Shown piece by piece: positions 1-42,043 of a stretch of 42,043 nt of DNA. Location: NCBI GenBank assembly GCA_022448945.1, contig JAKVCV010000028.1, forward strand, positions 1-42,043. The letters are read 5' to 3'. Positions within the stretch are counted from its first letter, which is position 1; each line of letters opens with the position of its first letter. The stretch is from Saprospiraceae bacterium. Lineage in GTDB: Bacteria; Bacteroidota; Bacteroidia; Chitinophagales; Saprospiraceae. Below the pieces are notes generated by a model, which ran no database searches, was not told where the DNA came from, and was given only the letters and a program-made list of their open reading frames with translations. The position numbers were made by a program, and so were the translations under genes.

Positions 1-77
1 ACATACAGTGAAACCCTATCAAACTATAGGTAGTTCCTGTAACTTGACATTTGATAAATTACGAAATACACAGCTAT
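1..77. repeat. Terminal direct repeat, left copy (circular join)
   Basis: These 77 bases are identical to positions 41967-42043. An exact repeat of this length at both contig ends is what a de Bruijn assembler leaves when it closes a circle, and 77 is a common k-mer size. I therefore read the molecule as circular or circularly permuted, about 41,966 bp long. A true short terminal repeat of linear phage DNA cannot be excluded from sequence alone. Confidence 0.9.
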
Positions 78-90
78 CTTGTGTATTTTT
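65..90 (+). terminator. Hairpin with T-tract
   Basis: AATACACA (65-72) pairs with TGTGTATT (80-87) around a 7-nt loop, and the 3' arm runs into a T-rich tract. This resembles an intrinsic terminator in the plus direction. No plus-strand gene lies just upstream across the contig junction, so it may end an unannotated RNA or belong to the origin region. Confidence 0.4.
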
Positions 91-209
91 TGTATATTTT
101 TGTAAAAAATGATCCCTTTTTAGGTTTTTTTTGTGCGTGTTTTGTAAGAAATTAAGCATTAGAATTAGTACTATAATTTGGGTGTGAAATATTGAAATAA
201 TGGTAGATA

Positions 210-300
210 GTAAGAATTGAGAGTAAGAATTGAGAGTAAGAGTTGAGGGTAAGAGTTGAGACTATGAATTGAGAGTAAGAGTTGAGGGTAAGAGTTGAGA
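210..300. repeat. Seven tandem 13-bp repeats (candidate iterons)
   Basis: Seven head-to-tail copies of a 13-base unit, consensus GTAAGARTTGAGR, start at 210, 223, 236, 249, 262, 275 and 288. The fifth is the most diverged (CTATGAATTGAGA). Thirteen is not a multiple of three and no ORF is phased with the array, so it is not protein repeat DNA. Phased short direct repeats in a gene-free, AT-rich region with nearby hairpins are typical of initiator-binding iterons. An operator array is the alternative. Confidence 0.7.
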
Positions 301-641
301 GTATATATTGTGTATTATGTATTGTTGTTTTGTTTATAAATGAAGCTAAATGAGAAATCCCCCTTCTTTTCTAGATTAGATATAACATCATAATTAAGTA
401 AAACAGTTTTTATATATATTTCAGTATTTGGAGCTACTACGTAAGCACCAAAATACAGTTCCTAACTACAATACAAGATATAATTACACTTTTTAGTGTA
501 AAATCTATTGATTTATTAATAAATATAAATATAACGTTGTCATCGTGATATTGAGATGGTAGCTATTAAGCTATAGTTGCCAGTAGAGTAACCAATGCTA
601 TCTCATATCCACATCTATTTTACAATATTATATATTATATT
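301..641. other. Gene-free leader with small hairpins
   Basis: I find no convincing gene here. A 7-bp hairpin (484-490 with 495-501, TTTT loop) and an imperfect long-range stem (GAGAT near 551 with ATCTC near 600, enclosing a TAGCT/AGCTA hairpin) lie ahead of the first early gene. It may be a structured 5' leader or part of the origin region. The AT-rich element directly before the ATG at 642 matches those of other early genes. Confidence 0.4.
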
Positions 642-845
642 ATGACTTACAACTGACGAACTAACAGAGCAACTCGACTTGTGAACTTGCATTTTAACCC
701 TGAAACAATCGAAGACGTAGAGAACGCCAAGTATTTATTAGAAGAAATGTATGACAATATAGACAACTTATTAATTACTGATTTATTGCCAAACATTGAA
801 GAAATAGACCGAGAAGAGCTTAAAGAAGCAACAGAACAAAAATAA
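642..845 (+). CDS. Small acidic protein, unknown
   Basis: A 67-residue protein with one UGA glycine at residue 5. It is acidic and likely helical from about residue 25 (ENAKYLLEEMYDNIDNLL, then an E-rich tail). I do not recognise the family. The start follows a TATATTATATT stretch, the element shared by early genes here. It is the first gene of the plus-strand block, downstream of the candidate origin, a usual place for early host-take-over proteins; that role is only inferred from position. Confidence 0.75.
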
Positions 846-880
846 TATCACACTATTTATTATATTATACTATTAATATC

Positions 881-1216
881 ATGAACAACTACAAGAAACT
901 TCAACATTTTGTTGACCTATGCCCAAAAGGTGCAACAATTGAGAGATTATCTCATAACACATGCAAACGAGAAACCGAGGATAAAGAAGGTATATTATAC
1001 GAATATACACACATTGTTATCAAAGACAAAACAAACGATGATATCAAATTGAACACAGATTGACGGTATACCGAATCAACAAAACGCAAGATGAATGAAT
1101 ACTTGTCTGATTACAGGATCAACGTATTTCAAAAGAATAAAAATCGATTTGTTACATTTTGAGAATACCAATGCTCGCCAATAACAATTGATTATTACGA
1201 CAACATGACAATATAA
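881..1216 (+). CDS. Early protein, unknown
   Basis: A 111-residue protein of unrecognised family. Two in-frame TGA codons are read as glycine: one at residue 62 and one in the FGEY motif near residue 91. Reading either as stop would cut a continuous, well-composed protein. There is no signal peptide or membrane segment. The ATG follows a TATTATACTATTAATATC leader. It stands alone between two other small early genes on the same strand with short AT-rich gaps. Confidence 0.8.
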
Positions 1217-1247
1217 AACCATTTTACACCCTTATATTATTATTATT

Positions 1248-1505
1248 ATGACATATGTTTATTGAACGAAAACAGATCCAAACATTTATTCCAATGCAAA
1301 AAACCCTATTACAAGAGTATATGTATGCGAAACGGAAGAAGAAAGAGATTTTGCAATGTATAGCCTAATAATGACGACAAACGAAAAGTTCGATTTTTAT
1401 TGAGAAACAACAAACAAAGCAAAAATACCCAAAAAATACAAAAACGTATATCATAAACTTATAAAAACAGACAAAAACAAATTTTACAGTAGAGTTATTA
1501 AATAA
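1248..1505 (+). CDS. Early protein, unknown
   Basis: An 85-residue, lysine-rich protein of unrecognised family, with UGA glycines at residue 6 and in the FYGE motif near residue 54. The pattern of an N-terminal strand, an acidic turn (CETEEERD) and a basic C-terminus suggests a small soluble domain. The start follows TTATATTATTATTATTATG, a strong copy of the early start element. No function can be assigned. Confidence 0.75.
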
Positions 1506-1526
1506 ATTTATACAAACTACAATGCT

Positions 1527-1646
1527 ATGACTAGATTTAAATATGCCATTTGATTTATAGAGTCTATACCTTTTGAGTTTTTTATTTGTTTATTTGTTGC
1601 AATATGAATAGTGATGACTTACAAAAAACTTTATACGCAAGGTTAA
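1527..1646 (+). CDS. Possible tiny membrane protein
   Basis: A 39-residue ORF whose centre (IPFEFFICLFVAIGIVM) would form one transmembrane helix, followed by a basic tail. It needs two UGA glycines. It overlaps the next gene by 43 nt in another frame, which lowers confidence. Several other one-helix proteins lie in this block, so a real gene is plausible. Confidence 0.45.
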
Positions 1647-1795
1647 TAGTGAAAGCTAAATCTTATAAAAACTGAATGCGACATTATAAGACAATAAAAG
1701 ACGTTGAAGACACAGCGTCTGAAATATCAATTTTATGAGTTCCTTTTATTTATAATATTATTACAAAAACGCTATGTATACTAAAGAAATGATAA
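1604..1795 (+). CDS. Early protein, unknown
   Basis: A 63-residue protein with a basic N-terminal half (KAKSYKNGMRHYKTIKD) and a hydrophobic C-terminal segment (ISILGVPFIYNIITKTL) that could associate with the membrane. Three glycines use UGA, including the last residue before TAA. Its end overlaps the start of the next gene by 22 nt, suggesting translational coupling. The family is not recognised. Confidence 0.65.
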
Positions 1796-1974
1796 GAACG
1801 TGCGAAATACCAGTTGCAAAAATCGCACGTAAAGCAAGGGTTAAATTGGACAGAATAAAAAACTATATGCATTGAAGAGGTAAAATCACCCCAGAGGAAA
1901 GAAACAAAATAAAAACGTATATATGCACAGTTTGCGAAAATTGTATTGATTTAGTCAATAATCAATCTTTATAA
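1774..1974 (+). CDS. Small HTH-like regulator
   Basis: A 66-residue, basic, helical protein. Residues 10-45 (CEIPVAKIARKARVKLDRIK, then a turn and TPEERNKIKTY) have the spacing of a Cro/CI-type helix-turn-helix, in which one helix packs on a recognition helix and a third closes the fold. That family resemblance comes from pattern, not a full match. A C-terminal CTVCENC motif could bind metal or form a disulphide. One UGA glycine lies in the HGRGK turn. It could control early or origin-proximal promoters; that role is inferred. Confidence 0.65.
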
Positions 1975-2093
1975 GATAAATATATAAATGATAACAATAA
2001 AATTTATAATTGAAAACTTTTTTTATCATTGAATGTTTTTTTTATTGTATATTACTATTTGAATAATTTTTTTTTATCTAATAATTAGAGAAC

Positions 2094-2255
2094 ATGAATA
2101 AAAAACAAGTAAACGTATGAATGTTTATTGCAGGCGTTATGGGATGAGTAATAGCTAATATTGCAGGGCTAAGCATTGTTTCAATGATTATAATGTGATT
2201 ATTTTTATCTATTATATTTTATACTATAACAATACCCCGACATGATGAACGATAA
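2094..2255 (+). CDS. Small membrane protein, two helices
   Basis: A 53-residue protein with two probable transmembrane segments: residues 9-28 (MFIAGVMGGVIANIAGLSIV) and residues 30-45 (MIIMGLFLSIIFYTIT). A short basic N-terminus and a charged tail (PRHDER) flank them. Three glycines use UGA. It overlaps the next membrane gene by 14 nt. Holin-like or superinfection-exclusion roles are possible, but nothing in the sequence decides between them. Confidence 0.7.
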
Positions 2256-2334
2256 TTTTATGTTTTGAGTTATAGCGTATGCTATACTAATGTTATTTAT
2301 GATGGCTATAGTTTTATTATCTAATATTATATAA
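2242..2334 (+). CDS. Tiny single-helix membrane protein
   Basis: A 30-residue ORF that is almost entirely one hydrophobic helix (FMFGVIAYAILMLFMMAIVL). The start could be 2242 or 2245 (two adjacent ATGs). It overlaps the upstream membrane gene, and its stop overlaps the next ATG as TAATG, so the three genes look translationally coupled. No function is recognised. Confidence 0.55.
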
Positions 2335-2714
2335 TGCCTAAAAGAAAAGTTACAGATTTTATTGATGAAGTGTGATCTTCAACGTACATCTATGAAGAAT
2401 ATGGTAACGACATACATGTCGGTAGCAGAGAACTTAAAGAATGAGATTGGTGTTATGTTAGTGACAAAAGTGAGCAAGAAGCGTTAGAAGATAAGCAAAA
2501 AGCTATTTTTATATATTCCGATAAAAATTGAACAAATTATTGTGTTGCAGGGCAACGAGAAAAAGAGTATAGAGCATGAACAACATATAATGTACATCCT
2601 CGAAAATATGCAGTACCAATACCAAAAGAAGCAAAGAAAAGACGCAGAACAAGACCACTTACAGATAGTCAACGAGAGAAAGCAAAAGAGAATAATTACT
2701 GATTAAATATTTAA
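2334..2714 (+). CDS. Early protein, unknown
   Basis: A 126-residue soluble protein with acidic N-terminal regions and a strongly basic C-terminal stretch (KEAKKRRRTRPLTDSQREK) that could contact nucleic acid. At least five UGA glycines are needed, so the standard code breaks it into pieces. It begins at the TAATG overlap with the preceding membrane gene. I do not recognise a family. Confidence 0.8.
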
Positions 2715-2731
2715 TTTATTATTATATTATC

Positions 2732-3220
2732 ATGAAGATAGAAATAGATTTTAACGCACAAGATGTTATAGACAAGTACATAAAAGAAAACATTGAATGA
2801 CACAAATCTCTTTCGTGATACTTGAGGTATTGCCTAGAAGATGATATAAACACAATAAAAAAACAAAAAATTGAAGATGAGATAAATAAAGAATTGCAGA
2901 AAATGTGAGAAGAAGTTATGTTTAATCAGTCAAAGAATTTTACTTCATCACGAATGAACGAGTTTAACTCCAATGTATCTAAGCATCTATCCCAAAAGAT
3001 TGATGAATATATTGAAAAAAAAGTAAGTGATTATGAATTAGAAAGGAAAATAGATTGATTCATAAATTGATACATTAAAAATAAAATAGAACCTTATTTG
3101 ACAAAACAGATACAAAAGATGATATGTATATCCACCGATGAAATAGATGATATCCATTCATGTATAGATCATGCTTTACAAACTTGATATGAAGCATGAA
3201 GAGAACAATGTCCTTTTTAA
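2732..3220 (+). CDS. Helical early protein, unknown
   Basis: A 162-residue protein that is highly charged and probably mostly helical, with coiled-coil-like stretches (INTIKKQKIEDEINKELQKM and KIDEYIEKKVSDYELERKID). Several UGA glycines occur. There is no signal peptide. The start follows TTATTATATTATC, the early start element. Function unknown; the composition suits a scaffolding or host-interacting protein. Confidence 0.8.
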
Positions 3221-3238
3221 TTTATTACTGAAACCAAA

Positions 3239-3331
3239 ATGTTTCACAATTGAGTACAACAATTTGCATGTTTTGTAGCTATAATATTGTTTATGCTTTT
3301 AGTGGCAGATATAGTTGCATTATTTATGTAA
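3239..3331 (+). CDS. Tiny single-helix membrane protein
   Basis: A 30-residue ORF with one hydrophobic helix (FACFVAIILFMLLVADIVAL) after a short polar N-terminus that contains a UGA glycine. It resembles the tiny membrane protein at 2242 in size and design but not in sequence. It sits directly upstream of the structured intergenic region. Confidence 0.55.
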
Positions 3332-3353
3332 ATTGTTATAGTGAGTGTATCAA

Positions 3354-3460
3354 ACACCGACCATCGTTTGAGTTTGAAAATGAGGGGTAGTCCTTATGAA
3401 AGTTATACATTACGGTGTATAAACAAACGGTAAAAGCCTTATAGCTTCCTTGGTCGGTGT
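3354..3460 (+). ncRNA. Candidate structured RNA, multibranch fold
   Basis: In a 158-nt gap, ACACCGACCA (3354-3363) pairs perfectly with TGGTCGGTGT (3451-3460), a closing stem of 10 bp. Inside it, CGTTTG (3365-3370) pairs with CAAACG (3424-3429), TTATACA (3403-3409) pairs with TGTATAA (3416-3422), and AAGC (3434-3437) pairs with GCTT (3444-3447). The nesting is consistent, and the GC content of the outer stem stands out in this AT-rich genome. There is no T-arm signature, so it is not a tRNA. It could be a phage ncRNA or a cis-acting leader for the replication gene at 3490. The strand is inferred from the neighbours. Confidence 0.6.
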
Positions 3461-3489
3461 GCTATGAGGTTTTTATTTTATAGTAAAAA

Positions 3490-4239
3490 ATGAAAAAAAA
3501 CTATCTTATACATGACGACAGTTTGGAAATATTTGATTGATTGTCTGATGAACAAATAGGCAAATTATTTAGAAAAATTAGAGATTATCACAAACAAGAA
3601 TGATACGATTCTCACGATCCAGTAGTTGACATTTGTTATATAACATTTAAGAATCAGTTTGATAGAGACGAGAAAAAATATAAGAAAAAGTGTCAAAAGA
3701 ACCGTGAGAACGTCGATAAGAGACGGAATACGAAACAGTACGAACGCATACAATCGAATACGATTGAATACAAACGTATACAATCGGATACGAACTATAC
3801 CGATAAGGATAAGGATAGGGATAAGGATAGGGATAGGGATAGGGATAAGGATAAGGATAAGGATAATAATGTAACTATTGTGAAAGAAATAAAAGAAACC
3901 TCTGGCGAGGTGACAGATTTTATACCATCTGTAAAGAAATTTACAGCACAAGCATATAAAAACAAAAAGTCTATGAGGACTATTATAGATAAAGTAGGAA
4001 GTGAGAAGTATATACAAGATCAATATGCTGAGTATAGGAAGCTGGAAAGAAAATGATATGACTGAAAGACTATTGATTATGTATTGGAGTGGATAGAAAA
4101 TGATAGCTTTTGGAAAAAAAACATTATGAGCATTAAGAAATTGAATAAAAAAAATAAGGACTGATTTTTGTATATTGATATGATAATCGACAAAGCAAAA
4201 GAAGATCAAGAAAAATCATCTTTTTATATATTTGAATAA
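3490..4239 (+). CDS. DUF6291-like replisome-organiser candidate
   Basis: A 249-residue protein. The N-terminal 90 residues, with a helical start and the motif KKKCQKNRENVDKRR, resemble the DUF6291/phage replication-organiser type found near phage replication genes. A low-complexity linker at residues 105-125 alternates Asp with Lys or Arg. A basic, helical C-terminal half (KKFTAQAYKNKKSMRTIIDK, then a YVLEWIEND motif) may bind DNA or a helicase loader. Four or more UGA glycines occur. Its place just after the candidate RNA and before a possible partner gene fits replication initiation. Family assignment is by pattern and moderate. Confidence 0.7.
3802..3864 (+). repeat. Hexanucleotide GATAAG/GATAGG repeat in CDS
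   Basis: Ten head-to-tail units of GATAAG or GATAGG encode an alternating Asp-Lys/Asp-Arg linker. Because the unit is six bases, gain or loss of units keeps the frame and changes only linker length. Confidence 0.85.
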
Positions 4240-4245
4240 TATTAA

Positions 4246-4575
4246 ATGAATGCACAAGTAATATTTTACAACAACTACAACTCTGGTATAAAAAAAAAAC
4301 TTGTTGTATGTATGGATGTTGTGTCACTCAATAGAATGCTTGAGGAAAAGAAAAGGTTCATGGTATGAGAAGAAACATATATGACCCAATACGCATCAGA
4401 GACAAAACCACTAAAAAAATTCCATAAAGATGATATATCCTGATTAAGGAAAAGAATTAATGAATTAGTGAAAAAATGATTAATCCATAAAGAGGATTTA
4501 CACGACAGTATTCCGTTTAAAGATTTAGTCCCTTCTTTGCCTACTAAAAACAACCAAAATGCTTTGAATGTATAA
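4246..4575 (+). CDS. Winged-helix-like early protein
   Basis: A 109-residue protein. The middle (EETYMTQYASETKPLKKF, then ISGLRKRINELVKKGLIHKE) follows the order expected of a winged helix-turn-helix: a linker, a recognition helix, and a KKGLI wing like those in phage replication and MarR-type proteins. Three UGA glycines occur, one in the KKGLI turn. It lies directly behind the replisome-organiser candidate and overlaps the next gene by 8 nt, so all three are probably co-translated. Role inferred: DNA binding in replication or regulation. Confidence 0.65.
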
Positions 4576-5047
4576 AAAAGCCCATGAGAATAGAGAAAAA
4601 ATTGAAATGTTAGCTAAAGAAATAATAAATGGCAAGACATACAACTGGATGCATGAGAGATGACGCTATGGAAATTTTCTAATGCAATTAAGCATACTTT
4701 GAGGTGATTTATACAAAGAGTTCTACAATAAATTTATCAAAGATTTATCTGAAGAGAAAAAATTGTTAAAAGAAGTGAAAATGACAGATAAATTAAAAAA
4801 AAATTGCAAAAATTCTCTTACAGATAAAAAGTTTGAACATGAAAACTTGACTTGAAACTATAAATTAGACTACAAAGTATTTAAAAAATGAAAAATATTA
4901 GGATGATCTTGTTTTGTTGTAGTAGGTATACCTTACGAGAATGAAAAATGACTGAAGTGTTGATTTTGAGAAATAATAATTGAGTCAGATTATCCAGAAT
5001 TATACAATTTATTAAAAGATAATAAAATACAAACTTTTAGTTTTTAA
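4568..5047 (+). CDS. Early protein, unknown
   Basis: A 159-residue protein, basic in the first half and richer in strand-forming residues in the second half (KILGGSCFVVVGIPYENEKG), ending in a hydrophobic TFSF. About eight glycines use UGA, including tandem GG pairs. The ATG lies within the end of the previous gene, so translation is likely coupled. I do not recognise the fold. Confidence 0.75.
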
Positions 5048-5110
5048 ATAACTTGATTTTTTAGAAAATATCGTTAAGAACACTATATATTTATTATATT
5101 ATACTATATT

Positions 5111-5500
5111 ATGAAATTCAAAAAAGAACGAAATCAGATGAATTATGCAGAAAAGTTGTGTTGTATAAGTTACTTCCCTAAAGAATCACTAAAAGATGAA
5201 GATTATCGTGTTAGATTAAGATCATATAGAGCATTGGGATTTACTAAAGAAGCACTAAAACATCAACATTATAGTGTTAGACTAGAAGCATATAGAGCGT
5301 TGTGATGGACTAAAGAAGCATTTAATGATGAATATCGAAATATTAAATTAGAAGCATATAGGGCATTGTGATGGACTGAAGAAGCACTAAAAGATGAGGA
5401 AGAAGTTATAAGAGAAGAAGCACAAAGGTTTTTTGATCTTGTACAAAATGATGATGATTACATTATCATAAATTGAGTAAAGTACAAACGTGTAGACTAA
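5111..5500 (+). CDS. Tandem helical-repeat protein A (4 repeats, LRV/HEAT-like)
   Basis: A 129-residue protein: a 21-residue N-terminal cap (MKFKKERNQMNYAEKLCCIS), then four 23-residue units of form G-[WF]-T-[KE]-E-A-[LF]-x-D-x4-[IV]-R-L-x-A-Y-R-A-L, then a C-terminal tail ending in YKRVD. The helix-turn-helix repeat, with conserved Arg-Leu and Ala-Leu-Gly positions, resembles leucine-rich-repeat-variant or HEAT-type solenoids, which bind proteins. The first glycine of each unit is GGA or TGA, which proves UGA is glycine. It is the smallest of three adjacent paralogues with nearly identical caps. Confidence 0.85.
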
Positions 5501-5523
5501 GTTTTATTATATTATACTATATT

Positions 5524-6387
5524 ATGAAATTCAAAAAAGAACGAAATCAGATGAATTATGCAGAAAAGTTGTGTTGTATAAGTTACTTCCCTAAAGAATC
5601 ACTAAAAGATGAAGATGCAAGTATTAGATTAAATGCATATAGAGCATTGGGATTTACTAAAGAAGCACTAAAAGATCAACATTATCGTGTTAGGTTAGAA
5701 GCATATAGAGCGTTGTGATGGACTAAAGAAGCATTTAATGATGAATATCGAAATATTAGATTGGACGCATATAAAGCATTGTGATGGACTAAAGAAGCAT
5801 TGAAAGACGAAGATAGAGATATTAGATTAGAAGCATATACAGCATTGGGATGGACTGAAGAAGCATTTAATGATAAAGATGGAAGTATTAGATTGGAAGC
5901 ATATAGATTATTGTGATGGACTAAAGAAGCATTTAATGATGAATATCGAAATATTAGATTGGACGCATATAGAGCATTTTGATGTACTAAAGAAGCACTA
6001 AAAAATAAAGATTATCGTGTTAGATTAGTAGCATATAGAGCATTGTGATGGACTGAACAAGCACTAAAAGACGAAAATAGAAATATTAGATTAGAAGCAT
6101 ATACAGCATTGGGATGGACTGAAGAAGCATTTAATGATAAAGATGGAAGTATTAGATTAATCGCATATAAAGCATTGTGATTTACTGAAGAAGCATTAAA
6201 AGACGAAGATTATCGTGTTAGATTACGATCATATAGAGCATTGTGACGGGATAAAGGAGCATTTAATGATGAATTTTCAATCGTTAGATTGGGAGCATAT
6301 AGAGCATTGTGATGGACTAAAGAAGCATTAAAAGACGAAGATGAAGTTATAAGAGAAGAAGCACAAAGGTTTTTTGATCTTATATAA
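5524..6387 (+). CDS. Tandem helical-repeat protein B (12 repeats)
   Basis: A 287-residue paralogue with the same cap as copy A and twelve 23-residue units. Of the eleven glycines that open repeats 2-12, three are GGA and eight are TGA at the same alignment position. Some units are nearly identical at DNA level, which suggests recent expansion by unequal recombination. The tail stops early: ATA-TAA replaces the GTA-CAA of copy A, although the old tail remains readable in the same frame downstream (DDDYITIGG, then YKRVDVD). The likely role is a protein-binding solenoid; the target is unknown. Confidence 0.85.
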
Positions 6388-6467
6388 GATGATGATTATA
6401 TTACTATAGGTTGAGTACAATACAAACGTGTAGACGTAGACTAAGTTTTATTATATTATACTATATT

Positions 6468-6974
6468 ATGAAATTCAAAAAAGAACGAAATCAGATGAAT
6501 TATGAAGAAAAGTTGTGTTGTATAAAGTACTTTCCTGAAGAAGCACTAAAAGATGAAGATCGAAGTGTTAGATTGCGAGCATATAGATTATTGTGATGGA
6601 CTAAAGAAGCATTTAATGATAAAGATGAAGATGTTAGATTAGAAGCATATAGAGCATTGGGATTTACTAAAGAAGCACTAAAAGATCAACATTATCGTGT
6701 TAGACTAGAAGCATATAGAGCGTTGTGATGGACTAAAGAAGCATTTAATGATAAAGATGAAGATGTTAGATTAGAAGCATATAAAGCATTGTGATGGACT
6801 AAAGAAGCATTGAAAGACGAAGATAGAGATATTAGATTAGAAGCATATAGGGCATTGTGATGGACTGAAGAAGCACTAAAAGATGAGGACGAAGTTATAA
6901 GAGAACAAGCACAAATGTTTTTTGACCTCATAGATGATGACGATAACATTACCGTAGTAGTTTACTTTTTCTAA
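6468..6974 (+). CDS. Tandem helical-repeat protein C (6 repeats)
   Basis: A 168-residue third paralogue with a nearly identical cap (MNYEEKLCCIKYFPEEALKD), six 23-residue units and a different C-terminus (DDDDNITVVVYFF). The opening glycines of its units again mix TGA and GGA. The leader upstream (CGTGTAGAC, a purine gap, then TATTATACTATATTATG) matches the leader of copy B and that of the next gene, so the duplicated block includes the start signal. Confidence 0.85.
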
Positions 6975-7059
6975 GCAAAGACATATATAATGATTACATT
7001 ACTTTAAATTGAGTACAATACAAACGTGTAGACTAAGTTTTATTATATTATACTATATT
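6975..7059 (+). other. Remnant of a repeat-protein tail and leader
   Basis: Downstream of copy C, positions 6989-7035 still match the DNA that encodes the C-terminal tail of copy A (GATTACATTA, then CGTGTAGACTAAG) although copy C has already stopped. The common AT-rich start leader follows. This is a footprint of recombination between the paralogues. Confidence 0.65.
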
Positions 7060-7272
7060 ATGTTTCAAAAAATTATTTGTTACAATGAAAAAGGTGATGC
7101 TTTTTATGAACATCCTACTACTGCATTAGTATCAGAACAGCAAAAAAGCTCTTATGAATTAGCTATTAATATATCAAAGGCTGATATCATAGACATATCG
7201 GAGACAGAATATTTGCAATTGATTAATAAAAACAGTTGAGAAGATATATTTAAAAACTTAAATAAAAGTTAG
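7060..7272 (+). CDS. Early protein, unknown
   Basis: A 70-residue acidic protein unrelated to the repeat family, although it carries the same duplicated leader. It has a mixed strand and helix pattern and one UGA glycine near the C-terminus (NKNSGEDIF). It ends with TAG, which confirms that TAG is still a stop. No family recognised. The shared leader suggests it is expressed together with the repeat proteins. Confidence 0.75.
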
Positions 7273-7298
7273 TTAATTTTATATATTATTATTATATT

Positions 7299-7904
7299 AT
7301 GTGAGGTATTAAAGAAAATTTAGAAAGTAAAAGACAAACAAGATTTGTAAAGTTATTGTGAATGAGACAGTGAGAAGAAGCTAAGTTTTGTATAATATCT
7401 TGAGAAGAAAAGTCTACATACGAAGGTATTGAATGATATTTTGTTTGAGCAAAACGTAGTGAATATGAACGACAATGACAAAAAATAGACACTTTTATCA
7501 TTACTTTGAAAGATGAAGAATGACTTATGGAACGATCAGCAAGCATGAATAATGTTACAAGATCAATAATTAATTCTATTTTGTGACTTTCTTTAGAAGA
7601 TTTATGAAAAAAGTTAACCTTTAAAGTACGTGAAAACAAAATAGACAAAAACATTTATAAGAACTGATATTTATATTGTGAATGAGATAAAACACAACGA
7701 AAATATAGCAAGGAAGAAGAGAAATCAATGATTACATATGATGATTTTAAAGGTCAGAAAATAGCTAATAAAACAAAATTTGACGAAACTTTATTTGAAT
7801 GATTGCTTAAAATTAGTGAGTTATTTGAAAAAAGCAAAGAGGAAACATCAGAAAAAGACATTTTGGGATTCTTGGAAGAAGAAAAAGATGATTTTCTTTT
7901 TTAA
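7299..7904 (+). CDS. Single-stranded-DNA-binding-like protein
   Basis: A 201-residue protein. The N-terminal 120 residues look like a strand-rich, basic core. The C-terminal 45 residues become acidic and end in EEEKDDFLF, an acidic tail with terminal aromatics as in phage SSB proteins, where the tail recruits replication partners. It has at least a dozen UGA glycines. It sits directly before a PD-(D/E)XK nuclease, the usual pairing in phage recombination and replication modules. A gp2.5-like OB fold is the inference; the core is too diverged for me to be sure. Confidence 0.65.
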
Positions 7905-7931
7905 TTAAAAATTTTATTATTAACCTAGAAA

Positions 7932-8939
7932 ATGAGATTATCCTATTCACAAATAGAAAAATTTATAAATTTTAAATGAGAATGGTATTGGAAGTATGTT
8001 CTTTGAAATAAAGAAGATAATTATAGCTCAGCAAAAGTCATAGGTAAAGCTTGTCACCTTGCTGTCGAGCATATAAATAGATATGGAGAAATTGATCGAG
8101 AAATTGTAAATAAATTTGTATTATGAGAATGTATGCAAAAGATAGATGACTCTAACTTGTGTTATGAAACAAATATTAATGATTCTTTAGTTGTAGAAAG
8201 AGCAATAAATAACTTTGTAAATCACTATTATAAAAATTGAATAAAAAAATCATCATGACAAGTAGAATGACTTGTAAAATGAGAATTATTATGAAATGAA
8301 ATAATATGATATGTTGATCTATTAACTGAAGATTGCATCATTGATTATAAGTTTGTTGCAAGTCATACAAAAATGTGATCTTGATTTAAAAGTCCATTTA
8401 GTCCAAACCTTACAAACGAACAAAAATATAAAATACAATGATATATTTACATGAAGTTATCATGAGTTAAAAAGGTTGTCTTTATAGAAACATTAAAAAA
8501 AGATCTTACTATTTCACCATCATGATCTTGATACAGGAAATCAGATTTAATTTCTTTATGTAAAGATTTCGATCCAAAAGACGTTAAACTGACTATGCCT
8601 AAAATTGTAGAAAAATATAAACCAAAAAAGATATGAGTTAAAGAGATAGTTATAGAAATGTCAGAAGAGTTAGAGAAAGAAGTATTAGGTATAATAGAAC
8701 CAGCAATAGAAGAAATGAAAGAATATACTGACAATGCAGAAAAGAGAGTATTGAATACTATCGATAGTTATTTTGATAAAATAAAAAAGATACAAGATAA
8801 AGTTATGGATGAGAAAGATAGCACAAATATGGCAAAATATATATCAGATGTAGCAGATTTAATATTCCAAATGGAACTTAAACACTCTGAAATGAAAAGT
8901 AAATATAAATCTGAGTATATAAAAAAAAAAGAGAATTAG
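7932..8939 (+). CDS. PD-(D/E)XK (RecB/Cas4-type) nuclease
   Basis: A 335-residue protein. It opens with LSYSQIEKF, the usual start of this superfamily, followed by GKACHLAVEH (His42), then GYVDLLTEDCIIDYK carrying Asp129, Asp138 and Lys140 as the metal-binding core, and a downstream QGYIYMKL motif (Gln169). Residues 230-335 form a long charged helical extension, perhaps a coiled coil. About 25 UGA glycines occur, concentrated in the nuclease half. Such enzymes act as phage recombination exonucleases. Its place after the SSB-like gene supports DNA repair or replication-recombination. Confidence 0.85.
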
Positions 8940-8947
8940 GAGAATCG

Positions 8948-9133
8948 ATGTCTCAAGCTAGAGCAGAAACAGAAGCAAAGGCTTATTGTGAAGAAATGTG
9001 ACTATCATCATATGAAAAGATAAAAGATATATATATGTCTCTTAAAGACAGACTTCTTACTAAAAAAGAAGTTATACAAGCTGTTAGGCATGAGCAAAAA
9101 ATGAAAAATATATATATAGATTACAAATCTTAG
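8948..9133 (+). CDS. Small early protein with a classical RBS
   Basis: A 61-residue helical, charged protein of unknown family with one UGA glycine (EEMGLSS). Unlike most genes here it has a good Shine-Dalgarno, AGGAGA at 8938-8943, spaced from the ATG at 8948. It starts just behind the nuclease stop, so it is probably its partner in the same operon. Confidence 0.7.
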
Positions 9134-9155
9134 TTTTTATTACTTATATATTATT

Positions 9156-9659
9156 ATGAGAAATTATATTAACGCATTTATTATTTTTTTTTGAGTTTTG
9201 TTTTGTTTAGGAAGTTATGCAAATAAAACTTATGATGAAAATACTGTTATAGTTTATAATTCTGTTGTTCATTTGTGACTTGATTTAGAACTAGCATTGC
9301 ATGTTGTTGGTGAATGTAATTGATCTTGAGATCGGCAACATTGTTATAAATTTACTGTATGAATAATGAAAGCAGAGAGCTCGCTGTGTCAAAAGGCTAG
9401 CAGCAAGAATAACTGTTTTGGGATAATGCACCGACCAGATCGAAACTGAAATAAAAGAACTGTGAAAGGATATGATAGCCACAAAGAAAGCATAACTGAT
9501 TTTGTGAGAAGGTATAAAAAGTATCGGCAATATAGACAAGACACTTCTTACTGGGTCTTACCAAAATGAAACTACTGTACAGACCACTGTCAAGATCGAG
9601 AATGAAATGTACAATATGCAATAAATATAATGAATAAACCTTTAGATATTAATAAATAA
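9156..9659 (+). CDS. Secreted lysozyme-like muralytic enzyme
   Basis: A 167-residue protein with a signal peptide (INAFIIFFGVLFCLGSYA) and then a cysteine-rich mature part. The stretch GIMKAESSLC, then NNCFGIMHR and YDSHKESITDFVRRY follows the pattern of glucosaminidase/SLT-type lysozyme folds, in which a glutamate (here Glu74) is catalytic and an FGI motif lines the cleft. Eight or more cysteines suggest disulphides outside the membrane. Being in the early block, it may aid host-wall remodelling or act as a second lysin. Enzyme class is inferred from pattern. Confidence 0.65.
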
Positions 9660-9660
9660 A

Positions 9661-9903
9661 ATGACTTGAACAATACTAGCAATAACATTGTATGTTATAT
9701 GAGCATCACACACTGGTAGTTTAGAGCCAGTTAGAGAAGTAATACCTTACTATGATATGAAACATGAGTGCGATATAAGAGAATGATGACGAGTTAGTGA
9801 TAAAGAATATATAGCTGATTGTGATGGTTTTTATTTAGTTTTTGATACAGATAATATTTTACGGTGGAGAGTACGAAAAACAGAGAATAAAATATGTTTT
9901 TAG
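9661..9903 (+). CDS. Small exported protein, unknown
   Basis: An 80-residue protein with a hydrophobic N-terminus (GTILAITLYVIGASH) that looks like a signal peptide or anchor, then a short domain with three cysteines (HECDIREGG, YIADCDGFY, KICF). It starts one base after the stop of the lysozyme-like gene, so the two are likely coupled and act in the same compartment. A lysin inhibitor or partner is possible but unproven. Confidence 0.65.
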
Positions 9904-9948
9904 GTAATTAGTTATTAATTAAATATTTTATAAATTTATTATTACAAA

Positions 9949-10200
9949 ATGATTGATAAAGAAAAAAACTTAGTATTTGGAGTTACTCCTCCAAAAAATT
10001 GAGAAAGAGATTACTTTGTTGGCACTCCTTGATTTGCAGAGGAAATATGAATGGTTTTTGATTGTTTCAGGCATTACACCTGTGAATCAGAAAAAGAGAA
10101 ATTCGAGATATTAAAATATTATAAATCTATTGAAGATACTGTACTTTTTTCAGAAAAAATTGTTGAGGTTATAGAAAACTGATGATCATTGCCTAATTAA
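9949..10200 (+). CDS. Early protein, unknown
   Basis: An 83-residue soluble protein with five UGA glycines, two of them adjacent near the end (ENGGSLPN). The N-terminal VFGVTPPKNGERDYFVG resembles a small strand-rich domain. The start follows TTATTATTACAAA. No family recognised. Confidence 0.75.
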
Positions 10201-10220
10201 TTTTTACATATGAAAATAAA

Positions 10221-10436
10221 ATGTACATACGAGATAAAGGGTTATATTACGAATTTATGACACCAGAAAAAATCAATCGATCAAAAGCAGATGCTCTATG
10301 AATTGAGTATGTAGGCGAAGAGATAAGCCATGAATGCTATGCAGTATTGCATGTAAAGAAAGATTGTTTGCCTTACGAACCTGCAACAGAAAAGTTAGCG
10401 AATGAGTTAATACAAAACCTTATAGTCAAAAAATAA
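10221..10436 (+). CDS. Early protein, unknown
   Basis: A 71-residue protein with one UGA glycine (DALGIEYVGEE). It has no membrane segment. An alternative frame opening at 10210 stops after 34 residues, so I chose this longer frame. Function unknown. Confidence 0.7.
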
Positions 10437-10456
10437 TTTTATAATTTATACAACAA

Positions 10457-10642
10457 ATGAACAAAGCTAAAGAAATGCAAAGATTACAAGGATATTGCAA
10501 TAAGATAAAAGAAAACTCTAAAATAGAAGATATATGCGATAAATATGAAGAAAAAATAAATAACATTTTTAACATGACAGAACTAGAAATAAACCAGTTA
10601 AGAAGAGATCTAGAAAAAGTTATTAGTCACAGATTTTACTAA
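10457..10642 (+). CDS. Small coiled-coil-like early protein
   Basis: A 61-residue, charged, probably all-helical protein with heptad-like spacing (ICDKYEEKINNIFNMTELEI). It contains no UGA codon and so would read the same in the standard code. Family unknown. Confidence 0.75.
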   Translation: MNKAKEMQRLQGYCNKIKENSKIEDICDKYEEKINNIFNMTELEINQLRRDLEKVISHRFY

Positions 10643-10652
10643 AAACAAAAAA

Positions 10653-11186
10653 ATGATAGATAAATATATGTGAAATGAATATGCAAAAGAATACGCTGTA
10701 AAATTAAGAGACTTTATAAAAAAAGCAAATAAACATATATTCGACAATCATCATATGACACCAGTATCAATACATTGACACGACAAAGAATACAATAGGA
10801 TATATTTACGAAGACCTATGCACGATCATATACATAGCGTCTTGAATATACCTAAAAAAAGGTATCACCAAATAAAAAGAAAATACAGAGAGAAGACAAA
10901 CCACCTTATAATCAAAAGTCCTCAGATGGTAAAAGAAATACATGAAATGCAAACATTCTACTTTAAAAATTATTATAAACTGTTAGATGTAGAAAAACAA
11001 ATGCACAATACAAAAATGCGACAGACCGTCAAACATTGGGAATCTGTAGCAGATACATACATAGAGTATGACTCTATGGATTACATGTGACATTTTCAAG
11101 ATATGCTGTTCCACAAAAACATGATACATTTAAGAATATCAGAAGAGATACAAGACACATTATCAAAAAAGTTTTATAACAAATAA
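10653..11186 (+). CDS. HNH-like endonuclease
   Basis: A 177-residue basic protein. Residues 30-62 (DNHHMTPVSIHGHDKEYNRI, then LRRPMHDHIH) match the H-x-N-x-H layout of a beta-beta-alpha-metal HNH nuclease: His33/34, Asn48 and His57/61 at the expected spacing, without zinc-binding cysteine pairs. The C-terminal half is helical and basic. Three UGA glycines occur. It may be a free-standing homing-type nuclease or one used in packaging; the distance from the terminase genes argues against packaging. Confidence 0.65.
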
Positions 11187-11191
11187 TAGGT

Positions 11192-11356
11192 ATGCAGGGT
11201 ATAACCATATACAAAGGTAAAAAAGTTAGTGTTGTAAAAGCAGATGGCAAAATAGACGTATGGCACAATTGAAAAAAGCTAAAAATATCCTTGCAAGTAA
11301 AGCATGATTTATATAGATCTATGCTAGATGATATATACAAAAACAGTAGAATATAA
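11192..11356 (+). CDS. Small basic early protein
   Basis: A 54-residue, lysine-rich protein with a strand-rich start (GITIYKGKKVSVVKADGKID) and a helical end. One UGA glycine. It is the last gene of the plus-strand early block and is followed by the bidirectional terminator. Function unknown. Confidence 0.65.
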
Positions 11357-11425
11357 TAAGTGTTTACAATATGTTAAATTACAAAAGAAACAGTTTACAA
11401 TAAGTTTTAATATGAATAGGAAAGA

Positions 11426-11460
11426 AAGCCTAGTGGTATAAAATACTACTAGGCTTCTTT
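11426..11460. terminator. Bidirectional terminator between converging operons
   Basis: A 14-bp stem (11426-11439 with 11443-11456, one G-U pair, AAA loop) begins AAGCCTAGT. CTTTT follows on the plus strand, and a CTTTC run follows on the minus strand. It lies between the ends of the early plus operon and the late minus operon and can stop transcription from both sides. Confidence 0.85.
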
Positions 11461-11501
11461 TGTGTTTATTAAACAAATATTTTCAAAGTAAATAAGCGAA
11501 A

Positions 11502-11714
11502 CTACTTGTTTTTCTTTGTTTGGTAATACTTTTTTGTCTCATATGACGCCGCTCAAAAGAATATAGTTGATAGTGATCATATAAGTATAACATCATTTTG
11601 TGTTATAGTTCATTCAGCTGCAAGATATGCAGTGACAACTCAAACAATACTAGCAATTACTCCTTTTTTACCACTGAGGAATTTTACTAATTTTTCAGAA
11701 CTTTTATCAAACAT
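11502..11714 (-). CDS. Holin-like two-helix membrane protein
   Basis: A 70-residue protein with two probable transmembrane helices (residues about 18-34, VIASIVGVVTAYLAAEG, and 41-57, DVILIGSLSTIFFGAAS), a charged N-terminus and a strongly basic C-terminal tail (ETKKYYQTKKNK). This is the build of class II holins, which open the inner membrane to endolysins at lysis. It begins one base after the amidase stop and is the last gene of the late operon, where lysis genes usually sit. Confidence 0.7.
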
Positions 11715-11715
11715 A

Positions 11716-12396
11716 TTATTTATTAGAATGTAAATCATCTATCTTTCTGCTAATCCTTTCTATCAATACTCACATCAGATACATAGTCTCGCTGATCTGT
11801 TCCGCAGGCTTTAGATTACTAATCCTTTCTACTGCTCATTGTGGGTCTTGAAATACTCTTTCTTCTTTTTCCGTGTTGCCGTTTTCATCATTTCGTATTT
11901 TCTCATAGAATTGCATTGTTCATGCTAAGTAAGATAAAAACTTTGTGTATTCTTTCCATCATCAGTATCTAGGTTCGTAGAACTCTGGGGCTATGTCTCG
12001 TTTCCTGTCTGGGGCTATGTGCCAGTGCCTAAGAACATTGCTGTCACTTATCTGATGATCTTGCATCAACTGTATAATCAACTGTTGACAAGCTATATGC
12101 TGTTCCTCTGTAAATCATGGTCATATAACTTCTACCCCTATACTATACCTATTCATGTCCTCTTTTCAATCTCGTTCACTTACTCAACAATGTCGTAATA
12201 TATCATTGTCCTTGTTTATTTTGGTGATGCCTCAATGTTCATCTACAAGATAGTGGTAAGAAGCGGGGTAATTGGGGTCTTGCAAAGCATTAAGAAGTCA
12301 CTCCTTAGATCATAGTCAGGTTGCCGTATGATGAAGTATTATATACTCACATGTGTTTACTCATGGGTGTTTTTTATCCGTCCGTACTTGATCCAT
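11716..12396 (-). CDS. N-acetylmuramoyl-L-alanine amidase (endolysin)
   Basis: A 226-residue Amidase_2/AmpD-type enzyme that cuts the bond between N-acetylmuramic acid and the stem peptide. Visible motifs are IILHHTATG (zinc ligand His22), SYHYLVDEHGGI, SIGVEVIG, and RHWHIAPDRKRDIAP with His124 and Asp134 as the other zinc ligands and Lys132 at the usual catalytic position. No signal peptide is seen, so release through the adjacent holin is expected. More than a dozen UGA glycines interrupt it in the standard code. Confidence 0.92.
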
Positions 12397-12415
12397 TTTT
12401 TTTGTATATATAAAT

Positions 12416-12532
12416 TTAGTTATCACCTACAAATTGTAAACATTCTTGTATGGTGTAAAACTCTTTATAATGTTGTTTATTCATTGTTCATTTTATCCAA
12501 CATACTTTCCCTGTTTTACTAGCAACAATCAT
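12416..12532 (-). CDS. Possible small ORF before the amidase
   Basis: A 38-residue ORF in the gap between two minus-strand genes, with one UGA glycine (CWIKGTMNK). It ends 20 nt before the amidase ATG. Composition is plausible but it has no recognisable motif. The gap also holds an inverted repeat (TTTGTAAG with CTTACAAA near 12555-12580), so a regulatory role for the DNA is an alternative. Confidence 0.4.
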
Positions 12533-12612
12533 AGGTCAACTCGACTCAATAGATTTGTAAGACAAAAAAGAACTTACAAAAAATCACAATATAAAAAAAA
12601 TCAAAAAGTATC

Positions 12613-13311
12613 CTACTTTCATATAATCTGTCATTTATATTGTAAATCACTGAGTTCTCCATTTATGCTAGAAATTGTATGTTGAGCATCAGTTATTACT
12701 GAACCAAAAACAAAAACCAATGCATCTAGTATACGCATTAAAGTTATTAGGTTAGTGTCAAAATTATCACTGTCACAATAATCTTTTATCCTTTCTATAG
12801 TAACATATGCAAGATCTTCCCTTTTTTTATTATACTTCTCTATAAATAGTCAAGGGACTCACTCTTTTAATGATATACTATCATATCTAGTCCAAGTATC
12901 ATGTATTGAATCTATTATCAATTTTTTAAAAGATTTTTTGTCCATAGATTCTACATCTGTTTCAAAACAAATAACCTCAAAAGTCTTTATATATTCACTT
13001 ATTTTTATTTTTATAAAGTCTATAACCATTTTATTCCTAACCTCGTTTGTTTTATGAAAAACCATACGGTCAATCATAAAACCTTTATATTCTTTCAAAC
13101 GAGTGAAAAACAAGTGTTCTTTCAAATATTTTTTAGCTTTTTCTGTAGGTGTATTTTTATTATTTCAAAACTTTCTTTTTACAAAATCTAGTATTAGTTC
13201 TTTTGGAACTCAAGAAAGCAAACGAAAGGAAAACACAACTACACATGTAAGCATAATTGCATGTATTTTCCCATCATTTACTAGTGCATATATAATACCA
13301 AACTCCTCCAT
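12613..13311 (-). CDS. Membrane-anchored late protein, unknown
   Basis: A 232-residue protein. Residues 16-36 (KIHAIMLTCVVVFSFRLLSG) form one transmembrane segment. The rest is helical and charged (FIKIKISEYIKTFEV, then a second helical part with EKYNKKREDLAYV). Seven UGA glycines occur. Its ATG overlaps the stop of the preceding gene. Its position between the fibre genes and the lysis pair suggests a spanin-like or lysis-control role, but there is no sequence proof. Confidence 0.7.
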
Positions 13312-13312
13312 A

Positions 13313-13513
13313 CTATTTTTTTGCTAATTTCTCAGTTGATTTTTTATTAACTGATTTTGTTTTATCTTCTGTATTTTCATCTAATCACTTTATAACCTCT
13401 TCTACAGCAGAGCAAAACATTTTTTGTTCTTGGTATGATAAAGGCATAATTTTTGTGTTTGGACTAGTTACAACATTAACTAAAGTTCTTACTGAATTTT
13501 TAAAGTTATCCAT
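13313..13513 (-). CDS. Small late protein, unknown
   Basis: A 66-residue protein with one UGA glycine (VIKGLDENTE) and a lysine-rich tail. The start of the next gene overlaps its TAG, so the two are coupled. No membrane segment. Function unknown. Confidence 0.7.
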
Positions 13514-13555
13514 ATTATTTATATAATAATAAAACAATAATTAAATTCTTCAAAT

Positions 13556-15112
13556 TTAATTTCACATTGGAACGTCACTAACTATATCTCATATAGTCAT
13601 GTTATACATAATAAAATGACAATTTCAAGAAATTCAGCTATCTTGAAGTAAAGGGTATGTATCGTTATCTCCCATTCTTCGTCGGTGATCTGGTTGATCG
13701 TTTAAGTCATTAAGATCAAAAGGCAATCAGTTATTGTATATATCAGATACTATTGAACTCTTATCTCATTGCCGTATAGCTACCTCATCTATTTTAGCTC
13801 AATTTCTTAGATAGTTTCAAGAAGAGTAACGTCACATTCTAAAATTAAATCAAGAAAAACTTCATGAATATCAATAGTTGTCATTAGAATTAGTTGTTGA
13901 TTGCTGCACACCATCAATAAATATCTTAAACCTTCCGTAATAGTCATCAACGTCATCACTTCATGATCAAGTTGTTCCTCCGTCGTATGTAACAACTATA
14001 TGATGCCATTGGTTTTCTTGTAAGGTATCATCATCTGTTCTTAATTCTAGATTATTAAAGAGCGTACCATAAAAAAAGCTAATTGATTTATTATTACCTC
14101 TATACCTTATATTTAAATTACCAGTGCTTGTGTTTGTTGACTGTCACCCAAAGTAAATTATTTTTTGGTTTCATATTCCACTATTACCTGGTTTAAAATA
14201 TAAGGAAATAGTCCAAGCATCATCTGATCAAGATCAATTTCAATCTCTTCACAAAATATCATCTAACAAAGCAGCATTTGCTCAAAGATATTGGTTGTTA
14301 TTAAATTGTATAGATTTAGTGTTTGCAAAATCAGGCTGTTCTACATTCAAGGTCAAAGTCTGTGTATCTTGTCAGTAATAGTTTATAGCTTTCATTTCTA
14401 TATTATATGTTCATACAGAAAGATTAGATCATCACACTAGCTTTCTAATATTTCAGTCTACTGTTATTATTCATGAAGGCAAACCGCTTCGTTCATATCA
14501 CACACCATAATCTGCAGACAATTCATAATTCAAAACCTCTCATTGTACAAGATTTACTGACAAAGGTGAGTTAATAACTGGACTATTTCAGTTAGATGTT
14601 CATGTATTAGAAAATACTGTATTTAATTGATTTATTGTAGTTTGCAAGTCTCAATATGATTCTCATTGTATAGTTATAGAATCAAAAGGTATTTGATCGT
14701 ATTGTATCTTATTAGAATGTTTAAATATAACACGAACCTTTCATTCTATTTCTATGGCTTGTAAATCATCTATATGATAAGTATCTATTACATCACCACC
14801 TGCAAAATTTCTAATCGTTATTTTAGTAACTGCATCGTCTTTTGTTACATCAAGAGAACCAGGAAAGTTCTTTTGACTACTAAAAGGAAGCTCATAAATA
14901 TATGATTCTTTTATTTCTTTTTCAGCTAAATATTCTGATAAATCCAAACTGTATAAATTTTGAAAAATAGCATTATAATCAAAATCATAGTATTGCTCAT
15001 TTCATGATTGGAAAACATAATCTCAATCGCAAAAAAACGTAAAGGACACACCTTGAGGAAACTCTGCATTTATAGAATCAGACTCGTTTTGTGGAATAAT
15101 GTATAAAAGCAT
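13556..15112 (-). CDS. LamG-domain receptor-binding/tail-fibre protein
   Basis: A 518-residue protein. The first 250 residues are strand-rich. Residues about 260-490 form a LamG/concanavalin-A-like jelly roll: KSIQFNNNQYLGANAALL, then DDAWTISLYFKPG, ENQWHHIVVTYDGG, RFKIFIDGVQQ and AKIDEVAIR, in the canonical order. These domains bind carbohydrates. More than 30 UGA glycines are spread through it. The ATG overlaps the stop of the preceding collagen-like fibre gene by one base (TAATG). Its job is probably to recognise a host surface glycan. Confidence 0.88.
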
Positions 15113-16236
15113 TATCAAACTTTTGTAATAGATAAAGAAGTTGAGGCTCACAGCATTTGTACAGTTCATGGCGTAAACCCTGCTGGATCGTGAGTAATTC
15201 ACAAAACTTGTCCAGCATTTATCTGAATTAACTCAGACAATGTGTTGCTAGACGTGTTGTGAGAAGATGAAGCTCTTATATAAGCAGAAGCAGATCTGTT
15301 TATCTGTGCGACTCAATCTACCGTAAAGAAAGCAGAGGGATTAACTCTTGCAACAGTAGAGGTATACAATGCACTAAAAGTACACTCATAAACTCATGTT
15401 TGGCTTATCGTTACTCATCAAGAAATTACTGTTGTTAATCACACTGTAGACTCAAAAATAGTAGAATCAAAAGTGTTTAAAACTGTTCATGCTCAATCAT
15501 TAACAGTATTTGAGTTCGTGAAAGATACTTTTGCATACTCAACTTGTGTACCAGATCAGGTAGCCCCTAAAACATTACCCAAAAATGTCCAAGTAGAAAC
15601 TCAATCCGTTATGTATTCGTCTTGATCAGCACCTGTTTTTGTTCATAAATCAATTCTTAAAATTGTTCATGCAACGTAAGTATTTGCAGGAGGCAATGTT
15701 GCAGTGTTTTGTGAAACTGTTATTCAAGCATTTTGTCATTGCTCTCATTTTTCTCATCTTATTCCTTGAGTTATTGCTTCAAGTGTTATACTTCATACTC
15801 TAGCACCTCACGTTCAAGAAGCAGTACAAGCAAATTGTATAGTTTGTCATGCAGTAACATCAATATCAATGTCGTTTGTTACAATAGGTAGTCATCAAGA
15901 TCAAAAAGAAAAAACAGGTGCAGAATCTACTCTTAATTCATAACTTCATGTAGGAGTCGCTCATTCATCTGTTAATCAAACATTTATTATTTTACAATCG
16001 AAAGGTATTACAGGTCATAGTGCAGATGATGCACCATTTCATCGAGCATATGTTCATGTAGCTGGATTATTTCTTTCACATGTCAAAACTATCTTATTAG
16101 TTCATACTGCTAGATTTGTATCAAAATAATTTTTATTGATTGCATCATTTGGATTTGTAGGATCTCATAAATTTTCTATTTTATTCCCTCCAAGGTCAAC
16201 TGTTCAATTAAACATAGCTGATCAATTAATTCTCAT
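15112..16236 (-). CDS. Tail fibre with collagen-like repeat and C1q-like head
   Basis: A 374-residue protein. The N-terminus (GTVDLGGNKIENLGDPTNPN, then DAINKNYFD) carries the phage-fibre attachment motif. A strand-rich domain follows, then a short collagen-like run (GIRGEKGEQGQ) whose repeat glycines are GGA, TGA, TGA, TGA. The C-terminal 140 residues (VYECTFSALYTST, NPSAFFTVDGV, SELIQINAGQVLGI) have the strand order of a C1q/TNF-like trimer head. Trimeric fibre architecture is the inference. Confidence 0.85.
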
Positions 16237-16289
16237 AACATATTTTTATAAATAAAGCTCTAATCCAGTAACTACCTGGGTTTTGAACA

Positions 16290-16309
16290 TAAAGGGAGGA
16301 AACCTCCCT
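16290..16309 (-). terminator. Terminator after abundant fibre gene
   Basis: On the minus strand AGGGAGG pairs with CCTCCCT around a TTT loop (16293-16299 with 16303-16309) and is followed by TTTATG. It lies 7 nt after the stop of the 419-residue gene and inside the late block, so it should be a partial terminator that boosts the upstream gene. Confidence 0.8.
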
Positions 16310-16315
16310 ATGTAA

Positions 16316-17575
16316 TTATGATTTTACAAGAACGTTGTATGTACCAACTAATGCACCATAACTTGATAAGTCAATAGTACATTCTGTAGTAGAATCAAGA
16401 GTAATTCCGTCTGGAGTAACTTGTTCGTTGTTACCGTCGTAAACTGTAACGTCTACAATTTGTTCTCCAAGACTGTGAGTAACTGTAATCACACCAGCAG
16501 TAAGATCACCATCAACGAATGATTGTCTGAAAGAAGTATCTCCAATCAAACTATTTACAAAAGCAACATCTGGGATTGCTCTGTCAATGTTACCAGAGTT
16601 TGTAGAGTAGTCGTTTACATACTCCATTCGTCTTGAACCATTTGGGTTTTCAATTGTAGTTACATTGTCTGTAACGTTTATTGCGTTTCTAGTATCTCAA
16701 AATGAGTCTCTTCTAGCAATATTTGCAGATGATGCACCAGCTTCAATAGCAGTAACTCATCATGAGAACGAGTGCTCCATGTTAATAACACCGTTTGCAA
16801 AGATATTCAAAGATGAAGTCGTTGCAGCAGAAGTTTTAGAAAAGATAACAGACTCAGTAGCACCAATAGTTAGCGTAGTGTTTTGAGTGATTGTTCCTCA
16901 TAGATCAATAGCTGAACCGTTTACAGTAGTACCGTTACCATCAATTGCATTTAATGGAGTCAAAGCACTATCTAAAACTAAGTTACCAGAACCATCTTGT
17001 CCAATTGCCAAGTTTGTTCCTGTAGGACTTGAGTAGTCAGCTAGTCACTTAACTTGTAATTGTCATGCATTGAACTCTAATCCAGAAATAGTAGGAACTA
17101 GGTCAATTGCGATAACATCACCAGGTCAGAAACTGATACCATCTCCTCCTGAGATTGTCATGTTTCTTTGTAGCCCATAGAACTGGTCGTTGTCTGTTGC
17201 GTCGTTTACCAATGCAACAAGTTCATCACCAGCTTCAACTGTGATAGCAGTTCCAGAACCATTGTTCAGTGTACCACCAACTGTAATGTAGTAACGATCT
17301 CAAGCAATGATTGCTCCAGCGTTACCAGAACCTGTAGTAGGATACGAACCACTACTTGCGTCAAATGGTCATACAAAGTCAGAACCACCAGCAATAGCAG
17401 ATTGCATTGTCTGTAGGTTTACAGCATCTAATGCTCATGTAGGATCAGCAAGGTTAACAATTTTCTTACTGTCCACGTCAACATTTTGTCCAGCTGGTGC
17501 GATAATTTGCACATCTTGTCCAGCTTTCCCAATAATTTGTCCATTCAATAGAATGTCTCACGTAGGTCTTGCCAT
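16316..17575 (-). CDS. Abundant fibre/appendage protein
   Basis: A 419-residue, glycine-, threonine- and asparagine-rich protein with a fibre-type N-terminus (DVDSKKIVNLADPTGALDAV) like the fibre at 15112. Residues 100-300 are repetitive strands (YYITVGGTLNNGSGTAITV, EAGDELVALVND). The C-terminal 100 residues contain no UGA codon and end in GTYNVLVKS. UGA is used at about a dozen glycines, but GGT dominates, as in highly expressed genes here. A terminator sits directly downstream. I infer an abundant fibre or baseplate appendage. Confidence 0.8.
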
Positions 17576-17623
17576 AGCAGAATTTCAATATAAATTAGTT
17601 TTATGACTTTTCGGTCTTTATAA

Positions 17624-18181
17624 TTATCACTTCAATATTAGTTCGTAAATTCATACAAGAGGAGTAAATCACGAAACATCAATAACTGTTTCGTTTGGAC
17701 TAATCTCTTGTACACTCATAGTAACATAAGATCATAAACCATCTTTTACATCGTCTCATAATCATGTTTCGTTTAGGTTATGTGTTATAGTTACACTATT
17801 ACCTACAACATCTGATTGATCAAAAGGAAATATATATTTTTCGATACTTCCAGTTATAGAAACTTTTGTTCGGTTTAAATTATTGTTTATATCATTATCT
17901 ACTCATCATAGGTTTGTATTAGATAACTGATAATATCAGTTGTCTGATGTTATAGGATCACCATAAACAGAAACTATCATTCAAAAACTACGTCTTTGTT
18001 GAGTTATAGAATCTCTGTCAGAGATAGTTAAAAAACATTGTAATCAACCTTTTCATAAAATATCTATTTGTTGTGGGTCAGGATTGCTATAATCTGTTGG
18101 TGCAACAAATCAAGAAAGAGGAACTCATCAATCAAATATTGGTGATCAGCTTACAGGTATTTGTCAATCTTTTATAGACAT
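17624..18181 (-). CDS. Tail/appendage protein, unknown
   Basis: A 185-residue strand-rich protein with about 20 UGA glycines and no signal peptide. It opens MSIKDGQIPVSGSPIFDGGV and contains a repeated pattern of short strands and turns typical of phage appendage subunits. It lies 15 nt behind the preceding Ig-like gene. Its C-terminal half has Thr-Ile-Thr and Val-Thr-Met-Ser strand pairs. The exact family is not recognised. Confidence 0.75.
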
Positions 18182-18196
18182 AGTATTTTTAATATT

Positions 18197-18904
18197 TTAA
18201 ATAACTGTCCAAGTAGCAATTCATCAAAGTATATTTGATGATCTATAAACATTGTATTCTATACTAGCACCAAAAGCATTAGTTAATGTTACGTTAGTTT
18301 GTTTTATTACTGGTATAGGAAATCATCAAGAATCTTTTATTGCATAGTTTGGTCAAGGAGTTAGATCCAAATCTCATAAGGCTGTTGGATAACATATATA
18401 TTTGTAATGAGACAAGATATTATCTGTAAACTCATATGTTCCAGGATAATTGTTTTGCAAAACAGTGTAATTTAATCACTCTATTTCTGCTTCTCCTATT
18501 GATGTAGCAGAATTAAATCATCGATATATCCTGTTCTGGTATCTAATTGTAACACTGTTACTTGTTCATGTTCAGCTTCAAGAAGTAACAGTTGCAGTAA
18601 AAGTAGCATTAGATGTATATATTGTTGGATCAATATACTGTTCGTTTCAACCGTTTGGCTGAGGAGATGGAACACTATTTATGGGGAATCATCATTGAGA
18701 AAACGTTACATCTGTTATAGGTGCTCATGTTCATGCAGTTGTCACTGCATTTAGTGTCACAGGTCAAACATTCTGCCCAGGTTCATATATTCAAGACTGT
18801 GGACTAGATAATGTTATTGTAGGTGGAGTTGTCACTGGTGGTATTCCATCATCAACAAATAAATCAGGATCTATAAGTTGTCAAATATTAACTCTTATTC
18901 ACAT
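18197..18904 (-). CDS. Ig-like tail/appendage protein
   Basis: A 235-residue protein. After a short start (MGIRVNIGQLIDPDLFVDDG), residues 25-110 resemble a bacterial Ig-like domain: PPTITLSSPQSGIYEPGQNV followed by VTLNAVTTAGTGAPITDV and ATFTATVTSGSGT. A second strand-rich part follows. Many UGA glycines. Such domains decorate tails and bind surface sugars weakly. The neighbours are all fibre or baseplate genes. Confidence 0.78.
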
Positions 18905-18924
18905 TCTATTTATTTTAAATAAAA

Positions 18925-19200
18925 TTAATTATAAGTATAACTTGCTCTATCATTCCAAACTTGAGATTCCCTGAAATGTACTCCTGTATCAGGATCTACT
19001 GGTTTAAGTATTCTAGTTTCTGTTCAAGTAACAAATATCTGTTCTATTCGCCATCAAGAACCAGATGGATCAATAGGATTATCTCATACTGAGTATCTTC
19101 ATACATAAGTAACACCTCATCCAGCCTCGTCTACCCATGTAACGATCTCTTTGTTAAGTTTAATAGCATCAATAGTAGCATAGTAACCTCATAATTGCAT
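18925..19200 (-). CDS. Small appendage protein
   Basis: A 91-residue protein rich in aromatic residues and glycine (MQLGGYYATIDAIKL, then GRYSVGDNPIDPSGSGWRIE). Eight UGA glycines. No known family. It lies within the fibre cluster and probably contributes to the adsorption apparatus. Confidence 0.7.
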
Positions 19201-19225
19201 TTTATATTATTTATTATTTAAATTA

Positions 19226-21289
19226 TTATTGAGCAATAATATACGCTCGTTGTAAGCTCAAAGAACTTCATGAAGCATCTCTACATTCTATTGTTAGAGT
19301 AGTACTTGTAGCAGACAAAACTCTAATAAAATATTGGGCAGCTCATCATTCTAAATCTATATCAAAAGAATTAACCAATACACCAGTTGTAGCATTTAAC
19401 CCAGTGGCAGCAGCAAACTGAAAAACTGACGATGCACCATGTAAACGAACTCGCAACTGAGCTACTGTAGGTATTCTTCATAATCAATGATTTACTAGAA
19501 CAGTTGATCATGTAGTAGATAAAGTACCTACTGGATATGTAGAACCAAAGGTATCAATAGAATTAACAACTTCACCTCATACTCAAGGAGCTCATGGTCA
19601 AGATATTGGGTTATTAACTGTAAGATTTTCTACTGTAAGGTTTTCATGTGTGGTATTGCTAGTAGCATCATAGTTTTCTGTAACACCAACATTTGTTATA
19701 GTGTTATTAGTATTGTTTATTGCATTACCATTATTGTTAACTACGCTAGTAGCATCATATTCTTCCGTAACACCAACATTTGTTATAGTGTTATTAGTAT
19801 TGTTTATATCACCACTATTATTCTGTGTTCAATCGTGATTAGTCACACTAGTCACATCATAATCCTCTGTTACTCATGTGTTTGTCTCAGTAGTACCTGT
19901 ATTATTAATATCACCACCATTGTTGTTTATTACAGAAGTTGCTTCGTTATTAACAATACCAGAATTATTTTGAGTAGTAGCACCATCATAATTTATATTA
20001 GATCATTCGTAATTAGCAGTGTATCAACTATCAAATGTAGTAGTTCAAGTTTGAGTAGTTCAATTCCAGTCTATAGTTCATGTAACATCATCGTAACTAA
20101 TAGCAGACTCGTTTATAGTATCAGCACTAACTCATTGAGAGAAAACTATTCTATCTCATACTGTAACAGGAGAAGTTGCATAATTAACTCATCCAGAAAC
20201 TCATGAAGGAGCAACCTGAACTCGAGCAGATCAATTCCATACATAAATAGCTTCAGAACCTGGCGTATTATCTGTATAAATATCGCCTGCAGTAACTCAT
20301 GGAGTAACTGGAGCTCATGTTCATGTAAAGACAACAACATCTCATGTATAACCTCCAGTTGATCCAGCGGGCTGCCAAGCAGAACCATCTCGGTAGAATA
20401 ATTCTCAACTTACCAAATCTACATATACATCTCATGCGTTAACACCAGGAGTAGTTGGTGAACCATTACCTGAAGTTAGTATATTACCTCCTCAAGTTCC
20501 TCATCAAGTTACTTGTTGCCAGAAACCATTAGCTAGATCAGCAGCGAAACTACCACTTGATTGGTGTTGCAATAAACATCTATAAAGGTTTCATCCTATA
20601 TATACATAACTTCTAATATCGTAATCTGTACTACCAGTAAAATTAAATACATAATAGTTAACAGAAGGATTCCAATCTTGTATTAATGATGCTTTCCATA
20701 TAAGATCTGTTTGTTGGTCTATAGATTTTATTATATTAGCATCAGAGCTATCTTGGATAACATATTTGTCACCAAGGTGTAATTGCACATCTGGCTTCTG
20801 AGGAAGTTTATCAAAGTCACCAGCAGTTGTAGATAGCTGTTCCTCATCTATTACATTTCACAATCACACTTGTGCTTTAGTAACGTTATGTGGATTATTT
20901 GTATCTACTCTGTGATTATTATTTAAGTTAATATTATTATTTTTATTTGTATCAAAAGCTACATCTCATGCAACTCTCGTTACACCATTTGGTATTTCAT
21001 CTAATGTTAGAGTAATATTTCATTGTTCTCACTGTACAGAATTAACTTGGTTAACTTGAGCTCATGTCTCTATACTTTGAAGCTTAACCCTCTCAGTTGG
21101 CTGCAAGTACAAATTATTGTTACCTTCTGGAAGTTCATCAGAATCATTAGAATTTAATCATGCTTTAGTGATTTCTGTTATTCTACCAGCCTTTGATATA
21201 TTTCAATCTGAGTCATCAGAAAACCTTACAAGATCAACACCTTGTGGAATCTCAACATCATAATCTGTTGGAAAAGTTCTTCATGTCAT
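19226..21289 (-). CDS. Long tail fibre with internal repeats
   Basis: A 687-residue fibre. The N-terminal part is a phage-fibre shaft (SKAGRITEITKAG, ERVKLQSIETGAQ). Around residues 195-265 lies a CBM5/12-like segment (WNPSVNYYVF, SYVYIGGNLYR, FWQQVTG). Then come G-rich short domains beginning GSPTTPGVNAGDVYVD and GAPVTPGVTAGDIYTD. Residues 450-555 hold tandem 29-34-residue repeats with NNTNNTITNVGVTE and YDATS. The C-terminal 120 residues form a compact strand domain. About 50 glycines use UGA. Its role is inferred as host adsorption. Confidence 0.85.
19658..19920 (-). repeat. Near-perfect 87-bp tandem repeat in fibre gene
   Basis: Two 87-bp units begin at 19658 and 19745 and are nearly identical (both carry GCTAGTAGCATCAT and GTTATAGTGTTATTAG). 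A third, diverged unit starts near 19847. Unit lengths are multiples of three, so copy-number change would keep frame and alter the length of the fibre shaft. Confidence 0.8.
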
Positions 21290-21453
21290 TAAGCTGGAGT
21301 TCGTGGATTAAAGATTACAGGAGTGGCAGGTCATATATCGTAAACAGCTACAACATTATTATCTCAATCTATATCAAAATCATCATATCATCAAATAATA
21401 AGACATTTATATAGATCAGTCATAGGTGTCGTATAATCACTTCGTGTTGTCAT
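21289..21453 (-). CDS. Small structural-module protein
   Basis: A 54-residue acidic protein (MTTRSDYTTPMTDLYKCLII, then GGYDDFDIDGDNNVVAVYDIG). Its stop overlaps the ATG of the long fibre gene by one base (TAATG), so it is translated just ahead of it and may be a fibre chaperone or adaptor. Four UGA glycines. Confidence 0.7.
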
Positions 21454-21491
21454 ATTACTATAATATTTATTTTCTTTTTTTTTGCAAGAAT

Positions 21492-21731
21492 CTACCAGTT
21501 CTTACAGCTTCGATACCTAGGTGAAAACTTGTCTTTAGAGGAAGAACATTTATGTCTAGATCTAAAGTTCGATCTTCTTTCAGGGTTAGATTTTTTAATC
21601 CTCATATTAGGATCTCCATAATGTACAGTTTTTTTTCTCACGACTTTTCAGTCCCTATATTCTTTTACCACCCTCATATATTTTTTGTCTTTACGAGTAC
21701 TTTTTTTTTGTGCAGATGCTCTTATAACCAT
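21492..21731 (-). CDS. Basic structural-module protein, unknown function
   Basis: A 79-residue, very basic protein (MVIRASAQKKSTRKDKKYMR). Its C-terminal half, KTVHYGDPNMRIKKSNPERR then FRSRHKCSSSKDKFSPRYRS, recalls a widespread small phage and virus family that has an HFGD-type motif followed by a basic R-x-R-F-x-x-R-H and a W-S-R/Y-R-S end. The biochemical role is not known to me. It overlaps its upstream neighbour by one base. One UGA glycine. Confidence 0.65.
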
Positions 21732-21916
21732 TATTTCTTTTTCTTACGAGATGAAGCTTTTATTTTTTTTTCTTGCTTTAACATAGCTTTAGTTGGCTTT
21801 TTAGGTTTAGCTCAAGTCTTTTTATTTTTTTTAGCTTTAGCTCTAATATTATCCCATAGTCATCTTTTTGAATATGAACCATCTTTTCTTTTAATCATTT
21901 TGTTTTTAGTAGGCAT
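21731..21916 (-). CDS. Very basic small protein
   Basis: A 61-residue protein, over a third Lys or Arg, with motif DGSYSKRGLWDNIRAKAKK and a KPTKAML segment. Similar short basic proteins are carried by many phages next to structural genes; their job is unsettled. DNA condensation or capsid binding are both plausible. Two UGA glycines. Coupled (TAATG) to the next basic gene. Confidence 0.7.
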
Positions 21917-21935
21917 TTTATTTGTTATAAATAAA

Positions 21936-24278
21936 TTATTGTAGTGTAGCTAATATATCTTTAGCTGTTTTCTCATCTATTAAAGACATAATAGATCAAA
22001 TTACTTCTTCTCATTGTCAAGAATCGTCTTTTATTGCTTTTTTAAAAGCATTTTCTACGTCTGATTGACTTATTTTATCTGGAGATTTTTTCCCTTCCTC
22101 ACCAATATACCTTAATATTGTAAGAGCTGTTCATGGACTGTTTACCAATCATCCTATAATAGCACCAGATATTAATGCAGGAACGCTAGATACTCAATAT
22201 TCCAATGCACCTCAAGAAGCTATAGCTGTTATAAGTTGTCATAAAAACAACCTATTTGATGACACCTTTCTTGCTATAAGTCCTTTAATTTGTCATGGTA
22301 TATCTTTATTTACAGTTTCTACGAATTTAAATGCATTATCTTTTCACGGACTTTTTATAGAATTTTCAATTGCAGAATATTTTATATCTCATGTTTTTTT
22401 ATTCACAAAGTTATCTTCAAAGTTTTGTAAATCTTTTCTTAATGGAGAAAATTCTTTATCTGCTCTACTTATTTCTGGTACTTGTTCTTTTAGAATGTCT
22501 CAAACGACATTTCTCATAGCATCTATAGAACCTTTTTTGTTAAATTTATCAGATAGTTTATTATATTCTCATCATATAGTCGATCTAAGATTCATCATAT
22601 CAGAAACATCCGTAGTTCATTTATCTGCCAGTTTGTTAATAAGACCTACCTCACTAGGAGTTAAATCGTAGTTCTTGTTAAATGTAGCTGAGACAACATT
22701 TCCATCATCTCAAATAACAAGATCAAATCATTTATCTACTAGACGGTTATTAACATTCTGTGGGTCTACCTTAACTTCATTTCATCATAACCTTTTATAA
22801 ACTCCTCAAAGATCAGATACCTCTTTCTGTAAGCTTTCGTAAGATTTCTTAATATCATCGATTACAGTATCTTGTGTAATTTCTCATGCTACAATTTTCT
22901 TATCTATATCTGGATTTTCTACAACTTGTTTTATTTGTTCTTCTTTTATTCATCATAAAAATTTAATAGGAACTTTGGCTATCTCACCAAGTGGTATATT
23001 CTTAGCTACTCATCAAAGTTCAGTTTGTAATTTTACTGCTTCAGCAACCGTTCACGCTACTTTTCCAACTGGAGTAGTAGCAGACTTAGCAAAGTCAGAC
23101 AGTCATCAACGTAAGTTCCCTATTCAAACATCTATTCAGAAATCTGCAGCAGAAGATACAGCAGCTCATTCAGCTAGTAGTTTAGGAGCAGCACTTGTTA
23201 ATGCACGACCAACTTTACTAGTAGTTCATAATGCTTTTCAAGCTAATCACGCAGCTTTTCAAACACCACTAGCTCATAGTCAGTATAAAGACATTAAGTC
23301 AGAAGCTACTCAAACTGGATCTTCTTCTACTGTTCTGCTAAAAGCATCCATAGATCAATACCTTTGACGAATTAACTCTTGACCCTCCTCTGTTGTGGTA
23401 AGCATATAAAGAGATTCTATAGTATCATACGGATTTAGTATTGCTCTACCCACAGAAGAAGCATTCTTTATTCAAGAAGGTATTATATTTGCTATCATCG
23501 TTGGTACTCTTATACCAGATTCTCATACACCTAACATTTTTTCTTTAAATGTCATTTCTTGATCTTTTGCGTAGTTTTTAGCATTACCATAAAGGTTTTG
23601 CTTCCATTGAGGCAAACTGTTAAACTTTTCTATATATTGGTTAGCTTTATCTTGATCCATAAAATCCACTCTCCTTTCTAGTTCAGCATCCATCTCTCTT
23701 AATGAGAATGTTGGTAATAATGACTGAACAACATCATCTATTTCTTCCGCTCATTTTCATATTGGATTTATCCACTCAAATGCTCATCGTCATTGATTCA
23801 TTTGATTAGCTATTCCTCTCGTTCATCAAGCTTGTGGTTCAAGACTTGGATCATAATTTATGGAATATACTGAATAGTCATCAGGATTTTTAAACATGTA
23901 ATATTCTGCTAGTTCTTCCTTACTCAATCACAAATCATCTCATCAAAGGTAAGAATCAATTGTTAGCTGTGCTACATTGTCTATTTTAGACATATCAAAT
24001 TGCTTCTCTTGCAATCTTTGCGAAGCTAATAGTTGTGTTGGGGTCATGTTAGTCATACTTTGTCATTGCATTGCTTGTTGTGAATTGTCTGTTTGAATTA
24101 TTCTTTCCTGCAAATCTATCCTACCCTCAGGCATTTTTTTCTGCAAGATTCATTGCATTTGAGGTGTAGACTGAGTAATTTGTGTAGGTTTCGAGAAAAC
24201 AGGCTGTATCGCAGAGAATCAAGCAGTAATATCAATCTGTGGTGTTTTATTTCATGTATTTATTATGTTTTGAGACAT
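21936..24278 (-). CDS. Large internal virion/ejection-type protein
   Basis: A 780-residue protein. The first 230 residues are helical and Gln-rich. Residues 330-460 are rich in Ala and Gly (ASGVGKAAGLAGKALG, then SAADFGIDVGIGN), as expected for membrane-inserting parts of ejection proteins. Residues 560-640 carry a helical region seen in phage virion proteins (LRSTIGGEYNKLSDKFNKKG, EISRADKEFSPL). A hydrophobic stretch (ALEYGVSSVPALISGAIIGG) lies near the C-terminus. No tape-measure gene exists, which supports an internal protein ejected with DNA. Some 60 UGA glycines. Confidence 0.72.
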
Positions 24279-24282
24279 ATTA

Positions 24283-27036
24283 TTACAGTGTAGGTAAATT
24301 GTTTTGTAAGCGGTTTAGTATTTCTTGCCTATTAGCTTCCACATTGTTTACTGATAATTCTTCGTCCACTGGATCATATAAGTAATTCGAGAGAGATCAG
24401 TCATAGACATAATCCATAAAATCATCACCATATCTAGCAGCGAAAGAGTTATCAACTCTATTTATCATAGAGTTCTGTAGTCAATTTATTTTAGCCATAT
24501 TTAATTCAAATTCATTTGTAGTTTCTGGATAGAATCATTGTACACGATCAAATTCTTGCTCGGTAACAGCAGCTCAAGATATTAGATTCAAGTAGTTAGC
24601 AAGAGCTATTCATAGTTCAGTACCTATGGCAGCCAAAACTGGATCAGATGTTTTTCATAATTGCTGTAGTATTTGCTCTTTAGTTCAACTAATCAATCAT
24701 GTATCCCCATTCTTCTTTTTGTATTCTTCTAGTAAAAACTTAAATCTTTCTCAGGCTTGATATGCATCAGCAGAACCCTGTACTTTCGTAGCATTTTTAT
24801 CTGCACTTAGAAAAGTATTGTATGATTCTATCTGCATCAAATCTTTGTCTCAATCAATGAATGCTTGTTCAAAAATATTAGAAGAAGACTCAAACTTATC
24901 CTTCGACATTTTTGAGGCTACACTTTCAAAAGCCTTCACATTTTTATATTGAGGAGATAGTTCTAGTGCTTTTGAAGGATCAGCAGAATATCCTTTCAAT
25001 ATCTGATCAACCTGAGATAATGGTAGTTTGTTTCAATTCTGATCTAATATATTAACACTAGCATGAGATCATCTTCATGCCGCCAATAAGTCTGGTCTTA
25101 AAACGTTTCATTGCTTGTCTGTAATAACTATTCAATCATGGGTCATCACATGACCTGTATTACCAACAAATCACATAGGCTGACCTCTCTCAACTCTTTG
25201 TCATGGAGAAAATACGTCTAAGCTAGATGGATCAAGGTGATCAACAGTATATGTTCTTCAATCGTCTCATTTGAATCTAACTCTTATACCAGTTCAACCA
25301 CTAAGTTCTCCAATAGATTCTATCACTCAACCTATAGGAGCACTCAAGTCAGATCAAACAGGTTTTGGATAATCTGCTCAATCATTACCTTCATAATCTA
25401 AGAATTTTTGATCATACATAGGTAAAGGTCAAGAGTAGTCTCATTGTCCCATTTTAGACAATCACATTCATGAAGTTGTGTATGTATTTAGTCAAACAGG
25501 AATATCAAACCTTCATGTTTCAGTGTTAAATTGATAAGAGTTACCTTCTGCGTCTTTAGCTATCCTATCAGAAAATTCAGGTCTAGCAGAAAATCTTCCA
25601 GTAGCAACCATTGAAGATATAATTTCTTCTGGTGTCATACCTCAGTTCAAAGACGCTGTTATTGAATTTACATCATCTTGTGTTAACTGTCACATTTGTT
25701 TCAATGTGTTAATAGTTAATCACTCAGATGTTATTTTGTACACATCAGCAACTGATTGTGGAAGTTGTCACATATCAGCCATACTTTGTATTTCTTGCGA
25801 GCTCATGTTCATAAGTGCTAGTCCGTTATTAGCATTAAGAGCGTCAATATTTCTTTGTTGTAACGTTAATTGATTTTTAAGAGCAGTTTGCTCTTCTTCT
25901 CTTATTCTTTCATATTCCATGGCTTTTGCCTGTCTTTCTCACAGCTTAGCATCAAGCTCTTGATTTAATGAAGTTACCTTATCATAGTAATATGCGTTTA
26001 ATGCAGATTTACTTACACTTGTAGGAAATTCCTTTTGTATGTCAGATCTGAGTGACTCTTTTCTCTGGTTTATTTCAGATATTTCTGTATCTAATTTAGA
26101 AATCTGGTTACTTATATTTCTTAGATTATTATTTACTTTCAATCACTCTACCTGTTCTCTGACCTCCTGAGGTGCATCTTTAGATATACCTATCTGTGAT
26201 TCCACAGATTTCTTAGAAACAGATGGATTATCTTTTTTTACTTCATTATTAACAGATGCGTTTCTATCGCTTGCTTTTTCTCTTTCTGAAAGAATAGATT
26301 GAGCCTCTGCCAATTTACCACTATCCCTCATGTATGAAATATCCTCTTGTGATATTAATCAAGACTTCAGAGATGCAGCTAACTCATCTACAGACATTCT
26401 ATCAAGAAATCATTTTCTTAGTCATGAAGTTCTAACATCTTGGACTAGGTCTGAGAAAGTACCAAATCAAACTCACTGCAGTTTGTCAGATATTTGAGAT
26501 TCTACTCTCTCTCTTACTTCAATAAAGTTCTGATCACCAGGCTGCAATCATAGTTTTGCCATTGTGTCGTCGACAATTAGATCTTTGTCTTCTCATGTGA
26601 TAGTTCATTCTCTTGCTTTATCTTGTATCCTTTCAAAAGACCTTTGTGTAGCAAGATCGGACATTTTTTCAGTATCTATCATAGAAACAGGTTCTCATAT
26701 TTCTGTTCTAATTTTTGAAACTTGAGATATATTAGAAGGCTGTTGTTCTTTTTGACTTTTAACTTGTTCTGTCTTTTGAGTTGTAGGAAAAACCTGAGTA
26801 GTTTCTTCTATTTGAGGTTCAAGAGGTGCAGCAATTGATCATTTAGATATATCGTTATCTTCAGGAGATAGCGGTGCGGTAATAGCTGTTGCTGCAGAAA
26901 ATCTTTGAGCATCTGGGCTAATTGGTGCAGCAGGTTCATTTAACCTTCAAGATTGTGCTACTTGCATACTCTGTGTTATATCTCTATCCCTTTTAGGTTT
27001 AGATGTAACATTGTCTATTGTATTTGTTTCTTCCAT
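24283..27036 (-). CDS. Giant virion protein with degenerate M23 peptidase domain
   Basis: A 917-residue protein. The N-terminal third is Glu- and Gln-rich and helical, with a coiled coil around 300-390 (NQISKLDTEISEINQRKESL). Residues about 545-665 read like a LytM/M23 peptidase: SDLSAPIGGVIESIG, YTVDHLDPSSLDVFSPG, MGFVGNTGHV, GSHASVNI. The family's zinc sites H-x3-D and H-x-H are broken: only Asp remains of the first, and the second histidine of H-x-H is serine. So it is probably structural rather than hydrolytic. The C-terminal 250 residues are helical. Likely a capsid-internal or tail-knob protein. Confidence 0.8.
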
Positions 27037-27968
27037 TACAATCCTATTACAGTTAAATTAGTACCATCTCAATTGTTGGTTCATATTACAGGAGATGAAG
27101 CTAAGGTAGTGTCAGAATCAACTTCTGTTAATAGTCTTATTGGTGTTGCAGACTCCATGTATCCAATATAAAGATTATTTGTATATATTCAAGTTGCGTC
27201 CTCGTAGTTTATCGTTGTTACAGTGTTTGCATTAATAGATCATCAAACAGAGTCTGTTCATGTAGTAACACTATTTGCAGTTATCTTAGTAGGACTATAT
27301 GAATCTACATTACGAATATTACCGTCTATTTGTAACTTAGATGATCTATATATTTCAGAACTGTCTTCTCACCACTTACATGAGGCATAAACTAAAAATA
27401 ATCAAGAATATGGAGTAAATACAGTATTGCTGGTGTTTAGTCATGTATATTCTGTATCAGAAAAATCAAAATCTACAACATTTTCTCACGTTAATACATT
27501 TTTATCTCATACTGTAAAAAGCCTAACAAAATATCTTTGCTGCTCAGCCCATCAAGAGATAATTCACACTATATCCCAAAATGACTTATCAAATCATCAA
27601 GAAGGAACTATATTATTAGCTTTATAAACCTTTTTCCCACTTCATTCGTCATAATAAACTATATCTCATTTGTTGTAAGATCTATCTGGATTGTATTCAT
27701 ATATTCACTTATCATCAAAATTATCTGTATATCTTTCAGTAAAAAAAATCTCTATTTTCCTAGTATTTGTATTATAGTACATATCTCAATTTTTTGGTCT
27801 ATCAGGTCTTTCTGGTCTAGCTCATAACCATCTAAATCATCTTATTGATACTTTTTGTGTAAGAGCAGGATTCCCATATCACCATGTTCCATCCAAAGAA
27901 AATTCATCTTGCTTAGTTTCTTCTACTTTTATACTTTCTTCAGGAGCACTAGTATTTAATTTGCTCAT
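27036..27968 (-). CDS. Tail protein with CBM5/12-like segment
   Basis: A 310-residue protein. Residues about 90-135 (YEYNPDRSYNKGDIVYYDEG, KKVYKANN, FWDIVG) follow the chitin-binding CBM5/12 pattern of a Tyr, G-D-x-V, V-Y-x-A and Trp. The remaining parts are strand-rich. Its start lies inside the end of the 480-residue upstream gene (20-nt overlap) and its stop overlaps the start of the giant protein. It may be a knob protein that binds wall glycans. More than 20 UGA glycines. Confidence 0.75.
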
Positions 27969-29391
27969 ACCTCATATTTAAAGTATAAAATATAGGAGTA
28001 ACATTTGTATTTGTTGTCTCTAGTTCTATTTTAAATTGTATCTCGTAAAAATCTTTTGATGATGGTAAAGAAAACTTTCTATTTTTTTTATCAATTCAAG
28101 ATATATCTGATACTAACTCGTAATTATTTGATCAGTCAACACTATGGTAAAACTTTATTTTTGTTCAAACAGGAGTTTGACAATGTATAATATATTCTAT
28201 AACTCTTCATTGTTGACCTAGGTTTGGCATATACTTTCTTGTATACATGACACCACTATTCTGATACGTTTTTGTATTTATAGTATCATATGATATAGTA
28301 GCTATTCAAACATTTGATCAATCATCGTAAGAAAATCTTATTTTATCATATACATTCCTAAATCAATTCCACAAACAACCTATCCTACTATAACCACTAA
28401 AATCTAACGATATTGCTTGAGGTAATCAATTTATTTTCTTACCTATAGATTCTATTCATCACTCTTCATCATTTATCATAAAATAACTATCCTGATTATA
28501 AGCAATGTTAAAATTTCAGTAAAAATATTCCTGACCATATCAGAATTTAAACCTTTCTTGTATACCGTCTACTACCTTCTTACCTTCTCTCAAATACGTG
28601 AAATTCTGTCACTGAGATATAAAAAGCTTCGATGCTCATGGAGGTCAAAAAGGACGAGCTACTATATTGTCTAAGTTCTTAGCAGTTTGCATATATAGTA
28701 TAGGCATTCATAGATCAACATATCAATCATGCTCCTCACTAAATCAATCCCAAAAATATTTTCTTCAAGTAACTAAATATACTTGATACAAAGATCAATT
28801 TCTAGACAATCAAACTACTTGTTCTTCAAGAACTATACCTACGTTAACAACAGTAGGAAGAGAAGCTAATATATAGTATACAGTATTTCATATTGCGAAA
28901 TATAAACTATCTTCACTATCATTTATAGAAGGACAATAAGGTCACTCAGTGTAACTTCATACAAAATTAGGTAGTGGGAAAGAACTAGCATCTTGTTTAT
29001 AATAGTTTATGTCTACAGATCAGAAAGAGTACGGAGAAGGTCAAGGAACTCTAGCCAATCTTATAGTAGATCATTGATTGTAAAACAACACAATATCTCA
29101 CATAAACTTTATAGCGTTTAATATATCATGACCACCTGGTAGGTTCAAAAAATTATTACCATCTAAATCATATCAATCTCAGTTTTCACCAAAACAATAG
29201 AAATCATCAATATTACAAGTCATAAGAGACACACCTGTAGTAGTGATGTTTTCTACTTCTCTTTGTAATGTGAATCCCTCTGGTTTTGTTTTTACGTCCA
29301 ATGAGTCAGAAAAGTTATATTGACCCTGTCATAAAGCAAAATCATCATCTCACATTCAACCGTAGAAATTATTTATGAGTAGATTTGGCAT
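27949..29391 (-). CDS. Nozzle/tail-tube-B-like protein
   Basis: A 480-residue protein that starts MPNLLINNFYGGMGDDDFAL and contains repeated strand blocks (LDVKTKPEGFTLQRE, IVLFYNQGSTIRLAR, DSLYFAIGNTVYYI, YQVYLVTGRKYFW) typical of the beta-propeller of podophage tail nozzle proteins. Its place directly after the head-tail adaptor matches T7-like order (gp11 then gp12). About 50 UGA glycines. Identity inferred from gene order and strand pattern rather than a signature motif. Confidence 0.72.
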
Positions 29392-30131
29392 TAATATCAG
29401 TTCCTATAATAATTATAATCAGGTCAGATGAATTGATCATAGTTTCTTGTAGTAGTAGTTCCTACAACAGGATTTGTTATCCTCATCTTTAAATTGGTTA
29501 ACATTGTCTTTACTTTTTGTTCATATTCAGCTCTAGAGTTATTCTTTAAGTCGATTAGTTGCCTTTCTTGATATACATACTGAAACATTCATTCTCCAAT
29601 AATATCATGATACTCTCTTTCTAACAATATATCTTCCTCTGACATACTACTTGTTAGATCATATGGTCTCTTTGTACCATATAATGTGATACCTTGTGGT
29701 ATACTTACATCAGGCTTAGGGAATAAGTATAATGTGAAATTACTTAAAATATAGAAAGCTTCGTGTAAGCTCCAATTTTGCATATCTTCAAAAAACTCTG
29801 GTGATTCATATAAGTTATTCCAATCTCTCCTTTTTAAACGTATAGGATATTGCAATCATTCAGCATATTGAACAGTAACACTGTCAATTTTATATTGTCA
29901 AAAATCTTGAGAAGGAGCTTGCATAACTGGCATTAAATCATACTGATTAAGACCCGCTACTAAGTCAGTCTTCCATATTGATTGTCCATAGTTTTTATCT
30001 ATTTGAGCAACTCTTTGCCACAATTGTGTATAAACTATATTCATGTATCTGTACATAGAACTATCATCAATCTGATCTTGAGTTACAGATGTTTGATCTC
30101 TAACAAATGATATTATTTGTGATGGAGTCAT
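29391..30131 (-). CDS. Head-to-tail adaptor (gp11-like)
   Basis: A 246-residue protein. The N-terminal helix pair, MTPSQIISFVRDQTSVTQDQ then DSSMYRYMNIVYTQLWQ, is the usual opening of phage head-tail adaptor proteins that dock on the portal. Strands follow (DLVAGLNQYDLMP, GLQYPIRLKRRDW). The C-terminal helix is EYEQKVKTMLTNLKMRI. Five UGA glycines only. Its stop overlaps the ATG of the nozzle-like gene. Confidence 0.75.
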
Positions 30132-30139
30132 TATATATC

Positions 30140-30448
30140 CTAATTAGATAATTTGTTTTTTATCCGTTCAGCATTATTGCTGAATCTTGGTCATACTTTT
30201 TTACCAAATTTTTCTTGATATTGCTTATGCAAAGATTCTAGACTTTCAGAATTTTCAGAACTTTCCTCTTTAATTTCATCTTCTGACATTTCTCTATCTT
30301 CTACAGCCTTTCTAAAAGAAGATTGTTTTACTTCCTCGTTGTTAGGCTTTTTTATAATTTGCTCTCTCTTTTTCTTCATATACTCTCTATATTGTTTAAC
30401 ATCCAAAACCCTGTTTCAAACTATAAACTCTTGTTTAGATTGTAGCAT
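30140..30448 (-). CDS. Charged helical protein after major capsid
   Basis: A 102-residue, strongly charged, helical protein (QYREYMKKKREQIIKKPNNE, then an acidic stretch EDEIKEESSENSE). Two UGA glycines. It lies between the capsid terminator and the adaptor gene. A late assembly chaperone or minor capsid role is possible. Confidence 0.7.
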
Positions 30449-30460
30449 ATTATTTTTTTT

Positions 30461-30487
30461 AAATAAAAGGAGGGCTTAACCCTCCTT
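30461..30487 (-). terminator. Terminator after major capsid gene
   Basis: AAGGAGGG (30467-30474) and CCCTCCTT (30480-30487) form an 8-bp stem on the minus strand with a 5-nt loop, followed by TTTATTT. It lies 10 nt after the capsid stop and so ends many transcripts there, raising capsid expression over the downstream tail genes. Confidence 0.85.
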
Positions 30488-30497
30488 ATTATAAAGA

Positions 30498-31478
30498 TTA
30501 AGCACCTTGACTTCAATACATTCCTACTGGAGTGTTAACTACACCAGTTTTGTAGTAATCAAAGAAAGGAACAGAATACAGTTGAGTTCTTTTATCGTAA
30601 TCAAATTCACCGTCCATTGTTGGTCTTTGGTGGAAACCTGTATAGATAGGATTTACCATCATTTGTGAATCAAAATCAGCCATAAAGTAGTATGCAGTAT
30701 CAGATTCTACATATACAGATGGTATGATTTGTCGACCGTTACCTAGTTGTTGGTTAACACCTTCATTGATAGCGTCGATTTTTGTTGGTTTATATTGTAG
30801 AGAAACATTGTCTCCTAAGATTTTTTTCCATTTTTGGTGTGCCTTACCACCGTCTTTCACCAAAATTCTTTTTGTGTTAAATGGCATTGGTCTACCAATA
30901 GCATCTACGAAACCTCTAGATCTTTTTTCTACTTCGTCTAGTACTTCAACAGAAGGAGCAGCAGCAGGAAGTAGGTTATCAAACTCGATAGCAGATTCTG
31001 GGCTAAGAAGATGGTTAGCAGAGAAAAGCAATTCACCATCTGGAGATAGAGTGTCAGTAAAACCTTTGTTAATAAGTTCAAATACAGTAGTATTTAACTT
31101 GTTGTATACAGCAGATAGTCTGTCTCTTACGTCTACTTGGTATTGTTTTTCTAGTTTCTGTGTGTTATCCATAACACCTTTCATATATTCTCGTGTGTAG
31201 TCCAAAGAAACAGCTTGTTTAATTGGAGATAGTTCTGTAACGAAACCTTTAGCAGATTTACCTTGTGGTATCTTAGAACCCTCAGCAACGTCTTCAGCAA
31301 CAGAAAGACCAGTAATAGAAACAAATCTTTCAGTAATTTCAGTAGTATCTTCTACTCTAGAAAGAACTGCAAAGTCCGATTTACCCATAGGGTACTCTGA
31401 TGTGTTATCAATAACTTGTTTAGTAGCTTTTGTATATCAATTCCAAAAACTTAGAATATCTTGGTTAGTTCCAAACAT
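30498..31478 (-). CDS. Major capsid protein
   Basis: A 326-residue protein in the position, size and context of a HK97-type major capsid: downstream of portal, scaffold and decoration genes and followed by its own terminator. The motifs KQYQVDVRDRLSAVYNKLNT (a spine-like helix) and IIPSVYVESDTAYYFMADFD with KRTQLYSVPFFDYYKTGVV (P- and A-domain strands) fit. Only 2 of its 24 glycines use UGA, one near each end, an expected signature of very high expression. Without UGA decoding the protein would lose both termini. Confidence 0.85.
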
Positions 31479-31504
31479 ATTAGTTAACTAATTAATAAAT
31501 AAAA

Positions 31505-31924
31505 TTATACAGCGATTAGCTTATTGATTCTTACAAGTACATCTGTAGTGTCACCGATTGTACCAGCTTTTTTTGTAGATAATACTTTGAATACATCCGT
31601 TGTACTTGCTCCAAGGTCAATTTCTTGAACTCCTGAATTAATAACTAGATCTACTTCAGTATTTCTGTTTATAGCAGCAAAAGGAGCATCTGCGTTACCT
31701 TTATAGATTGCTTCTGCATCAGCGACAACTTGTATATCTTCTCCGTTATCTGATACACAAAAACCTAGTTCTGTAGATGCAGCAGTAGCTTCAATAGCTA
31801 AACCTGTTGCAGGGTCGATAGTAATCATTTTACCGATCAAATTATCTGTAATTGCAGGATCTTTTGCGATAAGATCTGACAAATCAGGCATACTTCTACC
31901 TGGTGTGTAAAGTTGAAAGCTCAT
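31505..31924 (-). CDS. Capsid decoration/head protein
   Basis: A 139-residue, strand-rich protein just ahead of the major capsid gene. The pattern NLIGKMITIDPATGLAIEA followed by GFCVSDNGEDIQVV resembles small head decoration proteins that sit on capsid three-folds. All ten glycines use GGN codons and none uses UGA, which sets it apart from neighbouring genes and points to high expression. Decoration role inferred from order and size. Confidence 0.75.
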   Translation of the reverse strand: MSFQLYTPGRSMPDLSDLIAKDPAITDNLIGKMITIDPATGLAIEATAASTELGFCVSDNGEDIQVVADAEAIYKGNADAPFAAINRNTEVDLVINSGVQEIDLGASTTDVFKVLSTKKAGTIGDTTDVLVRINKLIAV

Positions 31925-31946
31925 TTAAATAAATACAAATTAAAAC

Positions 31947-32426
31947 TTATCAAAATAGTTTTTTCTTAATATCTTCCTGTAAGCTACTATAACCATTCTC
32001 TGGCTCGTTCCTTTGTCATCTTGTATTCGGCAAAGTGAAGTCACCATAGACATCTTTAGCTGCTTCCATAAGACTCATTTCTTTAACATCAGCGATTGTT
32101 TTGATCGCTTCAATGTTAGCATCAGGCTTCAGAGACAATATTTCCTTTTCCATCTCAATTTTTTGGAGCACTTCCTTAGTATGAGCTTCTAAGTCAATTT
32201 CTTCTCTTTCTTCATTTTCCTGCTGTCTTCTTTGAATAGCTTTGTGTTTTTTCTTTAGAAGTTTTTCATTCTTCTTTCTTAAAGAAGAGTTTTCTTCTTC
32301 CAATCTAGCTATTTTTTCTTCTTCATTTTCTTCTTTGTCGTCTTTTTGTACGGCATCTTTTTCTTTTAATGAAGATAAATCTTGTTCGTTTTGAGGTTGA
32401 ACATCCTTTTCGTCGACTTTTTCCAT
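31947..32426 (-). CDS. Capsid scaffolding protein
   Basis: A 159-residue, Glu/Lys-rich, coiled-coil protein (EEEKIARLEEENSSLRKKNE, then KLLKKKHKAIQRRQQE) with a conserved-looking C-terminal helix that ends KKKLFG. Scaffolds between portal and capsid genes typically have this build. I chose ATG 32426 because an AT-rich element (TATTTATTATTA) precedes it; a longer frame would start only with TTG. Two UGA glycines. Confidence 0.8.
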
Positions 32427-32459
32427 GTGATCACGTACTAATAATAAATACAATAGGTC

Positions 32460-32780
32460 TTATTGTCATTGCCCGCCCTTACGTGGCTTATGTAACTCTA
32501 ATTTATCAAAAATAATTTTTTTTGCAAGTTTGTGGTATTCAGAGAGTTTTTTTTCGTCTCATCATGCTGATGAAACCAAGTCATTACCTAGAACTGACAA
32601 AAAGTCATCTAGATATAAAACGAGTAATCTTTTTAAATCTAATTCAGTATAAATTACCTCCCTAGATTCTTTTTTTAAATTAAAAAGAATATCTGATTTA
32701 AAAACCTCCTTTTCCTTTATAATTCTATTTATAATTATATCTTGGAATTTTTTCTCATTAAACAATTGGTAAATTGTCAT
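32460..32780 (-). CDS. Small protein between portal and scaffold
   Basis: A 106-residue helical, charged protein with three UGA glycines near its C-terminus (SSAGGDEKK and GGQGQ, the first Gly of GGQ being GGC). The ATG overlaps the portal stop as TAATG. It may be a minor head protein or part of the scaffold system. Unrecognised family. Confidence 0.72.
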
Positions 32781-34717
32781 TATAGTGCTGCCTTATTATC
32801 TAAAGACTCATTTGTTTTAACTATATTATTTGTCATAGCTTGACTTGCCATACTATTAGCTATTCATGTCATTTCTAATCATTCTCAAACAGGTTTTGGC
32901 TTATCGACTCACTCCCTTATCATTAATGTGTTGAGAAATGATAATACTTCAAATTTTAATTCATTATTGATTGCAGAATTAATATATATCCAAAGAGTTT
33001 GCAAATCCAATCAAGGAATAAAAATGTTCTGTGGTTTTAATCAAGAGCTAATCATTTCTTTCATCATCAAAGAATGTCTTTCGCTGCTATCCATTGGTTC
33101 AATACTTTCTATAAAAGCATCGTCAAATCACATTTTTCTATACATTTCACGTTTAAACATCTTAGCTGATATAGGTGACACATTAGGATCTTGTAGAACT
33201 ATTGGAAGTATAGATTGCATATTAGATAGTTTCCTCATATTATCCTCTCTTCTCTTCTTACTTGAAAATACTTCTACAGTAGGATTCAAACCAGAGATAA
33301 AATCTTGCTCTGTTATTTTCAATAATTCTCAATCATCATCTAATAGCTGAGTTACTTTCTTTCATCAATTATCTCTTACATGTTTCCTCATGTATCTCAT
33401 ATAAATTACTTCCCAAAACATTTGCTCTCAAATCATTAGATTATCAGCATCTACATCAAATACAACATTAGACCTTTGCAATTGCAATTCAGTGTCTCAT
33501 AATGTATTTGTATCAGGACTCAGTCATCTTACTATACCAGTTAATCACGTAGTATCCTCTGCTAGTTTTTGTATGTACTGGAAAAACTGCTGAGATTGGT
33601 TTGTATTATTTAATTCTTGTACTGGCTGAGTTATTTGACCCTGCATAGAATCTACAGGTATAAATTTAGGTCAACTCTCTGCTCTATCTAAAAGGTCATT
33701 TATGTTATTTATAGCTCTTACATCAACAAAATAATTATCAAAACCTGCTTCACGCATTTCTTTTATCTGCATAGCATTAATTAGCTTTGTCATTGTTATT
33801 TGTGTAGGATACATTAACTCTCTATATGAGATACCCCATGGGTCTTCTATCAGTGGGAAAGAGTTAGATATAGCAACTGGGAAAGGTATAGTATCAGGAT
33901 ACTTTTTTTCTTGAGGTGTTAATGGTTTTATCTCTTCTCGTTTAATTATCTTCGAGTGAGCATTAGCTAATGTACAGAAATACTTCCTACCATTAATACA
34001 TACAAAACAATTTAACACATATACTGGATCATTGTAACTGTCCATCTGAGTTATTAGCCTTTGTTGTTTTTTTCTTAAATTAGATCTCTGTTCTGAAAGG
34101 GTCTGTCATGCTTGAACCTCATCTAAATCGAAATATCATCACACCACACTCTCTTTGCTTTTTAACTCTCCAATGCTAGTTGACCGACTCATTAGATGGA
34201 AATCAAAGTTATTATCCATAACGTTACCATTAGTATCAGGATACCAACACAATGGATCTATGTTAATAAAATCCACTACCTGCTTAGATCTGTTCCATCA
34301 CAAAGGAATACGTATTCAGACACCATAATCAAAAACATCATACAACATTTCTTTATCTTTTATATGTTTCCTCATTACCTTTTGGTCAAAATCTACTATT
34401 TTATTAAGCTTTTGTGCTACATCTCTGTCATTAAAGTCTGATTCAGTATAAACAGGAGAAATTCACTCATTCTTAAACATAGCAACAAAGGTTTTCTTCA
34501 TCTGAAACAACAAATCATATGTCATCTTGCCAGATGCGTTCATGCTTTTAACTTTATCATCTATTCTTTTATATAATTCTAATTTAGCAGAAACAGCAGA
34601 TTGAGACTTGTTATAGCACTTTCATAACTCCGTTACTATCTCTTCTCTTAACTTTTTATTGCTCTTTATATCTTTTTCCGAAATAGCTTGGTTTTTCTTC
34701 CAGTTTTTTATATACAT
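32780..34717 (-). CDS. Portal protein
   Basis: A 645-residue protein in the size range of podovirus portals. It contains a helical N-terminal segment, a strand-rich wing region (VYVLNCFVCINGRKYFC, PFPVAISNSFPLIEDPWG), a helical stem (YRELMYPTQITMTKLINAMQ) and a C-terminal helical crown. Twenty-two of its 32 glycines use UGA, the opposite bias from the capsid gene. It follows TerL in the usual TerS-TerL-portal order. The portal forms the dodecameric DNA channel of the head. Confidence 0.85.
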
Positions 34718-34787
34718 GGCTAATTCAAACGTAAATTACTGTCAATAGTATTTATTTTTAATTATATTTCAAACATACAATATATAA
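34718..34787. other. Short AT-rich gap between TerL and portal
   Basis: Seventy AT-rich bases, the largest gap in the packaging cluster. I see no ORF or strong hairpin. The part next to the portal ATG may hold its translation signal. Confidence 0.5.
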
Positions 34788-36080
34788 TTAATCAATCCAA
34801 TTACTTACTAACGATTTAAAATTACTTCTATTTCATTTATCTATCAACTCCATAAATACATACCTTATAGCATCAATAGCATGATTATATTCGTCTATAG
34901 GAGTTTCTAAAAAGTTACCGTTCTTATCTTGATCCCAACAGTAATTCCTAAATTCTAGTATAATATTAGTACTTCTAGATGTAATATATATTTTTTTTTG
35001 TTGCATAAATCATATTCAAGACTCAACTCAACCTTTTGTTTTTTTTACAGGTCTTATATTTAATCATAATAAATATAACTCCTCTATCGAATCTGGTCTA
35101 GAAGAATCAGCAATAAATCTCTCAGATGTATTTATACCAAAAGAAATTATTTTTGCATATAATTTGTCGTTCAATATTCATGGAGAATAAATTAATTCGT
35201 CAACAAGTATACCATCTGACCATTTATAGACTCAAACAACTGCAGCTGGATCGTTATATCAAAAATCTATACCGTAACCTATCAACTTACATTCTGTTTC
35301 AGGGTTAATATCGTTAACTATTTGCCACTTACTAAAAATGACACCCTCTAGCTTACCATATTTTCAAAGTCAATAAATTTCTCGCTGTCTTTTATTCTTT
35401 TCCTTTAAAGACTCAATTTCTTTTATGAGAGATTCTCATATAAAAGGATTATCTTTATACGTACTAACTATTACCTCAACATCTCCTTCCTGCTTAGCTC
35501 TTTTTTGCTCTAGTTCTGTATTTATCCAAATGTCTTCACTATCTGGATTAAAATCTAAAAATATTTTGTCATTAGTACGGACTATCAACTGGAAAAATTC
35601 TTCTTGGAACGTTAAAGCATTAGCTTCATTACAATATAATATATCACGACGCTTACCCTTAATTTTTTCTTGATCATCTGCTCACATAAACTCTACCATT
35701 CTTCATCTGTAGGTGTAAGTTTTATCTGTTTTGTTCCTATGTTCTTTGTTTAATAGAAAAACAGTTCATGTATCAACTATTATCTGCTCAAAATCCCTTA
35801 TTACTGTTGATTTTAAGTCACTCTTAAACTTTCTAACAACAGTACATATCCAACTAGCAGATTCCTCTTCTCATTCTGGATACTGTTTTAATTCTCATTT
35901 TTTTCAAAAAACACAATCTTCAGTGTTAACTTCTGAGTCTAGGTAACCAGTAATAAGCCATCTCCAGATTATTTGTAGTATAGAATATGTTTTGCCTGAC
36001 CTAGTACCTCACCTATTAATCTTTATCTTTTTGTCAGACTCTATGTTTTTGTGGAAGACATTTCCTGTTCTAAGTTTCAT
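34788..36080 (-). CDS. terL: Terminase large subunit
   Basis: A 430-residue ATPase-nuclease that packages DNA into the procapsid. Walker A is GGTRSGKT at residues 24-31, and the first glycine is a UGA codon. Walker B lies in RRDILYCNEAN (about 144-154), with the catalytic Glu at 152. The nuclease core starts at GIDFGYNDPAAVVGVYKW, and the C-terminus has TPIDEYNHAIDAIRYVF, a typical terminase end. Start overlaps the end of TerS by 40 nt. This is the most certain identification in the window. Confidence 0.95.
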
Positions 36081-36622
36081 TCAACGATATTATCATCTAA
36101 ATCTTTTGAATTAATAACTTTTCATTCTCATATTCTTCTTACTACATGTTCTATAACTATTTTGTTACTAGATATTTTACCTCAATCAGCATCTTCATGC
36201 CTAACAACATCACTCCATCAATAATTTTTAAGAGCAAATATAGCAGCTGTAGGATTTTCATGTAGTAATTTCTCATATTCCACTTCTATAAGGGTCTTTG
36301 CTCTTTTAATTAGGTAATCAAACTCGTCAGATCTTTTTGCATACTTGTATAAACTACTCTTGTCCCTAAATCACAAAAAAAAAGAAAGATCTCATAGAGA
36401 AGGATTAGGTACATACAATTCCTCATAAGAATCTTTTCAAACTTTTATTCTTTTTTTTCTCGAACACATTCCTCAGTTAAAATATTCTACAATTCTATTA
36501 GCAAGAGCTTCTGGAGTCTTATAAAAAGGACAAGAACCATTCATGCCTCTTGTCTTTTTTCACAAAAGAACATCTTTTGTTATTCAAGATCAACTAATTG
36601 CAATTTTTTTGTTTTTTGGCAT
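36041..36622 (-). CDS. terS: Terminase small subunit
   Basis: A 193-residue protein that recognises phage DNA for packaging. It has a short N-terminal region with CPFYKTPEALANRIVEYFNG and then the pattern LSFFLGFRDKSSLYKYAKRS, EVEYEKLLHENPTAAIFALKN and YGWSD, as in DNA-packaging proteins of the TerS type that precede TerL in many phages. Ten or so UGA glycines. It overlaps TerL by 40 nt and its own start overlaps the preceding small gene by 29 nt. Confidence 0.88.
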
Positions 36623-36806
36623 CAGTCAAATTTCTTTTATAAAGTTTTCCAGTAATCCAAGTCTGGAACGACAGTAGAGAAAAAGAAGTTACAGAAGCAT
36701 CTTTTCTGAACTCATCATGTAATCTAAGAAATTCCAATATCATAGATAAACATATTTTAGCTCTGTGCTTTTCGTCGTATCAACTTCTTCACTTACTTTT
36801 AGACAT
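36594..36806 (-). CDS. Small basic protein before TerS
   Basis: A 70-residue basic protein (MSKSKGRSGYDEKHRAKICL, then LLSFQTWITGKLYKRNLT), helical with two UGA glycines. It overlaps TerS by 29 nt, so it is co-translated with it. A packaging accessory or nucleic-acid-binding function is possible; the family is unknown. Confidence 0.68.
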
Positions 36807-36827
36807 AAAAGAATTAATAATAAACAA

Positions 36828-37124
36828 TTATCTAACTATTCTTTTTAATGATTTTCATGGTTTAAATTTTACAACACTTACAGAATTAGTATGAACCCTT
36901 TCTCAAGTACGTAAATCTAAAGTCTCTCTACCTGTATACATAGATTTATAAAAAGTTCAAAATCATCTCAATAGTACTTTTCACTCATCTTTTATTCAAA
37001 TAGACATAACCTCAATAAATTCATCTATAACAGTTTTTGTTTTTTCTTTACTAAAGTTTAGTCTTCTGGAAACCTCATCAATAATAGAAGAAGTATTCAT
37101 TTTTCTATCATAACTATAACTCAT
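36828..37124 (-). CDS. HU/IHF-family DNA-binding protein
   Basis: A 98-residue HU-like protein. The signature LLRGFGTFYKS (about 51-61) is followed by YTGRETLDLRTGERVHTN and VVKFKPGKSLKRIV, in the standard order of an HU arm and C-terminal strand. Both glycines in GFGTF are UGA codons, which independently fixes the meaning of UGA. HU bends and compacts DNA. First gene of the late minus operon, next to the divergent promoter region, so it may help packaging or regulate late transcription. Confidence 0.92.
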
Positions 37125-37253
37125 TTTTTAAAAAAGATATAAATATTACTTATGGTATACAAAAATACCCTTCAAAAGCAACACTTTTATAAAAAGACTT
37201 GATTTTATGTAAAAAAAAAATATAAAGTTTACGTTTACAACGTAATTTTTTAT
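37125..37253. promoter_or_regulatory. Divergent promoter region
   Basis: This 129-nt gap separates the late minus block from the plus-strand accessory block. A plus promoter candidate is TTGATT (37199-37204), 16 nt, TATAAA (37221-37226), 28 nt before the ATG at 37254. A poly-A run fills most of the spacer. A GGTAT-ACAAAA-ATACC inverted repeat near 37154-37170 could be an operator or belong to the minus promoter. Regulatory assignment is inferred. Confidence 0.6.
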
Positions 37254-37484
37254 ATGAAAACAAGAAAACAAACACTTATATTTGTTCTTTGCATGATAAT
37301 AGTTTGATTATCTAACAATACAAATATTTTTTCTTCAGAAGTAAGTGACCTACAGGACAAATGTAATATATGTCATAGGACAAGCATTGCAAAACCCTTA
37401 GGTTACACAGTAGAATCAATTATGAACGATGTTAATGAAAATTGATGCAAATTCAAAGACTACCTTGAACAAAAATGCAAATAA
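37254..37484 (+). CDS. Exported cysteine-rich protein with CxxCH motif
   Basis: A 76-residue protein with a signal peptide (RKQTLIFVLCMIIVGLSNNT) and a short mature part that contains CNICH, followed by two more cysteines. CxxCH is the haem attachment motif of c-type cytochromes, but here the mature domain is too short to judge and a disulphide role is just as likely. First gene of its operon, behind the promoter candidate. Two UGA glycines. Confidence 0.7.
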
Positions 37485-37503
37485 ATTTATACAACTATAT
37501 ATT

Positions 37504-37650
37504 ATGAACAAATACAAAGTAATTAAAAAACGACCTTGATGACCTGATGTGGCTTGTGTATGAGAGTTAGAGAAAAGTACATATTGAGATACATATGCCT
37601 TTCATTGGTTTTGTGGTTTCCATTGATGTGATTATGGTGAATATCTGTAA
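37504..37650 (+). CDS. Small Cys/His/Trp-rich protein
   Basis: A 48-residue protein whose centre is rich in Cys, His and aromatics (YAFHWFCGFHGCDYGEY). The Cys and His spacing could bind a metal ion, but no standard motif fits. Five UGA glycines. Preceded by the TATATTATG start element. Confidence 0.6.
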
Positions 37651-37683
37651 ATTAAGTAAGCTGTTTTATAACTAATTATAAAG

Positions 37684-38346
37684 ATGACAAAGTGAATATG
37701 ATACATAAAAGATTGATCAGTTACTGAAGATACTTTTATTTGAGAGGTAGAGATATCTAAATACAAAACTGAAGAATATGAAATGGTACACTGAATTTGA
37801 TATGTTGACAAGATTTTGTTAAAAAAAATTGATGAAATACAAAGAGAAAGATTCAACAAGAAAGTATGTAAAAACGTAGAACAAAAAAAAATATCAAAAT
37901 CATCTAATAAAATATGAATGACAAAAATGTCAGACGTACATGAATGATTTAAGTGAACTTTTTTGGAACACACACCTTTGCGAAAGGTTTTTGTATATCA
38001 CGATTTTTCTTTTGATTTTATTGGTTCAATACTTCGAAAAACAAAGATTTTCGAAAAGTATCATTGAAAGATTAATATTTATTATCCTTGATGATGAAGC
38101 AAACGATCAGAAGATAAGTACGACTATATACAGTTCCAACCTAACGATTGGTCAGACTCAGACTTATACAGAAAAGATGGTGTTTATGCGTTTTGTTGCG
38201 ATGGTTATATAGATTGGCAATTTTGACAGACTTGAATTTTATCTTGCGAAGATGCAAGAAAAATGTGTGAGTTCACTGAAGAAGAAAAAGAATTCTTCAA
38301 GGAACTAAACTTATCAAAAGAGGAAATTGATGTTTTAATATCTTAA
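37684..38346 (+). CDS. Accessory protein, unknown
   Basis: A 220-residue soluble protein and the largest of the accessory cluster. The first 70 residues are strand-rich and glycine-rich (TKGIGYIKDGSVTEDTFIGE), followed by a basic part (KISKSSNKIGMTKMSDVHEG) and a C-terminal half with an acidic end (CEFTEEEKEFFKELNLSKEE). Sixteen or more UGA glycines; three consecutive ones occur in YYPGGGSKR. No family recognised. Confidence 0.78.
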
Positions 38347-38356
38347 TTATACTATT

Positions 38357-38563
38357 ATGAAATATAAAACAGTAACGGTTACACAAGAAACTATAGATAT
38401 GTTAGATGGACTATGAATAGACTACGTACAGTGAGACACTTTGTACGAAGTAGACTTTTACGACGCAAGACCTTACTTGCTTTGATGAGGGATAGCCATT
38501 CTTCTTATTATTGCATGTTTAGCTATAAACTCAGACCTTTACATTTCTAACCTATGTTGATAA
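38357..38563 (+). CDS. Small single-span membrane protein
   Basis: A 68-residue protein with an N-terminal polar part and one transmembrane helix (YLLGGGIAILLIIACLAINS), giving N-in or N-out topology that cannot be judged. Six UGA glycines, including the last residue. Its TAA overlaps the next ATG (TAATG), so it is coupled. Confidence 0.7.
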
Positions 38564-38661
38564 TGACACCTAAATACAGAGTACGAGCAGATGGAAAGAT
38601 GCAAGATGAAGTTGTTGGCAACCGTTACGAACACACACATTTACTTAATAATATAGACTAA
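38563..38661 (+). CDS. Tiny accessory ORF
   Basis: A 32-residue basic ORF without UGA codons, coupled at both ends by TAATG overlaps. Its final codons are part of the repeated AATATAGACTAATG start element of the cluster, so it might be only a translated leader. Function unknown. Confidence 0.45.
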   Translation: MTPKYRVRADGKMQDEVVGNRYEHTHLLNNID

Positions 38662-38798
38662 TGAAAATAAAAGACATCGTAGCAATGGTATTGCTAATAC
38701 TGTGATCTTTATACTTTGCAAGTCAATGAGATATAACAAATGCAGTAACTATAGTTTGTAGTTCTCTTGTTATCACATATGTAATAGAAAGAAAGTAA
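38661..38798 (+). CDS. Small two-helix membrane protein
   Basis: A 45-residue protein with two hydrophobic segments (VAMVLLILGSLYFAS and VTIVCSSLVITYVI) separated by a short loop, the usual size of phage membrane accessory proteins. Two UGA glycines. The start is the AATATAGACTAATG element itself. Confidence 0.65.
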
Positions 38799-38820
38799 TT
38801 TTACTTGATAATATAAACTA

Positions 38821-39057
38821 ATGAATATACCAAAGTTTAAGATATGAGACAAAGTAGCACATACTTGGGACGCCGTAAATATAACTTATTTTACAATATT
38901 CTCTATAAAAAAGAATCACATACCTAAAAACGATTGAAACTGAGTAAAAGAGACAATTTCGTATTGTTACAATTCTGACAAGAATCTTTGTAGTCGATAC
39001 GGACAGGATGAAATAAGGTATTGCACCAAAGAAGAAGAACGTATTTATTTTAATTAA
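38821..39057 (+). CDS. Accessory protein, unknown
   Basis: A 78-residue soluble protein that begins MNIPKFKIGDKVAHTWDAVN, a pattern seen in small SH3-like or KOW-like strand domains (K-I-G-D-K-V). Three cysteines in the second half. The start is a copy of the AATATAAACTAATG element. Function unknown. Confidence 0.7.
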
Positions 39058-39066
39058 TATAGACTA

Positions 39067-39243
39067 ATGTTTGAAGTACCAATGTTTTTGATATATAGTT
39101 GCTACACAATGACATGTAGCATGTCCGAGATAACTCCTTGATGGACTAGTGTAAATATTTACGAAGATCGCTATGGGATTGATTGATGTGTATACCATAC
39201 AGAAGAACAAATAAAAGACTATTTTTACTCATTTGATAAATAA
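39067..39243 (+). CDS. Accessory protein, unknown
   Basis: A 58-residue protein with several aromatic and cysteine residues (YSCYTMTCSMSEITPGW). Two UGA glycines. Starts with the repeated AATATAGACTAATG element. Unrecognised. Confidence 0.65.
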
Positions 39244-39252
39244 TATAGAATA

Positions 39253-39411
39253 ATGTGTATTAATCGAGCAGAACTAACTAAACCAGAAAAACCAAGACAA
39301 AAAAGAATATTAGACATACTATACCATAGGTTTTGATGAAAAGAACGATACAAAGAGAATAGAGAGTTGATAGAAAAATTAGTAGCTTTTATTTGTGAAA
39401 ATGATTTATAA
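39253..39411 (+). CDS. Small helical accessory protein
   Basis: A 52-residue, basic, helical protein (KPRQKRILDILYHRFGGKER, both glycines UGA). It follows an AATATAGAATAATG element and its stop overlaps the ATG of the next gene. Function unknown. Confidence 0.65.
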
Positions 39412-39770
39412 TGAACACACCATCACTAGAAAGATGTAAGAAACTAAAAGAGATAGGGTATCCTCAAAAACCTTGATATATAATGGAGGATAGGATTGGT
39501 GGCTGAATGAGAAGGAAAGTTATGATAGATTTACACCAACCAACAGTAGCAGAGATGATTTATATTATAACAAAAGACTTTATTTCTTTAGACTGATTAA
39601 GGATAATGAAAGGATGTGATTGATTTTACTTAGAAAAGTATGACATAGATTTTAGTAACGGTGAGATTGAGTATTGTGTGACAGAAACAACAGTATGAAA
39701 ATTACCAAATGCACTAGCAGATATGATAATACTACTACATGAGAAAGGTTTTAAATTGTTTGATAAATAA
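39411..39770 (+). CDS. Paralogous accessory protein 1
   Basis: A 119-residue protein that is clearly related to the gene at 40096: same N-terminus (MNTPSLERCKKLKEIGYPQ) and same C-terminus (NALADMIILLHEKGFKLFDK), with a central part (PTVAEMIYIITKDFISLDG) of the same type but shorter. The C-terminal helix suggests a protein-binding or dimerisation role. Five UGA glycines. No known family. Confidence 0.78.
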
Positions 39771-39816
39771 TAGGGAACAAATACTAGCACCCACATTTAA
39801 TTGATAATATAGACTA

Positions 39817-40083
39817 ATGGATACATTAGAAAAGATAGAAAAGATCAGTCTTAATCCAGGTGAGTATTGTGAAAAAATAGAAGCTATTATAAATGAAGAT
39901 ACTTACCTACATATAGTTAGTATATGAAAAGTAGATTGAAAAAATATGTATAAATTATTCATAAACCTTTCTTATAAGATAGATTATACAGAAAAATCAC
40001 GACCTATAGACTGCGTATGAACACTAGAACAATGTGTTGATTATGCATATGATGAACTAGTAAACAGAGGATTTATTTTATAA
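39817..40083 (+). CDS. Accessory protein, unknown
   Basis: An 88-residue protein of mixed charge with a C-terminal half (TLEQCVDYAYDELVNRGFIL) that resembles the end of the two paralogues flanking it. Three UGA glycines. The start uses the GATAATATAGACTAATG element. Confidence 0.7.
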
Positions 40084-40095
40084 TATAGTTATATT

Positions 40096-40575
40096 ATGAA
40101 CACACCATCACTAGAAAGATGTAAGAAACTAAAAGATATAGGGTATCCTCAAGACTATTGATATTTCTGTTTTAAAGACACCAGAAAACCACATAAGCAA
40201 TACAATCAAAAAGACTGAGAATTTGTCCCTTTCCATGGGGATTATGCTTGATCTTGAATAGAACTTTTTTCTATCCCTCTAGACTTTTGACAAAAGTGAA
40301 AGATTCCTGAAAATGGATATGATGAACATTATCTTATAGCCCCAACAGTAGCAGAAATGATTGATTTGTTGCCAGAAACTTTATGATCAGACCATTATTT
40401 ACGCATTGAAAGAAACCCACACCTTTTTTTCAAAAAACACAATAAAAACTTTTGGGTGTCATACGCAATATACGATGACTATGTAGAGCAAGTACCATCA
40501 GATAGTATACCAAACGCACTAGCAGATATGATTATACTACTACATGAGCAAGGTTTTAAATTGTTTGATAAATAA
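40096..40575 (+). CDS. Paralogous accessory protein 2
   Basis: A 159-residue paralogue of the protein at 39411. The first 20 residues and the last 25 are nearly identical, and the middle is longer. The shared segments are APTVAEMIDLLPETLG and the end NALADMIILLHEQGFKLFDK. The near-identity at DNA level of both ends suggests recent duplication and then divergence of the middle. Function unknown. Confidence 0.78.
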
Positions 40576-40576
40576 T

Positions 40577-40861
40577 ATGGAGCATCTAAGTAAAAAAAGT
40601 TTAGAAAGTCTACACAAAGAATATACGTGATGTGATAGGCTAATTAAGATTACTGATAGATTAAGTAAAGGAAAATATATGTTCTACAAAGAAATATTCT
40701 TTGATACAGACTTAGCAACAATGCTACCGTGCTACGGTAAAAACATAAAAGAAGCAACGGTAGACTTTATAATGAGGTATTGACTACACGAAGGCAAAAA
40801 AATAGAAGATATAATAAATCTCATATTACGGAGATACCACAATAAAAAAGAAAATCGATAA
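40577..40861 (+). CDS. Accessory protein, last of cluster
   Basis: A 94-residue helical, basic protein (KSLESLHKEYTGCDRLIKIT, then VDFIMRYGLHEGKKIEDIIN). It begins 1 nt after the stop of the preceding gene and ends 1 nt before the hairpin of the terminator. Two UGA glycines. Unrecognised. Confidence 0.72.
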
Positions 40862-40885
40862 GCTGGCTATATGCCAGTTTTTTAT
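40862..40885 (+). terminator. Terminator of accessory operon
   Basis: A CTGGC (40863-40867) and GCCAG (40873-40877) stem with a TATAT loop and then TTTTTT. It directly follows the stop of the last plus-strand gene. Confidence 0.85.
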
Positions 40886-41026
40886 TTAATAAAAAAAAGA
40901 ACCTTTCGGCTCTTCACCATCACATACGTACGCTATGCTTTGGAGTTTTTCCCAGAGGCGGGAATAACCACTTTTGCTAGTTATTATCAGACGAGCGCGC
41001 CATCGATACAACACAAATTTGTACAT
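40886..41026 (-). CDS. Possible small ORF overlapping its terminator
   Basis: A 46-residue basic ORF without UGA that begins MYKFVLYRWRARLIITSKSG and ends CDGEEPKGSFFY. The last ten codons are the terminator hairpin and its U-tract read as protein (EEPKGSFF). This is a familiar arrangement when a CDS ends in its own terminator. The ORF lies in a relatively GC-rich stretch, so a non-coding RNA that ends at the same terminator is an alternative. Confidence 0.4.
   Translation of the reverse strand: MYKFVLYRWRARLIITSKSGYSRLWEKLQSIAYVCDGEEPKGSFFY
40891..40914 (-). terminator. Minus-strand terminator with GAAA tetraloop
   Basis: On the minus strand AAGAGCC pairs with GGTTCTT around a GAAA tetraloop and runs into T8. 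It ends the transcript of the NinG-like gene and any small RNA between, and backs on to the plus-strand terminator. Confidence 0.85.
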
Positions 41027-41134
41027 TAACACTTCTAGCTAACGCCTACCATAAGTGTGCTATTGCAATAAATCACAAGGAAGCTTTATATGGTTTCATA
41101 TTTACTGTAAACATTCTACTGTAAAATATCAATA
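41027..41134 (-). other. Gap between NinG-like gene and terminator
   Basis: About 108 bases (about 240 up to the terminator) with no strong ORF other than the small one at 40886. Part of the stretch up to the terminator is richer in GC than the rest of the genome (GACGAGCGCGCC at 40991-41002), which suits a structured RNA. No known RNA family recognised. Confidence 0.35.
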
Positions 41135-41620
41135 CTATTTATAAACAACACTCCTTCGATCCTCTTTATTTCCCATTATCTTACATAAAACCCCATACCT
41201 CTTTACTCAAACGTGCTTAGAGAGACGTTGCCAGTCCATAGTGGATAATTGCTCAATAAACCACTCTAACTGATCCTCAAAAACTTGTAACTTTATAGAA
41301 CCCAATGGTCTGTTCGCATTCATATCCTTCAACTCAGCATCTAACTCAGGATAATTCTCCTGAAACCATTCTCATGCCAATGTTGGATTCAAATGCCGCC
41401 AATACTTATGACACACCAAACACAACGTCTTAGCATTCTTATGATAATACTTCATTCTTCCATTCTGTGCCCTAGAAATTATATGACTATACTGCATGTC
41501 TGGAGTCCTCATATTGCTCTTCCCACATTTCCAACATACAAAATTATCCCTAAGATACGTATAACACGCAGCTACATGATCCAGTACCTCTAGCAACCTC
41601 TTCTTAACCGTCTTACGCAT
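41135..41620 (-). CDS. NinG/HNH-like nuclease
   Basis: A 161-residue protein. Residues 29-32 (CWKC) and 67-70 (CLVC) give two zinc pairs, and between them QYSHIISRAQNGR and YHKNAKTLCLVCHKYW supply the H-(N)-H core, the layout of NinG/Rap-type and HNH recombination nucleases (compare QAGHFI-x-R in NinG). The C-terminal half is helical. Two UGA glycines. It stands alone next to the origin candidate. It may act in replication-recombination or as a mobile HNH element. Confidence 0.8.
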
Positions 41621-41686
41621 CTCACTTCTATAATGTAAATATTAATATAATATACATATGTTTCTTAGAAAATCAACCTTTAGAAC

Positions 41687-41710
41687 GGTAACTTCTTAGT
41701 TACCCTTTTT
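41687..41710 (+). terminator. Hairpin with T-tract
   Basis: GGTAAC (41687-41692) pairs with GTTACC (41699-41704) around TTCTTA, followed by CTTTTT. Terminator-like in the plus direction, but no plus gene precedes it; it could belong to the origin. Confidence 0.45.
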
Positions 41711-41870
41711 AGTACTCAAAAAAAAATACACAGAAAATTTACAAACAAATTTTTATGCCTCTTTTTGTTTTTGCTGCGTGTGTGTGTAACTAATATATAT
41801 ATATAAATGTTGCGAGGCGACACCCCCCCCATGCCCCCTATATTTTACATAGTGTCGATGACAACTACAC

Positions 41871-41906
41871 ATTTGGTTGCTATAATATCAATTATCGCAA
41901 CCAAAT
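41871..41906. promoter_or_regulatory. Long inverted repeat, possible origin hairpin
   Basis: ATTTGGTTGC (41871-41880) is a perfect inverted repeat of GCAACCAAAT (41897-41906). Inside it ATAAT (41882-41886) pairs with ATTAT (41891-41895), leaving a 4-base loop (ATCA) and one T-C mismatch, so a 15-bp extended stem can form. With the iterons about 300 bp away around the circle it suits a replication origin or a site for an initiator or packaging protein. Confidence 0.6.
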
Positions 41907-41966
41907 ATACAACCTAGTAATATTAACTATTAGTTCGGATTGTCAATATGTTGGACTTTATACTCT

Positions 41967-42043
41967 ACATACAGTGAAACCCTATCAAACTATAGGTAGT
42001 TCCTGTAACTTGACATTTGATAAATTACGAAATACACAGCTAT
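41967..42043. repeat. Terminal direct repeat, right copy
   Basis: Exact copy of bases 1-77; see the left copy. Joining them makes one circle and merges the two gene-free ends into a single block. Confidence 0.9.

Follow-up and report, generated by a model that had tools for sequence, protein, structure and literature searches.

Introduction

The genetic code of the Absconditabacteria is NCBI table 37. Codetta analysis predicted that these bacteria read UGA as glycine and both CGA and CGG as tryptophan, and that some Gracilibacteria read only CGG as tryptophan besides UGA as glycine (eLife 2021, PMC8629427; this report and the two phage reports below are cited from partial texts). According to its authors, the reassignment of CGA and CGG in Absconditabacteria rests on few columns. 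Phages with UGA as glycine are already known (PMC10746230; PMC13059738). The code-25 phages and prophages of Absconditabacteria and Gracilibacteria described by Liu et al. (2023, PMC10746230) are dense in in-frame TGA codons read as glycine and yield almost no gene annotations under code 11. RSA-ATP1, a tailed phage of Absconditicoccaceae (mBio 2026, PMC13059738), has a circular genome of ~39 kb with a large terminase, a portal and a NinG-like protein, and its signature genes were predicted only with UGA as glycine.

The 42,043-nucleotide contig analyzed here, referred to in its entirety as the window, resembles these phages in all of these respects. With a probability of roughly 0.85, we interpret it as the genome of a phage that reads UGA as glycine and CGA and CGG as tryptophan with tRNAs borrowed from an Absconditabacteria host, and that was misbinned with a bacterial genome to which it does not belong.

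Genome organization and relatives

The ends of the window are identical over 77 bases (Table 1), and a contig of the Kordia MAG described below carries the same phage in circularly permuted form. The contig is therefore a complete phage genome, circular or terminally redundant, with ~41,966 unique bases. Its terminase and portal genes identify a tailed dsDNA phage (Caudoviricetes), and further products include an exonuclease, a replisome organizer-like protein and an HNH/NinG-like nuclease. ARAGORN and Rfam found no tRNA gene in the window.

Table 1 Features of the window. Coordinates refer to the 42,043-nucleotide sequence.
Feature	Position	Strand	Remarks
Terminal overlap, left copy	1..77		77 bases, exact match to 41967..42043; circular permutation in Kordia contig
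Repeat gene 1	5111..5500	+	129 aa, 3 units counted; HEAT_2 31.5 bits with code 25
Repeat gene 2	5524..6387	+	287 aa, 11 units; HEAT_2 88.4 bits with code 25, 92.5 with CGA/CGG as Trp
CGG codon in Trp column of one repeat unit	6247..6249	+	TGG there in 13 of 19 units
Repeat gene 3	6468..6974	+	168 aa, 5 units; HEAT_2 65.6 bits with code 25
Amidase endolysin	11716..12426	-	Amidase_2 72.4 bits with code 25, 80.5 with CGA/CGG as Trp; AmpDh2 alignment
Probable major capsid protein	30498..31478	-	By position only; same place in G010 and G012
Portal	32780..34717	-	SU10_portal, E 4e-13
Large terminase	34788..36080	-	Terminase_3/Terminase_3C; 18 in-frame TGA; CGA codon 233 (35382-35384) at Trp column
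Small terminase	36041..36622	-	phrog_606, E 1e-14; GP3_package
HU-family DNA-binding protein	36828..37124	-	Profile match; 6 TGA
Terminal overlap, right copy	41967..42043		Exact match to 1..77

The closest terminase relatives among the matches listed are IMG/VR contigs that also read UGA as glycine. A tree of terminases with 85 rows places the five recoded ones, the window among them, in a single group (100/95) beside standard-code phages. Two IMG/VR records of the family are 41 and 44 kb long, and the structural gene order of one related phage, G010, is that of the window. The probable major capsid protein has no PHROG profile match, and when used alone as an IMG/VR query it returned nothing. 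Neither HU nor the portal matched named phages, and megablast with window positions 17100-42043 gave no match.

All seven portal loci found are UGA-recoded, as judged from TGA counts in the portal for five loci and the L140 record, and in the terminase for L041. No portal match was obtained in five standard-code terminase relatives. Three standard-code phages of the terminase sister group (L049, L054 and L058) show no match to the window portal. Modules may have been exchanged, or the host may have shifted, where the two codes meet.

Two side observations concern gene duplication and database annotation. A second, smaller duplication is seen in the paralogue pair at 39393-39770 and 40096-40575, which share the start NTPSLERCKKLK(E/D)IGYPQ. 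The record of Dulem virus 31 (PP511318.1) assigns it to Microviridae, yet its annotated terminase, portal, capsid and tail genes are those of a tailed phage.

Meaning of UGA

Open reading frames of at least 100 residues take up 82% of the window under code 25 and 13% under code 11, a difference by which UGA as a stop codon was rejected. The 41 genes used for codon counts contain 534 in-frame TGA among 11,077 codons and end with TAA (35) or TAG (6).

The large terminase was aligned to 87 relatives with TGA, CGA and CGG masked. These relatives comprise five found by the first two terminase scans of IMG/VR, three named phages and 79 further loci taken from the best 80 of 576 confirmed, the 80th being a duplicate record. 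Nine were removed for in-frame stops, namely five UGA-recoded sequences, each with 13 to 23 TGA, and four others that have a single TGA. The remaining 78 standard-code relatives include many near-duplicates; the cells counted below are sequences, not events.

The earlier note on this DNA had read TGA as glycine, not tryptophan or stop, and had named tryptophan, cysteine or gaps opposite TGA as the pattern that would speak against it. At the 18 terminase TGA codons, glycine occupies 620 of the 1138 cells contributed by these relatives (mostly from the best 80 of 576), tryptophan none and cysteine two, the other residues including Ser (155), Asp (120) and Arg (31). Six of the 18 sites are at least 96% glycine. 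The control codon GGT in the same 78 relatives faces glycine in 501 of 803 cells. Of the six TGA codons in HU, three stand where the GFG and FKPGK motifs have their conserved glycines, and the other three face variable residues. As the portal loci are all recoded, it is the terminase that carries the comparison with standard-code homologues, supported by the amidase and HU. Since the independent columns of terminase and HU both show glycine, the homologue alignments settle UGA as a glycine codon, and the earlier note was right about glycine and about the absence of a stop.

CGA and CGG columns in homologues

The terminase has a single CGA codon, which was first seen to face tryptophan in an early table, and the prediction for Absconditabacteria (PMC8629427, in part) prompted the test. 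At this codon (233), the 77 informative relatives free of in-frame stops, mostly from the best 80 of 576, have Trp 72 times, Lys twice, Ser twice, Tyr once and Arg never. The three CGT codons of the same gene, taken as a control, face Arg in 164 and Lys in 65 of 234 cells.

The comparison was extended to seven phages (the window, G010, G012, L034, L138, L142 and L146) by counting all-against-all codon pairs in 217 alignments with the reassigned codons masked. The near-duplicates L142 and L146 were not paired with each other, and each cell stands for a sequence, with both directions counted, rather than for an event. Pooled over the group, tryptophan accounts for 48 of the 74 informative CGA cells and arginine for none, the others being Phe, Tyr and Ile (7 each), Val and Leu (2 each) and Ala (1); the 22 CGG cells contain Trp 15, Phe 5, Tyr 1 and Arg 1. 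The pooled controls face arginine, CGT in 136 of 225 cells and AGA in 1235 of 2167.

Individual genomes contribute unequally. In G010, TGG stands opposite eight of ten aligned CGA and both CGG sites, the remaining two CGA facing CGA or CGG only. Three of the seven aligned CGA sites of the window face TGG, two Phe or Tyr, one Ala and one only CGA; opposite its single aligned CGG, four relatives have Phe and one has Arg (CGT). G012 gives Trp 5, Ile 5 and Phe 1 for CGA. L034, with Val 2, Ile 1 and Trp 1, would not by itself reveal CGA as tryptophan. Taken genome by genome, the window and G010 make a strong case, the remaining phages a weak one. Support for CGG from the window alone is thin, consisting of the one aligned site and the CGG codon in the repeats.

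Amidase CGA codons 78 and 85 face two tryptophans of the AmpDh2 motif, and portal CGA codon 260 faces Trp in four relatives and CGA in a fifth. In the probable major capsid protein, the relatives have Phe (4) or Tyr (1) opposite CGA codon 96 and Tyr (5) opposite CGA codon 249. Judged by the homologue columns as a whole, CGA is a tryptophan codon, and CGG very probably is one as well. The 41 genes contain 75 TGG, 50 CGA and 10 CGG codons, by which 60 of 135 tryptophan codons would be reassigned ones. Pooled over the phage group, UGA as glycine, CGA as tryptophan and CGG as tryptophan were all found; strict NCBI code 25, in which every codon except UGA is as in table 11, does not describe the group. 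Code 25, as assigned by the earlier note, thus holds for UGA and is incomplete, since the homologue columns make CGA, and very probably CGG, tryptophan.

Decoding and host

In the interpretation put forward here, a complete tailed-phage genome would be translated with UGA as glycine and CGA and CGG as tryptophan, with genes ending only at UAA and UAG. Because the window has no detectable tRNA, the phage would have to borrow from its host both a glycine tRNA for UGA and a tryptophan-charged tRNA for CGA and CGG. A host in the Absconditabacteria or the Gracilibacteria is plausible from the code. A member of the Absconditabacteria is the most likely candidate, since CGA as tryptophan was predicted for that group only (PMC8629427, in part). 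A Gracilibacteria-type host is unlikely. UGA as glycine is common to Gracilibacteria, some of which are predicted to read CGG as tryptophan (same source); here, CGA is the commoner of the two codons (50 versus 10) and is tryptophan too.

Profile scores under the two readings

The reading preferred above, with CGA and CGG as tryptophan, was also compared with the arginine reading by means of Pfam and PHROG bit scores. With tryptophan, Pfam scores rose for Amidase_2 (72.4 to 80.5), Terminase_3 (58.1 to 62.4), HEAT_2 (88.4 to 92.5), HEAT (70.9 to 80.1) and SLT (15.4 to 16.3), and did not change for HNH and Terminase_3C. All 14 PHROG amidase families listed rose, the best from 67.5 to 75.0. PHROG terminase families shifted by at most 1.6 bits, and one marginal family was lost.

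Some scores count in favor of plain code 25, by which UGA alone is reassigned, CGA and CGG stay arginine, and they line up with tryptophan by chance or through drift at low genomic GC. Terminase_6N fell from 22.9 to 19.9 and Glucosaminidase from 21.5 to 20.4, as did side matches of repeat gene 2 (GH-E 25.5 to 17.2, HEAT_GCN1_C 27.3 to 24.6, UPF0147 21.4 to 18.5). The majority of the HNH families in PHROG also lost a little, one of them going from 37.6 to 35.9. In one repeat column, CGA in gene 2 corresponds to AGA in a near-identical unit of gene 1, which plain arginine also explains. The absence of arginine from all 77 terminase cells and all 74 pooled CGA cells, in a phage group where CGT and AGA do behave as arginine codons, makes this explanation very improbable.

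Two bins, one phage

The window is an entire contig of the source bin (4.35 Mb, 99% complete). A genome-contig scan for the phage confirmed only the same phage in the MAG of Kordia sp. isolate ALOHA_ZT_18, as contig NZ_JAKVBC010000042.1, 99.9% identical over the 21.3 kb compared. The Kordia contig breaks off at window position 5166, within repeat gene 1, and at 6449, in the leader that precedes gene 3; with its ends there, it cannot serve to verify the number of repeats independently.

The source bin contains two RF-1-family proteins, which by length and sequence are RF1 and RF2, and the Kordia MAG has three RF-1-family matches. The two RF1 proteins are 49% identical. A tRNA survey of the source bin gave at least 35 matches (150 of 329 candidates scored), of which 33 loci were passed through ARAGORN, the other two lying inside those; none of the tRNAs typed has a UGA-reading anticodon. 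The source bin thus appears standard-coded. Apart from the phage contigs, window positions 1-20000 gave only short, weak matches to both bins, the best with an E value of 0.006 (40 of ~183 candidates scored per genome). Neither a shared code nor chromosomal linkage was found to join the window to the genome in which it was binned; it is a contig of its own with overlapping ends. An integrated prophage of the source bin was rejected on the latter ground.

It is scarcely credible that the phage truly infects Kordia or the organism of the source bin, with a recoding of its own. Its contig was binned with two MAGs, and among the named phages listed for the terminase, those of Flavobacterium score highest (35.7% identity). 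No tRNA was detected in the window itself, and infection of the two organisms was rejected on the basis of the release factors, the RF1 divergence, the lack of sequence kinship over window positions 1-20000 and the source-bin tRNAs, the last of which bear on the source bin only. Since the same phage occurs in two very different bins and its code is unsupported by the source bin, it was probably misbinned twice. The contig would accordingly be foreign to the bacterial genome that it was assigned to. The public Kordia MAG, which serves as a species representative, thus holds a UGA-recoded phage contig, probably as binning contamination.

Tandem repeat genes

Three adjacent genes (Table 1) consist of tandem units that were located by the anchor [AS]Y[RKT][AL][LF] and yielded a gap-free alignment of 19 units (3 + 11 + 5). 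Position 1 of the unit is encoded by TGA in 14 units and by GGA in five, exactly the counts given in the earlier note, whose proposed codon-level alignment of all units this is. The unit length of 23 residues given there was too long, as the period is 66 bp, or 22 residues. Each gene is closed by a degenerate cap repeat with Asp at the glycine column (GAT twice, GAC once), so that the column with caps counted comprises 14 TGA, 5 GGA and 3 Asp. GCATTGGGATGG occurs at window positions 5842 and 6106, and GCATTGTGATGG at six places.

On a tree of the 19 units, from which the first codon was left out, the TGA/GGA pattern requires two changes; the 19 positions are therefore not 19 independent observations. 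Taken alone, the column suggests that TGA and GGA have the same meaning, and to call this proof within the window, as had been done, overstates a two-change pattern among paralogues. The second column of the unit contains 13 TGG, 4 TTT, 1 TGT and 1 CGG; by its alignment, this CGG is probably also read as tryptophan. Recoding of UGA to tryptophan is known among phages (PMC10746230, in part), but such a reading (code 4), or a real stop with readthrough, has next to no chance here, being refuted by the 1138 terminase cells devoid of tryptophan and opposed by the 534 in-frame TGA of the 41 genes.

The tail of gene 2 is shortened: its TAA (6385-6387) is followed in the same frame, up to 6450, by a C-terminal tail of the gene 1 type (..DDDY..YKRVD). 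Exact copies of an AT-rich element of 25 bases, the last three of which are the start ATG, lie at 5502-5526, 6446-6470 and 7038-7062, in front of repeat genes 2 and 3 and of an unrelated small gene. The element is a leader carried along by the duplications.

The structure of gene 3 was predicted with an alignment of the three paralogues (mean pLDDT 90); the single-sequence fold of gene 2 had a pLDDT of 40. The gene 3 model is a helical solenoid in which each unit contributes one 11-residue and one 5-residue helix, and the glycines encoded by TGA or GGA (residues 43, 65, 87, 109 and 131) are the first residues after each long helix. Glycine is a common helix cap at such positions. The strictness of the glycine column would thus be explained by a helix-capping role after the long helix.

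With code 25, all three genes exceed the HEAT_2 Pfam cut-off of 27.7 (Table 1). The best fold match is alphaRep (E 4.8e-4, TMq 0.40), with TMq no higher than 0.43 among the matches listed. AlphaRep provides the best matches by sequence as well as by fold, and the likeness is modest. The weak viral matches include phage leucine-rich-repeat-variant proteins (E 0.12). HEAT/alphaRep and leucine-rich-repeat-variant solenoids are likewise all-helical repeat solenoids. The usual HEAT unit has ~30 to 40 residues and is longer than the unit here; the window repeats differ from HEAT/alphaRep in their 22-residue unit, their 11- and 5-residue helices and their low fold similarity. No homologue of the repeat protein was found in IMG/VR, in five records of related phages, fragments among them, or in named phages. 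The protein probably functions in protein binding. In the interpretation put forward here, the repeat genes would be ordinary passengers, tandem duplicates of one helical-solenoid protein.

Comparison with known systems

The known code-25 phages share UGA as glycine with the window and differ from it in other respects. RSA-ATP1 carries four tRNAs, including a UGA-reading tRNA-Gly, in contrast to the window, in which none was found. It was read with code 25, and neither 'CGA' nor 'tryptophan' occurs in the available main text (PMC13059738). The two phages are compared here by their descriptions. The hosts of the phages of Liu et al. were predicted by CRISPR spacers, whereas the host of the window is proposed from its code; 'CGG' and 'CGA' do not occur in the available text of that report (PMC10746230). 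No printed report of CGA or CGG as tryptophan in phages was found in the open PubMed Central literature, and one report of phages with reassigned sense codons was found (PMC8629427, in part). The two phages that it describes, with AGG as methionine, are likewise predicted to follow a sense-codon reassignment of their host without a tRNA of their own; they differ from the window in the codon and in the host group.

A family comprising the window and at least five distinct IMG/VR contig lineages has likely evolved under a doubly altered code, in which one stop and two sense codons changed meaning and CGA as tryptophan labels the host. If so, the code itself would allow phages of Absconditabacteria and Gracilibacteria to be told apart by sequence alone, and this sense-codon change would have been no lasting barrier to infection. 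Reading such phages with code 25 puts arginine in place of tryptophan at 60 positions in the 41 genes of the window.

The nearest counterpart of this code is that of Absconditabacteria cells, for which the same combination of UGA as glycine and CGA and CGG as tryptophan was predicted (PMC8629427, in part), there in cells and here in phages. Per 10,000 codons, the window has 45 CGA (50 of 11,077 codons), 9 CGG and 68 UGG. Its CGA frequency exceeds that of every species in that report (below 37), where codons were counted in aligned Pfam domains only. In one genome there, which has 30 CGA, 24 CGG and 35 UGG per 10,000, the share of reassigned codons is higher than in the window. Should the present interpretation be correct, 60 reassigned codons among 135 for tryptophan would represent an advanced stage, comparable to the most advanced Absconditabacteria genome described in the available text, and would lend independent support, from fast-evolving genomes, to the cellular reassignment of CGA and CGG.
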